Origin: Alkalinema sp. FACHB-956
Lineage (GTDB): Bacteria > Cyanobacteriota > Cyanobacteriia > Leptolyngbyales > Leptolyngbyaceae
Assembly (NCBI RefSeq): GCF_014697025.1
Contig: NZ_JACJRC010000027.1
Location: 1 to 63,899, forward strand
Length of the DNA: 63,899 nt
Direction of reading: 5' to 3'
Position numbers and translations under genes: made by a program
Notes under the pieces: model-generated
Seen by the model: only the letters and a program-made list of their open reading frames with translations
Databases searched by the model: none
Told to the model about the DNA's origin: nothing
Shown: piece by piece, positions 1 to 63,899 of the stretch
Layout of the letters: each line of letters opens with the position of its first letter
How positions within the stretch are numbered: position 1 is the stretch's first letter

Positions 1-2
1 TT

Positions 3-107
3 GAAAAGTGTTGGGCTTGGTTGAAAAGTCGGATTCGTCGCCAGTTAGATCAGTACCCAACTTTGCGCGAGGCCATAGAAGCTGTCCTCCATCAGGCAGC
101 GTCCTAA
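3..107 (+). pseudogene. IS630-type transposase, C-terminal fragment (cut by window edge)
   Basis: Frame 3 is open from the first bases and reads EKCWAWLKSRIRRQLD... to ...AVLHQAAS and a TAA at 105-107. The pattern (I)EKxWxWLKxRIR followed by an amphipathic tail is the usual C-terminus of IS630-family DDE transposases, just after the last catalytic Glu. Only 34 residues lie in the window, so I cannot tell whether the element is intact upstream. No terminal inverted repeat is recognised in the 150 bases that follow. Confidence 0.6.
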
Positions 108-260
108 CTAAACTGGCTACAGCTATATCAATTGCAACTCGTAAAAACACGCTCTACAATTCCAAGAACTTGTGAGACAATCGCGCAAGCTTTTATCAAC
201 CTGTGGAAAGTGCCTTGCGGTTTTCCACAAGTTCATTAACCAGATTTAATAAACACGGCT

Positions 261-455
261 ATGAACTCTACTATTTCGCTGTTTGCTGAGCTGCCCGAAC
301 CCCTCCACAAAGCTTTAGCGCAATATGTTGAAACCCATCCCAATTGGGATCAAGACCGTACGATCGTCGCGGCTTTATCCCTTTTCTTAATGCAAAATTC
401 CCAAGACCAAGCCGCAGCCAGGGTCTATCTAGAAACGTTATTTGGGCAAGCTTGA
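261..455 (+). CDS. Small conserved cyanobacterial protein, DUF2811-like
   Basis: A 64-residue protein of unknown function. The pattern ISLFAELPEPLHKAL, then HPNWDQDR, then ALSLFLMQN and ARVYLETLF matches my recollection of the DUF2811 family, which is found almost only in cyanobacteria and is always about 60-70 residues long. It is predicted to be soluble and largely helical with no signal peptide. It stands alone, followed by a 17-bp tandem repeat, so context gives no functional hint. The family assignment is from memory of the motif pattern. Confidence 0.7.
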   Translation: MNSTISLFAELPEPLHKALAQYVETHPNWDQDRTIVAALSLFLMQNSQDQAAARVYLETLFGQA

Positions 456-470
456 TTTCAAGCTTGAAAC

Positions 471-538
471 TAAGTCAGGCTTGAAACTAAGTCAGGTTTG
501 AAATTAAGTCAGGTTTGAAATCAAGTCAGGCTTGAAGT
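471..538. repeat. 17-bp tandem repeat, 4 copies
   Basis: Four consecutive 17-bp units of the form taagtcagg(c/t)ttgaaa(c/t) lie at 471-487, 488-504, 505-521 and 522-538, with degraded copies just outside (454-470 and near 555). They fill the space between two convergent small genes. There are no spacers, so this is not a CRISPR array. Confidence 0.85.
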
Positions 539-582
539 TGAGAGTTGCGATTGAGTCAGGCTTGATTTAACGACTCACTCTT

Positions 583-786
583 TTAGGCAGCATTGCTGTT
601 TTGCCGTTCTAACCAATCAAAAATCTGATCCAGTTGCCGCAACGTGATCAACCCATACTGCCAGAGAATCATGGGTAACTGACTGGGCGCGTGTTGAGAA
701 TTATTGAGCGCTAGGGCGATCGAGTCCGCTGGAAGTAATAGCTCGTCTCGAAGGAACTGCACTAAGGGATGATTCGTGGGTTCCAT
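583..786 (-). CDS. Small conserved cyanobacterial protein, DUF2949-like
   Basis: A 67-residue protein with LVQFLRDELLLPADSIALAL at the N-terminus and LPMILWQYGLITLRQLDQI at the C-terminus. This fits the DUF2949 family of cyanobacteria as I know it; its function is unknown. I place the start at the ATG at 786. An AGGAGG lies at 801-796, nine bases upstream, whereas the in-frame GTG at 795 would directly abut the Shine-Dalgarno sequence. The gene converges with the DUF2811-like gene across the tandem repeat. Confidence 0.7.
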   Translation of the reverse strand: MEPTNHPLVQFLRDELLLPADSIALALNNSQHAPSQLPMILWQYGLITLRQLDQIFDWLERQNSNAA

Positions 787-1306
787 GAATTGCACCCTCC
801 TGAACGTTAGGGATTTGAGAAATTAGGACGACATTTTTAACGGGAACAATGGGGGAAATCATCTTACGAAAACAGTTTTACGGCGTAAGCACTTGACTTC
901 GTAAGAACAGCTCAGGAACTACTTTAACAACAGGAACCGACTCTAGGCCCAGCTTGCCTTAAGCCTATCGGCCAAAAAATAGGCCAAAAAAGTCTTTGTG
1001 ATATTCTGCCTTATCTTTGACCAGAGGAACCAATTTTTTGGATTTCCTTATTATTCGGGTGAAAGTCATCAATCCAAGATGAGTACTCTCTAGACAACAA
1101 TTAAACGTAATTCCCCCTTCGTAATTCCCCCTTCGTCGATCGTGCACCTGAGACGCTAGGAACGCTGATTGTTGCGGCACGAGTGAGGATGCGAGCCGCT
1201 AAGACTATGCCCCGATCGCGCCGATCGCTACAATAGAAAGCAGCCCTTGGACAGTAAACCTTGGGCAGTAAACCTTGGCCAGCAAACCTTCGGACGGACG
1301 CTAGAC
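787..1306. other. Intergenic region with 14-bp tandem repeat
   Basis: This 520-base stretch between the divergent DUF2949-like gene and tatC has open frames on the minus strand but none with family features, so I call no gene. It holds a 14-bp tandem repeat (ccttgg-cagtaaa type) in three copies at 1245-1286 plus a partial fourth, directly upstream of the tatC start. Confidence 0.6.
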
Positions 1307-2161
1307 ATGACTGTTCCTTCGGAACTTGAGACAACAACTTCGGATCTGACTCCAGTGAATGCATTGTCTGGAGATGCCTCAACCTCTGGGGAAGACATCA
1401 ACCTGTCTAAGTCAGCTCAAGTTGAGATCCAAGATGACGAGCTGACGGATGATGAGCTAACAGATGATGTCGAAATGTCAATCTTTGACCATCTAGAAGA
1501 ATTACGGCAGCGCATCTTCTACTCATTGATCGCAGCAGGGGTTGGTATCGTTATCTGTTTTACGCAGGTGCGCCCGATCGTGCAACTGTTGGAGGCTCCG
1601 GCCAATGGGGTAAAGTTTTTGCAACTATCCCCAGGGGAGTTTTTCTTTGTTTCGATCAAAACAGCGGGCTATGCTGGCATTCTCTTGACGGCTCCGTTTG
1701 TGCTGTACCAAATTATTGCCTTTGTCACCCCTGGCCTAACCCGTCGGGAAAAGCGCTTTTTGGCTCCGGTGGTGTTAGGCTCCAGCGTGTTATTTGTGGG
1801 CGGACTCGTTTTCGCCTATGTGGCCCTGATTCCCGCTGCGTTGAATTTCTTTATTTCCTACGGCGCGGAAGTTGTGGAGCAAGCTTGGTCGATCGATCGC
1901 TATTTTGAATTTGTCCTACTGCTGATGTTCAGCACGGGCTTGGCCTTCCAAATTCCGATCGTTCAGGCACTTTTGGGCTTTTTAGGGATTCTCTCCTCGC
2001 GGCAGATGTTGGCCGGTTGGCGCTATGTCCTAGTAGGCGCAGCCGTCTTGGGGGCAGTCCTCACTCCTTCGACGGATCCACTGACTCAAAGTTTATTGGG
2101 TGGTGCGGTCCTTGCCTTATATCTCAGCGGTATTGGTTTAGTGAAGCTGTTAGGAAAGTAA
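1307..2161 (+). CDS. tatC: Sec-independent protein translocase TatC
   Basis: TatC is the multispanning receptor of the twin-arginine translocon; in cyanobacteria it exports folded proteins across the thylakoid and plasma membranes together with TatA/B. The signature [14 protein letters not shown] opens the conserved core, and several hydrophobic spans follow, with [11 protein letters not shown] in a loop and TPSTDPLTQ near the end, all typical of TatC. From the ATG at 1307 the protein is 284 residues. It has an unusual acidic N-terminal extension of about 60 residues with a duplicated DDELT motif. An upstream in-frame start (1247) would translate the 14-bp repeats and is less likely. No tatA or tatB is adjacent. 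Confidence 0.93.
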
Positions 2162-2200
2162 CTTAGACCTGAGATGCGATTCTATCAGTGGCATCTGCAT

Positions 2201-2893
2201 CTACAGATCCATTCCAGCACCATGCTCACGGAGCCAAGCCACCCGATCGCGGTACTCTGGTAAAATCCTATCGACTTCATACCAGAAGGCGGCGGAATGG
2301 TTGGGGTGAATCAGATGGGCTAGCTCATGGACAACGATGTAATCCAAGACATTCAGGGGAGCCATCATACATTTCCAATGAAAACAGAGGTTGCCCTGGG
2401 GCGAGCAAGAGGCCCAGCGGTGTTGGAGTTCCATGACGCGGACTGAAACGACTTGAACTCCCATCTGTGACTGAAAGTAGGCAATCCGCTCACGGATCCA
2501 GGCTTGGCCTTTCTTACGGTAGAAGGCTTTGAAGGCAGCATCAGCGTGAGGGCGGGATTGCCGATCGCGGCTCAGACAGAAGTAACCCTCTTGGAGCTGA
2601 AGGGCTGGGGTTTGAGCATCAACTAATTTGAGGCGGTAGGAGCGACCCAGGTAAAGAAATCCTTCGCCGTTGACGTATTCCCGTTGAACCCGTGAAGCGT
2701 TGAGGGTTTCCCACTCAGCTTTATTTTTATAAATCCAGCGTCGCTTGCTTTCAATCAGCGCTGCGAGGTCATCATCAGAAAGCTGGTTCGGTACGCGGAC
2801 AGAAACTTGGCCATCGCGCTCAATATAGATGCTGGCAGTCTTTCGATTGCTGCGCTGAAGATTATATTCAATATCTTTATACTTTTGCTTCAT
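2201..2893 (-). CDS. YgjP-like (DUF45/M48-type) zinc metallopeptidase
   Basis: A 230-residue protein whose C-terminal part contains HELAHLIHPNHSAAFW, an HExxH zinc motif, followed by a second conserved segment (EVDRILPEYRDR). The RWASCSPQGNLCFHW block before it is the hallmark of YgjP/DUF45 proteins. The start codon overlaps the hsdR stop (2890-2893, ATGA-type), so the two are translationally coupled. Small metallopeptidases of this family are often found immediately downstream of type I restriction genes; the role there is unknown. It may turn over the large R subunit or act independently. Confidence 0.85.
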   Translation of the reverse strand: MKQKYKDIEYNLQRSNRKTASIYIERDGQVSVRVPNQLSDDDLAALIESKRRWIYKNKAEWETLNASRVQREYVNGEGFLYLGRSYRLKLVDAQTPALQLQEGYFCLSRDRQSRPHADAAFKAFYRKKGQAWIRERIAYFQSQMGVQVVSVRVMELQHRWASCSPQGNLCFHWKCMMAPLNVLDYIVVHELAHLIHPNHSAAFWYEVDRILPEYRDRVAWLREHGAGMDL

Positions 2894-5800
2894 TGAACCA
2901 ATTCCTGATGACGCGCCCTGGTGAGATCGATAATGGCTGTCTCAAGTTCAGCACTGTGTTCGATCATCTCATCAATATTACTTTCTAGAATCAGGTCAGA
3001 TAGATTTCCTCGGAGTTTTTTTACTTCGGCATTATTGCTCCAGAAATTAACAATGTTAATCGTGTCTTGCAGGTACTCAATGATTTGCTCGACAAGCTGT
3101 TTGATGGTCTCTTGATGAGTGCTAGGAATGCTTCCACCAAAAGCAATTTGGCCAATCCGATCGTAGAATGGGGCAGCAGCTCGACTCACGCCATCGGGAT
3201 TGTCTTGACGACCTGTTTCCGCTTCATTACGCAAGCCTAAAAGTGCTAGACTAAGCGCTTCCCAGTCGTCTTGGTGCTTCTGGATTAAGGCTTCCAGCTT
3301 TTCGCTGAGACTTTGGTAGAAAGCAGGGTCTTTTTCGAGATTAACTTTGCAATGTTTGCGGAGGGCATGTTCCATCTCGCTGGCTTTGGCCTTGGCACTG
3401 GGCTTACGTTCGATCGATTGGATAAAGGCGGGTGAGAATAATTCGATCGGAGGAATCTGGGGGTTAATGCCTTGGCTAATCAAGTGCTGGTCAATCAATT
3501 CACGGATTTTGTCGCCGGAATCAGAGAAATTTAGGGAGGTGTCTTTGTAGCGTTCTTTGACTTGGTTCATGATGTAACCAAACCGTTTTGCTGGAATTTT
3601 ATAAATATTAGCGACAGCATTAGGCAAAATGATATCCATGCTTTGGAGAAATTGTTTGAGATATACCTCAAAGCTCGATCGCTGATTGAGGTCTTCCATC
3701 AGTTCGATCGCTTGCTCAAGGATGGCAATTTTCTCAGGGAGGTCGGGAATTTGCTGGTTGACAAAGGCTTCAATTTGCTCAACACCGCCTGCTTCAAAGA
3801 GTTCGATCAGACGCAAATAACGGGTTTCTAGGATTGGGAGTTCATGGTTGATATTTTTGAGGGTTTGTTGAATGTCTTCCTGGTCTTCCGCAGCATAAAT
3901 CGATAGAGCTTCTTGGAGGTGCTCGGTTAGACCAATGTAATCCACGATATAACCGCGATTTTTACCTGTTGCAATGCGATTGACGCGGGCGATCGTTTGG
4001 AGCAGGTTATGCTCACGAATTTTCTTGTCGATGTACATGACTTGTTCGATCGGGGCATCAAAGCCCGTCAAGAGCATGTCACAGACAATGAGAAAGGCCA
4101 CGCCTGTATTGACTTTATCGGGGTCATCATAATCAAACTTGCGTTTGAAATTGTCAACCGCGTTGACCGATTTGGCATGTTTACGCGCGTTGGTAATTTC
4201 GGCTTTTTCATTGGTGCCGTCAGTGGAGAGAATCACAGCAGACTGAAGAAAAGCGATTTTTTGGCACAAGTCGGGGTTTTGGTATTCTGCGGCGATGTCT
4301 TCGGGCATGGGTTGATTGCTTTCCCATTGCGTTTTGTCCCAGATCGGTTTAGCTTGTTCCAAGGCCAACCGATCGGCGATGGCTTTGTCGATCGCTGTCT
4401 TGTAGCGGACGGCGGCGAGCTTGGAACTACAGACGACTTGGGCTTTGAAGCCGTTGGGCAGGATTTGGTCGATGTAGTGATTAACAAGGTCTTGTGCGAT
4501 CGCGGCGATGCGATTTTTGGCTTCGAGGAGGTCGCCGTTGGTGCCCCATTTTTGTTTGAGTTTGAGGATTTCGGCGGCGGTGCGGTCTTGGATTAAATCG
4601 TCAAATAGTTTCCCTTTCTGGCGAGCTTCTTGCTTAAGGATTTCTTGATTAACACTTTTGCGCAGTTGGGAGGTAACGTATTGGCCTGCGGCTTCTTGGA
4701 CTTTGCGATCGAATTCGGCTTTGGCTTCGATGCTAGTCGTGGCAACTTTACCTTCATAGAGGATCTGGACGGTGACCCCATCTTTGACGGCATCCTGGAG
4801 GCGATATTTGTCGATGTATTGGCCGAAGCGATCGACGGTCTTTTGCTTGTCTTTGGTGACAATTAAGGGGGTTCCGGTAAAGGCAAGGCGGGTGGCATTG
4901 GGAAAGGCTTCAAATAGGTTATCGCTCAGGTCTCCAGCTTGGGTACGGTGGGCTTCATCGATCATGAGCAGAATCCGATCGGATGCATTGACGAGGCCAA
5001 AGCTCTCGTATTCGGGAATATCGTTTTTCGATGAGGGGGTGAGGGCGGTTTGGAGGTAGTCGGGAAGTTCCGATCGGGCTTCTTGGAATTTATGCACCAT
5101 CACCATGTTGAGGTCGGAGGTGCTGGTTGCTAGTTCGGTTTTGAGGGCGGTGCTGCTGCTGATTTTGTTGACGGCTTCACCAGTGAGGGCGGCGGTTTCA
5201 CCCAGTTGCTTTTCAAGGTCGGTACGATCGCAGACCAGGCAAACTTTGAAGTCTTTGAGGTCTTCGGTATGGCGCAGTTTGCGGATGGTGAAGACCATGG
5301 TGAGGCTTTTGCCGGAGCCTTGGGTATGCCAGATCACGCCTGAGCGTTCTTCTGGGCTATTGCCAGCGCGGAGGCGATCGATGATTTTGTTGGCGGCGCG
5401 GTATTGCTGGTAGCGGCAGACAACTTTGACGCGGGTTTTGCCAACTTCCATGAAGATGATGAAGTTGCGGACAATATCGAGCAGGGTGGCTTTGGGTAGC
5501 ATCCCTTGGATGAGTTGTTCTTGGGGGCGGGCTTCGCCGAGGGGTGCGGTATAGGTGGCGTATTGGTCGGGGTAGATGGATTTCCAGGGGAAGAAGTATT
5601 CTTCGGCGGTGGCGCTGATGCTGCCGACTTCGGTTTGGGTGCCGCAGGTGCGGATGAGGAGTTGGTTGGTGTAGAAGAGGCGGGGTTCGCCTTCGCGCAG
5701 GCCAGCGGCTTGGGTGTCAGGGCGTTGGTCGCTGTAGCGCATGAGCTGCTGGAAGGCTTCGTGCATGGGGTCAGCGGCGGTGTTGTCGGGGACTTTGCAT

Positions 5801-6291
5801 TCCACGACGACGAGGGGGATGCCGTTTACGAAGAGTACGAGGTCGGGAATGATAAATGCTTTGGTGCCGCCGGGGGTGTCGAGGCGAAATTGATTGATGG
5901 CGATGAAGTGGTTGTTTTCAGGGTTTTGGAAGTCGATCAGGTGTACTTCTGGGTCGGCTTCGCCAGTGACTTCGTTGGTGTCTACTTGGTGCTTGTAGAG
6001 CAGATTTAGGCGTTCTTCGTTGGTTTCGAGCAGGGGCGCGGTTGAGGGTTGGTTGAGTTGGTCGTAGAGGTCTTGGAGTTGCCGATCGGTGAGCCAGGGT
6101 TGGCCGTCGTCGGTGCGGTTGAGCTGGCGCACTTGCTGGCGGAAGATGGTGGGGAGGATGACTTGGCGGAAGTCGGTGCGGAGGCTAATGGTGGGGTCTT
6201 GGGGAATGCCGGGGCCGTGATCGATGATGTGCCAGCCGAGGGCGGCGAGTTGGTCGAGAAAGGGTTTTTCGACGAGTTGGTATTCTGACAT
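2890..6291 (-). CDS. hsdR: Type I restriction enzyme, endonuclease (R) subunit
   Basis: The motor and nuclease subunit of a type I restriction-modification complex, which translocates DNA with ATP and cuts far from the recognition site. At 1133 residues it is full length. The N-terminal nuclease domain shows the PD...ECK core (PDLVLF about residue 149, VVVECKVP about 161-168). The SF2 motor has Walker A TQGSGKS at about 323-329, a DEAH box (MIDEAHRTQ) at about 445, and motif III TGTPL. Later helicase blocks include VCDMLLTGFDAP and QTIARVNR. It is separated from hsdS by the plus-strand HNH pair but shares the strand of hsdM and hsdS. Confidence 0.95.
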   Translation of the reverse strand: MSEYQLVEKPFLDQLAALGWHIIDHGPGIPQDPTISLRTDFRQVILPTIFRQQVRQLNRTDDGQPWLTDRQLQDLYDQLNQPSTAPLLETNEERLNLLYKHQVDTNEVTGEADPEVHLIDFQNPENNHFIAINQFRLDTPGGTKAFIIPDLVLFVNGIPLVVVECKVPDNTAADPMHEAFQQLMRYSDQRPDTQAAGLREGEPRLFYTNQLLIRTCGTQTEVGSISATAEEYFFPWKSIYPDQYATYTAPLGEARPQEQLIQGMLPKATLLDIVRNFIIFMEVGKTRVKVVCRYQQYRAANKIIDRLRAGNSPEERSGVIWHTQGSGKSLTMVFTIRKLRHTEDLKDFKVCLVCDRTDLEKQLGETAALTGEAVNKISSSTALKTELATSTSDLNMVMVHKFQEARSELPDYLQTALTPSSKNDIPEYESFGLVNASDRILLMIDEAHRTQAGDLSDNLFEAFPNATRLAFTGTPLIVTKDKQKTVDRFGQYIDKYRLQDAVKDGVTVQILYEGKVATTSIEAKAEFDRKVQEAAGQYVTSQLRKSVNQEILKQEARQKGKLFDDLIQDRTAAEILKLKQKWGTNGDLLEAKNRIAAIAQDLVNHYIDQILPNGFKAQVVCSSKLAAVRYKTAIDKAIADRLALEQAKPIWDKTQWESNQPMPEDIAAEYQNPDLCQKIAFLQSAVILSTDGTNEKAEITNARKHAKSVNAVDNFKRKFDYDDPDKVNTGVAFLIVCDMLLTGFDAPIEQVMYIDKKIREHNLLQTIARVNRIATGKNRGYIVDYIGLTEHLQEALSIYAAEDQEDIQQTLKNINHELPILETRYLRLIELFEAGGVEQIEAFVNQQIPDLPEKIAILEQAIELMEDLNQRSSFEVYLKQFLQSMDIILPNAVANIYKIPAKRFGYIMNQVKERYKDTSLNFSDSGDKIRELIDQHLISQGINPQIPPIELFSPAFIQSIERKPSAKAKASEMEHALRKHCKVNLEKDPAFYQSLSEKLEALIQKHQDDWEALSLALLGLRNEAETGRQDNPDGVSRAAAPFYDRIGQIAFGGSIPSTHQETIKQLVEQIIEYLQDTINIVNFWSNNAEVKKLRGNLSDLILESNIDEMIEHSAELETAIIDLTRARHQELVQ

Positions 6292-6439
6292 GACGATCGG
6301 GCGGGGTAAGTTGAGAAGCGGGAAGTTTTAATAATAGTTTGGCGTATTTTTTCGGCTAGGCGTAGAATTTCCAGAAATTTATCCCAAGATTGGCGGGTTT
6401 AGCGAAGGCTGGGGGGAAATCCCGATCGAGGGGTGACGC

Positions 6440-6493
6440 TATAATGCAGGCAGATCGCGGGAATTTTTGCGCCTAAGGATATAACTCAAGGAG
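6440..6493 (+). promoter_or_regulatory. Probable -10 box and Shine-Dalgarno for the HNH cassette
   Basis: A consensus TATAAT lies at 6440-6445 and AAGGAG at 6488-6493, nine bases before the ATG at 6503. No convincing -35 hexamer is seen 17 bases upstream. The signals suggest that the cassette has its own promoter, divergent from hsdR. Confidence 0.45.
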
Positions 6494-6502
6494 TGTCACT
6501 CA

Positions 6503-6913
6503 ATGACCTCGGTTCAAATCACGTCTCAAGTGAATATTGACTTGGATCAGTTGCTGAGTGGTGTGGCTCAGTTGGAGACGGCTGAGTTGGAGCAGTTTGT
6601 GGGGCAGGTGAATTTGCTGTTGGCGCAACGGAGAGGGCCGAATTTGCCCCAGCGGGAAACGGAGTTGTTGGAGCAGATTAATCGGGGTTTGCCGGAGCAG
6701 ATTCAGCAACGCTATGATGCGCTACAAATTAAGCTGCATGAAGAATCGATTTTGCCGGAGGAGCATCAGGAATTGCTGGGGTTGATTGATACCGTGGAGC
6801 AGGCGAGTGTCGATCGTTTACAGGCTCTGATTGAGTTAGCGCAACTGCGTCAAATTTCGTTGGATGGGTTAATGAATCAATTGGACATTCATCATCCGCC
6901 AGTTTATGCCTAG
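6503..6913 (+). CDS. Hypothetical protein paired with HNH endonuclease
   Basis: A 136-residue, Leu/Gln/Glu-rich, predicted all-helical protein without a signal peptide or membrane segment. I do not recognise a named domain. Its stop overlaps the start of the HNH gene by 8 bases (6906-6913), so the two are coupled and probably co-expressed. I recall small helical proteins of this kind next to HNH genes in other cyanobacteria, which suggests a conserved pair, but nothing in the sequence says whether it is an inhibitor, a partner or an antitoxin. A strong Shine-Dalgarno sequence supports the start. Confidence 0.65.
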   Translation: MTSVQITSQVNIDLDQLLSGVAQLETAELEQFVGQVNLLLAQRRGPNLPQRETELLEQINRGLPEQIQQRYDALQIKLHEESILPEEHQELLGLIDTVEQASVDRLQALIELAQLRQISLDGLMNQLDIHHPPVYA

Positions 6914-7337
6914 ACGCTACATTACGGTTGCGGAGCAGCAGCAGATTATTGCTAGGGCAGGCAGGCGTTGTGAGTACTGCAAGAGCACGATCGACCATAC
7001 GCCGCAGTCTTTTGCCTGTGAGCATATTCTTCCAATTGCGGAGGGTGGTGAAACGGATCTGGAGAATCTGGCGTTATCCTGTGGGGGCTGCAATGGGCAT
7101 AAGCATACGAAAACCCAGGCGATCGATCCAATTAGTCAAGCTATTGTGCCGCTGTTTCATCCTCGTCAGCAGGTTTGGCGTGAGCATTTTACTTGGAGTC
7201 TTGATACGTTGCGGGTGATTGGAATTACGGCGACGGGAAGAGCGACGGTGAATGCGCTGAAGCTGAATCGGGCCGGGGTGGTGAATCTTCGGAAGTTGTT
7301 GATTATGGCGGGGTTACATCCACCGGATGAAAATTAA
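6906..7337 (+). CDS. HNH endonuclease
   Basis: A 143-residue protein with a zinc-ribbon HNH fold. CEYCKS at about 23-28, the catalytic region FACEHILPIAEGGETDLENL at about 40-58 and CGGCNGHKHT at about 63-71 supply four Cys ligands and the ββα-metal His. Downstream, FTWSLDTLRVIGITATGRATVNALKLNR is a conserved tail of this small HNH family, in which it is usually the last third of the protein. It starts inside the preceding gene. The pair sits between hsdS and hsdR on the opposite strand, so it may be an inserted cassette or an extra defence nuclease. Confidence 0.88.
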   Translation: MPRRYITVAEQQQIIARAGRRCEYCKSTIDHTPQSFACEHILPIAEGGETDLENLALSCGGCNGHKHTKTQAIDPISQAIVPLFHPRQQVWREHFTWSLDTLRVIGITATGRATVNALKLNRAGVVNLRKLLIMAGLHPPDEN

Positions 7338-7424
7338 TCATATTAGTGATTTGAAATCGTTACGAAAATCTTTATGGCCATGGTTTGCGGGTGGTGATAG
7401 GGAAATTATAGCTTGGGGGCTTGG

Positions 7425-8756
7425 CTAGGGGGAGGCTGCGGCTGTGTCAACGGTGACGCGGACTTTTCCGGTGAGGAGATCTTGCATCAGGCCGGATTTT
7501 TGACTTCGCAGTTTTCTTAGATTGTTTTTTTCCTTATCAATCAGTCCTCTGACAGATGCAACACGATCGATTATTTTTCGCTGTTCTAATTTCTCAGGTA
7601 CAGGAATTATCAGTTTCCTGACAATTGTTTGAGAGATATTGGTTTGAGACTCCGCTAGTCCTGTCTTCAAAGTTGATAGATACGTTTGCGTGGACTCAGA
7701 TGATAATGCTAAAGATAAGAATTCTGCATCTATAGAGCTTTTTGGAACTAGCCTGTATAGTTTATCCGACATCATTAGTTTCTCTTGAGTCGAATAAACA
7801 TAAGCTACCACACCAACACGCGAATTAGGGCCACCTCTAGTTATAAAGACATCACCAACTTTGACCTCATATTGAAAATTAGGCTTTAGTTTAGAAGGTA
7901 AACGCTTATTCTCTAAAGAGTTATATCCGTCCCAAACAACAGCAGTTGTCTTTAGAATTCCCCATTCCCCAGGTGCTGCGGGTTCACTATCACATTCAGG
8001 ACTTTTACCTTGTTCAATACATACTAGCTGATTCGCAACTACTGACTCTTCCCACTCTTTCGGAATCCAACCGATCGCGCTTTCCTTATACAGTTCTGGC
8101 GCATCCTCAAACGTAGGCCGCAGCTTACCCGCAGCATCCACCCCACGGGTAAATAAATCATGCATCATGCCCTGTTTGATGGTCTGATATTTGGCGATTA
8201 GGGCTTCGGTTTTTTCGATGAGATTATCGATCGTGGTTAAGATATTAGCGATTTTTCTCTGCTCTAGCAACGGTGGAAGTTGGATTGGTAGCGACTCAAG
8301 AATAGAGGTATTAATTGAAGTTCGAGTCGTTCCAACTGAAGCTCCTGAAATAAATTCTTGAGACTTTTGATCTAGCAGCGCATACAAAAAATATCGAGGC
8401 TCTAAATTATCATAGGGAACTCTGATGCGGAGCGTTTGGCCAGAAATAATCCAACCAGCTTGCTCATCCGTCACAAGAAAGCAGCTACCCACACGACCCA
8501 CACGACTAAATACAATATCTCCAACCTGCAAGGAATATCGAGCTAAACGTTGTGCATCTTGTTCAGAAATTCTTGGTAAGTCATTTGTAAGTAAACCATT
8601 AGGGCCAATATTGCGAATTAATAGAAATGGTATACCTTCTTCAAGATAGTCATCCGAATGCAGTTGACTCCCAAAAGGCCCAGTTTGGACAGTAAGTTTA
8701 CTTTGATGGCCTAACTCAAAAATTGTCTTTTTTTCCCAATGGCTTTTCTTACTCAT
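7425..8756 (-). CDS. hsdS: Type I restriction-modification specificity (S) subunit
   Basis: Recognises the bipartite DNA target of the type I complex. At 443 residues it has two target-recognition domains, each followed by a conserved helical spacer: [39 protein letters not shown] mid-protein and the parallel [39 protein letters not shown] at the end. [14 protein letters not shown] near residue 25 is typical of the first domain. Its start overlaps the hsdM stop by 8 bases (8749-8756). The internal duplication is intact, so the enzyme should be functional. Confidence 0.93.
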
Positions 8757-11313
8757 AGCCCAACTCCACCAAAAACCGATTCAACTTCTCCGCCTCAGCA
8801 TCCCGCTCCGCCAAAATCTCCTTCAGCGTCACCGCATACTTCTCCCAAAGCCGCTCCACCGCCGCCACAAACGCCCGCACATCCTGCCGCAAATACCCCT
8901 CAAACTGCCCCATCACCAACCGCTCAAACCGCGCCATAATCAACGGCTGCGCCTCCTCCGGCGAAATCCGCTCCCGCGCCTGCTCCACCAACTCATCCCG
9001 CCGCTTCTCCACCTCCCGCACATTCGCCTTCAATTCCTTCAACTCCGCCTCCAACCCCGAATGCCGCGCCAACCGCCCATCGATCTCCCCAAGCCGACTC
9101 TCCAACCCTGCGATCAGACCCTCCATCTCCGCAATCTCCCGCTGCTTCCCCTGCCGCTCTGCCGCTGCAAACCCCGCCTGCTCCATCCGCTTCACATCCT
9201 GCCGCATCACCTTCACCAACTTCAGCCCATTTTTCCGCTGCCCCTCCAAATCCTTCCGCTCCTCCTTCAGCGACTTCACCAATCCCTTCGGCAACACCCC
9301 CTCCTCCGACTCCTCCGGCTCCTCATCCTCATCCCCCGTATCCACCGCCGCAAACAACCCCTCCAACTCCGCAATCCGCCCCTGATCCCGTTCCAACTGC
9401 GCCAACACCTCCGGAAACTGCGATCGCAAAATATCCTCATCCGGAATCAACTCCGGCCCCCAACCACTCGCCGCGATCGACTTCAGATCCGCCCCCACCT
9501 CTTGCAAATAAGCCGCGATCGCCCCCCGCACCTGATGCTCATCCAAAATCCCCTGCGGCTCCAAAGCAGGAACGATCGACGCCAAAAACTTCCGCCGCAC
9601 CGCAAACGCATTCCCCGACTCCGGCAACCCCTCAATCAACAACCGCTGCTGCTTCCACCACATTTGCAACGCCGATCGAAACGTTGCCTGCTTCGCCAAC
9701 ACCCCATCTGACCCCTCAATCAACCGCCGAATCTCATCCTTCGCCCCAATCCCGATCGCAAAATCGCTATAATCCCCTTGCTTCCGGGCCTTAAACAACA
9801 ACGCCCGCACCCCCGCATAATGGGCAAAATACCGCCCCAACGCCTCAATCTCCCGATTCGGGACACCCCCATTCAAATGCGCCCGCACATCCTGCGGCTC
9901 CGGTGGCGGACTATTATCCACATACCGCCGAATATTTAAATTAAACTCCTCCGCCTGCAACTCCTCCCGACTCACCAACCGCGAATAACTCCCTACCTCC
10001 AACCGATTACGATACACATTCGTAATCTTCTCAATATCCTCCGCCCGCAACGAATTCTGATTCTTCCCTTCCCGATACTCCCGATCGGCATTAATAAACA
10101 ACACTCGATCGCGCTCCCTCGCCCCCGATCGGTTCATCACCAACACACAAGCCGGAATCCCCGTCCCATAAAACAACCCCGCAGGCAACCCAATCACCGC
10201 CTCCAAAATCCCATCCTTGATAAATCGCTCCCGGCAAGCCTTCTCCTCACCCCCCCGAAACAGCACCCCATGGGGCATCACCACCGCCATCCGGCCATCC
10301 GCCTTCAGCGACGACACCATATGCTGCACAAACATCAAATCCGCCTTCTTCCCCGACTCCGGCAACCAAGTATGAAACCGCTCCGGAAACTTCAGCCCAT
10401 CCCGCGTGTAATTCTGCGAAAACGGCGGATTGGCAATCACCCGATCGAACCTCACAACCTCCCCATTCTCCACATGCAGCGGGTCTTGCAGCGTATCCCC
10501 CTGCTCAATCTTCGCGCTCGTAATCCCATGCAAAATCATATTCATCTTGCAAATCGCCCAAGTGCCCCCATTTAGCTCCTGCCCCGCCAAAGCCAAATTT
10601 CGCGCATTGCCCCCCGTCTCCGCCACATACTGCTGCGACTGAATCAACATACCGCCCGAACCCGCACAGGGGTCATAGATCGACATCCCCTCCCCCGGCT
10701 CAATAATCTGCACCAACGTCCGCACCACCTCCGCCGGCGTATAAAACTCGCCCCCTTTCTTCCCCGCCGTATCCGCAAAATACTTAATCAAATACTCGTA
10801 AGCCGCCCCCAGCAAATCCGGAAACTCAAAATCCCCATTGCTCAACGGAATCTTACTAAAGTGCTGGATAAACTGCACCAACGTCGCATCCGACATCGGC
10901 TTCTGGCCCACCTTCCGATTGAAATTAATCCCCTTCAGCACATCCTGCAACGCATCGGCATTCGCATCTTCGATCGCCGCCAATGCCTTATTCAGCCCTG
11001 AACCCACCGACTGCTTCAAATGCTGAAGCTGACTCCAATGCGCCTCCTCCGGCACAAAGAAGTCGTATTTATTTCGATTCGCCAACTGCTGCTCAATCAG
11101 CGCAGGCTTCATCCCCTTCGCCTCATAGCCCTGCCGCAACGCCTCCCGATCGGCATCGAACTGGTCACTCAGCCGCTTCAAAAACAGAATCCCAAAAATA
11201 TATTCCTTATACTCCGAGGCATCCATATTGCCTCGCAGAATGTCACAAGCCTTAAATAGCTCGCTTTCCAGCTTGGAGAGAGTTAACTTTTGGGGCTTCA
11301 TAACACACAGCAT
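8749..11313 (-). CDS. hsdM: Type I restriction-modification methyltransferase (M) subunit, long form
   Basis: N6-adenine methyltransferase. The N-terminal HsdM helical domain runs from about residue 12 ([15 protein letters not shown]). The catalytic domain has the SAM-binding DPCAGSGGM at about 214-222 and the NPPF active-site motif at about 295-298. It is 854 residues, well above the roughly 500 of classical HsdM. The extra C-terminal 350 residues include an acidic hinge ([15 protein letters not shown]) and a long predicted coiled coil with many R/E/L residues. The start may be the ATG at 11313 or the ATG at 11301 (MKPQKLTL); neither has a strong Shine-Dalgarno sequence. The antisense open frames here are by-products of high GC. 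Confidence 0.93.
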
Positions 11314-11398
11314 CCCGATCGAACTGTCGCATAATACTTCGCATTTGCTCGATCGTCAGCAAAACCACAGGAACAATTCCCCCCCTTTTTCAGGTGAC

Positions 11399-12022
11399 TC
11401 ACTCTGCAATCTGAGCAGGTTCCGATACCTTCGGTTTGAGGCGTTTTTGAATCAGGAAACCGACAAAATTTAAAATCTGATCCATCAGAAACGCCGTAAC
11501 CATAACCGCGATCGCTGCATTCACCACAGGCTTTAAACTCTGCGTTCCTTGGTTATAGAGATCCCAAATGTAGCCTCCCAAGGTCTGATTACTCGACAGA
11601 AGAATATCCGCCGTGATCATGACCGACCAAGCCAACATCAGCCCAAAGCGCAAGCCTTGGAAAATGCTGGGAATCGCAAAAAACATCTGGTTTTGGTGCC
11701 GTCTTGCCCGTTGAATCCCAATCGCAGTGTAAATCGCCACAACCCAGAATGTACTGAACGCCACCAGTAGCGAACCGATCGGCTCAGTCTGTTTCAGCAG
11801 AATGAGGAGAATGGGGATTAATAACACTGCAGGCAGAGAGGCCGGAATCTGTAACAGATACTTGGCAGCACCTGCCGTCCACCGATTCAACCCTAGCAAC
11901 GTCCCCAATACCAAACCCGACACCGCCGCTGGCACAAAGCCTGCTAGCAGCAGCACCAAAGTTTGCACCAACGCTGGCACAACAGATGCATTCATCACCA
12001 AATCAGGAGCACTGGTTTCCAT
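11399..12022 (-). CDS. ABC transporter permease-like membrane protein (orphan, short)
   Basis: A 207-residue protein with about six hydrophobic segments. It resembles binding-protein-dependent permeases of the nitrate/taurine type: the FFAIPSIFQGLRFGLMLAWSVMITADIL block lies where the cytoplasmic coupling loop of that family would be. It is shorter than the usual 250-290 residues and has no ATPase or binding protein next to it. It could be a divergent permease that uses another system's ATPase, or a decaying copy. Its function and substrate are unknown. Confidence 0.6.
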   Translation of the reverse strand: METSAPDLVMNASVVPALVQTLVLLLAGFVPAAVSGLVLGTLLGLNRWTAGAAKYLLQIPASLPAVLLIPILLILLKQTEPIGSLLVAFSTFWVVAIYTAIGIQRARRHQNQMFFAIPSIFQGLRFGLMLAWSVMITADILLSSNQTLGGYIWDLYNQGTQSLKPVVNAAIAVMVTAFLMDQILNFVGFLIQKRLKPKVSEPAQIAE

Positions 12023-12060
12023 AAAGCAATGGGCAAAGGCAAGGTATTAAGAGCAAGAGG

Positions 12061-12119
12061 TCAAGCGCAGTGGATCAAAGCGCAGTGGATCAAAGCGCAA
12101 GGGGTTCAGCGCAAGGGGA
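12061..12119. repeat. About 15-bp tandem repeat, about 4 copies
   Basis: Units of the form tcaaagcgcagtgga, two near-perfect and two degenerate (caagggg ending), lie upstream of the ABC permease-like gene. They are non-coding. Confidence 0.75.
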
Positions 12120-12205
12120 CAAGCATCCGGGGTTAACGGTCAGCGCATCATCAACGATCGAGTCAGCTCTAACGATCGCGCTATCCAGCCTGAAGATTGT
12201 ACGCC

Positions 12206-12235
12206 AAAAAGATAGGGTAGGCCGTTCACCTACCC
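12206..12235 (-). terminator. Intrinsic terminator downstream of hemJ
   Basis: A perfect 7-bp stem, GGGTAGG (12215-12221) with CCTACCC (12229-12235). On the minus strand it is followed after TATC by five T (12210-12206). It lies about 55 bases past the hemJ stop. Confidence 0.7.
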
Positions 12236-12288
12236 ACCTTAAAAAGCAACATTCACCAGAACAAAGTTTTAGATTCTGAAAGAGCAAA

Positions 12289-12894
12289 TTAAGCCGTCGG
12301 TTCAGGGGTACTTTCAGTCGTCACCTGTTGTTCCAATGCTTGTTTTTTCTTTTCGGCATCCAGACGACGCTTGCGAGCATAGAGTTGAATACTCGCAGCA
12401 AAAGCCACCACCATCAAGAGAATGACATAGCCCGTTGCATTGGTGGGAATGTCATTCTTAAACACCGCCAACATCACCACCACCACTAGAAAGAAGGTGG
12501 GAAATTCATTCATCCAGCGAAATTGCTTTGAGGTCAGTGGCGTTTCCCCCGCTTCCAACTGGGCAATCACCCGCCGACAGAAAAAATGAAACACCACGAG
12601 CACCCCAACCAAGGCAATCTTCACATGCAGCCAGGTTTGGTGTAGAAAGTCCGGTTGCACAACCAGCATCCCGATCGCCATCGCGATCGTCACAATCATC
12701 GCCGGCATCATAATAATGCCGTAGAGGCGTTTTTCCATCAGGGTGTACTGTTCCCGCAGGATGCTGCGCACGGGTTCAGTCTGCTGTTCCTGGGCTTCGG
12801 CATGGTAGACAAACAGGCGGGGCAGGTAGAACAGACCCGCAAACCAGGAGACAAAGCCAACGATGTGAAAGGCTTTAAACCAAAAATAGGGCAT
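12289..12894 (-). CDS. hemJ: Protoporphyrinogen oxidase HemJ
   Basis: HemJ is the membrane-bound protoporphyrinogen IX oxidase used by most cyanobacteria in haem and chlorophyll synthesis. The N-terminus MPYFWFKAFHIVGFVSWFAG with the conserved His10, followed by LPRLFVYH with Arg26, is diagnostic. About four further hydrophobic helices follow, including the RWMNEFPTFFLVVVVML segment. At 201 residues the length is normal; the last 40 residues are a charged tail. It lies downstream of trhO on the same strand with an 80-base gap, and a clear terminator follows. Confidence 0.92.
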   Translation of the reverse strand: MPYFWFKAFHIVGFVSWFAGLFYLPRLFVYHAEAQEQQTEPVRSILREQYTLMEKRLYGIIMMPAMIVTIAMAIGMLVVQPDFLHQTWLHVKIALVGVLVVFHFFCRRVIAQLEAGETPLTSKQFRWMNEFPTFFLVVVVMLAVFKNDIPTNATGYVILLMVVAFAASIQLYARKRRLDAEKKKQALEQQVTTESTPEPTA

Positions 12895-12975
12895 AGATTA
12901 AAGTCAGGATGTGAAAAACGCCTGACTGTATTAAAGGCAATGTCTTGTCCCTAAAGCAAGGGGGAGAGGGATGCT

Positions 12976-13860
12976 TTAGCGCGATCGTTGCAACACACGC
13001 TGTTTCTGACGCTCTTGGTTCCGCCGGAGCCGTTCTTCCGTTTGGAGATCAACACAGTGGGGGCAATGAATCCCCTCCTGGTACTGATCAGACTGCCGTT
13101 CCGCGATCGACACCGGATGGCCACAGGCGAGACACAACTCGTAGGAACCTTCCTCAACGCCATGGGTCACCGCCACCCGTTGATCAAACACAAAACATTC
13201 CCCATCCCACAGACTCTCTTCCGGGGCCACTTCTTCCAGATACTTCAGAATTCCGCCCTTGAGGTGATAGACCGTTTCAAACCCCTGGGACAGCATATAG
13301 GCCGAAGCCTTTTCGCAGCGAATCCCTCCCGTGCAGAACATCGCAACTTTCCGATGCTGGGTAGGATCCAGATTCTGCTGAACGTAGTCCGGGAACTGGC
13401 GGAAGGATTCCGTTTGGGGATTAATCGCCCCTTGGAAGCTCCCAGTTCTGACCTCGAAGTCATTGCGGGTATCAATCACAATCACCTCTGGATCCTGAAT
13501 CACCCGATTCCAATCCTGGGGATCAACATAGGTACCCACCCCCTGGGCTGGATTGACCTCCGGGCGACCCAAGGTAACAATTTCCGGTTTCACTTTGACC
13601 TTTAGCCGATAGAAGGGCTGCTGATCGGTATAGGATTCCTTGACTTGCAGATTAGCTAACCGAGGATCCGATCGCAATTCCCCAAAAATCCCATCGATCG
13701 CCTCCCGCGAGCCACTAATTGTCCCGTTGATGCCTTCCTGGGCCAGCAAGATCGTCCCTTTAATTTGATGGGCAAGGCAGCGATCGAAGAACTGATCCCG
13801 CAGCTCATGGCAATCTGGCAAAGCCACAAACTGATAGAAGGCAGCAACTACGATAGACAT
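12976..13860 (-). CDS. trhO: tRNA uridine(34) hydroxylase, rhodanese-domain
   Basis: TrhO (YceA) makes 5-hydroxyuridine at the tRNA wobble position using O2. The 294-residue protein has the N-terminal acylphosphatase-like domain ([19 protein letters not shown]), then a rhodanese domain with [10 protein letters not shown] and the catalytic loop [15 protein letters not shown] (active Cys in the CTGGIR loop). The C-terminal zinc-type cluster (CLACGHPVS...CPHC) is usual for this family. Length and all motifs are intact. It shares its strand with hemJ. Confidence 0.93.
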
Positions 13861-14030
13861 AATGGGAGAGATGTAGAGTGGGTGAGGGGTAGAAAAAAGG
13901 TGATGAATTAGATGACAGACTCGTTATCTAATCAGATTTTGCCGGAAAAGTCATCTTTGAGGAGCGGCGAGGAACGCAACAGCCCCCGGCCCAGTCCTGA
14001 GCCCCCGGTCAAATCCTTCTAGAAATCGTC

Positions 14031-14402
14031 CTAGAAATCGTCTTCGTAGCCACCGCCACCACTATTCATCGAGCTTTCGTTATCTCGGCGGGAACCCAAT
14101 AGCTCCAAACGATCGACCAAAATGACCGGGGATGAACGATTGGCACCCGTATTGCGATCGACCCAGGTATCAAACTTGAGGGATCCCTTAATTCCCACTA
14201 AGCTCCCTTTCCGCACGTATTGCTCAGCCACCTCCGCCTGACGTCCCCACAACTCCAGATTGAACCAATCCGGCTGATCGTTGTTGCGACTGTTCCGATT
14301 GACCGCCAAGGTTAAGCGACATTTAACGCTCCCCGATTCAAAATACTTGACATCCGGATCTCCGCCGACGCGGCCCACAAGAGTAATGACGTTTAAGCTC
14401 AT
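14031..14402 (-). CDS. ssb: Single-stranded DNA-binding protein
   Basis: An OB-fold protein of 123 residues. The start MSLNVITLVGRVGGDPDVKYF, the middle DWFNLELWGRQAEVAEQYVRKGSLVGIKGSL and the KFDTWVDRNTG segment match cyanobacterial Ssb. The C-terminal tail is very short, with a Gly stretch and the end YEDDF. It keeps an acidic tip with a final Phe but lacks the IPF ending of the E. coli type. In large cyanobacterial genomes there are often several ssb paralogues, so it may not be the only one. Confidence 0.92.
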   Translation of the reverse strand: MSLNVITLVGRVGGDPDVKYFESGSVKCRLTLAVNRNSRNNDQPDWFNLELWGRQAEVAEQYVRKGSLVGIKGSLKFDTWVDRNTGANRSSPVILVDRLELLGSRRDNESSMNSGGGGYEDDF

Positions 14403-14786
14403 GACCTTTAGTTTCAGTGCTAAGGTACTGGTGGATAGGTTAGCTTCCCTATCCTAACTAGAAGATTCCCCGCTAGCGCAGAATCTTTCAGGTTTTCACC
14501 GCTTTCTATGGCCGCTTTGTGGCAGGGATCGGGCACCTCCTCCCAGGACGATCCAGCTCGCCGTGCCCCACTCAGTTCAGCCGATCGTTGCACCTGTTCC
14601 CGCAACCTTTTACGAGATCTTTGAGATTTATGTGGTTATATAGATGGATACGATCGGGTAGCGCTTTCACCTCTGCTGCTATTTTCCAGTTAGCTGGATT
14701 TTTGATCCAGCAGGATCAGCGCAAATGACAGTAGGGCGTTGCGCGAGAGTAAATCGTTCCATGCCAGCCATGCCCAGCCAAGGGAT

Positions 14787-14854
14787 GCACAACCACAAGG
14801 TTTGCACAACCACAAGGTTTGCACAACCACAAGGTTTGCACAACCGAGGTCTGT
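14787..14854. repeat. 17-bp tandem repeat, 4 copies
   Basis: Three identical units gcacaaccacaaggttt lie at 14787-14803, 14804-14820 and 14821-14837, with a fourth degenerate unit at 14838-14854. Confidence 0.9.
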
Positions 14855-14864
14855 ACAATACATC

Positions 14865-14900
14865 TATTGCACAAAACAATTGTATTGCATAAAACAATTG
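14865..14900. repeat. 18-bp tandem repeat, 2 copies
   Basis: Units tattgca(c/t)aaaacaattg lie at 14865-14882 and 14883-14900, differing at one base. Confidence 0.8.
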
Positions 14901-15518
14901 TCATTAATGGTCATTTCAGGGGCATTGCTAGACATTTCAGATACCTCAGGCAGCTCAAAAACAACTCACAGCCCAAAGCAACTCAGCCTTAAATCATCTT
15001 TAAAATTGCATTTTTTCCGCCTGATTCATTGCTTTTACTAATTACTGCCTTTATCCAGACTCATCATTTTCTCCTATTTTCTCTGGGTGTTTTTATAAGC
15101 AGGTGTTTTTTCTAAGCCAGGTTGTCGCAGTCATTCATTGCTGAGCGAGGAAATTTTGCCCAAACCTTCTTATCTTTATTCGTAGTTTCTACAGAAAAAA
15201 TCATCGCTGAATGTAATAAATGAATCTTGGAATGGTAAATTATTGCCAATTTAACCGGGTTGCCCTTGAACCGTGTGTTTACTGCTCATAGGAGACCACC
15301 AGTTCATCCTTGGTTTAGCGATCGGTCGTCTAGACGATGGTCAGAAAACATACTAGAATCCACCTTTGTTTCCACCGTCCACAAACGCCGATGTTTGACC
15401 AAAACAGTCTGGCACCAGTAAAGTTAGACTTTTCAGTTGACTTTCAAGTTGGACTTCCCATTGCAAGGGTGGCTGGGCTTCAGGAACGTTGTCGTTAGTA
15501 CAGAAGGCAGAGTAAGTC

Positions 15519-16556
15519 GTGGGTCTTTTCAGTCGCTTTTCCCTGTCCCGTGATATGGGGATTGATCTGGGTACCGCTAATACGTTGGTTTACGTTTCAG
15601 GGAAAGGCATTGTCCTACAAGAACCGTCCGTAGTGGCGATCGATCAAAATGAGCGCGTTCCTTTGGCCGTTGGAGAAGATGCCAAGCGCATGTTGGGGCG
15701 GACACCGGGAAATATTGTGGCACTGCGTCCGCTGCGAGATGGGGTGATCGCGGATTTTGATACCGCAGAACTGATGCTGAAGCACTTTATCACCCGCGTC
15801 CATGAAGGGAAGCAACTAGTTTCGCCGCGTGTGGTGATTGGCATTCCCAGTGGGGTCACGGGGGTGGAACGGCGGGCGGTCATGGATGCGGCCACCCAGG
15901 CCGGGGCACGGGAAGTGTTTCTGATCGATGAGCCTGTGGCAGCGGCGATCGGAGCCGGTCTCCCCGTAGCGGAACCAACGGGCAACATGATTATTGACAT
16001 CGGCGGCGGCACCACCGAGGTGGCCGTTCTCAGCTTGCAGGGCACGGTACTGAGTGAATCGGTTCGGGTGGCGGGCGATGAACTGAGTGACGCGATCGTC
16101 CAATACATGAAAAAAGTCCATAACCTCGTGATTGGGGAACGCACCGCCGAGGAAATCAAGATTGCGATCGGATCCGCTTACCCCAGCCGCGATGCTGACG
16201 AAGAAACCATGGAAGTGCGCGGGTTGCACCTGCTGTCGGGTCTGCCCCAAACCGTCACGATCAAAGCCCCGGAAATTCGGGAAAGCATGGCTGAACCATT
16301 GGCCGTCATCGTCGATGCAGTCAAGCGCACCCTAGAACGCACTCCGCCGGAGTTAGCGTCTGACATCATCGATCGGGGCATTATGTTGGCAGGGGGCGGT
16401 GCTCTCCTCAAGGGCCTCGATACCTTGATCAGCCATGAAACCGGCATCGTTGTCCATGTGGCCGCTGATCCACTCAGTTGTGTCGTATTGGGCACCGGGC
16501 GTGTGCTGGAAAACTTTAATCAGCTTGGACGGGTGTTCAGCAGCCGTCCACGGTAG
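15519..16556 (+). CDS. mreB: Rod-shape determining protein MreB
   Basis: An actin-like filament protein that guides lateral peptidoglycan synthesis. The 345-residue protein shows the actin-fold phosphate loops: [14 protein letters not shown] near residue 12, [17 protein letters not shown] near 158 and [15 protein letters not shown] near 287. The start is GTG at 15519, giving the typical [19 protein letters not shown]-terminus; an ATG at 15555 is too far inside. It is the first gene of mreB-mreC-mreD, with about 90 bases before mreC. Confidence 0.96.
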
Positions 16557-16645
16557 AACGAATTGCCTGCTAAGGTCTCCTGATCCAGACAATTTTTGGG
16601 TGGAAGGTAATTCAGTCATCTACTGAGTCTTGCCAAGGAACTGAC

Positions 16646-17536
16646 ATGGTGCCTTTCACCCGACCTAAAGTCGTCCAACCTCGAACAAGTCTTCGCATGT
16701 TTACAGTACGCCGCTGGTGGGAACGGTTCGGAACACAAACGCTCTTGATCGGCCTTGCGATCGGGACAGCGGCGATCGTGCGTCAAACCCAGGGAGCATG
16801 GCTCATGGAAACCTATCAATGGTTTTCTCGGCCCTTTCAAGGGGATCCCAACCAAGCCGCCCTCCAGCTGGAGAATGCCCAAGTTCTAGAACTCCAACAA
16901 CGCCTGATCGAGTTACAAAACCGCAACCAGCGCCTAGAAGAATTACTGGGTTTAGTCCAGGACAAAAAAAAGGAAGCCTTAGCTGCACCTGTGATTGGCC
17001 GTAGTGCAGACCATTGGTGGGAGCAGTTGATCCTAGGGCGCGGCCTTAAGGATGGGGTGCAACTCAATAGTGTGGTGATGGCCCCTGGGGGAGTGGTCGG
17101 GCGAGTCAGTCAAGTCAGTGACCATGCCAGCCGAGTTGTCCTCTTGAGCAATGCGGCCAACCAGGTGGGCGTTACCGTCAGTCGCAGCCGTGCAACGGGC
17201 TACATGAAGGGGCAAACGGGCCAAAATGCAGGCACCCAAGTCATTATGCAGTTTTTTGATAAGGTTCCCGATGTCCGCAAGGGCGACACTGTGGTGACTT
17301 CGGCCTTTAGTAGCAAATTTCCTGAGGGCTTGCCCGTGGGGCGGATCGAGTCGATCGACCTCAGCAAAAGTCCAGCCCCCGAGGCCATCATCCAACTGAC
17401 TGCACCAATCAGTTCCTTAGAATGGGTCGTGGTCTCTCCCCCCAACGCCATCAACCCAGCAGATACCCTCCCCACGCCAGAACCTTCACCCACTTCCAGT
17501 TTTTCGCCGAGCCCTTCACCCTCTGTCCAACCATGA
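16646..17536 (+). CDS. mreC: Rod-shape determining protein MreC
   Basis: A bitopic protein linking cytoplasmic MreB to the periplasmic wall enzymes. It has a membrane segment (TLLIGLAIGTAAIV) at about residues 33-46, then a coiled coil at about 75-110 (LELQQRLIELQNRNQRLEELL). The β-domain is marked by APVIGRSADHWWEQLILGRG and by KGDTVVTSAFSSKFPEGLPVG. The tail is Pro/Ser-rich. At 296 residues the length is normal. Its TGA overlaps the mreD start. Confidence 0.93.
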   Translation: MVPFTRPKVVQPRTSLRMFTVRRWWERFGTQTLLIGLAIGTAAIVRQTQGAWLMETYQWFSRPFQGDPNQAALQLENAQVLELQQRLIELQNRNQRLEELLGLVQDKKKEALAAPVIGRSADHWWEQLILGRGLKDGVQLNSVVMAPGGVVGRVSQVSDHASRVVLLSNAANQVGVTVSRSRATGYMKGQTGQNAGTQVIMQFFDKVPDVRKGDTVVTSAFSSKFPEGLPVGRIESIDLSKSPAPEAIIQLTAPISSLEWVVVSPPNAINPADTLPTPEPSPTSSFSPSPSPSVQP

Positions 17537-18114
17537 TGCATTTGTTCACTTTCGGTCAGCTATCCCGGCAGTGTTCACAATGGATGGAACAAAGTTCCTT
17601 AGCACGGTGGGGCGTCATTTGCGCCGGGACAGCCTTCTCCGTCTTTGTCTGCTTGATGCTGTCGCCCACCCGTTGGCCTGGTATGACCTTAGCGGGAATT
17701 GGCCCCAATTGGTTGCTGATTTGGGTGGTGGCTTGGAGCCTGAAACGAAATGTCTGGTCGGCGATCTCGGCGGGGATGGCCCTCGGTTTTTTGCAGGATG
17801 CCATGACCGAATTACACCCCAGCCATGCCGTAAGTTTAGTCGTCGTCGGTCTATTAACGGCTCGATTACAAAAACAGCGCTATCTCCAAGAAGATTTTAT
17901 TTCTGTGGCGCTGATCGTCTTTGGCATGGCGGTAGTCGCTGAAACGGTCACTGCGATTCAGTTCAGCCTCTTGGGGACCCGATCGCTTCTAGAAATCTGG
18001 AAACACCATCAGTTGATTGCCCTCAGTTCCGCCATTCTCAGCAGTTTGTGGGCTCCGGTCATCTATTTCCCGCTGAACCGTTGGTGGCAATGGGTGGGGA
18101 TTCAGCCAGAGTAG
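17533..18114 (+). CDS. mreD: Rod-shape determining protein MreD
   Basis: A small polytopic membrane protein of the elongasome, 193 residues from the ATG at 17533, which overlaps the mreC stop in ATGATG; the next ATG at 17536 is equally possible. It contains about five hydrophobic helices. LAGIGPNWLLIWVVAWSLKRN followed by GMALGFLQDAMT resembles the conserved GxxxGLxxD block of cyanobacterial MreD. A longer frame beginning at 17422 inside mreC is not supported. Confidence 0.88.
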   Translation: MMHLFTFGQLSRQCSQWMEQSSLARWGVICAGTAFSVFVCLMLSPTRWPGMTLAGIGPNWLLIWVVAWSLKRNVWSAISAGMALGFLQDAMTELHPSHAVSLVVVGLLTARLQKQRYLQEDFISVALIVFGMAVVAETVTAIQFSLLGTRSLLEIWKHHQLIALSSAILSSLWAPVIYFPLNRWWQWVGIQPE

Positions 18115-18137
18115 TTGGCCCGGAGTCGTTGAAAGGC

Positions 18138-19898
18138 TTAGGCTTCTACAACCGCCACCAGTTGCTGCTGATTCCACAGGGTTTGATACAACCCCGGCGT
18201 GGCCAGCAAGGTTTCGTGGTTGCCCATCTGTTGAATTTCCCCCTGATCCATCACAAAAATCCGATCGGCCATGGCGGCGGCGGATAACTGATGGGAAATA
18301 AAAATTACCGTTTTGCGGCGGGTGCCTTCCGAGAGATTGGTCAAAATTTGCGTCGCTGTTTGGTTGTCTACGCTGGACAGGGCATCATCCAAAATCAGAA
18401 TAGGCGAGTCCACCAGTAAGGCTCTCGCTAAGGCTGTGCGTTGCCGTTGACCGCCGGACAGCGTAATCCCCCGTTCTCCCACCAAGGTATCGTAATGCTG
18501 GGGGAAATTCAGGATTTCTGGATGAATTTGCGCCTCCTTGGCCGCCTGTTCAATTTCTAAATCCGTGGCAGTAGGGACCCCGTAGGCAATGTTATTGCGA
18601 ATGGAGGTGCTAAACAGGAAGCTGTCTTGCGGCACGTAGGAAATGGCCCCGCGCAAATCCTGAAGGCGCATCTGGGTAATGTCCATCCCATCCAGAAATA
18701 ATTGGCCGGGGGCAATATTCAGTAGCCGGGGAATGGCATTGGCGAGGGTGGATTTTCCGGATCCGATCGCCCCTACGATCGCCACGGTTTCCCCCGGTTG
18801 GATTTCAAAGGTGATGTGCTTCAGAGCCGCGATCGAGGGGCCCTCCGCCGTAGCGTAGTTGTAGCTCAAATTGCGGGCCTGCAAGTGGCCTCGAATCTGC
18901 TCCAGGGGAATCGCCTTGGCCTCCGGTGCATCTTTAATGTTGGGTTCCACGGACAGAATCGCTTCAATGCGATCGATACTGACTTCCCCCCGCTGGTAGG
19001 CCGTAATGGTGAAGCCCATGAGCGCCGTGGGAAAGACTAGCTTTTCCACAAAGATAAATAGGGCAATCAGATCTTCAATGTTTAACTCGCCCCGCTGAAT
19101 GGCAGGCCCCCCAAACCAGAGCAAAATCAGACTGCTCCCGTAGGCCAAGCCCGACAAGATGGGAAACAGGGTCGTGCGGGTTTTCGCTAAGTTGAGGTTG
19201 GCCCCAAAGAGGCGATCGTTCAAGGATTCAAAGGCTTTACGCTCATTTTCCTCCTGGGCATAAATTTTGATGAGGGAAATGCCACTCATGTCCTCTTGGA
19301 TCAGTTCACTCAGATCCGAGAGCCGTTCTTGCACCTCCCCTTGCTGGGCACGGAGTTTGTTGCTGAATAGATTCACCACAAACAACATGACGGGATAGAT
19401 CGCCAACGCCAGTAAACTCAATTTGACGTTGATTTGTAGCATCGCAGGCAAGGTCATGCTGTAGGCAAAGATGGTATTGGCCAAGCTTAAAATGGCAAAG
19501 CCCAGCAAGCGCCGTACGTTATCTACATCACTCGTAGCCCGGTTGATCAGATCCCCGATCGTATTGGTGGAAAAATACGCCGGTTCCATGCGTAGCAAGT
19601 GATTGAAAATGCGCTGTTTTAGGTCAAACTCCACCTGGCGACCCACCCCAAACAGCAGCATCCGCGACGTCATCCGAATCGCCCACATGACAGACGCTAA
19701 GACCAAAACGATCGCGGCATAGAACAACACCCGATCGAACTGGAAGGTGATGCGCAGTTCACGAATAGCATCACGAATTTGCAGGGGAATGTAAATACTG
19801 AGGGCATTGACAATAAAGAGGGCGAAAATACCGCCTGCTGCTTGTTTCCAGTGGGGCTGGAGGTAGGTACCCAGTTGTTGTAGCCGCGATCGCGCCAT
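18138..19898 (-). CDS. ABC exporter, fused permease and ATPase (MsbA/LmrA-like)
   Basis: A half-transporter of 586 residues that would act as a homodimer or heterodimer. The N-terminal type IV exporter membrane domain spans about 1-310 with six helices. The ATPase domain has Walker A VGAIGSGKST, Q-loop YVPQDSF, signature LSGGQRQRTALARAL and Walker B ILILDDALSSVD followed by the switch His in VIFISHQLS. All nucleotide-binding motifs are present. The substrate cannot be deduced; lipids, peptides or drugs are typical. It converges with mreD. Confidence 0.9.
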   Translation of the reverse strand: MARSRLQQLGTYLQPHWKQAAGGIFALFIVNALSIYIPLQIRDAIRELRITFQFDRVLFYAAIVLVLASVMWAIRMTSRMLLFGVGRQVEFDLKQRIFNHLLRMEPAYFSTNTIGDLINRATSDVDNVRRLLGFAILSLANTIFAYSMTLPAMLQINVKLSLLALAIYPVMLFVVNLFSNKLRAQQGEVQERLSDLSELIQEDMSGISLIKIYAQEENERKAFESLNDRLFGANLNLAKTRTTLFPILSGLAYGSSLILLWFGGPAIQRGELNIEDLIALFIFVEKLVFPTALMGFTITAYQRGEVSIDRIEAILSVEPNIKDAPEAKAIPLEQIRGHLQARNLSYNYATAEGPSIAALKHITFEIQPGETVAIVGAIGSGKSTLANAIPRLLNIAPGQLFLDGMDITQMRLQDLRGAISYVPQDSFLFSTSIRNNIAYGVPTATDLEIEQAAKEAQIHPEILNFPQHYDTLVGERGITLSGGQRQRTALARALLVDSPILILDDALSSVDNQTATQILTNLSEGTRRKTVIFISHQLSAAAMADRIFVMDQGEIQQMGNHETLLATPGLYQTLWNQQQLVAVVEA

Positions 19899-19992
19899 AA
19901 CTCAAACCTGCAAAACGAGAGTGTGAAGCTAGCCATAGAGACTTCCGATTCTAGCGCGCCGAAGCGGTAAAATACGACATCACAGCGACTTC

Positions 19993-20673
19993 ATGGGGGC
20001 TGCGACTCCCGTGCAATCGCCCGTGGGACAATCTATTCAACAGCCTATTCAACTTCTGGTTCTGATCGCTCTGGAGGACAATGCCTTGAGATCACTCCAA
20101 CGATGGTGGCGGACAGCCCCGCCCAAGTTACTGCCCCTTTCCCGTGCTATCGATCGCCTGAATCAGCAAATCGGGCAAGGTGTTCTATGGTTAGTTCTGG
20201 TGATGGTGGGGTTAGGGGTTTGGAATGTCATTGGACGCTATCTTGGGCGGGCGATCGGGCAAAACCTGACCTCCAATGCCTTCATTGAAAGCCAGTGGTA
20301 TACCTTTGATATTCTGTTTCTCCTGGGTTCGGCCTATGCGCTGCTCCATGATGAACATGTGCGGGTGGATATTTTCTACACCCATTGGAGCCCGCGCAAA
20401 AAGGCGATCGCCAATCTCATCGGTTCCCTCGTTTATCTCCTGCCCTTCTGCGGTTTGGTCGCTTGGTTTTCCTGGGGATCCGTGGTGGAATCCTGGGCCA
20501 TCTGGGAAGGATCGCCCGATCCCGGTGGATTACCCCGCTACCCGATCAAAGCGCTGATTTTAGTCAGTTGTTTGCTGTTATTTCTCCAAGGCATTTCCGA
20601 AGCCATTAAAAATTGGGCCATTCTGACGGGCGATCGGGGGGCCCAGCCAGAATCCCATGAATCGGAAATTTAG
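19993..20673 (+). CDS. TRAP transporter small permease (DctQ-type)
   Basis: A four-helix membrane protein of 226 residues, the small permease of a tripartite ATP-independent periplasmic transporter. Characteristic blocks are LVMVGLGVWNVIGRYLGR and SQWYTFDILFLLGSAYALLHDEHVRVDIFY, which is the family signature. The N-terminus is about 60 residues longer than the usual DctQ. It is followed 31 bases later by the large permease. No solute-binding protein gene is adjacent. The pair could be the counterpart of the Synechocystis Gtr glutamate TRAP permeases, but substrate assignment is inference. Confidence 0.85.
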   Translation: MGAATPVQSPVGQSIQQPIQLLVLIALEDNALRSLQRWWRTAPPKLLPLSRAIDRLNQQIGQGVLWLVLVMVGLGVWNVIGRYLGRAIGQNLTSNAFIESQWYTFDILFLLGSAYALLHDEHVRVDIFYTHWSPRKKAIANLIGSLVYLLPFCGLVAWFSWGSVVESWAIWEGSPDPGGLPRYPIKALILVSCLLLFLQGISEAIKNWAILTGDRGAQPESHESEI

Positions 20674-20704
20674 CATTTTCAGGTGATTATGGTGGGGAAT
20701 TGCA

Positions 20705-22120
20705 ATGGGTGATTGGATTATTGAAATTGATACTGAATGGCTTGGCCCTGGCATGTTTGCGGGTGCACTAGTCATGTTGTCCTTGGGATATCCGGTAGCA
20801 TTTTCCCTGGGGGCCGTAGCTATCCTGTTTGGCTGGGTGGGCATCAGTTTAGGGGTCTTTGACTGGAGCCTCTTTACGGCCATGCCCCAACGGATTTTTG
20901 GCACCATGTCCAACTATACGCTGCTAGCGATTCCCTACTTTATTTTCATGGGAGCCATGCTAGAGAAAACGGGCATGGCCGAGCGGTTATTGGAAACCGT
21001 GGGCATTTTGCTAGGGCGGTTGCGGGGTGGGTTAGCCCTGGCCGTTGTGATTGTCGGGGCATTGCTCGCCGCGACTACAGGAGTTGTAGCGGCAACGGTT
21101 GTGGCAATGGGAATGATTTCACTGCCGATCATGCTGCGGTATGGCTACAATAAGCAGTTGGCCACGGGGGTCATTGCGGCATCGGGAACGCTGGGACAAA
21201 TCATTCCCCCCAGTGTTGTCTTAGTCGTGTTGGGCGATCAGCTCGGGGTTTCCGTTGGTGATTTATTTGTCGGCTCGGTGATTCCTGGCCTCATGATGGC
21301 CGGAGCCTTTGCAATGCATGTGTTGCTCGTGGGATTTTTCCGACCGGACATGGCTCCTGCATTGCCGGAGGAAGTGCGATCGATCGGGAAAAAAGCCCTG
21401 GGAAAACAGGTGATGCAGGCAATGGTGCCGCCCCTGGTTCTGATCCTATTGGTTCTTGGCAGTATTTTCTTTGGCGTTGCCACCCCGACGGAAGCCGGTG
21501 CAGTCGGGTCCTTTGGCGCAATGATTCTGGCGTTTTTTAATCGCCAACTGACCCTAACCGCCATCAAACAAGTTTGCGATATCACCCTCCGGACGACGGC
21601 AATGGTGGTGTTTATTCTGTTTGGGTCAACCCTGTTCAGCTTGGTTTTTCGGGGATTGGAAGGCGATCAGTTCATGCACCATGTTCTGTCCAATCTACCG
21701 GGTGCCGAGGTTGGCTTTTTATTCGTCAGTATGGCTGTGGTGTTTATCCTCGGCTTTTTTATTGACTTTTTTGAAATTGCCTTTATTGTTGTGCCGTTGT
21801 TCGTCCCCGTGTTGAACACGCTCTATCGCCAAAAGTTTGAGCGGATGGGCTTGGAACCGAGTGCGATCGACGCTTCCTTAACCCAAATTCGGATTTGGTA
21901 TGGCGTGGTGTTGGGGGCCAATCTACAGACTTCCTTTCTCTCTCCTCCCTTTGGATTTGCGCTATTTTATTTAAGAGGCGTTGTTCCTCCTGAAGTTTTA
22001 ACTACGGATATTTACAAAGGTGTGATTCCATTTATTTTGTTGCAGTTGTTGGTTTTGGTGTTAATTATTGTATTTCCACAACTTGTCCATTTCTTGCCTT
22101 CTCTGTCCAATGCCAGTTGA
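20705..22120 (+). CDS. TRAP transporter large permease (DctM-type)
   Basis: The 471-residue translocating subunit of the TRAP system, with more than ten hydrophobic helices. Family motifs: LAIPYFIFMGAMLEKTGMAERLL, the substrate-site block GVIAASGTLGQIIPPSVVLVVLGDQLGVSVGDLF, PTEAGAVGSFGAMILAF and FIDFFEIAFIVVPLFVPVL. It is 40-50 residues longer than typical DctM, mainly from a loop around residues 380-410. It is co-transcribed with the small permease. The missing P-type binding protein must be elsewhere. Confidence 0.9.
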   Translation: MGDWIIEIDTEWLGPGMFAGALVMLSLGYPVAFSLGAVAILFGWVGISLGVFDWSLFTAMPQRIFGTMSNYTLLAIPYFIFMGAMLEKTGMAERLLETVGILLGRLRGGLALAVVIVGALLAATTGVVAATVVAMGMISLPIMLRYGYNKQLATGVIAASGTLGQIIPPSVVLVVLGDQLGVSVGDLFVGSVIPGLMMAGAFAMHVLLVGFFRPDMAPALPEEVRSIGKKALGKQVMQAMVPPLVLILLVLGSIFFGVATPTEAGAVGSFGAMILAFFNRQLTLTAIKQVCDITLRTTAMVVFILFGSTLFSLVFRGLEGDQFMHHVLSNLPGAEVGFLFVSMAVVFILGFFIDFFEIAFIVVPLFVPVLNTLYRQKFERMGLEPSAIDASLTQIRIWYGVVLGANLQTSFLSPPFGFALFYLRGVVPPEVLTTDIYKGVIPFILLQLLVLVLIIVFPQLVHFLPSLSNAS

Positions 22121-22151
22121 GTCTGCTGCCAGTTGATGTTTGAGCCGTGTT

Positions 22152-22721
22152 ATGAAAAATTTTCTACCGTTTTCTGTTGGTGCGATCGCGATCGCTAGTC
22201 TGCTAGCTGCCTGTGGCCCCAGTAAGCCGCCGGAGGAAGCGTCGCCCAGTGCTTCGCCCAGTGTGCCCACCACATCTCCCAGCGCCTCTGCAACGCCCTC
22301 TGCATCCCCCAAGGCGAGTGATTCCAAGACAAAGTCAACGGAAGCTGAGGAGGATGCAAACGAGGATTCTCCCAATGCAGAATCAGTGGAGCGGGAGGAG
22401 GAAGGCGCACCGACTCGGACGGAGCCAGCGAATACCACGAAAACCGTAGAAAAAGCCCCGCGATCGGCGGAACCGCCAGCCCCGGCACCCAGACCGCAGT
22501 CCAAGCCTCCCGCCGAGGTACCTCGCCGCTCTGAACCCGAACCTGAGCCAGAGCCGGAACCCGCTGAGCCGGAAGTGTCTGAGCCGGAACCGCCAGCGTC
22601 CTCTAATGCAGGAAGTCCGATCGGTCCGGCAACGGACTGTGATGGCGATGGGAAAAGCAATGATCAACGCATTGATAATAATGGCGATGGCGTTCCAGAT
22701 GATTGCTTGATTGGCGGTTAG
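22152..22721 (+). CDS. Hypothetical lipoprotein with acidic/Pro linker and DxDGDG tail
   Basis: From the ATG at 22152 (MKNFLPFSVGAIAIASLLAAC) the protein has a lipobox LLAAC, so it should be lipid-anchored. The middle 130 residues are a low-complexity Ser/Pro/Ala then Glu/Pro linker with EPEPEPEP runs. The C-terminal 35 residues hold two Asp-rich calcium-binding-like loops, DCDGDGKSND and DNNGDGVPDDC, framed by two Cys as in thrombospondin type 3 repeats. No enzyme domain is visible. The earlier TTG at 22140 is in frame but unlikely. An inverted repeat follows 9 bases after the stop. Confidence 0.7.
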   Translation: MKNFLPFSVGAIAIASLLAACGPSKPPEEASPSASPSVPTTSPSASATPSASPKASDSKTKSTEAEEDANEDSPNAESVEREEEGAPTRTEPANTTKTVEKAPRSAEPPAPAPRPQSKPPAEVPRRSEPEPEPEPEPAEPEVSEPEPPASSNAGSPIGPATDCDGDGKSNDQRIDNNGDGVPDDCLIGG

Positions 22722-22730
22722 CGTTTTGCT

Positions 22731-22769
22731 GGGAGGCGATCGACCATCCTGAGCCCTCGATCGCCTCCC
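22731..22769. terminator. Perfect 13-bp inverted repeat after the lipoprotein gene
   Basis: GGGAGGCGATCGA at 22731-22743 pairs perfectly with 22757-22769 around a 13-base loop. There is no T-run on either side, so it is a possible RNA 3'-end stabiliser or weak terminator rather than a canonical one. Both arms contain most of an HIP1 site. Confidence 0.5.
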
Positions 22770-23174
22770 GGAACTGAAGTTACAACTGCACTGACTGAGA
22801 GGTGGAAGTGAGGTCGGAGAAAGGGCCATTGATGAGCCAGATGTTCCTAGGTTGAGGGTAGTGAATTCGACACGTTCCGCCGCAAATCTTCACTATAGGG
22901 CTGTGCCATGATCAAGCAGGGGGCCGAGACTCCTGCCCAGTCCATCTCCTAATGACGTTGGCTACAGCCATGACCTGGCTACAGTCATCATACAGTGCTG
23001 GTATAACCTATAAAAAATGGATCCCACTTTACGATTTGCAGGATCCAGCTAACTTAATTGATTCTTGTGTTGCAAAACAAAAGAATTCGCTTCGAATTGA
23101 ACCATCGTAACCATTCAGGCTTGAATTGAAATTAGATCCGAAGGTACATCAGGATCCAATTCCAGAGCATCTAT
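22770..23174. other. Intergenic, no gene seen
   Basis: About 400 bases between the lipoprotein gene and the small minus-strand gene. I see no credible ORF, tRNA or repeat apart from a short palindrome (aattcg-ctt-cgaatt) near 23083-23098. Confidence 0.5.
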
Positions 23175-23375
23175 TTAATTGTTATGGAGCGCGTCTTCGG
23201 AAGAGCGTTGCGCCTTGATGGATTGAAGCTGCTGGAGGAGGGAGTCAGCTTCGGCCTGAAGATGCAGGAACTTGACTTGCTGATCTTCGTTGTAGAGGGC
23301 GCGCATCCGTTCAACCACACGATCGCGACTAGAAGATTCGGTTAAGGGGGCAGATGTCATCATCGTTTTAGTCAT
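23175..23375 (-). CDS. Small conserved cyanobacterial hypothetical protein
   Basis: A 66-residue soluble, predicted coiled-coil protein with RDRVVERMRALYNEDQQVKFLHLQAEADSLLQQLQ. I have the impression of similar small proteins in many cyanobacteria but know no function or family name. The start could be Met1 at 23375 or Met5/Met6 a few codons later. It is divergent from thrC, with 255 bases between them. Confidence 0.6.
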   Translation of the reverse strand: MTKTMMTSAPLTESSSRDRVVERMRALYNEDQQVKFLHLQAEADSLLQQLQSIKAQRSSEDALHNN

Positions 23376-23630
23376 GTTGCTTACTCACACCGCGTTTTTA
23401 TCTTAGCTCAAGCGTCAGAGCAAATTGTATCTTTATGTTGCATTTTTCCCACGAATATGGAGTTTTGTCCATATCGATTTTCGAGGTTCTTTACAGTTCT
23501 TTACATTTTGTCATGCCCTCCCTGCAATCTTCACCGGAGATCACGAGGCTAGAGGCCCGATCGGGGTAGACTAAGATCTCCTACGATCTCCTACCGTAGA
23601 CCCTCTAGTTGAATTCAAGCATTTAAGACC

Positions 23631-24737
23631 GTGACCCTAAGCCTGTCTGCCAATGAATCCAGTTTGCGTCAACCTGTCGCCCAAACCTGGAATGGGTTGA
23701 TTGATGCCTATCGGCGCTATCTTCCTGTGACAGATTCGACGCCGATCGTCAGCTTGTGCGAGGGAAATACTCCCTTGATCCCAGTGCCCACGATCGCCGC
23801 AGAAATTGGCCGCGGGGTTCAGGTCTATGTCAAATATGACGGTCTCAACCCCACCGGAAGTTTCAAGGATCGGGGGATGACCATGGCGATTACCAAGGCC
23901 AAGGAAGCTGGAGCCAAAGCTGTCATCTGTGCCAGTACAGGGAATACCTCCGCTGCGGCTGCCGCCTATGCCCGTCGGGGCGGACTGCGAGCCTTTGTCT
24001 TGATTCCCGATGGCTATGTTGCGCTGGGTAAGCTAGCCCAAGCCCTGCTCTACGGTGCAGAAGTTCTTGCCATCCAAGGCAACTTCGATCGGGCCTTGGA
24101 AATCGTGCGGGAAATGTCGGAAACCTATCCCGTCACCCTGGTGAACTCCGTCAACCCCTACCGCCTACAAGGCCAAAAAACAGCGGCCTTTGAAGTGGTG
24201 GATGTCCTGGGGGATGCCCCCGATTGGCTCTGCATTCCCGTGGGCAATGCGGGCAATATTACGGCCTACTGGATGGGCTTCAATGAGTACCAGGCTGAAG
24301 GACGCTGCTCCAAACTGCCGAAAATGATGGGCTTCCAAGCAGCCGGATCCGCACCGTTAGTCACTGGTGAAGTGGTGAAACACCCGGAAACCTTGGCAAC
24401 GGCGATTCGCATTGGCAACCCGGCCAACTGGGATAAGGCGATCGGGGTACAGCAGGCCAGTGGCGGTGGGTTCAATGCCGTCACCGACGATGAAATTATC
24501 GCCGCCTACCGCAAGCTGGGGGGCGATGAAGGGATTTTCTGTGAACCCGCCAGTGCGGCTTCCGTGGCAGGCTTGCTGAAGTGTAAAGACCAAGTGCCTG
24601 CGGGGGCGACGGTGGTCTGCGTTCTGACTGGTAATGGCCTGAAGGATCCCGACTCTGCAATTAAGTTCAGCGAAAATAATTTCCACCAAGGCATTGCGCC
24701 GAACTTGCAGGACGTGGCGAAGGTCATGGGCTTCTAG
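23631..24737 (+). CDS. thrC: Threonine synthase
   Basis: A PLP enzyme converting O-phosphohomoserine to threonine. It has 368 residues. The PLP lysine is in [12 protein letters not shown] (about residue 84). The phosphate-binding loop is [17 protein letters not shown], and [18 protein letters not shown] and [12 protein letters not shown] are further conserved blocks. The short form, without the N-terminal zinc or regulatory extension, is typical of cyanobacteria. The start is GTG at 23631. A hairpin with T-rich tail follows 51 bases after the stop. Confidence 0.94.
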
Positions 24738-24788
24738 GTCAGGCAAATTGAATCATTCCAGCGGATTAGTCTGCTGAAGCAAGTTATG

Positions 24789-24825
24789 GGGATTGAACGC
24801 CAGAGCAAGGGTTCAATCCCTGTTT
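24789..24825 (+). terminator. Probable terminator of thrC
   Basis: A perfect 10-bp inverted repeat, GGGATTGAAC (24789-24798) with GTTCAATCCC (24811-24820), followed by TGTTTGTTTG. The T-tract is interrupted, so it is a moderate terminator. Confidence 0.6.
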
Positions 24826-24856
24826 GTTTGAGGGCCAGGTTTGTTTGAGGGCCAGA
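24823..24856. repeat. 17-bp tandem repeat, 2 copies
   Basis: The unit tttgtttgagggccag(g/a) is repeated exactly once, at 24823-24839 and 24840-24856. Confidence 0.75.
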
Positions 24857-24928
24857 TTTAACTTGCCTACGATCGTGCGCCCCCATGAGCCCAGCGAGTT
24901 GATGGGAGTCGGCACTTCAGCCGACCAT

Positions 24929-25393
24929 TCAGTCGGCACCTCTCATTTTCCGCAGCGTATCCATGGCATCGGCGAGGGCGAGGGTCATGTCCTTGCGGGT
25001 GCGATCGTGGGCAGCCTGTTCTTCTTTGAGGGCTTGGGTCAGTTGTTCACGCTCTGACCAGACTTTAGCCAGTTTGATTTTGAGGTCTTCCATACTGACA
25101 AAGCCATCGCTTTGGTCGGGGGAGAGCGGGGCTAGGGTCTCTGAGCCGGGGAGATTTCCTGATGGCAAACCGATCGCAGCCCCCGCCTGAAATTGAGCGA
25201 TTTCCGTTTGCAAGTGGGTGATTCGTGCCTGCATCGCTGTGACATCCTGTCGCCGCTGTTGGGCTTCGGTTTCGTACAACTGTCGCCACTTGTCAGCACT
25301 AGCGGTGACCTCCGCCAGCGTTTGCTGGAGGTCGGCGATTTGTTGTTTGAGATCTTTAATTTCGTTCAGCCACTGGACAATTTCTTGGGACAT
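24929..25393 (-). CDS. Coiled-coil hypothetical protein
   Basis: A 154-residue protein with two heptad-rich regions: about residues 5-75 (EIKDLKQQIADLQQTLAEV and following) and 105-150 (LKIKLAKVWSEREQLTQALKEEQ). They are separated by a Gly/Pro/Ser linker. No enzymatic motif or signal peptide is present. It probably mediates protein-protein contacts or oligomerises; I do not recognise a family. It faces thrC convergently. Confidence 0.65.
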   Translation of the reverse strand: MSQEIVQWLNEIKDLKQQIADLQQTLAEVTASADKWRQLYETEAQQRRQDVTAMQARITHLQTEIAQFQAGAAIGLPSGNLPGSETLAPLSPDQSDGFVSMEDLKIKLAKVWSEREQLTQALKEEQAAHDRTRKDMTLALADAMDTLRKMRGAD

Positions 25394-25444
25394 TGGATGG
25401 GCGGCAAAGATGAAGAATTTAGTTGGCAGGAGTATTTATTGTAA

Positions 25445-25840
25445 TCACTTCCAGTTTTTTTGAGCCTGATCTAAGACATAGGCTGCCACATTCTCAATTT
25501 CCTCTGGAGTCAGGCGATCGGCGTAGGCGGACATGTTAGCCTTTCCATTCGTCACCAAGGCAATAACAGCGTCAAGGGTGGCGACTTGATTCTTCTCCAG
25601 TGCTTTCAGTTTCAGCGTCTTGCCCCGCCGAACAATGTTGCCGCCCCCCTCGTGGCAGCCAGCACAGTGTAGGGAAAAGACCTGTTGGCCTTGGTCAAGA
25701 TCGATCGCGAGGGCGGGCGTTGCAATGCCTATCCACAGGCACAGGATCAACAGGCACAGCAGAATCGGGGTTATGCCCAGGGGCGTCAGGAATGGTCGTA
25801 GGGGCGCGATCCAGCGGTTGACAGGCAGGAGTTTGGGCAT
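25445..25840 (-). CDS. Cytochrome c6-like c-type cytochrome
   Basis: A secreted soluble monohaem cytochrome. Residues 1-45 form a long signal region (ITPILLCLLILCLWIGIATPALA, cleavage after ALA). The mature part of about 86 residues carries CAGCHEGG (CxxCH haem site), MSAYADRLTPEEIENVAAYVL with the axial Met, and the ending QAQKNWK. These features are those of cytochrome c6, which carries electrons from cytochrome b6f to photosystem I, but the sequence is divergent (RRGKTLKLKALE, no AMPAF). It may be one of the c6-like paralogues (c6B/c6C) rather than the main PetJ. Confidence 0.85.
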   Translation of the reverse strand: MPKLLPVNRWIAPLRPFLTPLGITPILLCLLILCLWIGIATPALAIDLDQGQQVFSLHCAGCHEGGGNIVRRGKTLKLKALEKNQVATLDAVIALVTNGKANMSAYADRLTPEEIENVAAYVLDQAQKNWK

Positions 25841-26255
25841 GGGGTGGAATCCCTTACGGAGAGGTTGGTCATCATGGCCATTAGGCGATCGGAAAAACCA
25901 TCGATCGGCCTAACTCACCACTGTCAGATATTATCCAACCTGCAAAAGCACACCACCACAGATGAGGCTCAAGATAGATGGCAGAACAGATGGCAGAATT
26001 CAGGACTGCTTAAGGTTCGGGCTGTAGCCTTGTTGTTGGGATGGGGCGTTTGAGCCATTGCAAGTCGAGAAAGAGTCGATCGATTGCGGTTACAGGGTCG
26101 ATCGATGTTTTGCATTGGATTCAGGGCTGATTGGATTCAGAGCTTTTGGGGTTCCAGTTGTGGAGTTTTCTGAATCGATATTACAAACTATCTCTGTACA
26201 GTTGACAGAGTTGGGGTTTCTTCGTAGTCTTGTTTTTCATAGCTGAAGTGCAACC
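25841..26255. other. Intergenic, no gene seen
   Basis: About 400 bases with only short open frames that lack family features. It contains an 11-bp direct repeat at its 3' boundary (26275-26296), which belongs to the structured RNA region described next. Confidence 0.45.
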
Positions 26256-26434
26256 GTGTGTGTTAAGTCCCGTTGGTTGCAGACCGGTTGCAGACCGCCC
26301 GTAAGGGCATCGCATCAGCTAAGACCCCAAAAATTAAGGCGCTGCCCCAGTTGCTTCCAACAACGTAAGGCAGCTAAACCCCGAAGCTGTACTCGGCAGC
26401 TAGGCGGTCTGACACGGATTTTAACATTCGATCG
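26256..26434 (+). ncRNA. Candidate structured RNA, possibly an orphan HEARO/ωRNA-like scaffold
   Basis: A perfect 9-bp closing stem (CAGACCGCC 26291-26299 with GGCGGTCTG 26403-26411) encloses about 100 bases that fold into nested hairpins: CCC-GTAA-GGG near 26297-26306, and GCTGCC (26341-26346) with GGCAGC (26369-26374) enclosing GTTG-CTTC-CAAC. Several repeated GGCAGCTA/CAGCTAA blocks could form alternative pairs or pseudoknots. An intrinsic terminator follows. The block order reminds me of HEARO RNAs, the ωRNA relatives linked to IscB/IsrB nucleases, but that is memory of a pattern and no such nuclease gene is here. It could equally be a cis-regulator of the following gene. Confidence 0.4.
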
Positions 26435-26477
26435 GGCCACCCTACTTGTCCTGCGCAAAAGGGTGGTCTTAATTTTT
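26435..26477 (+). terminator. Intrinsic terminator after the structured RNA
   Basis: A nine-pair stem GGCCACCCT (26435-26443) with AGGGTGGTC (26460-26468), one G·T pair, a 16-base loop and the tail TTAATTTTT. It separates the candidate RNA from the next small gene, or serves as an attenuator. Confidence 0.6.
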
Positions 26478-26514
26478 GGGATTTCCTCCCATCACCTCAG
26501 TTAGGAGAAATCCC
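26478..26514 (+). promoter_or_regulatory. Hairpin covering the ribosome binding site
   Basis: GGGATTTC (26478-26485) pairs with GAAATCCC (26507-26514). The AGGAG Shine-Dalgarno at 26103+400, that is 26503-26507, lies at the edge of the right arm, and the ATG at 26515 follows directly. The fold would restrict ribosome access. Confidence 0.5.
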
Positions 26515-26742
26515 ATGTTTACTGGCTTTGGCGGCAGCGATCGCCCAGAAACTTCGATCGACGATTCCCGCAGACCCTTCCAAATCTACCTGCTCGGCAC
26601 CCGCGAAGAGATCCAAACCACGATCAACCAACTGCAAGTGGTACGGTTTTGTGAGCGGATTCGTTGGAGTCCACCGATTCCAGTTCTCGGCTCCGATTGG
26701 AAATACATCAGCATGATGGAACGCGATCGGGTGACCGAGTAA
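26515..26742 (+). CDS. Small conserved hypothetical protein
   Basis: A 75-residue protein from the ATG at 26515, with AGGAG seven bases upstream; the earlier in-frame ATG at 26476 would translate the hairpin and is rejected. It contains RPFQIYLLGTREEIQTTINQLQVVRFCERIRWSPPIPV and ends with SMMERDRVTE. I recall similar small proteins in cyanobacteria but no function. There is no membrane segment and no metal motif. A shared terminator follows directly. Confidence 0.65.
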   Translation: MFTGFGGSDRPETSIDDSRRPFQIYLLGTREEIQTTINQLQVVRFCERIRWSPPIPVLGSDWKYISMMERDRVTE

Positions 26743-26750
26743 GTCGATTT

Positions 26751-26783
26751 AAAAACCGGGATTTTTTGAAAATCCCGGTTTTT
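26751..26783. terminator. Bidirectional intrinsic terminator
   Basis: A perfect 15-bp inverted repeat AAAAACCGGGATTTT (26751-26765) and its complement (26769-26783) around TTG. The A- and T-flanks make it work in both directions, between the convergent small gene and the Uma2 gene. Confidence 0.88.
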
Positions 26784-26786
26784 GGG

Positions 26787-27446
26787 CTAGATCGCGGTGA
26801 ATTCCTGCATGAGCCAACGACTCACTTCAGTGTCGTCTTCAGTTTGGTTGCGCTGGAGGGCCGATTCGATCGTGCTGAAGGATAAGCCGGGTAGCACCTG
26901 TGAGACTTGGATTTGCCGACTACCCCGATCGGCGATCGTGAATGCAAAAATGATTCTACCTAAAACGTCAACGATCCAATATTCAGCAACGCCTAATCGT
27001 TCATACAGTAATCGCTTACGTCCTAGATCGTCGTTCAAGCTGGTGGATGCAATTTCGATCACCAGGGTGGGGGCACCATAACGATCGACTTCAATGACTT
27101 CGGTGTTTTTTGGGGGAAAGGGGTTGGGAATGGCGGTTCCGAGGTAGAAGGCGAGATCTGGCTGACATTCCTGTTCTCCGGTGCGACGAAAGCTGCCGTT
27201 GGTGAAGCTTTTGACGGGGAGATTTTTGACGAGACCGTAGAAGCTGACGACTTGGGACAGGAGGGTGTTGTCTTGACTGTGGCCCGATCCAACGCCTATG
27301 GTTTCGATCCTCATCCAGCCGGAATCGTAGTAGCAGCGGGTTTTGTTCTGTTCTGCGTTTTCTGAAGCGGTGAGAAAAGCTTCCCAGGTTGTGGTGACCC
27401 AGGTGTCTGGAATGGGATGGGGTGGAGTGGGCAGGAGGTTGACCAT
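26787..27446 (-). CDS. Uma2/DUF820 family putative endonuclease
   Basis: A 219-residue member of the large cyanobacterial Uma2 (DUF820) family, which has a PD-(D/E)xK-like restriction-nuclease fold. Visible core elements are QPDLAFYLG, PTLVIEIASTSLNDDLGRKRLLYERLGVAEYWIVD and a following β-strand (GRIIFAF). PDL, EIAS and the K of GRKR/YE-LG supply the predicted metal site. Cyanobacterial genomes carry dozens of copies and no cellular role is firmly established. It is not linked to the neighbouring guanidine operon. Confidence 0.88.
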   Translation of the reverse strand: MVNLLPTPPHPIPDTWVTTTWEAFLTASENAEQNKTRCYYDSGWMRIETIGVGSGHSQDNTLLSQVVSFYGLVKNLPVKSFTNGSFRRTGEQECQPDLAFYLGTAIPNPFPPKNTEVIEVDRYGAPTLVIEIASTSLNDDLGRKRLLYERLGVAEYWIVDVLGRIIFAFTIADRGSRQIQVSQVLPGLSFSTIESALQRNQTEDDTEVSRWLMQEFTAI

Positions 27447-27614
27447 GGGGGAATCTCGTTGGCGGCCTATCTCAGTTCTATCATTGTAGAAGGTGCCCGA
27501 TCGAACGTACCCCGATCGCGCGTTGGCCCAACAGATTGCAGGAAGGGCGATCGAGATGGGGTTTATGGTGTTTTGGGAGCGTTGAGTTTTTGCTGAACGC
27601 GATCGCTGAAATGC

Positions 27615-28469
27615 TTAATGTCGCGTTTGATCAGCCCAAGGCGTGAGCTTCTGCGAGAGAGACTTCAACCCGTAGTCAATCACCAAACCAATCAAACCAA
27701 TCAAAATAATGCAAAACAACACCTTATCCGTTTGCAGAAACCGTTGTGCCTGAATAATCTTGAACCCAAGGCCACTCTGCGCCGCCACCAACTCCGCAAT
27801 CACCAGGAAATTCCAAGCCCCCGAAATATTCACCCGCAAAGTATCCAACACACTGGGAAACGCCGCTGGAATAATCACCTGCAATAAAACATCTCGACGA
27901 CTGCCACCTAACGTATAGGCCACATTGATCATGTCATTGGGAATAAACTTAACCGCATCCGCAATCATGATGGCGTTGTACAACACCACCCCCAACATAA
28001 TGATTAATACCTTAGAAGCCTCCCCCAACCCCAGCCAGATAATAATCAGAGGAACAAACGCCGTCACGGGCATGTAACGCACCGTACCCACGATCGGGGC
28101 AAACAAGCTATCCATGCTGTAGAACGTCCCCATGGCAATGCCCATCGGCACCCCAATCAGCGCCGCCACCAGAAACCCCGCCAAAACCCGACCACTACTC
28201 GCCAACACATCCACAAGTAAATTATTTTCTGCAAACATGGTCATCCCCGCTTGCAGCACTGCCGTTGGTGTCGGCAGAAACATCGGCGGCACCAATCCGG
28301 CATAACTGACGATCGCCCAAGCCAGCAACGGCACAGCCAGCGCCAGCGTCACAATTAGCAGCGACAATCGTTTGGGAAAGCCCTGACGAATGCTCCAGAA
28401 CACGGAGGGCTGTAAATAGGTATGTTCTCGGGGCGTGCTATTTTGCGCGATCGGGGTGAGGGTAACCAT
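27615..28469 (-). CDS. ABC transporter permease of the guanidine cluster
   Basis: A 284-residue permease of the nitrate/sulfonate/taurine type, with about six helices. The cytoplasmic coupling loop region is DAVKFIPNDMINVAYTLGGSRRDVLLQVIIPAAFPSVLDTLRV, a good match to the EAA motif. It starts 15 bases after the glutamine synthetase-like stop. With the ATPase and binding protein upstream it completes one importer; by analogy with Synechocystis sll1080-1082 the likely substrate is guanidine or a related compound. Unusually it is separated from its partners by the synthetase gene. Confidence 0.88.
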   Translation of the reverse strand: MVTLTPIAQNSTPREHTYLQPSVFWSIRQGFPKRLSLLIVTLALAVPLLAWAIVSYAGLVPPMFLPTPTAVLQAGMTMFAENNLLVDVLASSGRVLAGFLVAALIGVPMGIAMGTFYSMDSLFAPIVGTVRYMPVTAFVPLIIIWLGLGEASKVLIIMLGVVLYNAIMIADAVKFIPNDMINVAYTLGGSRRDVLLQVIIPAAFPSVLDTLRVNISGAWNFLVIAELVAAQSGLGFKIIQAQRFLQTDKVLFCIILIGLIGLVIDYGLKSLSQKLTPWADQTRH

Positions 28470-28484
28470 GGTGAGAGTCTCCAG

Positions 28485-29846
28485 TTAGAAAAACTTTAAA
28501 TAGCGTTGCCGTTCCCAATCAGAAATGTGATTGTGATACTCTTGCCATTCCTGGGTTTTGTAGTCCACATAGGATTGGTACATCAAATCCCCCATAACTT
28601 TTTGGCTGAGGGGATCCTGAGCAAAAGCCGCGATCGCCTCGCCCAAGGTGCGCGGTAGACAATGAATCCCCATCTGGGCCAGGGTTTCCAACGAATGGGT
28701 ATACATGTTTTCCGTATGGGGTTCACCGGGATCAAGTTGCTCCCGAATCCCCTCCAAACCCGCCGCCAACAGCATGGCCGCCCCTAGGTAAAGATTGCTG
28801 GAAATATCCGCCGCTCGGCATTCCACCCGCCCGCCTGCTAGGGGAATGCGCAGCATATTGGTACGGTTGTTATTGCCATAGCACATGTAGACCGGAGCCC
28901 AGGTAAAGCCCGACATACTGCCCCGCGCCACCAGTCGTTTGTAACTATTGACCGTCGGCGCAATCACCGCACAGATGGCAGGGGCGTGGCGCAGGATGCC
29001 CGCAATGAATTGATAGCCCAATGGCGATAGCTGACAACCCCGTGGATCGTCTGCGTTGTAAAAAAGATTCTCCCCCGTGTTGATGTCTGCGAGGGACATA
29101 TTGTAGTGGGCACCGCTGCCAGAACGATTGCCAAAGGGTTTGGGCATAAACGTGGCAAAGTAGCCATGCTTGCGGGCAATCTCCTTAACCATCAAGCGAA
29201 AAAACGTAATGCGATCGCTCATTTGCAACGCATCGCAGTAGGCAAAATCCGTTTCAAACTGACCGTTGGCATCCTCATGGTCAAAGGAATAGACATCCCA
29301 GCCCAGTTGATTCATCGCCTCCACGATTTCCGTCACCCAGGTGTAGTTATCCAGCAAGCCTTGCAGGTCATAACAGGGTTTGGCCAAGGTATCGCGATCG
29401 CTGACGGGAATCACCTCACCCTCAGGGGTTTCCTTGAGAATAAAAAACTCCGTTTCAATTCCCAAATTAAACGTAAATCCCATGCGAGCCGCATCATCCA
29501 GCACGGATTTCAGAATACCTCGACAGCAAGCAGCAAAGGGTTGGCCTTTCAGATAGAGATCACTCGCGAACCAAGCGACCTCCGGATTCCACGGCAGAAT
29601 GGTCGCAGATTGGGGATCGGGTCGGGCAGAAACTTCCTCATCACTCACATCCTGGGGCACCCCATCCAAGGCTGCACCCGTGAACAGTTCCGACCCCGCC
29701 ATCATTTGTCCCAGGTGAGACAGGGGCACCGCTTTGGCTTTGCACATACCATGGAGATCGACAAAACTGGCTAGGGCATACTTGACGCCCTTTGCTTCTA
29801 GGGAGGATTTCAGGGTTTGCAGTTCTGGAGTAAGGGTTTCAGCCAT
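28485..29846 (-). CDS. Type III glutamine synthetase-like / γ-glutamylmethylamide synthetase-like ligase
   Basis: A 453-residue member of the glutamine synthetase superfamily. The N-terminal β-grasp region has YALASFVDLHGMCKAKAVPL. In the catalytic region, GIETEFFIL carries metal-binding Glu, FDHEDANGQFETDF holds the next Glu ligands, FMPKPFGNRSGSGAHYNMSL is the His/Gly loop, and ARGSMSGFTWAPVY and RVECRAADISSNLYL follow. This pattern fits the GlnT group (type III glutamate-ammonia ligase or methylamine-glutamate ligase) better than GlnA or GlnN. The ORF could begin at 29879, but MAETLTPELQ at 29846 is a more natural start. It sits inside the guanidine operon, between binding protein and permease. 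Confidence 0.82.
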   Translation of the reverse strand: MAETLTPELQTLKSSLEAKGVKYALASFVDLHGMCKAKAVPLSHLGQMMAGSELFTGAALDGVPQDVSDEEVSARPDPQSATILPWNPEVAWFASDLYLKGQPFAACCRGILKSVLDDAARMGFTFNLGIETEFFILKETPEGEVIPVSDRDTLAKPCYDLQGLLDNYTWVTEIVEAMNQLGWDVYSFDHEDANGQFETDFAYCDALQMSDRITFFRLMVKEIARKHGYFATFMPKPFGNRSGSGAHYNMSLADINTGENLFYNADDPRGCQLSPLGYQFIAGILRHAPAICAVIAPTVNSYKRLVARGSMSGFTWAPVYMCYGNNNRTNMLRIPLAGGRVECRAADISSNLYLGAAMLLAAGLEGIREQLDPGEPHTENMYTHSLETLAQMGIHCLPRTLGEAIAAFAQDPLSQKVMGDLMYQSYVDYKTQEWQEYHNHISDWERQRYLKFF

Positions 29847-29981
29847 GGTGATGATCACTCCGAGTCCAAGGAAACACAAATGAATTGACCGAAAGGTTTT
29901 CTAGCAAATTGGTAAGGAGATTCTCTAAGAGATTTGCAGAATCATTCAGAAATAACTTCAGAAATGATTTTACAAATGATT

Positions 29982-31001
29982 TCACAGTGATTTCACGATC
30001 GAATCGTCGTAGAGTTGATCCGCTTGCAACGGACTGGGAATCATTTTGAAATCGTAGGCCGCCTTGGCGTTGAGTTCTAAATTACCTTTAATGTTTTGCG
30101 GATTGGCTGGATTGAAACCCACCGTCTTATTGCCCTCCACATCAAATAACTTGAGCAGTTTCAATTGCTCCTTCACTTCATCCCCAGAAATTCCCAGCTT
30201 TTCCCCAGTGATCTTCATGGCTTCGGGATCGGCTGCTACCGCCAGTTTCACGGCTTGGTCAACGGCTTTGAAATAGGCTTGTAGATCGGCTTTACGCTCC
30301 TGCAAAATATTGCCATGCACCATCACCACGTCAGCGATCAAGTTTGTGTTCTCCGTTGAGAAAATCACTTCCCCTCCGCCCTGTTGGGCCGCCTTGCGCA
30401 GGTAGGGTTCATAGCTCACAGCGATATCCACTTGTTTCCCAGCAAAGGCAGTGGCAGCATCGGCAGCGGGCATACTTTTAATGCTGACATCATTTTCCGT
30501 CAAGCCCCCTTTGTTTAAGTAGGCTCGCAGCAACACCTTTTCAAACAGGATATCTTCCCGCGCGATCGTTTTGCCTTTGGCATCCTGGGGCGATTTAATG
30601 CCGCGACCAATAATGCCATCGCCCCCATTGGAATAATCAATCAGATAGACGATCTTTGCACTGGGATCCTTAGCGGCAACTTGAACAGCCGTCCCGGAGG
30701 TAAACCAAGCAATGTCGAGCTTTTTAGCGAGAAAAGCCGTCTGCTGATCGCTTTCACTGGTGAAGAAAACGTCTTGGACATTGACCTTTTGTTCCTTAAA
30801 AAAGCCTTTGCCCACGGCAATGTGGTGCCCGGTATAGCCGACCCAGTTGTTCGTTCCGGAAACCAGGGGAGCCGGTTGGTTGGCGTTTTGCCCTGCACAG
30901 GCAACGGTGAGAAAGAGAGAAGCCAACGCTAGGCCCACCATTGACCAAGCTTTGGAAAGTGACCAAGCTTTGGAAAGCGGAGATGGCAAAAATTTAATCA
31001 T
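29982..31001 (-). CDS. ABC transporter substrate-binding lipoprotein of the guanidine cluster
   Basis: A 339-residue periplasmic binding protein of the SsuA/NMT1 type. The N-terminal signal has lipobox LFLTVACAG (Cys at about 36). The mature part starts VSGTNNWVGYTGHHIAVGKGFFKEQKV, typical of this family, and IKSPQDAKGKTIA and DIAVSYEPYLRKA are further family blocks. It sits between the ATPase gene and the synthetase gene. Substrate is inferred from context to be guanidine or a guanidino compound. Confidence 0.88.
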   Translation of the reverse strand: MIKFLPSPLSKAWSLSKAWSMVGLALASLFLTVACAGQNANQPAPLVSGTNNWVGYTGHHIAVGKGFFKEQKVNVQDVFFTSESDQQTAFLAKKLDIAWFTSGTAVQVAAKDPSAKIVYLIDYSNGGDGIIGRGIKSPQDAKGKTIAREDILFEKVLLRAYLNKGGLTENDVSIKSMPAADAATAFAGKQVDIAVSYEPYLRKAAQQGGGEVIFSTENTNLIADVVMVHGNILQERKADLQAYFKAVDQAVKLAVAADPEAMKITGEKLGISGDEVKEQLKLLKLFDVEGNKTVGFNPANPQNIKGNLELNAKAAYDFKMIPSPLQADQLYDDSIVKSL

Positions 31002-31105
31002 GGCTACTGATCCAAGAGGTGCTTAATCAATAGGACAGGTGTAAAAAATGACAGGCTAGGTTACGGATGTACGGAATTAACGCCGTCGATCGCTGGGCTG
31101 CGTGC

Positions 31106-31918
31106 TTAATCATCCCGTAAAGCCTGGAGGACTTGCCGTTTAATGCGAACAAAATCGCTGGAAAGTTTGATGTCTAATTCACGATGTTCCGGAAAAGGCA
31201 CTGGAATTTCCGCGTGAATTCTGCCGGGACGGGCTCGCATGACGTAGACCCGTTGCGCTAGGTAAATCGCTTCCTCCACATCATGGGTAATCATCAAAAT
31301 CGTCACATGGGTTTTCTCCCACAGCTCTAGCAAAAACTGCTGCATTTGTTCCTTGGTTTGGGCATCCAACGCACCAAAGGGTTCATCCATTAACAGCAAG
31401 GCTGGTTCATTGGCGAGGGCACGGGCGATCGCGACGCGCTGTTTCATCCCACCCGACAGTTGCTTCGGATAGGCATGGGTGTAATCACTCAGTCCGACAA
31501 CCTCTAGAAAATACTGCACCCGTTCCCGCTGCTCAGCCTTGGGGATTTTGCGCAGTTTCAACCCAAAGGCCACATTTTGCGCCACGGTTAACCAAGGATA
31601 GAGGGTATACCCTTGAAAAACCATACCCCGATCGGACCCCGGTCGTCCTGTAACCACTTGGCCATCGACATATACTTCGCCGGAGGAGGGCGGGGTCAGC
31701 CCTGCAATGATATTCAGGAGCGTGGATTTTCCACAACCGGAGGAACCTACAAGGCAAATTAATTCACGGGGTTGAATGGAGAAGTTAATGTCATCCAAAA
31801 CGGTGACGGCATTATCCGCCGCTTTGCCCCGGCTCTTGTAGTGTTTGCAGACCTGTTGCACGGAGAGTTTCGCGATCGTGTCATTGCGGGAAATCGGCGG
31901 AGCATATTCTGTCATCAT
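31106..31918 (-). CDS. ABC transporter ATP-binding protein of the guanidine cluster
   Basis: A 270-residue nitrate/taurine-type ATPase. Walker A is VGSSGCGKSTLL, the Q-loop region MVFQGYTLYPWLTV, the signature LSGGMKQRVAIARAL, Walker B LLMDEPFGALD and the switch His ITHDVEEAI. No C-terminal fused domain is present. Its start lies 47 bases after the HypB-like gene. It would energise the permease encoded at 27615-28469. Confidence 0.9.
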   Translation of the reverse strand: MMTEYAPPISRNDTIAKLSVQQVCKHYKSRGKAADNAVTVLDDINFSIQPRELICLVGSSGCGKSTLLNIIAGLTPPSSGEVYVDGQVVTGRPGSDRGMVFQGYTLYPWLTVAQNVAFGLKLRKIPKAEQRERVQYFLEVVGLSDYTHAYPKQLSGGMKQRVAIARALANEPALLLMDEPFGALDAQTKEQMQQFLLELWEKTHVTILMITHDVEEAIYLAQRVYVMRARPGRIHAEIPVPFPEHRELDIKLSSDFVRIKRQVLQALRDD

Positions 31919-31965
31919 GGAGGAGACCCAAAACAGTTGTTAGCGTAACCTGCCTGCAACCGGAA

Positions 31966-32751
31966 TTACACCTGCTCTAAAACGGCTGAATGAGCGTGGG
32001 CATGGACATGGGAATGGGAGTGCGAATCGGAATGAGCATGGGATGGTTGTGAGGGTAACGACTGGGATAATGACTGAGCGTGCGATCGCTGGCATTGGCG
32101 CACCCAATCAAACCACTGATCTAGCCCTTCCCCCGTTTTCGCAGAGACGGGAATAATCGTTACAGTTGGATTCATTTGCCGGACATTGGCAATGATTTGG
32201 TCAATATTGACATCGACATAGGGGGCGAGATCCAGTTTGGTGATCAGTAAGCAATCCGCTTCCTGGAACATCACTGGATATTTCAGCGGCTTATCCTCGC
32301 CCTCGGTGACGCTGAGCAGGGCAACCTTGCCATGTTCCCCCACTTCAAACTCAGCGGGACAAACCAAGTTGCCAACATTTTCCACCAGCACTAAATCAAA
32401 TTCTTCCGGATTGTAATTATGGACGAATTGGTGCAGGCCGCCAGCCACCATTTTGGAATCCAGATGGCAGGAACGCCCCGTGTTAATGGCAATCACGGGA
32501 ACGTTGTACTGGCGCAGGCGATCGGCGTCTAACTCCGTCGTCATATCGCCTTCAATCACCGCGATTTTGAGTTCTTCCGACAGCGTAGCCAGGGTTTTTT
32601 CTAGTAATGCGGTTTTACCTGCACCGGGACTGCTCATGATGTTGAGGCAAGTAATCCCCCATTCATCAAAATGTTCACGGTTGTGGTTGGCTCCCGCTTG
32701 GTTGGCGTGGAGCAGGTTAATTCCCAAGGCGGCGTCAAAGGTTTGGTGCAT
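31966..32751 (-). CDS. ghaB: HypB-like GTPase, nickel chaperone for guanidine hydrolase
   Basis: A SIMIBI GTPase of 261 residues. P-loop [14 protein letters not shown], switch [14 protein letters not shown], the [11 protein letters not shown] metal-binding segment and the base-specific TKLDL motif are all HypB features. Instead of the N-terminal His-rich stretch of many HypB proteins, it has a C-terminal tail with about ten His in alternating HSHSH and HAHAH runs. In Synechocystis the equivalent gene next to the guanidine hydrolase delivers Ni to it and not to hydrogenase; the operon position supports the same job here. Confidence 0.88.
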
Positions 32752-32766
32752 GGTAGGTTAGTCAAC

Positions 32767-33132
32767 TCAACGTGTTGCAGGTTGGGGGCTGTATTCAATT
32801 CGATCGATCTTCAGTTCTCGGCCAGAACGGATGTCTTCCATGGGGGCGTGGCAGGTGGGGCAGGCGTACTGAAGACCGTACTCCGGACGATATTCCTGCT
32901 GACAGGCATGGCAGTAGGCAATCAGGGGCGTCTCCTGGATCACCAGTTCGGCTCCTTGCAGAAAGGTATCGCGGGTTTGTACCTCGAAGGCAAACTGCAA
33001 ACTGACCGGCTCGACACAGGTAAACTGCCCCACGATGAGGTGGATTTTTTCAATCACCGGGCGATCGGGTTGGGCGTCCCACCAGTCGCTGATCGTATTG
33101 AGCAGTGCCCGTGTCATGTCAGTTTCGTGCAT
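32767..33132 (-). CDS. ghaA: HypA-like nickel chaperone for guanidine hydrolase
   Basis: A 121-residue protein with the Ni-binding N-terminus MHETDMTRALL (His2, Glu3) and a zinc site formed by CHACQQEYR and CPTCHAPM. Length and layout are typical of HypA/HybF. It is 16 bases upstream of the HypB-like gene and 29 bases downstream of the hydrolase gene. No hydrogenase gene is in the window, so a role in guanidine hydrolase maturation is the best reading. Confidence 0.88.
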   Translation of the reverse strand: MHETDMTRALLNTISDWWDAQPDRPVIEKIHLIVGQFTCVEPVSLQFAFEVQTRDTFLQGAELVIQETPLIAYCHACQQEYRPEYGLQYACPTCHAPMEDIRSGRELKIDRIEYSPQPATR

Positions 33133-33161
33133 GGTTTAACTCCCAGTTTTAGCTGCCAGTT

Positions 33162-34358
33162 TTAGCTCCAAGCTTGATCAACCGCCATGTTGGCTTCGGG
33201 GTGGATGTAGGCGGGTTTTTCCTTGCGGGGCAGTTGACCAGAGAGCACTAAGTGAGCCATGGCATCGCAGATCACGCGAGTCGCCATCAAAGAAGTCATG
33301 TCGCTGATGTCGTAGGGGGGAGAAACTTCCACAATTTCCAAGCCACAAACGGGGGCTCGCTGGATGATTTTGCCCAGCAGCGCCAGGGCTTCGCGGGGGA
33401 GCAGCCCACCGGGTTCCGGCCAGCCGGTTCCGGGGACAAATCCAGCATCAATGCAGTCAATGTCAAAGCTGATGTAGACACAATCGGTTCCATCTAAGGC
33501 GCGCTCTAGGGCAAATTCTGCCGCCGCATCAATCCCGATTTCGGTAATGTCCGTTACCGTTAGGATGTTGGTCGATCGCTCGCGGCACACCTTCACACCC
33601 TGGCGGGGAACCTGCCAACCACCAATGCCCAGTTGCACTAGATTTTTCGCCGGAGCATTGGCCATGTTCGTGGCGTGGAACCAGGGACAGGTGTGCATCC
33701 GTTCATCCAAATCCGTTTCCTGGGTGTCTACGTGGCGATCGAAGTGGATGATGCCGACTTTCTTATCGCCGAGGTGACGGCACACCCCCCGCACGGTGGG
33801 AAACCCGATCGAGTGATCACCGCCGAGAATGATTGGGAAAGCACCGGAACTAAAGATATGGGCAATGCCTTTGGAAATTTGATCGAAGGATTTTTCGTTG
33901 TTAGCGGGAATGGTAAAAATGTCGCCCACGTCGCAGAGGGTGATCTGTTCCCGTAAATCAACCCCGAATTCAAAGTTATAGGGGGTGTAAAGAGCGGAAA
34001 TGCGGCGAATCCCTTGGGGGCCGAAGCGGGTGCCGGGACGGTAGGTGGTACCGGAGTCGTGGGGAACGCCAACGATCGCCACATCGTACTCGCCCACCTT
34101 GCGCACATCTTCTAAATAGGGCGCTTTGAGGAAGGTGTTAATTCCCGCGAAGTGGGGCAGTTCTCCGCGCGAAAAGGTGGAAATGGTGCGATCGCGAATG
34201 CTATCGGCGGCTTCGAGGCCGTATTCCAGCCCTTGGGAGACTTCCTGCTGCCAACCCGTTAATGGCAGTTGGGCTTCTCGTTCTAACCCGTGACTGGCTT
34301 CTCGACCATTCTGCCTAGGAGGCTGACCCGGGGTTTGAAAGAGTGGATTGTCGCTCAT
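33162..34358 (-). CDS. gdmH: Guanidine hydrolase, Ni-dependent, ureohydrolase fold
   Basis: Hydrolyses guanidine to urea and ammonium. Often annotated agmatinase (SpeB). From the ATG at 34358 (MSDNPLFQTPG) it is 398 residues. Metal ligands are visible: GGDHS (His182), HFDRHVDT (Asp207, His209, Asp211) and SFDIDCIDAGF (Asp299, Asp301). The FDRHVD form, with R in place of the A of the usual DAHxD, and the extended N-terminal ~60 residues match Synechocystis Sll1077, shown to be a guanidine hydrolase. An upstream start at 34526 would translate the riboswitch and is wrong. It is the first gene of the operon. Confidence 0.92.
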   Translation of the reverse strand: MSDNPLFQTPGQPPRQNGREASHGLEREAQLPLTGWQQEVSQGLEYGLEAADSIRDRTISTFSRGELPHFAGINTFLKAPYLEDVRKVGEYDVAIVGVPHDSGTTYRPGTRFGPQGIRRISALYTPYNFEFGVDLREQITLCDVGDIFTIPANNEKSFDQISKGIAHIFSSGAFPIILGGDHSIGFPTVRGVCRHLGDKKVGIIHFDRHVDTQETDLDERMHTCPWFHATNMANAPAKNLVQLGIGGWQVPRQGVKVCRERSTNILTVTDITEIGIDAAAEFALERALDGTDCVYISFDIDCIDAGFVPGTGWPEPGGLLPREALALLGKIIQRAPVCGLEIVEVSPPYDISDMTSLMATRVICDAMAHLVLSGQLPRKEKPAYIHPEANMAVDQAWS

Positions 34359-34386
34359 ATTGGTACCCAAACGAGAATTAGACTGG

Positions 34387-34457
34387 AAAAGCCCGGAATA
34401 TGAGGCTCTAAGTGCCATCTTCAGTGACAACCTAGAACTTTCTTCTCCCGGGCTTTT
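34387..34457 (-). terminator. Riboswitch expression platform: conditional terminator
   Basis: On the minus strand AAAAGCCCGG (34457-34448) pairs perfectly with CCGGGCTTTT (34396-34387), which ends in a T-run. The 5' arm is part of the conserved 3' end of the aptamer, so aptamer and terminator are mutually exclusive. That is an ON switch: ligand binding allows transcription of gdmH. Confidence 0.85.
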
Positions 34458-34594
34458 TTCCCGCCGTGTGACCAGTTTGGGCTGCATCCAGTCCCGATGC
34501 TGGTTTGCCTCTCTTGGACCAGTCACAGTGACCGTTAAACGATCTCCCGTTGAACGAGTGGGCGTTGAACGATCTCTGCCGGAACCCTAGAGGC
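34444..34594 (-). promoter_or_regulatory. Guanidine-I riboswitch (ykkC class) controlling the gdmH operon
   Basis: Read on the minus strand, all conserved elements appear in order: CTAGGGTTCCGG (34590-34579), GACTGGTCC followed by AAGAGAGGC (about 34522-34505), then ACACGGCGGGAAA and AAAGCCCGGGAGA (about 34469-34444). These are the diagnostic guanidine-I blocks. A short tandem-like insertion with repeated GTT(C/T)AACG and GAGATCG elements expands the variable stem at about 34535-34575. The aptamer sits 86 bases upstream of the gdmH start. Confidence 0.93.
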
Positions 34595-34944
34595 TATGAA
34601 TTGTCTTCCGTGCCAGTTTAGTTTGCTGATGACAACAATCCATAGATTACTCACTGAAGCGCAGTCACGACTCACTGAGCAACCCTAACATCGGCTTGTT
34701 GCAATCGGCGGGGACTAAACACTGTCTTTGTAAACATTGTCTTTGATAGATCCAGCGAATTTGTAGACAGAAAACTAGCGGGTTGAACTTTGAAAAGATT
34801 GCAGTCAAAATTTAACCAAGCTACTTCCGTATAAATTCGTAGTGGGTTAATCATCGATCAAGTTCTCAGGGAGAATTGTATTGAAATTAACCAAATGAGC
34901 GAATGATGGGGTGGATGTATATCTTTTCAATAGAGAGCGTGTTA
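34595..34944. other. Intergenic, promoter side of the guanidine operon
   Basis: About 350 bases between the riboswitch and the stop of the glycosyltransferase. It should contain the promoter of the guanidine operon. I looked for a GTA-N8-TAC NtcA site and did not find a good one. No gene seen. Confidence 0.5.
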
Positions 34945-36726
34945 TTACAGATTGTCCGATCTCTGGACCAGTTTCCAGCCTTCATAGGTGGCTAGCACTT
35001 GGGTGCCGTTAGGAAGGGGTTGGTTGGGATCGAGCCATGCAAATGCCGTTGGCCCAAGGGCTGCAATTTCTGGGCTGTGTTGGCCGACTTGGGGGGTGTA
35101 GACACTGAGCAGGAGATAGCGTTTCCGATCGCGCCGACTCAGCGGCTCCTCATTAGCGACAAAATTAATGGTTTGCTGCTGGAGAATTTGTGCGACATTA
35201 GGTTGCTCCAAAAAAGATTTCAGACTAGCTTCATAGTTGCCCCAGAGTCCTGTTGCAAAGATGAAAGACAGGGCTAGCCAAGGAGCCAGGAGAACACTAG
35301 CCAGCCAATGTTTGACCAAGGTAGCCTGCTGGGTGATCGATCGGCGCTGCCAGACGAGCCAGGGAAACAGCCACCCTAGCCCCAGGATGGCGGTAGCCGT
35401 GGCGATCGTTTGAATATGGTCAACTTCTAGCCTGATCACCCCTGCTAAAACCGTTACACTGAGCAGCAGCAGAATAAGGCCCAATCCCCAGAAGGCACGA
35501 CTGAGGTAGCCGAGAAGTTGCGATCGGCGATCGTGTAAATAGTGGGCGACAAAGTGATTGAGAGCGATCGCGGCAAATATTGCAATCCAAGGAAAGAGTT
35601 GTAGGGGATAGTATTGGGTTTTAGTCCCAAAGAGATTGAGTTCTACAAAGAGCGTTACAGGAAATCCTACGAGTAACAGCCAGCGATGGTTCAGTAAGGT
35701 TTTATAAGTATTATTGACAACACTTAGGGCAATGCCGATGAGTCCAAAAAAGACCCAGGGAAAGCCATTAGCAGGAATATTCCAAAAATAATAAAGGGGG
35801 CCTGCACCTTGGTAAGTTTGCTGTTTTAGATGGAAAAGCTTGCCAAACAGTTGCTCAAAAATCCAACCACCATAATTCGCATAGGTTATACCCAGCCAAC
35901 TGACAACGGGGATTAACCCTAGAATAAAGCCCCCATAAAGCCAAGGATTGGATAAATGACGATGGTTGCGATTGGCTCCGATCAGGTAAGGTAACAGCGA
36001 GATCGTGGCGGGAATAATCATAAAGCCCTTAATCAGAAAGCCCCATCCAAACGCAGCTCCGGTCAGTAACAACCAGGGTGAGTTTCCCGAAGTTTGGGGC
36101 GAGGAGGATTGGGACGGTTCTGTAACAGTTGAGAGATTTGTGGAGGAGAGGTTTGTGGAGATTTCTACCGATCGATCGACGGATGGTGTAGTCTCACTAG
36201 TTGGTGTAATTGCAGGCTCAGCTTCCAACATGGCCCAGATTGCCAGCACTTCAATAAAAACTAAAACGCTGTCTTGAGTACCTAGTTTGGCATATTGCAA
36301 TGCAAGCGGTGTCACGACAAAAATGGCCGCCCCTAAGCTGGCCATGAATGGTGTTAGTAACCGAGTCCCAATGCGATAGAGAAGTAAGGTGGTTCCAATA
36401 AAGGCGATCGTGCTGGGCAATCGAACCGCCGTTTCCGTCATCCCCAAGAGGCGATAACAGCCAGCGATGAGCCATTGAATCCCGATCGTGCGATCGAAGC
36501 TCAGGTCATTGCCCCATTTAGGCAGGAGCCAATTTCCAGTCTCTAAAATGTGCTTAGCTTGGGCGGCGTAAATCCCTTCATCATGGGCCATGAGGCTTTG
36601 TTGGCCACTTTGGAGGAGGAGGAGGGGGAGAACCCAGAGCAGCAGCAGTAGGTAGGGGCGAAGGGCAACCAATCTAGGGTGTTGGGTGAGGGGGAAGGCC
36701 AATTGTTTTGAGGTGCTCTGAGCCAT
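34945..36726 (-). CDS. Glycosyltransferase family 39 / ArnT-like membrane protein
   Basis: A 593-residue polytopic protein from MAQSTSKQL at 36726; the frame is open from 36759 but the extra residues look untranslated. About twelve hydrophobic helices. The first periplasmic loop has MAHDEGIYAAQAKHILETGNWLLPKW, including the catalytic Asp-Glu pair typical of GT39/GT83 enzymes that use polyprenyl-phosphate sugars. LSFDRTIGIQWLIAGCYRLLG fits the following loop. A Ser/Thr-rich insertion lies around residues 195-235. The acceptor is unknown (lipid, polysaccharide or protein). Confidence 0.85.
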   Translation of the reverse strand: MAQSTSKQLAFPLTQHPRLVALRPYLLLLLWVLPLLLLQSGQQSLMAHDEGIYAAQAKHILETGNWLLPKWGNDLSFDRTIGIQWLIAGCYRLLGMTETAVRLPSTIAFIGTTLLLYRIGTRLLTPFMASLGAAIFVVTPLALQYAKLGTQDSVLVFIEVLAIWAMLEAEPAITPTSETTPSVDRSVEISTNLSSTNLSTVTEPSQSSSPQTSGNSPWLLLTGAAFGWGFLIKGFMIIPATISLLPYLIGANRNHRHLSNPWLYGGFILGLIPVVSWLGITYANYGGWIFEQLFGKLFHLKQQTYQGAGPLYYFWNIPANGFPWVFFGLIGIALSVVNNTYKTLLNHRWLLLVGFPVTLFVELNLFGTKTQYYPLQLFPWIAIFAAIALNHFVAHYLHDRRSQLLGYLSRAFWGLGLILLLLSVTVLAGVIRLEVDHIQTIATATAILGLGWLFPWLVWQRRSITQQATLVKHWLASVLLAPWLALSFIFATGLWGNYEASLKSFLEQPNVAQILQQQTINFVANEEPLSRRDRKRYLLLSVYTPQVGQHSPEIAALGPTAFAWLDPNQPLPNGTQVLATYEGWKLVQRSDNL

Positions 36727-36880
36727 GCAAATTCTACCTAACCAAGTGCCGTGTTCCAAAGAGATCGTTGAAATATCTTACCGTCAAGCGTAACGGTAGA
36801 ATATGCAGAATCTCAAAGGGGCATCCAGACCCATTCCTAGTCCTGTTAGTCACAATAGGAATGGTAGCAAGGCATAGGTT

Positions 36881-38386
36881 CTAGCTGAATTTTGTCAGAA
36901 CCTTCAGAAGCGATCGTGCACGATCGGTCAACAATGTCCGACGATAGGCATCTGCTGCCTTCCGAATCGCATCGGCTTGGGTGGGATAGGGGTGAATGAC
37001 ACTCGCTAGTTTTCCTAAACCGATTTTCCCTACCATTGCCGTAGTAATTTCACTAATCATTTCACCGGCATGGCTGGACACGATCGTCGCTCCTAAAATT
37101 TCATCACTTCCTTGACGCAGGAGGATTTTCACAAATCCTTCGGTTTCGCCATCCGTCAGCGCCCGATCGACGCTATCCATGGGAATCATAATGGTGGTTG
37201 TGGGTTGTTGAGTCTCCTGTTCGTACAGTCCGACATGGGCAATTTCTGGGCTGGTGTAGGTCACCCAAGGCATGGTGAGATCGCTGAGTTTGGATTTACT
37301 CAGTCCAAAGGGTGAAAAGAAGGCATTTTTAATCACAATGCGGGCAGCAAAATCAGCGGCATGGGTAAATTTCCAGTCCATGCAACAGTCCCCCGCTGCG
37401 TAAATATGGGGCTGGCTGGTTTGCAAATAGTCGTTGACGGTAATGCCTTTGCGAGGATGGTAGTCAATGCCGATCGCGTCTAAATTCAAACTGTCTACAT
37501 TGGGTTGCCGCCCCGTGCCAATCAAAATTTCATCTACGATGAGGGTTTGATTCCCTTGGGGTGTTTTGATTGTCAGTGTTTTCCCATCGGCTGTGGTTTC
37601 CACGCTTTGCAGCTCGGCATTGAGATGGAACGCTAAATTTTCGACTTGGAATTGATTTTGGACGATCGCGGCGGCATCGGGGTCTTCTTTATCCAGGAGA
37701 TGATCGTTTTTATGGATCAGTGTGACCTCAGACCCGAGACGATGGAATGCCTGGGCCAATTCACACCCGATCGGTCCGCCCCCAATCACCGCCAGCCGTT
37801 TGGGACATTCGGTTAAGGAAAAAACGGTTTCATTGGTTAGATAGCCTGCTGCGTCTAACCCCGGTATATCGGGTCGCACCGCACGGGCACCGGACGCGAT
37901 CGCCGCTTTTTTGAAGGTGAGGCTTTGATCGTTAACGGCAATGCTATGGCGATCGACAAATTTTGCTTCACCGAAAAATACGTCAACCCCTAAATCCTGA
38001 AATCGCTGGGCGGAATCGTGATGGCTAATGCCCGATCGCACTTGCCGCATCCGCTCCATCACTCTTCCAAAGTCAATCTGCGTTGCTTCAGCGGTCACAC
38101 CCAACTGAGAAGATGCTTGGGCTTCATAGGCGGCACGGGCCGATCTAATCAAACACTTCGAGGGGACACAACCCACATTCAGGCAATCCCCGCCCATGTA
38201 TTCCCGCTCAATCAGCGCAATTTTTAAGCCAATGCCTAAGCCCGCACTGCCAGCCGAAATCACTAATCCGGCTGTTCCCGCCCCAATGACCACGAGATCG
38301 TATTCTGTTTTGGGTGTGGGATTCACCCAATCCGGTGGATGAACTTGTTGGATTAAGTGTTGATTATAACGATCGAGGGGATTCAT
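36881..38386 (-). CDS. FAD-dependent pyridine nucleotide-disulfide oxidoreductase, MerA-like
   Basis: A 501-residue flavoprotein of the class I disulfide reductase family. The FAD site is DLVVIGAGTAGLV, the redox-active disulfide GGDCLNVGCVPSKCLIRSA, the NAD(P) site VIGGGPIGCELAQAFHRLG, and the second FAD site IYAAGDC. The dimerisation domain carries HAGEMISE...HPYPTQADAIRKA with the catalytic His-Glu equivalent. There is no N-terminal mercury-binding domain and no C-terminal Cys pair, so mercuric reductase activity is unlikely; proteins of this type are widespread and poorly characterised. I prefer MNPLDRYNQ at 38386 to a GTG at 38446. Confidence 0.88.
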   Translation of the reverse strand: MNPLDRYNQHLIQQVHPPDWVNPTPKTEYDLVVIGAGTAGLVISAGSAGLGIGLKIALIEREYMGGDCLNVGCVPSKCLIRSARAAYEAQASSQLGVTAEATQIDFGRVMERMRQVRSGISHHDSAQRFQDLGVDVFFGEAKFVDRHSIAVNDQSLTFKKAAIASGARAVRPDIPGLDAAGYLTNETVFSLTECPKRLAVIGGGPIGCELAQAFHRLGSEVTLIHKNDHLLDKEDPDAAAIVQNQFQVENLAFHLNAELQSVETTADGKTLTIKTPQGNQTLIVDEILIGTGRQPNVDSLNLDAIGIDYHPRKGITVNDYLQTSQPHIYAAGDCCMDWKFTHAADFAARIVIKNAFFSPFGLSKSKLSDLTMPWVTYTSPEIAHVGLYEQETQQPTTTIMIPMDSVDRALTDGETEGFVKILLRQGSDEILGATIVSSHAGEMISEITTAMVGKIGLGKLASVIHPYPTQADAIRKAADAYRRTLLTDRARSLLKVLTKFS

Positions 38387-38639
38387 AGGAGGATGCGGTA
38401 ATGCTTTAGTTAAGGGGAAATTTAGCAATGCGAGTGATGCTGACACAGTGCCATCAGCAAGGCTTGGGGGGCCGGGGTGGTTGAATCTAGCTGTTCGGGG
38501 TATTGTTTCATGCGCAAAACCATTTGATTTTTAAACCTTTTTAGTCAACTTTTTAGTTAACTAGTAGCAGTTGATTGATAGAACCCTAGGGTACAATACA
38601 CGGCATGGTTTTAGCACAGAAATTAGAGTGGTTGCTAGC

Positions 38640-38861
38640 ATGCTGAAGATTTTTTTAAGTGGTTTGTTCAATCGAAAACTTGCACCCACTGCCTTCAGAG
38701 TGGCTTTGATTGTTGGGACGATGCTATTGTTAATCAACCATGGGAATGCCCTAATTAAAGGACAGATGACTCGAGATCGTTGGCTTTCGGCAATTTTGAC
38801 CTACTGTGTTCCCTATATGGTGAATGTTCATGGACAATTTGTGAGTGCATCCCGGAAATAA
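38640..38861 (+). CDS. nrtS: NrtS-type nitrate/nitrite transporter subunit
   Basis: A 73-residue membrane protein with APTAFRVALIVGTMLLLINHG, then KGQMTRDRWLSAILTYCVPYMVNVHGQF. This is the pattern of NrtS, the small two-helix nitrate transporter described in cyanobacteria. I use the ATG at 38640; the frame extends upstream to 38571 without motif support. It lies alone, convergent with the response regulator gene, 20 bases from its stop. Confidence 0.8.
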   Translation: MLKIFLSGLFNRKLAPTAFRVALIVGTMLLLINHGNALIKGQMTRDRWLSAILTYCVPYMVNVHGQFVSASRK

Positions 38862-38881
38862 GGCTCTAAAGATTCAATGAT

Positions 38882-39562
38882 TTAAGCATATTCGCGTAAT
38901 ACATAACCAACTCCTCGAACGGTATGTAATAAACGTTTGGGATTGTTAGCTTCTAACTTAATCCGCAAGGCTCGAATATAAACATCAATAATATTAGATT
39001 CTCCCATAAAGTCATAGCCCCACACTGTCTCAAGAATTTGATCGCGAGTGATGACCTGCCGAGAATGGCGAAGCATAAATTCCAATAAATCAAATTCCTT
39101 GGCGGTTAATTCAATGAGCTGACGGTTGCGATAAACTTCGCGGGTGAGTCGATTGAGTGTCAAGTCTTCAAAGACTAACATTTCTGTTTCTGCTGGATGG
39201 TTGCGGCGTAGGCGCGCTTTGACCCTGGCTAGCAATTCCTCAATGCTAAAGGGTTTAGTGACATAATCATCAGCTCCTGCATTGAGACCCATCACTCGAT
39301 CGGGGATTTCATCCTTCGCGGTCAACATCACGATCGGTACCTGGATTCCAGTGTTTCGGAGTCGTAAGCAGACATCTAAACCGGAAATTCCCGGCAACAT
39401 CCAGTCGAGAATGACTAAGTCGGGTTTGGCCTCTCGGGCGATCGCCAATCCCTCTATTCCGTTGGTAGCAACGGTTACCTGATAGCCTTCTAGACCCAAT
39501 TCAATTTGGATGAATTCGGCTAATTTTGGATCATCTTCAACGACGAGAATGTGTTCATTCAT
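38882..39562 (-). CDS. OmpR/PhoB-family response regulator
   Basis: A 226-residue regulator from MNEHILVVEDD at 39562. The receiver has acidic pocket VEDD, phospho-acceptor Asp in LVILDWMLPGISG and Lys in VTKPFSIEEL. The C-terminal winged helix shows LTAKEFDLLEFMLRHSRQVITRDQILETVWGYDF and VDVYIRALRIKLE-like blocks, ending VRGVGYVLRE. GGAGG lies six bases before the ATG, in sequence that borders or belongs to the TnpB element inserted directly upstream. The cognate kinase is probably the gene at 40893-42359 on the same strand. Confidence 0.93.
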   Translation of the reverse strand: MNEHILVVEDDPKLAEFIQIELGLEGYQVTVATNGIEGLAIAREAKPDLVILDWMLPGISGLDVCLRLRNTGIQVPIVMLTAKDEIPDRVMGLNAGADDYVTKPFSIEELLARVKARLRRNHPAETEMLVFEDLTLNRLTREVYRNRQLIELTAKEFDLLEFMLRHSRQVITRDQILETVWGYDFMGESNIIDVYIRALRIKLEANNPKRLLHTVRGVGYVLREYA

Positions 39563-39675
39563 CGGGAACCTCCGAGAGACCCTACACTCAGCGAAGCGGT
39601 GTAGGGAGGGATAGGAGCGGCGCAGTAGCGCCAATCTCTTAGACGTCTCACAGAATAAGCGCTATAATGTGAGGC

Positions 39676-40848
39676 ATGACACAGAAAGCCTTCAAGTATC
39701 GCTTTTATCCCACGCCTGAGCAAGAAACCTTGCTGAGACGCACGATGGGCTGTACTCGTTTGGTCTATAACCGCGCTTTGGCAATCAGGACTGAGGCTTG
39801 GTATAGCGAAAAGAAACGAGTCGGTTACAGCGATACTTCGGCAATGTTGACCGAGTGGAAAAAACAAGATGACCTCCAGTTTTTGAATGAGGTTAGCTGT
39901 GTCCCGTTGCAACAGGGATTGAGACATCTTCAGAAAGCGTTTAGCAACTTCTTTGAAGGACGGGCAAAATACCCCACCTTTAAAAAGAAACGAAACGGTG
40001 GGAGTGCAGAGTTTACGAAGTCTGCGTTCAAGTGGAAAGACGGGCAAGTTTACCTTGCTAAGTGTTCTGAACCCTTGGCTATCCGTTGGAGTCGAGAACT
40101 CCCTGAAGGCGCAATTCCATCGACGATTACGGTGAAGCTTTCGCCTGCCGGACGATGGACAGTTGCTCTGTTGGTGGATGTTGAAATCGAACCATTGCCC
40201 CAATCCTCGAATCAAATCGGGATTGATTTGGGAGTAACTAGTTTGGTTGCTCTGAGCAATGGAGAGAAGATTGCCAATCCCAAAGGCTTCAATGCGAAAC
40301 GTCGAAAGCTTAAAAAAGCCCAGAAAGCGTTGGCACGGAAGCAAAAAGGGTCGCGCAATCGCCATAAGGCACGTCTGAAAGTCGCTAAAGTGCATCAAGA
40401 AATTAGCGATGCACGAAAGGACTTCCTTCACAAGCTGACAACTCGATTGGTACGCGAAAACCAAACGATTGCGGTCGAGGATTTGGCGGTGAAGAACATG
40501 ATTAAGAACCGGAAACTCGCACTTTCGATCAGCGATGCAAGCTGGGGAGAGTTGGTCAGGCAGCTTGAATACAAGTGTGATTGGTATGGTCGCACGCTGG
40601 TCAAGATTGACCGATGGTTTCCGAGTTCTAAGCGGTGTGGCAATTGTGGACATATCGTTGAGACATTGCCGTTGAACATTCGGGAATGGGATTGCCCCAA
40701 CTGTGGAACGCACCATGACCGGGACATTAACGCTGCAAATAACATTCTTGCCGCAGGGCTTGCGGTGAAAGTCTGTGGAGCGAACGTAAGACCGGAAAGG
40801 CATAAGTCTGATGGCGGTTGCTATGAAGCAGAAAGGTCTAAGAAGTGA
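39676..40848 (+). CDS. tnpB: RNA-guided endonuclease TnpB
   Basis: A 390-residue TnpB/OrfB protein. The N-terminal helix-turn-helix region starts MTQKAFKYRFYPTPEQETLL. The RuvC-like nuclease has the three catalytic acids: Asp in QIGIDLGVTSL, Glu in TIAVEDLAV and Asp in HHDRDINAANNI. A zinc ribbon lies between the last two (CGNCGH and CPNCGT). All features are intact, so the protein should be an active ωRNA-guided nuclease. An antisense open frame of 414 codons covers the whole gene and is a shadow. Confidence 0.93.
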   Translation: MTQKAFKYRFYPTPEQETLLRRTMGCTRLVYNRALAIRTEAWYSEKKRVGYSDTSAMLTEWKKQDDLQFLNEVSCVPLQQGLRHLQKAFSNFFEGRAKYPTFKKKRNGGSAEFTKSAFKWKDGQVYLAKCSEPLAIRWSRELPEGAIPSTITVKLSPAGRWTVALLVDVEIEPLPQSSNQIGIDLGVTSLVALSNGEKIANPKGFNAKRRKLKKAQKALARKQKGSRNRHKARLKVAKVHQEISDARKDFLHKLTTRLVRENQTIAVEDLAVKNMIKNRKLALSISDASWGELVRQLEYKCDWYGRTLVKIDRWFPSSKRCGNCGHIVETLPLNIREWDCPNCGTHHDRDINAANNILAAGLAVKVCGANVRPERHKSDGGCYEAERSKK

Positions 40849-40892
40849 TTCTTGGAATCCCTACCCTCAGCGCAAGCGGGGTAGGGAGGATG
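40740..40892 (+). ncRNA. Probable ωRNA at the 3' end of tnpB
   Basis: In IS200/IS605 elements the guide RNA overlaps the tnpB 3' end and runs to the right end of the element, with the guide taken from flanking DNA. Here that region includes a purine-rich tail and the right-end hairpin. The guide would then come from the 3' end of the histidine-kinase gene in antisense. Boundaries are inferred from the family and not visible as such. Confidence 0.4.
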
Positions 40893-42359
40893 TCAAAGGC
40901 TAGGTTGGTGTTCAACGGGATAAGACCATAGCGGTAGGATCAGGGTAAATGTGCTGCCTTCTCCGGGTTTAGAGCGAAGGGTGATGCGACCGTTCATCCC
41001 TTCAATCAGGCTTTTCGCGATCGCCAACCCCAATCCTGTGCCATCCCGAGAACGAGTCATAGACTCATCCACTCGGTAGAATCGCTCAAAAATTCGCTGC
41101 TGATGGGGTAAGGGAATGCCAATCCCCCGATCTCGAATATGCACTAAAGCATGGCGATCGGTTTTCTCCAGCACAAGATCTACAGGCTGATCCGGTGCCG
41201 AATACTTGATAGCATTATCGACTAGATTGATCAATATTTGCTGTAATCGATCCTGGTCACCACAGATTACGATGTCTTCTTCGCTAATCAGCAGATTAAT
41301 GGGGCGATTGCTGACCTTCTGGCTCATGTCTGCGATCTCGGCGACTAATGTATTCAAGATGATAGGATTCAACCGAAAATGTAGATTGCCGCTATCGGCA
41401 CGAGCGAGATCGAGTAAATCTTGTAACATCCGAATCATCCGTTCAGTTTCTGCCGCTGCCGTTGCCAAAGCTTGTTGCTGATAGCTGCTCAAGTTATCGC
41501 CCCGACGCAGCAAACTTTGTAGATAACCCGCGACAACAGTCAGGGGTGTGCGTAACTCATGGGAAACATTACCGACAAACTGCCGTTGGTGTTCCCAGGA
41601 TTCTGATAGGCGAAATAACATTTCATTAAACGCCCGTGCCAATCCTAGAACTTCGTCGGGGGCTTGGTTTAATTGGAGTTTTGCGCCATTTAAATCATCC
41701 GCAGAAACCGCACTAGCAACCTGACTCATTTGTTCTAGGGGATGCATTGCCTTGCGAATTCGGAGTGAAATTGCAACAATTAACAGCACGATTGTTAACA
41801 TACTGACGAAGAACAATCGCCATAATCCTACATTCAGTTTTTGGTAATCCTCTGTGATATCTTGGGAGAGATATAACTTACCCAGAGACTTTCCGTTTAA
41901 CAGGAGGGGACTACCGCACAACACAATATCCCGATGCCCAAACCGGACAACTTGTGGCGTTTCCGGTACGGCAGCCAGGGCATCTACCCGGTGAATCTCT
42001 GGGGAAGTTGCGTCTAAATTTGGCGATCGTACGAGTAATTTACCATCATCACTTTTTACCCAAACGGCTAACCCTGGTGTCGAGACTTTATCAACCGTGC
42101 GTTCCAGTCCCATTTCCAGCTGTCCCATTTCACTGTAAAGCTGAATTTGATCAGGAAAGCGCATGGCAATATATTCCAGCGTCTGCTTATGGGCTGCCAC
42201 TAAATTTTGTTCCATTTGCCAGCCAGCCCCCAGTGCGATGCCACCCAAACCCAAAATCGAAAGTCCAATCAGTTCTAGCGTTAAACGAAATTGTAAGGAA
42301 GAGGGTGTAATGTGCGGACTCCTGAACTGAAGCATGATCGATCTCAGGAAACGAGGCAT
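40893..42359 (-). CDS. Membrane sensor histidine kinase
   Basis: A 488-residue kinase. First transmembrane segment at about 28-48, periplasmic sensor about 50-170, second segment at about 180-200 (RLFFVSMLTIVLLIVAISL), then HAMP (about 203-255). The dimerisation domain has FVGNVSHELRTPLTVVAGYL with the phospho-His. The ATPase domain has LVDNAIKYS (N box), DRGIGI (G1) and GTGLGLAIAKSL (G2). Its stop coincides with the right edge of the TnpB element, but the C-terminus looks complete. It lies upstream of the response regulator on the same strand. Confidence 0.93.
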   Translation of the reverse strand: MPRFLRSIMLQFRSPHITPSSLQFRLTLELIGLSILGLGGIALGAGWQMEQNLVAAHKQTLEYIAMRFPDQIQLYSEMGQLEMGLERTVDKVSTPGLAVWVKSDDGKLLVRSPNLDATSPEIHRVDALAAVPETPQVVRFGHRDIVLCGSPLLLNGKSLGKLYLSQDITEDYQKLNVGLWRLFFVSMLTIVLLIVAISLRIRKAMHPLEQMSQVASAVSADDLNGAKLQLNQAPDEVLGLARAFNEMLFRLSESWEHQRQFVGNVSHELRTPLTVVAGYLQSLLRRGDNLSSYQQQALATAAAETERMIRMLQDLLDLARADSGNLHFRLNPIILNTLVAEIADMSQKVSNRPINLLISEEDIVICGDQDRLQQILINLVDNAIKYSAPDQPVDLVLEKTDRHALVHIRDRGIGIPLPHQQRIFERFYRVDESMTRSRDGTGLGLAIAKSLIEGMNGRITLRSKPGEGSTFTLILPLWSYPVEHQPSL

Positions 42360-42367
42360 AGTACTTA

Positions 42368-42406
42368 GATGGTTGGGTTAAATGGTTGGGTTAGATGGTT
42401 GGGTTA
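42368..42406. repeat. 13-bp tandem repeat, 3 copies
   Basis: Units (g/a)atggttgggtta lie at 42368-42380, 42381-42393 and 42394-42406, directly upstream of the kinase start on the minus strand. Confidence 0.8.
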
Positions 42407-42432
42407 GATGATGGTTGAGGGGGCAGTCGCCG

Positions 42433-43044
42433 CTAAAAGGTCGTGGCAGTTCCCTGAAGCGGATCAAACTCGAAGCGCTGGTTATAGTTTGTTTCGCCAT
42501 ATAGATTGAAGCTGATTGTGGGCTGGTCGCCGATCGCCTCTACCTGATGGATAGCTTCGGGCATAAAGCACAGAATGTCACCGGGTGCCAACACGCGATT
42601 TGTGACGGGTTGGATGCGATCGGGCAATTCTGGGGTGGGAGAACGCTGCCAAACAGTATTATTCTCTTGGCCGCTCAGTAAGGCGACTAAGCCCCAAGTG
42701 GCATGATTATGAATCGGTGAAGTGATGCCCGGTGCCCAACTCACCAATTGCACGGTCAGGGGAAACAATGGTTCGTCATACAACATCAATACGTTCCAAC
42801 CAGTTTTAGGATCGGGCTGAAGGGCAGTGAATGTGAGCCAAGAAGAACTGTTCAACAGCGTGCGAACGAGAGGACAGATGGCCTGGAGGCGTAATCGATC
42901 ATCAGAAACCGTGGCGAGAATGTCTTCCAAATCAGTCAAAAATCGATAGAGTCGGTAAGGTTGGGGCAAAGTCTCAGACTGGCTGATGACGTCCCAAGCC
43001 TCACATTGCCCTTCATTGGTCACAAACCAGTCCTGTTCTGTCAT
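42433..43044 (-). CDS. Cupin-fold protein, cysteine dioxygenase-like
   Basis: A 203-residue protein from MTEQDWFVTNEG at 43044; the frame upstream to 43182 covers a tandem repeat and is not used. The cupin metal motif 1 is WAPGITSPIHNHATWG (two His), and motif 2 includes FMPEAIHQVEAIG (third His). This arrangement is that of the cysteine-dioxygenase-related predicted metal-dependent enzymes. Substrate is unknown. It is followed on the plus strand by a thioredoxin cluster, which makes a link to thiol metabolism possible but unproven. Confidence 0.75.
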   Translation of the reverse strand: MTEQDWFVTNEGQCEAWDVISQSETLPQPYRLYRFLTDLEDILATVSDDRLRLQAICPLVRTLLNSSSWLTFTALQPDPKTGWNVLMLYDEPLFPLTVQLVSWAPGITSPIHNHATWGLVALLSGQENNTVWQRSPTPELPDRIQPVTNRVLAPGDILCFMPEAIHQVEAIGDQPTISFNLYGETNYNQRFEFDPLQGTATTF

Positions 43045-43443
43045 AAAGGCTGCATGGATTACTTTAACGTGGATTATTTCAAAGTAGATTATTTCAACGA
43101 TAGTATGGCTAGCAGATATTCGGGAATTGAGGGCCTGCATCAGCAGTTGGATGCATAACCTTGGAGGTTGTCCTATGCACAAGCTCCGGCATTGAGATGA
43201 TTGTTGGCTGATGTCCAGATGAATTTTTGCTGAAAATGCAACTCTGATTCGAGCAGCATCTTGCCGCCTTCTCCAACTCAGCCAATTTTCAGATTTTATT
43301 CCGTATCCATCTAATCTTCATCTGTCACTCATTTTGCCAGGATTCAATGTCAATGTCAGCAGCTTGAGTGGGTGGAAGCCCCGCTGAATCCTTAAGCTTG
43401 GCTGTTTGTTGTTCGCGTTTACTCTAGCAATTTGAGGTAATCC
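43045..43443. other. Divergent intergenic region with 15-bp repeat
   Basis: About 400 bases between the cupin gene and the thioredoxin cluster. A 15-bp repeat (ggatta-tttaa-gt type) occurs three times at 43056-43100, in the cupin leader. No gene seen; promoters for both directions are expected here. Confidence 0.6.
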
Positions 43444-43932
43444 ATGCGTCAGAATTCAGGTTTATGGCTTAGTCTAGGTCTCAGTAGTTTGGTTGTGACA
43501 GTTTCACTTGTCGCTGTAACCACGGCATTACCAAGTCCCGCGATCGCCCAAACTCTCCGTTCTGCCAAGCAAGGGAATGTTGGTGGTTCTCTCGCCAAGC
43601 AACTACACGGCAAGCCAGTGGTTGTTGATATTTACGCAAGCTGGTGTCCTGCCTGTTCAAATATTGCTCCTACCTTGTCTCAACTGAAAAAAGAATATGC
43701 TGGCAAGGTGCATTTTGTGGTCTTAGATGTTAGCGACAAATCCAAAACGAGACAAGCGGAAGCGCAAGCTAAACAACTCGGTCTGGGTCAGTTTTTCAAT
43801 GCAAATAAGTCACAAACGGGAACGGTTACGATCATTGATCCGGCAACAGGAAATATTCTAGCGCAGCATCGCAATAATCCTAACAAGTCTGTTTACACTG
43901 CTGTACTGAATGCTGCAATTTCTCAAAGGTAA
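43444..43932 (+). CDS. Secreted thioredoxin-fold protein
   Basis: A 162-residue protein with a signal peptide (hydrophobic 8-30, cleavage after PAIA) and a thioredoxin fold. The active site is YASWCPACSNIAP, and the cis-Pro region is replaced by TVTIIDPATGNIL. It is about 65% identical by eye over the last 115 residues to the lipoprotein that follows, so the two arose by duplication. It acts in the periplasm or thylakoid lumen, presumably as a thiol oxidoreductase. Confidence 0.85.
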   Translation: MRQNSGLWLSLGLSSLVVTVSLVAVTTALPSPAIAQTLRSAKQGNVGGSLAKQLHGKPVVVDIYASWCPACSNIAPTLSQLKKEYAGKVHFVVLDVSDKSKTRQAEAQAKQLGLGQFFNANKSQTGTVTIIDPATGNILAQHRNNPNKSVYTAVLNAAISQR

Positions 43933-44104
43933 TGGATCGATGGCAATCTTATAGGCAGCTTAGTCGAGGCTGAAAGCTGGATCAAGCGCCCTGCTTGTCT
44001 GTCTGTTGATCATTCGTAGGATTGCTATAGCGAGCCGACTCTGTCCAAATTTGAGTAATGGGCTAATCCTACCCAGATTTAAATTGATTCAAGGGAGATT
44101 AAAC

Positions 44105-44731
44105 ATGAAGATTCATTATTTTGCTCTACTTGCCGTTGTATCACTATTGAGTTTTGGCGCGATCGCGGGTTGTTCCGGTTCCACAACCTCTCAAGCCCCC
44201 TCTAGCCCAACCGCTGAAGTGGCAAGCAACCCCTGTGCAGCCAAGTCGAATCCCTGTGCAGCCAAGCCGAATCCCTGCGCAGCCAAGTCGAATCCCTGTG
44301 CAGCCAAGTCGAATCCCTGTGCAGCCAAGTCGAATCCCTGTGCAGCCAAGCCGAATCCCTGCGCAGCTAAAGCAAAATCTGTGGGCGCACCTCTCGCGCA
44401 AGAACTTCAGGGCAAACCGGTTGTTGTTGATGTATTCGCAACCTGGTGTCCTGCTTGCAAAAATATTGCCCCTACCTTGTCTCAACTGAAAAAAGACTAT
44501 GACGGGAAGGTACATTTTGTTGTACTCGATGTGAGCGATAAATCAACCACCAGCGAAGCTGAAGCAACGGCGAAGAAGCTGGGTTTGAGTCAATTTTTGG
44601 AAATGAATAAGGCTCAGACGGGTTCATTAACCATTGTCAATCCAGCGACTGGCGAGATTTTGGCCCAACATCGTAATAATGCCAATCTTGCAGACTATAC
44701 CTCAGTTCTCGATGCGGCTCTGAAGCAATAG
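44105..44731 (+). CDS. Thioredoxin-fold lipoprotein with seven NPCAAK repeats
   Basis: From the ATG at 44105 the protein is 208 residues: lipobox AIAGC at about residues 18-22, a short Ser/Thr linker, then seven tandem copies of NPCAAK(S/P/A), then a thioredoxin domain with FATWCPACKNIAP. The repeats add seven Cys at regular 7-residue spacing, an unusual tether that could bind metal or exchange disulfides with the nearby active site. The repeat region is a 21-bp DNA repeat and may vary in copy number. It lies between its paralogue and a CcdA-like gene. Confidence 0.82.
   Translation: MKIHYFALLAVVSLLSFGAIAGCSGSTTSQAPSSPTAEVASNPCAAKSNPCAAKPNPCAAKSNPCAAKSNPCAAKSNPCAAKPNPCAAKAKSVGAPLAQELQGKPVVVDVFATWCPACKNIAPTLSQLKKDYDGKVHFVVLDVSDKSTTSEAEATAKKLGLSQFLEMNKAQTGSLTIVNPATGEILAQHRNNANLADYTSVLDAALKQ
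44228..44374 (+). repeat. 21-bp in-frame tandem repeat, 7 copies
   Basis: Each unit encodes NPC-AAK-X. Copies differ only at a few third positions and at the last codon (TCG/CCG/GCA), which points to recent expansion. Confidence 0.93.
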
Positions 44732-44859
44732 ACGGGTGTAGCCGAGGTTGCTCGATCGAGGTGGTTCGATCTCGCTTACCCAATCGGCTTTTTTGATCGC
44801 AACCTCAGTACTCCAAATTAAAGAACCTCTAAGAACGATCTAAGGACACCGAAACTCTT

Positions 44860-45711
44860 ATGGCACCCATTCCTCAGTCATCGAACGATCCGATTGCGCC
44901 ACGACGTTCTAAAGCACCTAACAAATGGTTCATTTATGGCGGGTTGGGCGTCCTGGCGTTAATTCTGGTGCTGACGCTAGGCCCCGTCCTTAGTCATCCG
45001 ATCGAGCGAGTGATTTCGATCGTCGAAAACCGTTACCAACAATGGTTTGTACAACAGGACACAGCGAATCCTATGGTACTCTTGCCATTAGCCTTTGTAG
45101 GAGGCGTACTTGCCAGCGTCTCTCCTTGCATTCTGGCACTCCTTCCCGTCAATCTCAGCTATATCGGCACCCTGAAAATCAAGTCCCGTTGGGATGCCTT
45201 CATCAAAGCGGGTTTGTTTGTTTTAGGAGCCGTCACAATTTTGAGTTTGTTTGGTTTAGTCTCCTCCTTTGCCGGAGCCGTTATGGTGGAGTATCGAGGC
45301 TATATCAACGTTGTTGTCGGGCTGATTATGGCTGTGATGGGGCTTTGGCTGATGGGGGTTGTCACGCTGCCTTTACCCGCAATGAATATAAGTCTGCCCC
45401 ATGCGGGGCCCTATGGGGTAGGTTTGACCTTTGCTTTAGTGAGTTCTCCCTGCGCTAGTCCAGTCTTATTTGCAGTGCTCGCTGCTGCGGCTGCAACGGG
45501 TTCTCAGATTTTAGGAACGTTGACCATGGTAAGTTATGCCCTGGGTTACACCATGCTGATTTTCCTGGCAAGTCTGTTTACCGGGCTGGCAAAACAAAGT
45601 AATCAGTTACTCAAGCATTCCGAGGCCATTATTCGCTTTGGCAGTGTGGCGTTGATGATGACAGGAGCCTATTACCTGTTCACGGGCACTCGCTGGTTTA
45701 TGGGAGGTTAG
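44860..45711 (+). CDS. CcdA/DsbD-type transmembrane thiol electron carrier
   Basis: A 283-residue membrane protein with about seven helices. An N-terminal helix (FIYGGLGVLALILVLTLG) precedes the six-helix core. The core has the two redox Cys motifs GGVLASVSPCILALLPVNL and VSSPCASPVLFAVLA, the hallmark of CcdA/DsbD. It would carry reducing equivalents from cytoplasmic thioredoxin to the periplasmic or lumenal thioredoxin-fold proteins encoded beside it. The first 25 residues are a basic, Pro-rich extension. Confidence 0.88.
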   Translation: MAPIPQSSNDPIAPRRSKAPNKWFIYGGLGVLALILVLTLGPVLSHPIERVISIVENRYQQWFVQQDTANPMVLLPLAFVGGVLASVSPCILALLPVNLSYIGTLKIKSRWDAFIKAGLFVLGAVTILSLFGLVSSFAGAVMVEYRGYINVVVGLIMAVMGLWLMGVVTLPLPAMNISLPHAGPYGVGLTFALVSSPCASPVLFAVLAAAAATGSQILGTLTMVSYALGYTMLIFLASLFTGLAKQSNQLLKHSEAIIRFGSVALMMTGAYYLFTGTRWFMGG

Positions 45712-45816
45712 AGGATCGCTGAACACGACCCTCTTGCGGCTTTATCTGCGGCATCGTTTCCCATTCCATCCATTGACTTGCTATCCATTCACTCAATTCT
45801 TTCACGAGAAGTCATT

Positions 45817-46164
45817 ATGTCAGAAGCTTTGTCAACCAGCACAATTTTGGGTAAAGGACTCAACGACCTGACCCAATTGCAACAGGTATCCGAAAATCCG
45901 ATTTTGGTGAAATTTGTGGCTCCCCATTGTCCTTCTTGCGAAACCTTAGCCCCAGTGTTAGAAAAGCTTGTTACTGATTATGCTGGCAAGCTGCATTTGG
46001 TCACGATTGATATGACAGAGGATCCTGAATTTGCCATGGAATTGGGTGTACGGAGTGCACCTACAGTGGTGGTCTTTAAACAATCCATCGTAGTTGAACG
46101 AATTGTAGGGTTAAAGCCGAAAAAGGTCTACGCAGATGCCGTTCAGAAGATGTTATCTGCTTGA
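45817..46164 (+). CDS. Thioredoxin-like protein, cytoplasmic
   Basis: A 115-residue protein from MSEALSTSTI at 45817; the ORF upstream to 45778 is probably not translated. The active site is VAPHCPSCETLAP (CPSC instead of CGPC), with cis-Pro at VRSAPTVVVFK. No signal peptide is seen, so it is a candidate cytoplasmic electron donor to the adjacent CcdA-type carrier. Confidence 0.85.
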   Translation: MSEALSTSTILGKGLNDLTQLQQVSENPILVKFVAPHCPSCETLAPVLEKLVTDYAGKLHLVTIDMTEDPEFAMELGVRSAPTVVVFKQSIVVERIVGLKPKKVYADAVQKMLSA

Positions 46165-46225
46165 GATTGGTTGGCAATCACAGTCCAATCTTGGGTTCAC
46201 AGCTTAGCAGCAGAAGGAAATCTAC

Positions 46226-47140
46226 ATGACTACCACAGTATTTTTACGGTTTGCGCTTGCAGCAAATGCTCTTTTTTCCCTGAGTTGTGCTGCACTCATA
46301 TTTTTATGTCCGTCGTGGGTCAGTTATTGGCTCGGGGTGCAAGTTTCGCCTATGTTCCTCGCAGTTGGTGTTGGATTAACGGTTTTTGCGGTTGATTTGC
46401 TACACCAATCTACTGGCCGTCGGATGGCAACTTGGCGGGCTCTCTATGCCAGTGGGGCGGATTTCCTCTGGGTGTTGGGTAGTGTGATGCTTCTGGGCCT
46501 GTTTCCGGATGTTCTTTCTCGATCAGGACAGATCTGGGTCATGGCCGTGGCTGGGGTTGTTTTGATGTTGGGCCTTTGGCAGGTTTGGGCGATCGCCAAG
46601 GCACACCAAGTTCAGGGCAAGGCGCAATATCGACATTGCATCCTGGTTGAAACCAATGCTCCAGCCGATGTAATGTGGCAAGTTGTGAGTAGGCTTGGAG
46701 CCATCAAAAACTATATGCCTTCTCTAAAGAATTCTGTGATTTTAGATGGGCGATCGCCTGGAATTGGGGCAGTGCGGATGTGTGAAGATCACACAGGCAA
46801 AAGGTGGTCGGAGCAATGTACTGAGTTTAATGATGGTCGTGGCTTTAAGGTTCGGTTTTTATCAGAAGAACCAGATTTTCCCTTTCCAGCAAAAACGATG
46901 CAGGGGGGATGGGAAGTCTTTCCAACCCGGCATGGCTCTCAGGTGAGGGTGTGGTGGGAATTGGTACCTAAACAAAAATGGCTGACTCCGATCGTCCTAC
47001 CATTGTTGGCTTTTCAGGCGGATCGTGATTTTCCGACCATCATCCAACGCATGGCGAGTGATGCCCTAGAGCAGAGTCCTACATTGGTGCCGCAGGCTAG
47101 GGGGTACGCGATCGCTCGACTGCTACAACAGTTCTGTTGA
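46226..47140 (+). CDS. Membrane protein with C-terminal SRPBCC domain
   Basis: A 304-residue protein with four N-terminal hydrophobic segments (about residues 5-30, 37-58, 70-90, 102-125). A START/polyketide-cyclase-like SRPBCC domain follows (YRHCILVETNAPADVMWQVVSRLGAIKNYMPSLK, continuing with WSEQCTEFNDGRGFKVRF). Two separate families appear fused here. It is the last gene of the thioredoxin cluster, 61 bases after the previous stop. Its role is unknown; hydrophobic ligand binding is typical of the domain. Confidence 0.75.
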   Translation: MTTTVFLRFALAANALFSLSCAALIFLCPSWVSYWLGVQVSPMFLAVGVGLTVFAVDLLHQSTGRRMATWRALYASGADFLWVLGSVMLLGLFPDVLSRSGQIWVMAVAGVVLMLGLWQVWAIAKAHQVQGKAQYRHCILVETNAPADVMWQVVSRLGAIKNYMPSLKNSVILDGRSPGIGAVRMCEDHTGKRWSEQCTEFNDGRGFKVRFLSEEPDFPFPAKTMQGGWEVFPTRHGSQVRVWWELVPKQKWLTPIVLPLLAFQADRDFPTIIQRMASDALEQSPTLVPQARGYAIARLLQQFC

Positions 47141-47248
47141 CCTAGAATTGACCTAGAACTGACCTAGAACGTATTAGCTTGCTCGTTCTCAACTTGACAA
47201 TGTTTCTACCGTTTCTAAGTTTCTACTGCTTCTAAGTTTTTACCGCTT

Positions 47249-48694
47249 CTAAAAGTCTATGGATGCTTTGATGACTTGCAATAGCTGGGTATTGCCCTGC
47301 TCAAGACACAGTCGTTCTGAGGTTTGTAACTCTTGCAGAGCACTAGCCCGATCGCCCAGCCGACTGAGGGCCAAACCTTTGAAGTAAAAACCATGCTCAT
47401 CCTGTTGATTAATGCTAGCAGATCTGCTGAGAGAATTGGTTTGTTGAAAGTCTCGCAATGCACCAGTAGTATCGTGGAGATCATATTTCGCATTAGCCCT
47501 TCCATAATAAGCCGATAAGTTTTGCTGATCCAGCTTAATAGCACGATCGAAATCTTCTAAGGCAGCGGAGTAATTTTGGGATTGGTAGTATATAGCTCCA
47601 CGATTGTAATAGGCATTGGTGCTGGGATTGAGGTGAATAACCTGGGTGAAATCGTCGATCGCTTGCTCAATCTGGCCCACATAGCTATTGAGAGCTGCCC
47701 GCAAGAAGTAGAAAGTATCGATATTCGAATTAATCCGAATGGCTTGGTTAAAGTCTTCCAGGGCGTGATGGCAATATTGGGGTTCAGTTCTCCGCCAAAA
47801 TGTATAGGTCACCCCCCGGAGAAAATAAAAAATAGCATTTTGAGGGTCAAGATCGATCGCTTGATTATAGTGCTGAATTGCTGTGGGATAATCACCCTGG
47901 TTGTGATAAGCCAACCCTAAGCTCTGGTAAGCGTGGACGCAATGGGGATCATGGGTCAGGGCTTGGGTAAAGCAATCGATCGCTGGATTATACTGCCCTC
48001 GGCGTTCCCATGCTTGGCCATCCATGACATGGGCTAAGGCGACCTGCTTCTTCACGTCCGCCTGGGATAGAAATGGAATGCTGAGGAGTTGCATGCCATC
48101 TGTGGGAACCTTAACACCGTCAATATTGGAATAGGTTGGAAATAAATTGCCAACAACAATCACAGCGTTAGCGATATAAAATATGAGTCCTGGAAAGAGT
48201 AGAGTATTACTAATATTTTTCAGCACGATCGTCTGTGGAAATTGCATCAAGCTGAAAATCATTACGGCATTGGCTAACGGCCCTGCTAGAATGACCAGAA
48301 AAAGTCGCGATCGATAAAAGGGAATCGATTTGTTAGAAAGAAGCGTAATTCCCCCAGTCAAGATCGTTTTAATTTCCCAAGGAAAACCTAGAAACTGAAA
48401 TGTCCAGCGGGTTTTGCCGGTTCCAATCACAATTTTACTGACCTGCATTCCTACCAAATGCGCAGTCATGGCATGGCCTAACTCATGGGGGATGGTCATC
48501 AAGAAAATCATGACTTGAAATAGTAGAAAATTAGCCAAGACCCAAATGAGTGGAGACCGATGACCAAATTGAAATAGTACAAGAACAAATCCAGCGATCG
48601 CCGGTATCCACAACCAGTTGCTTAACCTGGATGCAATTTTCAAAGATGCAATTTTTAAACTAGGATTGATTGCGGGGATTGAAATCTGGTGCAT
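47249..48694 (-). CDS. M50-type membrane metalloprotease fused to TPR repeats
   Basis: A 481-residue fusion. The N-terminal 215 residues have several hydrophobic helices. HELGH in the MTIPHELGHAMTAHLVG segment supplies the zinc-binding HExxH, and a later NLFPTYSNIDGVKVPTDG is reminiscent of the third ligand region (normally NxxPxxxxDG), so a site-2 protease-like core is likely. The C-terminal half has six or seven TPR units (for example AYQSLGLAYHNQGDYPTAIQHYNQAIDLDP). The TPR part would bind a substrate or partner. No PDZ domain is seen. Confidence 0.85.
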   Translation of the reverse strand: MHQISIPAINPSLKIASLKIASRLSNWLWIPAIAGFVLVLFQFGHRSPLIWVLANFLLFQVMIFLMTIPHELGHAMTAHLVGMQVSKIVIGTGKTRWTFQFLGFPWEIKTILTGGITLLSNKSIPFYRSRLFLVILAGPLANAVMIFSLMQFPQTIVLKNISNTLLFPGLIFYIANAVIVVGNLFPTYSNIDGVKVPTDGMQLLSIPFLSQADVKKQVALAHVMDGQAWERRGQYNPAIDCFTQALTHDPHCVHAYQSLGLAYHNQGDYPTAIQHYNQAIDLDPQNAIFYFLRGVTYTFWRRTEPQYCHHALEDFNQAIRINSNIDTFYFLRAALNSYVGQIEQAIDDFTQVIHLNPSTNAYYNRGAIYYQSQNYSAALEDFDRAIKLDQQNLSAYYGRANAKYDLHDTTGALRDFQQTNSLSRSASINQQDEHGFYFKGLALSRLGDRASALQELQTSERLCLEQGNTQLLQVIKASIDF

Positions 48695-48769
48695 TGGGAT
48701 ACCGGATTTGTAATATTAGGGCTTCAATCATTGCGATCGACAATCGAACTAACGACCTTTAATCCTGCT

Positions 48770-48825
48770 GACGACTTCTGTATGATGACTTCTGTGTGAT
48801 GACTTCTGTATGACGACTTCTGTAT
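48770..48825. repeat. 14-bp tandem repeat, 4 copies
   Basis: Units ga(c/t)gacttctgt(a/g)t lie at 48770-48783, 48784-48797, 48798-48811 and 48812-48825, in the space upstream of the M50-TPR gene. Confidence 0.85.
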
Positions 48826-48998
48826 ACAGCGGATTTCCAACCTAGGTCATTGATCAATTTTAGTTCACAGCAAATTTGCGGTTTGGGCTAGTGAGGATTT
48901 CCTAAAACCGCTAGAATTGATCAGCTAATTTTGCAGCCCCAATTTGTTCAACGTTGGTTCAACCTGTGTGTCCTATGCCTGATCCTAAATCTGAGTCC

Positions 48999-49784
48999 AT
49001 GGCGGATCAACAATTCAGCTTGTTTGATTGGAGCGGTACCCCAGCGCCGGAAAGTTCTGAAACGTCGGAATCCTCCGCTCAGCCATCAGCTAGCCAGTCG
49101 TCACAGGTCGTCCCCAGTTCTCTCCCGGTGACCTCGGTTCCCCCATCGTTTGATCCCAGCCAAATTCCGACCAGTGCGCGGGTGCAGATTCCAGTAGGTA
49201 CCTATGGCTCCATGGCCGAAATCAAAGCCCATTGTTCTGAGTGCCATCGCTGCGAATTGGGCGCAACTCGGACGAATGCGGTGATTAGCCGAGGCAATCC
49301 CAATGCCCTATTGATGATTATTGGCGAAGGACCAGGGGAAAATGAAGATCTGACGGGACAGCCTTTTGTTGGCAAAGCAGGGCAATTGCTCGACAAGATT
49401 TTGGAATCGGTGCGGCTGACGGAGGACGATGTTTTTATCTGCAACATTGTGAAATGTCGGCCACCGGGCAATCGTAAGCCTACACGGGATGAAATGAACG
49501 CCTGTCGCCCCTATTTGATGGAACAAATTCGGCTTGTGGATCCGAAAATTATTATGATGGCAGGAGCCTCCGCGATCGAAGGACTGCTGAACGAGAAAAA
49601 CGTCAAAATCACGCAGATTCGTGGGACTTGGCGGGACTGGGAAGGGCGATCCTGTATGCCCGTTTTTCACCCCTCCTATCTGTTACGTAATCCATCACGG
49701 GCCCAGGGAAGTCCCAAATGGCTGATGTGGCAGGATATTCAGGAAGTGCGACGGAAGTTGGATGAACTCAAGTCAGCCCTGTAA
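48999..49784 (+). CDS. Uracil-DNA glycosylase, family 4 (Fe-S type)
   Basis: A repair enzyme that removes uracil from DNA. After a low-complexity Ser/Pro N-terminus of about 75 residues, the catalytic domain shows the 4Fe-4S ligands CSECHRCELG and later ICNIVKCRPPGNR. Motif 1 is GEGPGENEDLTGQPFVGKAG and the C-terminal motif is VFHPSYLLRNPS. All are diagnostic of family 4. The start is uncertain: MADQQFSLFDW at 48999 looks most natural, 48975 and a TTG at 48954 are also in frame. Confidence 0.9.
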   Translation: MADQQFSLFDWSGTPAPESSETSESSAQPSASQSSQVVPSSLPVTSVPPSFDPSQIPTSARVQIPVGTYGSMAEIKAHCSECHRCELGATRTNAVISRGNPNALLMIIGEGPGENEDLTGQPFVGKAGQLLDKILESVRLTEDDVFICNIVKCRPPGNRKPTRDEMNACRPYLMEQIRLVDPKIIMMAGASAIEGLLNEKNVKITQIRGTWRDWEGRSCMPVFHPSYLLRNPSRAQGSPKWLMWQDIQEVRRKLDELKSAL

Positions 49785-49863
49785 TTCCTACCTGCTGAAC
49801 TTTGCTGAACTTCTAGCCATCGATTAATTTCTAAAAACCAATTGCCGGGAATTGCTGGGCGAC

Positions 49864-50616
49864 CTAGTCTGGAAATTTGATCGGCAATTGTAATTGCTGG
49901 GCGATCGCCTGGGTCAGGTGGGTAAACTGCTCAGACTCCGGTAAATGTTTCAGAATGGGGACAACCGTGTTCAAAATTGCCAGGAAGTAAGCCTTCAAGC
50001 GATTGCTACGGCGTTTATCCGGCTGATTCACTTCGATCGCGAGGTCTTCCAAGTAAACGGTGACCAGGTCTCGGCGGTTGGGGGGCAATGCTTCCAAAAC
50101 CTGGGTCAGGGCAACGATGTGTTGCGCGAGGGTGTTGTAATCAGGGGTGTTGTAATCAGGGGTGTTGTAGTCAGGCGTGTTGTAATTTAAGCCACTCTCT
50201 AAACCGCTGGAATGAACGGTGGGATCGTTGCCGGATGGGGCATCGGGCGCGATCGTCGCAGTATGAGCAGGAGTCGCCGCTGTGGGATGCGCCGTAGGAT
50301 GTACGGTGGGATGGGCCGCCTCTGTCGTGGATGGGGTAGATGGGGCAATGCCTGAAGCGCCGGCAGAATTGGCATTCGCTTGGGCTAGGGCCTGTTTGCC
50401 TTCAGAGGTGAGGTAAGCCCGAACAATTTGAAATTCACGGGTGAAATTGTCGTAGACTTTGGCGATTTTCAGGTAACCATCGTCGGACAGGGTGTTGAGG
50501 TAGTAGCTGAGCAACTGCATGGATGACCCAACGGCAGCGGCAATGTCCTCCCCCGTGATGTTGCCTGCATCAATGACCCGTAGAATTTTGATGTGTCGAT
50601 CGTTGAGTACAGCCAT
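49864..50616 (-). CDS. Winged-helix-like hypothetical protein with variable repeat linker
   Basis: A 250-residue protein. The first 80 residues (MAVLNDRHIKILRVIDAGNI, then SMQLLSYYLNTLSDDGYLKI) look like a winged-helix DNA-binding domain. A Thr/Pro/Ala-rich linker follows, ending in four NYNTPDYNTPD-type 5-residue repeats encoded by a 15-bp tandem repeat. The C-terminal 85 residues (ALPPNRRDLVTVYLEDLAIEV and following) form a helical domain that I do not recognise. I would guess a cyanobacterial regulator. Confidence 0.7.
   Translation of the reverse strand: MAVLNDRHIKILRVIDAGNITGEDIAAAVGSSMQLLSYYLNTLSDDGYLKIAKVYDNFTREFQIVRAYLTSEGKQALAQANANSAGASGIAPSTPSTTEAAHPTVHPTAHPTAATPAHTATIAPDAPSGNDPTVHSSGLESGLNYNTPDYNTPDYNTPDYNTLAQHIVALTQVLEALPPNRRDLVTVYLEDLAIEVNQPDKRRSNRLKAYFLAILNTVVPILKHLPESEQFTHLTQAIAQQLQLPIKFPD
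50131..50190 (-). repeat. 15-bp in-frame tandem repeat, 4 copies
   Basis: Units ggtgttgta(a/g)tcagg lie at 50131-50145, 50146-50160 and 50161-50175, with a degenerate fourth at 50176-50190. They encode the DYNTP repeats of the winged-helix-like protein. Confidence 0.9.
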
Positions 50617-50905
50617 AGGGTCACAGGAATCGGTAGATTTTCGAAGTGCTTATCTTGCAGCTTTTCAATGGTACTCAATTTTCCACCTAGATCAGGATTC
50701 TTTCTTGCGCGTAACGATTCTTGTGCGTAACGATTTTTGAGACAAAACCAGCAGCAGCGAACGATCGCACAAACAATACAAGGTCGGAAATGCATAAAAA
50801 AGCGGCCAGTGCAAATTCTGACCGCAGCAGGTGGGTTGAGGCAAGGCAAGGGAGGATAAACTCCCCTGTGATGCATTCAGACCCAAATTAATTGGCGTTC
50901 TGAGA

Positions 50906-52498
<1,593 letters not shown>

Positions 52499-52500
52499 CT

Positions 52501-52923
52501 ATGCGGTTATTGCACACAATGCTGCGGGTCGGCAATCTAGAGCGATCGCTCAAGTTCTACTGCGAAGTGTTGGGGATGAAGCTACTGCGACAAAAAGATT
52601 ATCCCGGTGGCGAGTTTACCCTAGCGTTTATCGGCTACGGGGATGAAGCGGATCACACGGTGATTGAGCTGACCTACAACTGGGGACGGGAACAGTATGA
52701 CCTGGGTGATGCTTACGGCCACATTGCGATCGGGGTGGATGATATCTATCAAACCTGTGAAGAAATTCGCTCTCGGGGGGGCAAGGTGACGCGGGAGCCG
52801 GGGCCTATGAAGCATGGTTCAACGGTCATTGCCTTTGTTGAGGATCCGGATGGGTACAAGGTAGAACTCATTCAGTTACGTCCCCAAGGGGCAGCCCAGG
52901 AAGCAGTGAGTGCTACGGCTTAG
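52501..52923 (+). CDS. gloA: Lactoylglutathione lyase (glyoxalase I)
   Basis: A 140-residue VOC-fold enzyme that detoxifies methylglyoxal with glutathione. [20 protein letters not shown] carries the first metal His (His5), VIELTYNWG the first Glu, [10 protein letters not shown] the second His and [11 protein letters not shown] the last Glu. The Ni-type short form is usual in bacteria. The start at 52501 is the only sensible one. Confidence 0.95.
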
Positions 52924-53020
52924 ATCGCCTTAGATCAACTTAAGATCACCTTAGATCGACTGAAATCGCCACGATCGCGCTTGAGCATTCGGTTGATTAC
53001 CAGTTGATGGCTAGTTAATT

Positions 53021-53064
53021 GCCGGTTAATTGCCAGTTGATTGCCAGTTGATTGCCAGTTGATT
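53021..53064. repeat. 11-bp tandem repeat, 4 copies
   Basis: Units gcc(a/g)gttgatt (one gccggttaatt) lie at 53021, 53032, 53043 and 53054. A looser repeat of cttagatc elements precedes them (52922-52960). Confidence 0.8.
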
Positions 53065-53080
53065 GTAAGCCTTGCAAACC

Positions 53081-53216
53081 ATCCGATCCCCTGAAATCCC
53101 CCGCTCTCCTAGGGAGAGCCTACGCCGAAATAAAGGAGGAGTTTGAAAAAATTGAGTTCAATTCCCCCTGCTGTAGCTTTGCTTGTCCTAGGGGAGGAAG
53201 ACTCGGGGGATCGGAT
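53081..53216. mobile_element. MITE-like element, 136 bp
   Basis: Perfect 11-bp terminal inverted repeats ATCCGATCCCC (53081-53091) and GGGGATCGGAT (53206-53216) enclose C-rich and G-rich arms (aatcccccgctc and tcctaggggag). The internal arrangement, ...AAATCCCCC...ATTCCCCC..., resembles the common small non-autonomous elements of cyanobacteria. It has no ORF. Confidence 0.6.
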
Positions 53217-53289
53217 CTGCCGTAGTCATGAATCAAATGGATCAATTGGATAGCATTACCCTTACTCTATGGGTGATGGCTGTACGAAT

Positions 53290-54792
53290 CTATTGGGGGC
53301 AGTCATCAATGGGGGTTGAGGAATGCGGGTTGAGCGCCAGTTCCAGGGGAATGGTGATCCGGAATGTTGTCCCTTGACCGAGGGTGGAAATGCAGTCTAG
53401 GGTGCCCTGATGTTTCTCAGTCACAATCTGATAACTGATGGAAAGTCCCAGGCCCGTTCCTTGGCCCACAGGCTTGGTGGTGAAGAAGGGATCGAATAAA
53501 TGGGCTTGAATGTGTTCTGGAATGCCCAGGCCATTGTCGCTGAATTGAATAATGGCGCGATCGTTGGCTAACTCGGTGTGGAGCTGAATGGCAGGTTGTG
53601 GACATTTGCCATGGTTATAGGCATCTTCCAGGGCATCGATCGCGTTGCTGAGAATGTTCATGAAGACTTGATTCAGCTGTCCTGCGTAGCACTGCACGGA
53701 GGGTAATACACCGTAGTGCTTCGTGACTAAAATTTCTGGGCGATCGGCCTTTGATTTGAGCCGGTTTTGTAGAATGACCAGCGTGTTGTCGAGTCCCTGG
53801 TGCAGATCAATTTCTTGTAATTCCGTATCATCTAATCGCGAGAAGTTCCGGAGGGATAGAACAATTTCTCGAATGCGATCGGCTCCCACCTTCATAGACG
53901 ACAGGATTTGGGGTAAATCTTCCATTAAGTAAGCCAGATCGACTTCTTCCATGAAGGCGGCCAGTTCTGGAGTGGGGTTGGGATAGCTGGCTCTATAGTG
54001 CTGAATCACCCGCAGCAAGTCTTGGGCATATTCGCTGGTGTACTTCAGGTTGCCGTAGATAAAGTTGACTGGATTATTGATTTCGTGGGCAATCCCCGCC
54101 ACTAATTGTCCTAAACTGGCCATCTTTTCGCTTTGCAGCATTTGGACTTGGAGGCGATTGAGCTGTTCTCGCAGATGTTCCAGCTCGATCGTGGCATGTT
54201 TGAGTTGGACTTCGGGGCTCAGCTGCCTGTCCAAAGGTTGACTCTCTTCTGCGGCTAAGTATTCGGGCAAAATGTACTCCGGCAAAACCTGCTCAGGCAA
54301 AATGTACTCGGGCAAAACCTGCTCGGGCAAAATGTTGGCGCTGGAGGAGGTAATTGTGCAAGTAGTCAACAAGTAGACCGGAGTACCGGAGTCGTTGCAA
54401 ATTGGAATGGTGGTGCAGTTGAGCAACTGAGAAAGGCCCGTCGCTTGAGGTGTAACCAGCTGGGTGAACGCCACGGCCTTGTTTTGGCCTAGGGCTGTGC
54501 GATCGTACTCATTCAAAATTTCTGCTTGTTCAACGGGAAGCCAATCAATGGTTTTTTGTCCGACTAAGTCTGCCCGATCGCTGCGATCGCCGCCAAACAG
54601 GGTTGCCGCTATTTGGTTGACAGCCAAACATTTCAAGGTGTGCGTATCCTTGATCACGATCGCAGGTGTAACCATTTCTAACAGCGTTGCCAATAATTGG
54701 TTGATTTCTCCCTGATTACAACAATTTTGGCCTCCTTTGGCCACTGAGAACAATGGTGTTGCACAGGAATCAGAAACTAAAACCTCTGACAT
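53290..54792 (-). CDS. Sensor histidine kinase with PAS-like N-terminus
   Basis: A 500-residue soluble kinase. Residues about 30-150 look like a PAS domain (LLATLLEMVTPAIVIKDTHTLKCLAVN). A variable linker with five-residue LPE(Q/Y)(V/I) repeats lies at about 152-178, followed by a coiled coil. The phospho-His is in ASLGQLVAGIAHEINNPVNFIYGNL. The ATPase domain has NVMNILSNAIDAL-like, FSDNGLGIPE and GQGTGLGLSISYQIV. No transmembrane segment and no receiver are present. Partner regulator unknown. Confidence 0.9.
   Translation of the reverse strand: MSEVLVSDSCATPLFSVAKGGQNCCNQGEINQLLATLLEMVTPAIVIKDTHTLKCLAVNQIAATLFGGDRSDRADLVGQKTIDWLPVEQAEILNEYDRTALGQNKAVAFTQLVTPQATGLSQLLNCTTIPICNDSGTPVYLLTTCTITSSSANILPEQVLPEYILPEQVLPEYILPEYLAAEESQPLDRQLSPEVQLKHATIELEHLREQLNRLQVQMLQSEKMASLGQLVAGIAHEINNPVNFIYGNLKYTSEYAQDLLRVIQHYRASYPNPTPELAAFMEEVDLAYLMEDLPQILSSMKVGADRIREIVLSLRNFSRLDDTELQEIDLHQGLDNTLVILQNRLKSKADRPEILVTKHYGVLPSVQCYAGQLNQVFMNILSNAIDALEDAYNHGKCPQPAIQLHTELANDRAIIQFSDNGLGIPEHIQAHLFDPFFTTKPVGQGTGLGLSISYQIVTEKHQGTLDCISTLGQGTTFRITIPLELALNPHSSTPIDDCPQ
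54265..54339 (-). repeat. 15-bp in-frame tandem repeat, 5 copies
   Basis: Units alternate between gggcaaaatgtactc and cggcaaaacctgctc types (30-bp higher-order period) and encode alternating LPEYI and LPEQV pentapeptides. Confidence 0.88.
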
Positions 54793-55694
54793 ATAGCCTC
54801 ATCTACGGCAGTGAGTGAGCAACGATGGAAGATCAACAAGGGAATCAGGCAGAGTAGAAGAATTGCGTTACATGACCCGATCGTGAGAAAAATCAATCCC
54901 TGAACTTCTGAAGATGGCAGAATGCTTCCCAAAAAAGACTTATTGAATTTAAAGCAGTAATAAAATCATTTTGTCAAGCAATCTCTAATCACGCTCTCAT
55001 CACTGAAAATAGGCAATTTGACTTCCCTAGCGACTAAAATGAGCTGAAACGATCGGAGAACATGGTTTAAACCCCCATGATTGGGTAACTGCCATGACTG
55101 GGGTACCCGCTTGGAACTTAGGCTGTATGGGTTGAGCGCATAGGTCGTTTCAGCAATCCCCTAACAGGATTCAACACTTAAAAAGCGAGTTACTTAGACA
55201 GTGACCTACTTAAAAAGGGATTTACTTAAAAGTGACTTAAAATGCTTAACTTAAGGATAGAGTTCCACAAAAATTTCTAAAATAAACAATTGAACAACAA
55301 GAAATTAAACTTCCGTAAGCAATGACCGTCGCTCTTTTGAGTTCAGCGGATTCGAGTTCAGCGGATTCGTTAGGTGGATTGGTTCAACAACTTAGCTCGG
55401 TAACTTAGATCAGCAAATTAGCTAGATAAACAAGGTGAAAAAACGGGAAATTTTTTAAAAATTACTGCCTAACAGGAAGGAATCAGCAATCGGTTAATTA
55501 TTTCAATTTCTATTCTCCAGTTAATGACCTATTTTTCGATCAAATTTTTCGATCAGAATAGGTACAAAATGACCCTAACAATGACCCTAGTGTTATTACC
55601 ATTAGATCATAACAACAATAACTGGGGAAGATGCGATTGTCTAGCCTATCTTACCAGGGATAAATCGCCATGAGTAGAGCGAATCAGCCACCTG
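54793..55694. other. 0.9-kb non-coding region
   Basis: An AT-rich stretch between a kinase start and the miaB terminator. I find no credible ORF or tRNA. It holds a 15-bp repeat in two copies (gagttcagcggattc, 55339-55368) and several cacttaaaa/acttaaa runs (55170-55250) of no known meaning. A small RNA cannot be excluded. Confidence 0.5.
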
Positions 55695-55734
55695 AAAAAC
55701 GATCGCGATCACACTATAGTTGTGATCGCGATCG
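55695..55734 (-). terminator. Intrinsic terminator of miaB
   Basis: A perfect 14-bp stem (55700-55713 with 55721-55734, loop CTATAGT). On the minus strand it is followed by five T (55699-55695). The stem overlaps an HIP1 site. It lies about 95 bases beyond the miaB stop. Confidence 0.88.
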
Positions 55735-55828
55735 CATTCAAAAAGATTAGCGCATAGTTGACAATAGTTGCTTGAACAATCACGCAATTGCAGATGGCTC
55801 GATTGTATATCCAGCATTCCCGAATAGG

Positions 55829-57175
55829 TTAAACACAGCTCGGCTGCAAAATTTCTCCTGTTAGACTAAAAGGACGCACTTCTGTAATTTTGACCGGAAC
55901 GATTTGCCCCTTGAGGGTTTGAATATCCCCCTTAAAGAAGGCAAGCCGGTTACCTCGGGTGCGGCCCATGACCTGGGTTGGGTCCTTAGGATTTTGATCC
56001 TCGACGAGCACTTCTTCCACCCGATCGAAATAACGTTGCGATCGCTCGGCGGCCTTTTGAGAGACAAGATGGTTCAACCGTTGCAGGCGATCGGCCTTGA
56101 CCTCTTCGCTCAGTTGGTTGTCCCACAGGGCTGCGGGGGTGCCGGGGCGGGGGGAATAGGCGGCGGTGTTCAACAGGTCAAAGCCGATGTCATCCACGAG
56201 TTTCAGCGTATTTTGGAACTGCTCCTCCGTTTCTCCGGGAAACCCGACGATCGCGTCGGCACTGATGGCGGCATCGGGCATGTAGCTGCGGATGGTATCA
56301 ATAATGCGGCGATATTTTTCCTGGGTGTAGCCACGGGACATGGCTTTGAGCACATCGTTATCCCCCGACTGGAAGGGAATGTGGAAGTGTTCACAGACCT
56401 TGGGTAACTCAGCGCAGGCTTTAATCAACCGTTCCGTGAAGTAGCGGGGGTGGCTAGTGGCAAAGCGGATGCGATCGATGCCGGGCACATCATGGACGAA
56501 GTAGAGCAAGTCGGTCAAGGTGTGCAGGTGCTGCCCATCGGGTTTGCTGCCGGGGAGATCGCGACCGTAGGCATCAATATTTTGTCCCAGGAGGGTCACT
56601 TCTTTATAACCTTGACGCCCCAGTTCTTCCATTTCAGCGCGGATGGCTTCGGGGGTACGGGATTGTTCCACCCCGCGCACACCGGGCACAACGCAGTAGG
56701 TACAGCGCTCGTTACAGCCGTAAATCACATTCACCCAAGCCGTGACCACACTATCCCGTCGGGGCTTGGTGATGTCTTCCATAATGTGCACAGGCTCGGT
56801 GGCCACCACCTGGCTACCGTTAAACACCTGCTCCAGCAGACTGTCGAGCTGGTTGGCATACTGCGGCCCCATGACTAGATCCAACTCTGGGACTCGTCGT
56901 AGGAGTTGTTCGCCCTCCTGCTGGGCCACGCAACCCGCCACAATCAGGGTGAGATTGGGCTGTTCCTGTTTGCGTTTGGCCTGCCTGCCAAGGTAGGAAT
57001 AGACTTTCTGTTCAGCGTTATCGCGAATCGTACAGGTGTTGTAGAGAATCACATCGGCTTCATCGGGTTCCTCGACTGCTTCAAAGCCCATGGTTTCCAG
57101 AACGCCGGCCATGCGTTCGGAGTCGGCTTTGTTCATTTGGCAACCAAAGGTGGTGATGTGATAACGACGCGCCAT
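55829..57175 (-). CDS. miaB: tRNA-2-methylthio-N6-dimethylallyladenosine synthase
   Basis: A radical-SAM methylthiotransferase acting on i6A37 of tRNAs. N-terminal UPF0004 domain with cluster Cys in TTFGCQMN (Cys12), [11 protein letters not shown] (Cys48) and AGCVAQQEG (Cys82). The SAM cluster motif is [11 protein letters not shown] (Cys154, 158, 161). A C-terminal TRAM domain ends the protein ([13 protein letters not shown]). Length 448 is normal. Confidence 0.96.
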
Positions 57176-57238
57176 TGCTGAAGAGGTTTCCTGGTTAGAG
57201 GTCAGTCCCCTATTTTAGGCAATTTTGTGGGCGATCGC

Positions 57239-57484
57239 TTAGGCAACTTGCAGGGGATAGGAATAATTTTGGGGGATAGGCAAGGCTAACCCACAGTCTT
57301 CGAGGTGCTCAATCAAGACGTGGAGGGCTTGTTGTCCCTGGTGGGCTGCCTCTGCAAAGGTGCGACCTGTGGCACAGGGTTGGTGAACAACGCCTGCAAA
57401 ATCAGGCAAAAAGACGACGTAGCTTTGTTGTAAAGCAGACCATTGGATAACCATCGTGTAGGGATTGTGCATAGGTGGAGCCAA
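57239..57484 (-). CDS. HicB-like protein without HicA
   Basis: An 81-residue protein with the HicB fold pattern: YTMVIQWSALQQSYVVFLPDF, then TGRTFAEAAHQGQQALHVLIEHLEDCGLALPIPQ. No HicA toxin is adjacent on either side and there is no C-terminal DNA-binding domain. Such solitary HicB-like proteins are common in cyanobacteria and may not be antitoxins. Confidence 0.75.
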   Translation of the reverse strand: MAPPMHNPYTMVIQWSALQQSYVVFLPDFAGVVHQPCATGRTFAEAAHQGQQALHVLIEHLEDCGLALPIPQNYSYPLQVA

Positions 57485-57945
57485 TTCAGCGGTGGATTGG
57501 GCGATCGCTCAGTGCATGAAGATTGTGACTAAGCCAGAGTGATTCAGCTATAGCCATTTCGCTATGGCTTATTTACTGTTTCCTTCAGCCGTTTGGGGGG
57601 ATTATCCGGCTCGTTCGCTACGAAATCTAAGAAAATCAGCACTCCCACGGACAGCTCAACTGTATTTTGGTGAGCTTTTGTGAAGTTGGCAAAATTTTCT
57701 GTAAAGGATGTAAAAATATCTAGCAGGTAACGCAAGTAATTTTTCGTAGGCTAATTAAATTTAGCTGAAAAATAATCAGGAAAATCAACTCGACGTTAAA
57801 GCGCGAGACTGAAGCGCTAGGTGGCTGGGAAGGTAAGCACAGGTGGCTGGGAAGGTAAGCACAGGTGGCTGGGGCCGTGGCTGGTGAACAGGGTGCGATC
57901 GCGATTGACGAATGGATTGTTAAATCACCATTTGGAGGCATTCCC
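57485..57945. other. Intergenic region with 22-bp repeat
   Basis: About 460 bases with no supported gene. A 22-bp tandem repeat (aggtggctgggaaggtaagcac) occurs twice and a half at 57819-57873. GGAGG at 57934-57938 is the ribosome binding site of the next gene. Confidence 0.6.
57819..57873. repeat. 22-bp tandem repeat, 2.5 copies
   Basis: Two perfect units lie at 57819-57840 and 57841-57862, followed by the first 11 bases of a third. Confidence 0.9.
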
Positions 57946-58707
57946 ATGATCGATCAATTAGATTTTTGCCAACGAAAATATTTTCGGGCTCAACCTTGGA
58001 AGCTGTGGTTGGCTGGCTGGACGATCGGAGGCTGTTTGTTGGGTTTGGTGACGGGTGCCCAGGCTGCGACCTACACGCTGTACGACGGAGCGAAAAATAC
58101 TGCGCCCGGTAGTCAGGGTTGGATAACGGTGCTCAATGGTGCAACGCAAACTGTGGGTGGTGGGGCCACAGTGTTGAATACGACCGTGGGCGGTAATGCA
58201 ACCCAGGCAGGCTATTCCCGGTTCTCCCAGCCCTTTGCCCTCGATCGTAATGCGGGATATACGCTAGGGATTGATGTGCAGTTGTTGACAGAATCCCACG
58301 CCTCGAAGGATCGGGCTGGGTTGAGTGTGACCATTTTAGGGGTCGATCGGTGGGGTGTAGAGTTGGCCTTTTGGGCAAGTGACCCGACGATCACCGATCG
58401 ACTCTGGGTGCAGAATGATGGTCGTGTAGCGGGCAAACCTTTGTTTACCCATGGGGAGGGCACGTCGTTTAATCCCACGGGGACAGTGGTGCATTATGAC
58501 TTAGCGATTCGGGGCAATACCTATCGGTTGTTTGCCAAGCGTAACTACAGCACACCGATTTTGACGGGGACTGTAAAAAACTACTCAGTCTTTGGGTTTC
58601 CCTATAACAGTTCTAATTTTCTATTTGTGGGAGATAATACTAAGTCGGCCAGTGGTTCGTTCAAATTGGTCAAAGTTGAACTCTCGAATCAAGCGATCGG
58701 GTTTTAA
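57946..58707 (+). CDS. Secreted hypothetical protein, β-sandwich-like
   Basis: From the ATG at 57946 (GGAGG seven bases upstream) a 253-residue protein with a signal peptide (WLAGWTIGGCLLGLVTGAQA, cleavage after AQA at about 42). The mature part is β-rich, Gly/Thr/Asn-rich, with LFVGDNTKSASGSFKLVKVEL at the end, like choice-of-anchor or lectin-type extracellular modules. No PEP-CTERM anchor is present. Its stop codon overlaps that of the convergent gene in TTAA (58704-58707). Confidence 0.7.
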   Translation: MIDQLDFCQRKYFRAQPWKLWLAGWTIGGCLLGLVTGAQAATYTLYDGAKNTAPGSQGWITVLNGATQTVGGGATVLNTTVGGNATQAGYSRFSQPFALDRNAGYTLGIDVQLLTESHASKDRAGLSVTILGVDRWGVELAFWASDPTITDRLWVQNDGRVAGKPLFTHGEGTSFNPTGTVVHYDLAIRGNTYRLFAKRNYSTPILTGTVKNYSVFGFPYNSSNFLFVGDNTKSASGSFKLVKVELSNQAIGF

Positions 58708-59723
58708 GCGGCGGGTGGAGTGGGGGTTGAGCGATCGTGGAGCCATGCGGAGTAAACCCCCAAGCCGATAGCGCTGAGGTAAATGATGCTACCGATGGCG
58801 AAAAATAAGTTGCCAATCAGTTGATCGAGTTGGAGGAGTCCCAGATCCTCCAACAACGTATTCCAATCGTGTAAAACCCCTTCTCCACCCAACAGGGGCA
58901 ATTCCATCGCGCTAGCATCTTTTATGTAAATGGAAACATCCCAGAAATTTTCGCCCACCCAAGCGAGGGCGATCGCGCTGGAGAAGCGTTGTCCTGTGAT
59001 AAAAAAGTAGCCACTGATAAGAGCAGGAATTAAAATCTGGTTCAGGGAGCCCCCTAGTACATGCATAAATGAACCAAACAACATAAAAATGATATGTCCA
59101 GCTTCATGGAAAATTAGATTTACACCATGGATAAACATCATGATGCGATTGCTGCCTTCCATGAAATCGATGACGTTATAACTGCGACTTCCCAACAGGC
59201 CATAGAGTGCGACCAGTCCGATGATACCTAGCTTGAATCGATCAAAATGAGCCTGCAGAAAGGGCCACCACTGTCTGGGCTGTGGTTTTTGGGTCATCCA
59301 CTGATGCAGGGATAAGGGCGATCGCAGGGGGAGACGTGGCTTGGAAGGAGATGGGCGAGCAGTCGTGCGGAGATCGACAGGTTTGGATGCAGAGTGGGTG
59401 GACTGCTTGGCGTGCGCGTGACCCAGCGGGGGCGTGGGGCTTAAGGGAAAGGTTTCCACCCAGAGGGGCGCGGGGGCATTGGGGGGCAAGGCCACAACCC
59501 GCACCTGCTGAATGAGGGGTTTGCCGATGGGTTGTAAGCTGTGGTGGATGGTGGTGATGGCAAAGGGGCGTGGGGTGGCGCGCCGGAGCATTACCTGAAG
59601 TTTGCCCTGCTTTAAATGCACGGTAATCTCCGAGGGCTTCATTTTCAAAGCTTGGCTGAGCAGTTGTCCGATCGCGATCGGATCACCCTGACGGGCTTGG
59701 AGGAGGAGATCGATCTGCTTCAT
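58704..59723 (-). CDS. Membrane protein with HEAGH motif
   Basis: A 339-residue protein. The N-terminal 70 residues form a small domain (MKQIDLLLQARQGDPIAIGQ, then ITVHLKQGKLQVML) seen in other cyanobacterial hypotheticals. A Pro-rich linker leads to about five membrane helices. In the second of them, NLIFHEAGHIIFMLFGSFMHVLGGSL carries HExxH, the zinc motif of membrane metalloproteases. No clear M50 third-ligand NxxPxxxxDG is seen. It may be a rhomboid-independent intramembrane protease or a non-catalytic relative. Confidence 0.65.
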   Translation of the reverse strand: MKQIDLLLQARQGDPIAIGQLLSQALKMKPSEITVHLKQGKLQVMLRRATPRPFAITTIHHSLQPIGKPLIQQVRVVALPPNAPAPLWVETFPLSPTPPLGHAHAKQSTHSASKPVDLRTTARPSPSKPRLPLRSPLSLHQWMTQKPQPRQWWPFLQAHFDRFKLGIIGLVALYGLLGSRSYNVIDFMEGSNRIMMFIHGVNLIFHEAGHIIFMLFGSFMHVLGGSLNQILIPALISGYFFITGQRFSSAIALAWVGENFWDVSIYIKDASAMELPLLGGEGVLHDWNTLLEDLGLLQLDQLIGNLFFAIGSIIYLSAIGLGVYSAWLHDRSTPTPPAA

Positions 59724-59882
59724 GGGTGGAGGCCAGAGGACATTCAGGAATTGATCTAAAACGGACTGCGTCTAAACAGGATGACTGCGCTGGGTCTAGC
59801 ATTCCCACTAGATGTGAGATGCCATCAAACGTGTGAGATGCCATCAGGCGAATGGCATGGCGAACCTCATCCGGAGCTCGTT

Positions 59883-60968
59883 TTATGGCTGGGGTTCAGA
59901 GGGCAAAAAGAGACTAAAAATCGAGCCATTGGGCACATTGTCGGTGACTGAAATCTGTCCCCCATGGGCTTCGACGATCGTTTTGCAAAATGCAAGGCCC
60001 AGCCCCAATTGCCGAGCCCCAACCACTAATTCGCCCACTTCGTATTTTTCAAAAATCGCTTGACGCTTATCGGGGGAGACCCCTGATCCGGTATCAGCAA
60101 TGTGAATGAGAACCCCCTCCGCGCCCTGCAATTCCAGCTTGGCGGAAATCTGACCTTGTTTATAGGAGAACTTGAGGGCATTGGACAACAGATTATCCAG
60201 TACCCGCCGCATTAAACTGGCGTCTAACAAGACTTCGATCGGATGATTGGGAAATTCTTGGTGCAGTTCGATTTGTTTGGCCTCTAGGGTGGGGGCGAAA
60301 TCCTTAAGGGCATCCTGGGCCATCGCCACGAGATCGACCTTAGTACGGGTTAGCACCAACCGATCTGCCTCGCATTTCCCCAGCAGCAGCACATCATCAA
60401 TCAAATGGGCTAAGCGATCGGTGGCATCATTGAGTCGAACTACGTTGCGGCGTAAAAAGTCTGGTAACTCTGCCGATGCCAGCACATCCCCTGCAAACAT
60501 GATGATCGCGAGGGGATTGCGCAGATCATGGACAATCGTATAGGTCATGTCCTCCCGTAGTTGCAAGATGTTGTGCAAGCGATCGTACTGTTGCTTAATG
60601 CGCAGCATCGACTTGACCCGCGCAGTCAACTCCACACCATTGACGGGCTTACTGACAAAATCGTCGGCCCCGGCAGCCAAACACCGGGCGAGATCTTCCT
60701 TGGAAGTCAAGGCGGTCACCATGACGATCGGTACCGCGCGCCATTTCGGATCGGCCTTGATTTTACGGCAGACTTCAATGCCATTCATTTGCGGCATCAT
60801 GACATCCAGGAGAATGACATCCGGTTGCACATTGTCGAGCCGATCGAGGGCACGCTGACCGCTCTGGGCATAGTGAAACTGATAACCTTCCTGATATAAC
60901 AGGGTTTCAATCACATCAAAGTTATCAGGTTCATCATCCACAACAAAAATGCAAGGTTGTCTATCCAT
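59883..60968 (-). CDS. Hybrid response regulator/histidine kinase
   Basis: 361 residues: N-terminal receiver (VVDDEPDNFDV; Asp in VILLDVMMPQMNG; Lys in VSKPVNGVEL), then histidine kinase with phospho-His in YTIVHDLRNPLAIIM, N box NLLSNALKFS, DTGSGVSPDKR and GLGLAFCKTIVEAHGG. The receiver-first layout suggests that it is driven by an upstream kinase. Its start overlaps the stop of the next gene by 8 bases (60961-60968), so both are in one operon. Confidence 0.92.
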   Translation of the reverse strand: MDRQPCIFVVDDEPDNFDVIETLLYQEGYQFHYAQSGQRALDRLDNVQPDVILLDVMMPQMNGIEVCRKIKADPKWRAVPIVMVTALTSKEDLARCLAAGADDFVSKPVNGVELTARVKSMLRIKQQYDRLHNILQLREDMTYTIVHDLRNPLAIIMFAGDVLASAELPDFLRRNVVRLNDATDRLAHLIDDVLLLGKCEADRLVLTRTKVDLVAMAQDALKDFAPTLEAKQIELHQEFPNHPIEVLLDASLMRRVLDNLLSNALKFSYKQGQISAKLELQGAEGVLIHIADTGSGVSPDKRQAIFEKYEVGELVVGARQLGLGLAFCKTIVEAHGGQISVTDNVPNGSIFSLFLPSEPQP

Positions 60969-63309
60969 TCAAAGGTTGCTCCCTGGAAGCGATTAAAAGA
61001 GATTGAATTTTTTCGGCGAGAAACTTAAGGGGGATTGGTAAAATTAAATAATCATCGACAGGGAGCTGTTCTGGACTGAACTCATGGGATAAGGGGATCT
61101 CTGAAAGCGCTAACATTGGAACTTGGCCCAGGTTGGGTTGTTTGCGAATCTGATGGAGCATTGCCATAGTTGGCACATCCATTCGTCGCAAATGGATCAA
61201 AATCAATTGGGGCGCACGGAGTTGTGTGAGTTCGATCGCAGCAACACTGGTCTGCGCAGGAATGATTTGATACCCTCGACTTTCCAAATAACTGGTCATG
61301 GTGTCTATGCTAGCAGGACGATCGTCCACGAGCAAAATTCGTGTGTCTTGAAGTTTGTGGGCTGGATGCAGATCCGCCGCTAGCAAAGACAAGGGGATGG
61401 GCGGCAGAGAGTCTGTTGCTCTACCATCCAACGGGCAGGGCAAGTGGTGGGGCAAACGCATCGTAAAACAACTGCCGACCCCGAGTTCGCTCCGCACCTG
61501 AACTTGGCCTTGGTGCAGATCGACGATACGTTTGACGAGGGCTAATCCTAGCCCTGTGCCCGGATACTGTCGGCTCAAATCACTGTCAATTTGCACAAAG
61601 GAACGAAACAATTTGGGGATGTTCTCTGGTGCAATGCCAATCCCTGTATCTTGTACCGAAAATTCAACCCAACCGCAGTGGGCTTGGCTCGATGCGGGGA
61701 AGGAAACCGTGTCGGATTTAGTATTGCCTAAGCCGTTATTGCCTAAGCCGTCATTGCCTAAGCCGTTATCGCCTAAGCCGTCATTGCCTGAGTAGTTAAC
61801 CGATAAAGCAATAGAACCGCCTTCTGGAGTGAATTTCACAGCATTGTTGAGTAAACTCACGAGGACTTGTTGCAGTCGTTGTTCATCCGCGACGATCGTG
61901 GAAATAACCGATGCGATGGTTAAACTCAGGTGTAATTGCTTTTGGTGTGCCAGGGCGTATACGGATGCAAGACTGGTTTCACAGATCTGGCGGACATTGA
62001 CCTTGGTGGGGGCTAGCGTCAATTGCCCTGCTTCAATCATGGCCAAGTCCAAAATGTCATTAACCAGCGCCAGGAGTTGTTGCCCACTCTGGGTAATGGT
62101 GTGCATGGGGTGGATCTGACGATCGGTCAAGGGGCCAAAGATGCCATCGAGAAGGCCCTCAGTCATCCCCAAGATGGCATTCAGGGGAGTCCGAAATTCA
62201 TGGCTCATATTAGCCAGGAACTCATCCTTGAGGCGATTGGCCGCAGCCAACTGGGCGTTTGTCTGGATGAGTTGGTCGTTAATGGCTTGCAATTCCTGGG
62301 TGCGTTGTTTAACCGTAGCCTCCAGTTGGGTATTCAGGGTTTGCAAATTTTGCACGAGTAAGGCTTGACGAATGGCGATCGCCATTTGAGTGGCCAATTG
62401 TTCCAGCAATTCAATCTCCCAAGATTGCCACAGTCGAGGTTGATCACACTGGTGGGCAATTAACAATCCCCAGAGATAGCTATGGGATAGGTTTAGGGTC
62501 TCATCTTCGGGGTCAAAAGTTTCCTGGGCCACTAGGATGGGAACCACTAAATTGGCCCGCACTTGCAAGCGCTCCAGCATTGCAACATGACAATCTGAGA
62601 GATCGGCTTGATAAATATCGGTGATGGCGCTGGTGGTTTCCTGGGGATTAAACTGATTGCGTTTTGCTTGCAGGCAGGTATCGGTCATGTAGTCATTCAG
62701 GGAAGAAATGTAGGCTGGAATGACCGCTTCAGCCACAATCTGACCACTGCTATCTGCTTGGAATTGATAAATTAAGACCCGATCGGCCTTGAGGGTTTGC
62801 CGGACTGCCTGCACGGTCGTGGTTAAAATTTCTTGAAAATCCAAAGAACGCCGCACCCGTAGGGCAATCTCGTTCAAGAGATGGCGATTATCATTTTCCT
62901 TTTGGAGATTCCGCAACAAGGTCATCCGTTCCAACACTTGGTGGGCGGTGCGGCACAGTTTAGCGGGGGTGAGGAGGCGTTTGGCGAGATAGTCTTGGGC
63001 CCCGCTTTTCATGGCTTGTACGGCTACCCGTTCATCCCCCTGTCCAGTCAGGATAATGACGGGTAAGGGCGAATTGCCAAATTCTCTGCGCCAACCATTG
63101 AGGACTTCAATGCCATCCCCATCGGGCATCGCAAAATCTAAAAGGACTAAATCGGGTTGGTGAAGACGGTATAACTCACTGCCTTGGGTGATGGAAGCGG
63201 CTTCTAAAAATTCATAGTGGTAGCGATCGTCCTGATTTAAATAACTCCGGCAAATTTGACGATCTGCTGAGGCGTCATCAATCAGTAGAACAACTTTAGA
63301 GGTTTCCAT
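60961..63309 (-). CDS. Multidomain hybrid sensor kinase REC-GAF-HK-REC
   Basis: A 782-residue protein from METSKVVLLIDD at 63309 (AGGAG seven bases upstream; an earlier start at 63327 is unlikely). The receiver has Asp in LVLLDFAMPDGDG. A GAF domain follows (about 140-320: LNEIALRVRRSLDFQEIL, then LKADRVLIYQF), then a coiled coil. The kinase core has FLANMSHEFRTPLNAILGM, LLNNAVKFTPEGG, VQDTGIGIAPENIP and GTGLGLALVKRIV. A C-terminal receiver-like domain (ILLVDDRPASIDTM) has His where the phospho-Asp is expected (LILIHLRRMD). A repeat of GLGN(N/D) pentapeptides interrupts the ATPase domain. Confidence 0.92.
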   Translation of the reverse strand: METSKVVLLIDDASADRQICRSYLNQDDRYHYEFLEAASITQGSELYRLHQPDLVLLDFAMPDGDGIEVLNGWRREFGNSPLPVIILTGQGDERVAVQAMKSGAQDYLAKRLLTPAKLCRTAHQVLERMTLLRNLQKENDNRHLLNEIALRVRRSLDFQEILTTTVQAVRQTLKADRVLIYQFQADSSGQIVAEAVIPAYISSLNDYMTDTCLQAKRNQFNPQETTSAITDIYQADLSDCHVAMLERLQVRANLVVPILVAQETFDPEDETLNLSHSYLWGLLIAHQCDQPRLWQSWEIELLEQLATQMAIAIRQALLVQNLQTLNTQLEATVKQRTQELQAINDQLIQTNAQLAAANRLKDEFLANMSHEFRTPLNAILGMTEGLLDGIFGPLTDRQIHPMHTITQSGQQLLALVNDILDLAMIEAGQLTLAPTKVNVRQICETSLASVYALAHQKQLHLSLTIASVISTIVADEQRLQQVLVSLLNNAVKFTPEGGSIALSVNYSGNDGLGDNGLGNDGLGNNGLGNTKSDTVSFPASSQAHCGWVEFSVQDTGIGIAPENIPKLFRSFVQIDSDLSRQYPGTGLGLALVKRIVDLHQGQVQVRSELGVGSCFTMRLPHHLPCPLDGRATDSLPPIPLSLLAADLHPAHKLQDTRILLVDDRPASIDTMTSYLESRGYQIIPAQTSVAAIELTQLRAPQLILIHLRRMDVPTMAMLHQIRKQPNLGQVPMLALSEIPLSHEFSPEQLPVDDYLILPIPLKFLAEKIQSLLIASREQPLNG
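61723..61797 (-). repeat. 15-bp in-frame tandem repeat, 5 copies
   Basis: Units attgcctaagccgt(t/c) begin at 61723, 61738, 61753, 61768 and 61783. On the minus strand they encode GLGN(N/D) units inserted between two β-strands of the kinase ATPase domain. Confidence 0.92.
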
Positions 63310-63574
63310 GGAGCTTCTCCTGACCATGGGAGAAGGGGTAATACAAGCTAGGAGTCAGGATAAGGTTAAATCTAGCTTCTTGAAGCATAGTGGCATCACT
63401 CTTTTCTTCTCCTATCAGTCATCCTAACCTGATTCTCTGAGAAAATTTAAGTTTTCCAGGCAACTTCGACTCTCTCTTCAGCCTACCCCTTCATGGCACC
63501 AAAGTAGATGACAGGATGTTGGTTTTTGAGTCTGTTTTTTAGGAATATATCGTTTTATTGATGTTTTGCAGTAA

Positions 63575-63899
63575 CTACTCAGGCTGAGGTTCAAGCGACA
63601 CAGGATGTCCCGAGAACAATGCAACGAGAGCCTCTAAAAGATTGATATGCTGCTTGCGCAAGGTGGATAAATAGCCCCGAATACGACAGAACATGCGAGC
63701 CCCGTCCTCAGAGCGGAAGCAACCCGATATTTTCTGCTTGAGTTTCATCATGCGCAGATCGCGTTCGGCTTGGTTGTTATCAAAGGGGACTTCAAAGTCA
63801 TGCATGAATCCAAGAACCGCCGCTTGTTGAGAGCGTAAGCGCTCGAGCAAATTAAGCGGTGGAGGATGCTGCGGACGGCCTCGTTTTTTCGGTGCATCC
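63575..63899 (-). pseudogene. IS66-type transposase, C-terminal part (cut by window edge)
   Basis: The frame is open from the right edge of the window (DAPKKRGRPQHPPPLN...) to the stop at 63575. MHDFEVPFDNNQAERDLRMMKLKQKISGCFRSEDGARMFCRIRGYLSTLRK is the conserved C-terminal block of IS66 TnpC, with the final catalytic Glu in NNQAERD. The upstream part lies outside the window, so completeness is unknown. Confidence 0.88.

Follow-up and report, generated by a model that had tools for sequence, protein, structure and literature searches.

The guanidine operon and its described counterparts

Synechocystis PCC 6803 possesses a guanidine operon, sll1077–sll1082, coding for GdmH, the HypA/HypB-like proteins GhaA and GhaB and an ABC importer, and the components reported for it in the available text of PMC8390497, PMC12186494 and PMC12930504 (a guanidine-I riboswitch, a guanidinase, two nickel-delivery proteins and an ABC importer) are all shared by the window analysed here, a stretch of 63,899 nucleotides from Alkalinema sp. 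FACHB-956. The window locus departs from the Synechocystis operon by the addition of a ligase gene and by the order ATPase, binding protein, ligase, permease. The closest solved counterparts of this ligase, in both sequence and fold, are GmaS enzymes (7cql, RhGmaS; 9qur, the glutamate–methylamine ligase of Methylovorus mays), while glutamine synthetase (GS) of B. subtilis (4s0r chain) shares its superfamily and catalytic core. Like the window locus, the guanidine carboxylase operon of Vreelandella boliviensis is under a guanidine riboswitch and includes accessory enzymes beyond those of guanidine breakdown, but according to the available text of PMC12508155 it serves the carboxylase route and carries a dioxygenase and a lyase rather than a glutamate ligase.

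Analysis of the locus (Table 1) confirmed the greater part of the original prediction, which had proposed a guanidine-I aptamer, an FDRHVD-type ureohydrolase (found to be an arginase-fold enzyme with an HFDRHVD motif), HypA- and HypB-like chaperones (both above curated cut-offs) and an ABC importer trio of ATPase, lipoprotein and permease (recognised by family models), with every element on one strand. An operon for guanidine use, similar in kind to that of Synechocystis, is thus supported. The expectation that standard annotation would mask the locus also proved justified, the generic family names being agmatinase, HypA/HypB and taurine/sulfonate transporter. The proposed short gaps did not, however, hold everywhere: the interval between the lipoprotein and permease genes measured 1.5 kb and held an intact gene absent from the gene list of that prediction. 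The description of the locus as complete import, maturation and hydrolysis likewise needs amendment, since it left out this GmaS-like ligase gene, and the importer lineage differs from the usual gdmH-linked one. Read outward from the aptamer, the genes are gdmH, HypA, HypB, ATPase, binding protein, ligase and permease, and we assign a probability of about 0.8 to their being a seven-gene guanidine-induced operon in which the additional enzyme is a GmaS-type γ-glutamyl ligase and not a GS that assimilates ammonia. The guanidinase part by itself would be an ordinary new example of an operon type already described for Synechocystis (available text of PMC8390497 and PMC12186494).

Table 1. Features of the guanidine operon, with positions in the window.
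Feature	Position	Strand	Basis
ABC importer permease	27615..28469	-	PF00528, 84.7 bits
GmaS-like glutamate ligase	28485..29846	-	TIGR03105, PDB relatives, residues, fold search
ABC substrate-binding protein, NMT1/SsuA-like, probable lipoprotein	29982..31001	-	PF09084; LTVAC by eye
ABC importer ATPase	31106..31918	-	PF00005
HypB-like GTPase, His-rich tail	31966..32751	-	TIGR00073, 311.5 bits (equivalog cut-off 121.2)
HypA-like nickel chaperone	32767..33132	-	TIGR00100, 121.8 bits (equivalog cut-off 88.1)
GdmH-type guanidine hydrolase; agmatinase-like by family models	33162..34358	-	arginase family, 7esr/7oi1, residues
Leader 3' of aptamer	34359..34442	-	ViennaRNA fold, complementarity, spacing
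Guanidine-I riboswitch aptamer	34443..34601	-	RF00442

The 104 bases before the binding-protein gene and the 135 bases separating it from the ligase gene leave room for further promoters. NtcA-like GTA-N8-TAC sites numbered five in the window against 3.8 expected, with none in 34602–34950, and consensus scans for promoters and terminators returned fewer sites than the shuffled mean.

Riboswitch, guanidinase and nickel chaperones

A covariance-model search with RF00442 scored the aptamer at 68.7 bits (E 4.2e-10; gathering cut-off 63), the sole match found in the 6.16-Mb genome with 150 of 211 first-look candidates scored. The leader holds CCGGGCUUUU, which by ViennaRNA folding and complementarity can pair with the aptamer 3' arm AAAAGCCCGG 51 bases upstream, and this pairing is likely to constitute an attenuator: binding of guanidine to the aptamer would keep the 3' arm from pairing with the downstream segment, and transcription would continue. 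The available text of PMC6031431 identifies the conserved A46 of the guanidine-I riboswitch as separating guanidine from ppGpp/PRPP variants. Compared by motif rather than by residue number, the window aptamer carries CCAAGAG, which also occurred in seven of 49 relatives (CCGAGAG in 38) and in 21 of 55 pattern matches of gdmH loci.

The guanidinase matched its solved relative, the Synechocystis enzyme (7esr/7oi1; PMC11410670), at 793.8 bits, and retained all ten metal-binding and guanidine-hydrolysis residues named in that source (T105, H182, D207, H209, D211, H222, D299, D301, W313 and E344 in N. inopinata numbering). Its start is more likely ATG 34358 than GTG 34526, because the latter falls within the aptamer. 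Taken at face value, the generic family names would describe an ordinary agmatinase accompanied by genes for hydrogenase maturation and for taurine transport, and the NCBIfam agmatinase score of 173.3 bits lies barely below the cut-off of 174.3; it is nevertheless below, the enzyme has Thr105, His222, Trp313 and Glu344, the residues proposed to act in guanidine hydrolysis, and a guanidine riboswitch precedes the gene, all of which renders that description highly improbable.

HypA and HypB, the latter being the only HypB above cut-off in the genome, would load nickel into GdmH, which, to judge from the reaction that others have demonstrated with the enzyme of Synechocystis, would convert guanidine to urea and ammonium. 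The urea could in turn be split by the urease encoded elsewhere in the same genome (urease alpha on C3, away from the locus; 1005.1 bits).

The ABC importer

Among the 25 NCBIfam matches listed, the ATPase reached no model over its cut-off, and the binding protein, in which a lipobox-like LTVAC was noted by eye, had no match among PDB sequences at E 0.001. Where a match was found, the binding protein was 24–29% identical to that of the importer usually linked to gdmH, and its own type was encountered in only one (L005, 69%) of 80 gdmH loci, many of which were incomplete. By these comparisons the importer belongs to another lineage than that usually located behind cyanobacterial gdmH, and for that reason its proposed role, the uptake of guanidine or of a guanidine-yielding compound, is a presumptive one. 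Two genomes (G142 and G276) carry, besides a cassette of the window kind, a second importer that is of the usual guanidinase-operon type and stands apart behind a riboswitch, so that the window-type importer may carry something else.

A GmaS-like ligase

The additional gene codes for a protein of 453 aa that scored 580.6 bits against TIGR03105, ‘type III glutamate--ammonia ligase’ (cut-off 469.6), a family name that is misleading for this subfamily. Its best solved relatives were 9qur (410.8 bits) and 7cql (338.8 bits), glutamine synthetases scoring at most 267.5 bits, and a fold search with the predicted model (mean pLDDT 83.8) placed GmaS chains at ranks 1–5. Pairwise alignment revealed Thr56 in place of Asp50' and Trp in place of the Glu-flap Glu, residues that bind and deprotonate ammonium or act as base (available text of PMC7948447) and that GmaS lacks likewise, in contrast to B. 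subtilis GS. Throughout 90 subfamily members the former position was occupied by Thr in 87 and by Val or Ala in the other three, and the latter by Trp in 88. The pocket residue Lys30' and the catalytic Asp177, Glu186 and Arg312 of GmaS (roles as given in the available text of PMC7948447) were retained.

The methylamine-pocket residues Gln175 and Asn188 were, however, replaced by Ser (90 of 90 members) and Asp (89 of 90), and His237 by Asn; since the two pocket residues differ, the enzyme was classed as GmaS-like rather than as GmaS, from which it is further distinguished by its guanidine-riboswitch context and by its placement in a clade apart (SH-aLRT 99; the tree was a quick one and carried long-branch warnings). 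Residues and kinship together point to an ATP-dependent γ-glutamyl ligase of the GmaS kind, not an ammonia-assimilating GS.

The simplest identity for an extra gene of this superfamily would have been such a GS, capturing the ammonium released by guanidine breakdown, and several observations accord with it: the TIGR03105 assignment, the production of ammonium whether guanidine is broken down by guanidinase or by guanidine carboxylase (available text of PMC12186494), one or other of which the carriers possess, the acceptance of ammonium by RhGmaS, albeit with a Km much higher than for methylamine (available text of PMC7948447), and the Asp and Asn at positions 188 and 237, both of which are found in B. 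subtilis GS. This identity was nonetheless rated lower, and is regarded as unlikely, because both ammonium-site residues are missing; furthermore, the genome already has another GS-superfamily gene, on C19, in which Asp50' is kept. A further copy, with GmaS residues, lies on C6 of the same genome. Plasmid relatives of the ligase amounted to 237 records, all less than 60% identical and, among the 40 matches listed, named glnT or glutamine synthetase or devoid of annotation, and they shed no further light on the enzyme. No report of the subfamily was found in the open-access literature searched.

Distribution and neighbourhood of the ligase subfamily

Of the 388 cyanobacterial genomes sampled, 84 possessed a member of the subfamily. 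Leaving out the window's own member, a guanidine-I riboswitch lay within 10 kb of 45 of 89 members (0.47 expected), and in 36 it was upstream on the same strand, the ligase being the first gene, 85–178 bp behind the riboswitch, in 12 of those 36. For the other 44, some of which were on short contigs, no riboswitch was detected within that distance; other riboswitch-less ligase genes occurred in clusters with Rieske oxygenases or adjoined a second GmaS-like copy. The association with riboswitches recurred across several operon layouts and lineages.

GdmH was detected in 56 of the 84 carrier genomes as against 103 of the 304 others, an odds ratio of 3.9 that ignores kinship; the carriers are mutually related and such counts are consequently not independent, nor are at least those gdmH loci that are also sampled genomes (L005 = G309, L029 = G027, L069 = G329). 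The remaining 28 carriers had no GdmH match at E 1e-120. Among the 19 of these that were tested, 16 had a urea/guanidine carboxylase above cut-off, compared with none of eight tested carriers with GdmH; in two more the carboxylase was in two pieces, and G061 gave a partial match only. The notion that the ligase substitutes for guanidinase in carriers lacking GdmH was rejected as stated on account of these 19 genomes. Some genomes pair the ligase with guanidinase, others with guanidine carboxylase.

Possible acceptors of the ligase

By either route, the ligase would couple glutamate to the nitrogen of an amine or guanidino group arising during guanidine uptake or degradation; candidate acceptors are guanidine itself, other amines or guanidino compounds, and ammonia. 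The company kept by relatives of the cassette, which carry a metallo-beta-lactamase-fold hydrolase, a creatininase-family protein, an isochorismatase-family hydrolase or Rieske oxygenases, suggests one possibility, tentative as it is: ligase and importer could form a feeder module for a non-guanidine amine or guanidino compound, from which the hydrolases or oxygenases release guanidine while the ligase glutamylates the amine or guanidino moiety. In two genomes, G142 and G276, the cassette is provided with its own riboswitch, apart from both the riboswitch-led importer and UAAP/Cgd-type operons, and a precedent exists in the Vreelandella guanidine-riboswitch operon, which demethylates methylguanidine to guanidine (available text of PMC12508155). 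The window operon, however, has no such hydrolase and the creatininase of G309 is reduced to a 63-codon remnant, so these hydrolases appear dispensable; moreover, in the 12 genomes with the ligase first behind the riboswitch the usual guanidinase-operon importer follows, a layout suggesting that the compound dealt with is free guanidine.

That same layout, together with the association of the ligase with either degradation route, favours the joining of glutamate to guanidine itself, yielding γ-glutamylguanidine for detoxification, storage or alternative use, a proposal that we consider possible but rather less than probable. The acidic residues of GmaS are kept, and the exchange of Gln175 and Asn188 for Ser and Asp places one extra carboxylate near a cationic acceptor relative to GmaS; this Asp is nevertheless common to ordinary GS and consequently no mark of guanidine. 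A frequent neighbour of the ligase is the creatininase family, and the substrate of creatininase is a cyclic acylguanidine. Against the proposal, guanidine is only weakly nucleophilic at physiological pH, and nearly half of the subfamily had no detected riboswitch nearby. Among the open-access papers listed, none mentioned ‘glutamylguanidine’.

It is therefore put forward only tentatively that a riboswitch-controlled cyanobacterial subfamily of GmaS-like enzymes glutamylates guanidine, in the window from within a guanidinase operon and elsewhere beside guanidine carboxylase; if true, this would represent a third kind of bacterial guanidine chemistry beside hydrolysis and carboxylation. Guanidine riboswitches have a repeated record of exposing hidden metabolism, and the ligase subfamily poses the concrete and cheaply addressed question of which nitrogen compound is glutamylated: guanidine as the acceptor would mean a new route of guanidine handling, whereas another amine would hint at where guanidine comes from in nature or at what accompanies it.

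The Guanidinase Operon and an Overlooked Gene

Gene and family searches located an operon spanning 27615–34601, exclusively on the minus strand, with intergenic gaps in transcription order of 29, 15, 47, 104, 135 and 15 bases. The aptamer, guanidine hydrolase (GdmH), HypA, HypB, ATPase, binding protein and permease listed in the original prediction were all found, the aptamer by a covariance-model match over its gathering score; missing from that list was a glutamine-synthetase-superfamily gene, hereafter the ligase. The next gene downstream, coding for a Uma2-family protein 168 bases past the permease, was not counted in.

Features of the operon and of other parts of the window
Feature	Position	Strand	Remarks
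Guanidine-I aptamer	34443-34601	-	RF00442, 68.7 bits; gathering score 63
GdmH	34358-33162	-	Arginase family
HypA	33132-32767	-	Third element in transcription order, after aptamer and GdmH
HypB	32751-31966	-	Over HypB cut-off
ABC ATPase	31918-31106	-	After HypB
Binding protein	31001-29982	-	After ABC ATPase
Ligase	29846-28485	-	TIGR03105, 580.6
ABC permease	28469-27615	-	Last gene of operon
Uma2-family protein	26787-27446		Outside operon
Resembles type I restriction-modification locus	2201-11313	-	R, S and M subunits, by eye
ORF resembling, by eye, IS200/IS605 TnpB-type protein	39676-40848	+	
21-bp tandem repeat in thioredoxin-like ORF	44231-44367		6.5 copies, encoding NPCAAKS/NPCAAKP; thioredoxin likeness by eye

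Many other short tandem repeats (period 10–34; 45 rows, some overlapping) were scattered through genic and intergenic parts of the window.

GdmH narrowly missed the agmatinase family model (173.3 bits; cut-off 174.3), and scored 793.8 and 594.6 bits respectively against the enzymes from Synechocystis, of solved structure, and Nitrospira inopinata, the sources to which the solved guanidinase entries are assigned in PMC11410670. All ten of the metal-binding and guanidine-hydrolysis residues named there were retained, which together with the Synechocystis match upholds, at the level of sequence, the proposal that this variant ureohydrolase is a guanidine hydrolase. In the genome searches a single urease alpha subunit passed its cut-off, and the only HypB to do so was the operon's own. 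The guanidinase operon is sound and of a known kind, the type having been described for Synechocystis in PMC8390497 and PMC12186494, and the same six genes plus a ykkC-type leader for Limnospira in PMC8400943.

The guanidine-I riboswitch was the only one in the genome among the 150 of 211 first-look candidates that were scored. A guanidine-switched-on attenuator in its leader is plausible because the aptamer 3' arm, AAAAGCCCGG, is complementary to CCGGGCUUUU, which starts 51 bases after the arm, and the resultant hairpin was present in the ViennaRNA minimum-energy fold. An exact complement of the last nine bases of the arm occurred within 200 bases in five of 49 other riboswitches from the fetched loci, and allowing one mismatch raised the number to 25; the remaining 24 either use a different platform or were missed by the complement test.

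Characterisation of the Ligase

The ligase exceeded the cut-off (469.6) of TIGR03105, 'type III glutamate–ammonia ligase', and its best solved relatives were glutamate–methylamine ligase (9qur, 410.8 bits) and RhGmaS, a gamma-glutamylmethylamide synthetase (GmaS; 7cql, 338.8 bits), with glutamine synthetases (GS) behind at no more than 267.5 bits. A structure model built from 16 sequences (mean pLDDT 83.8, pTM 0.90) returned GmaS chains at ranks 1–5 of a fold search, GS following close behind.

According to PMC7948447, GS depends on two residues, an Asp in its Asp50' loop and the Glu-flap Glu, at sites occupied in RhGmaS by Ala48' and Trp300, the latter enzyme working with Asp177, Glu186 and Arg312, and with Lys30' in its amine pocket. 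The window's ligase has Thr and Trp at the two GS sites and retains all four of the other residues; five of seven amine-pocket residues were likewise kept, Gln175 being replaced by Ser and Asn188 by Asp, a residue also found at position 188 in B. subtilis GS. These residues suggest GmaS-like chemistry. A single pattern at 22 checked positions was shared by 86 of 114 aligned sequences, the window's included, and within the 90-member subfamily Ser175 was present in 90, Asp188 and Asp177 in 89 each, Trp300 in 88 and Thr48 in 87. Of the 24 sequences outside it, 22 carried Gln175 plus Asn188 and two were GS. The window's genome holds a second copy (contig C6), 44% identical and with GmaS residues, and a third (C19) with the GS Asp. 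Comparison with three loci (L144, L145, L128) gave dN values of 0.09–0.10 and dS values above 2, which are near saturation, and thereby indicated purifying selection.

A quick, midpoint-rooted IQ-TREE analysis of the 114 sequences, subject to the program's long-branch warning, separated the 90 members from RhGmaS and the C6 copy by a branch with SH-aLRT 99, and gave no firm place for the window's ligase within the subfamily.

Recurrence Beside Guanidine Riboswitches

Across 388 genomes sampled evenly over the cyanobacterial class, the ligase subfamily (E ≤ 1e-160) was detected in 84, GdmH (E ≤ 1e-120) in 159 and the window-type, NMT1/SsuA-like binding protein (E ≤ 1e-60) in 44; ligase and GdmH occurred together in 56 (odds ratio 3.9, p 9e-8, with no correction for kinship). 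Among 80 named GdmH loci, many ended by contig ends, four contained the ligase (L005, L029, L031, L069) and one (L005) the window's importer type.

With the window's gene excluded, 36 of 89 ligase genes had a riboswitch upstream on the same strand and no more than 10 kb away; 45 had any riboswitch within that distance and 44 had none detected, one of the underlying searches having been run with Infernal's stricter filters. Riboswitch number and genome size predicted 0.47 such genes against the 45 observed, the genes being related. The ligase is a real, recurrent neighbour of guanidine riboswitches. The open-access literature searched contained no description of such a ligase, although the operon tables of Nelson 2017, Sinn 2021 and Funck 2022 may list the gene; none of the listed papers on guanidine and operons named a type III glutamine synthetase, the open-access matches listed for glutamylguanidine and guanidine riboswitch made no mention of glutamylguanidine, and nothing in that literature combined guanidine, riboswitch and creatininase.

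Layouts of the 89 ligase genes, the window's not among them (G, sampled genomes; L, fetched loci; MBL, metallo-beta-lactamase-fold gene; CRE, creatininase-family gene; usual importer, the type behind most cyanobacterial gdmH)
Layout	Order	Number	Remarks
A	Riboswitch, ligase, usual importer	12 genomes	Riboswitch 85-178 bp before ligase; Rieske oxygenase in 11, contig ends in twelfth (G352)
B	GdmH, HypA, ligase, HypB, usual importer	11 loci	Riboswitch detected in 7; L213, L217 incomplete (L213 gdmH beyond contig end)
C	Riboswitch, GdmH, HypA, HypB, ligase, usual importer	7	L169 incomplete
D	Riboswitch, GdmH, HypA, HypB, ATPase, binding protein, ligase, permease	G299, G309, plus window	G299: MBL and CRE still ahead of ligase; G309: MBL and 63-codon CRE remnant, locus ends after ligase
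E	Riboswitch, ATPase, binding protein, MBL and/or CRE, ligase, permease	8	Without GdmH in that operon; in G006, divergent from riboswitch-led gdmH operon
F	Ligase, permease on other strand, ATPase, riboswitch, binding protein	7	

On the tree, with every layout counted against the others, A, C and F each formed one cluster, and B, D and E required two changes each. Of the 42 genes falling in none of these layouts, some sat in Rieske plus creatininase clusters and others adjoined another GmaS-like gene. The window's operon contains neither of the two hydrolase genes (MBL, CRE), nor an isochorismatase-family gene; members of these three families occur in guanidine-riboswitch cassettes of relatives (L128:1422-5958, L144:4102-8930, L145:1683-1871).

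Several guanidine operons, whether or not they contain the ligase, have a Rieske oxygenase gene after the importer genes (L198:12479-13630, L215:8577-9683, L170:13326-14426; also L036, L042 and L083); these oxygenases are perhaps counterparts of the Vreelandella methylguanidine hydroxylase.

Importers and Routes of Guanidine Degradation

In two genomes (G142, G276) a separate riboswitch belongs to each of three units, namely the ligase cassette, the usual importer and the UAAP genes (TIGR03424/03425), an arrangement suggesting that the window-type importer may serve a different compound from the usual one. The window's genome yielded no close relative of the binding protein of the usual type, the best matches outside the window being 24–26% identical.

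Elsewhere, a locus on contig C19 of genome G161 (L126) has the window-type importer, its binding protein 80–81% identical, behind a guanidine-I riboswitch, and lacks the ligase; genes that look transposase-like by eye lie among those of the importer, and a second riboswitch is some 5 kb off. A record titled Candidatus Gracilibacteria (L067) holds a gdmH operon with a GdmH 85–86% identical to the window's; that genome bin is probably mislabelled or mixed.

Urea/guanidine carboxylase (TIGR02712) was matched in all 19 that were tested of the 28 ligase carriers without a GdmH match (16 over the cut-off, two in two pieces and one partial), and exceeded the cut-off in none of eight tested carriers with GdmH. 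At the loci looked at, the carboxylase genes were preceded by the two UAAP genes, which we take to code for carboxyguanidine deiminase subunits, with guanidine-I riboswitches ahead of them (G197, G095, G288, G244 and G204 are examples); in G190 the order was riboswitch, window-type binding protein, riboswitch, two UAAP genes and carboxylase. The ligase therefore accompanies guanidine use by either route.
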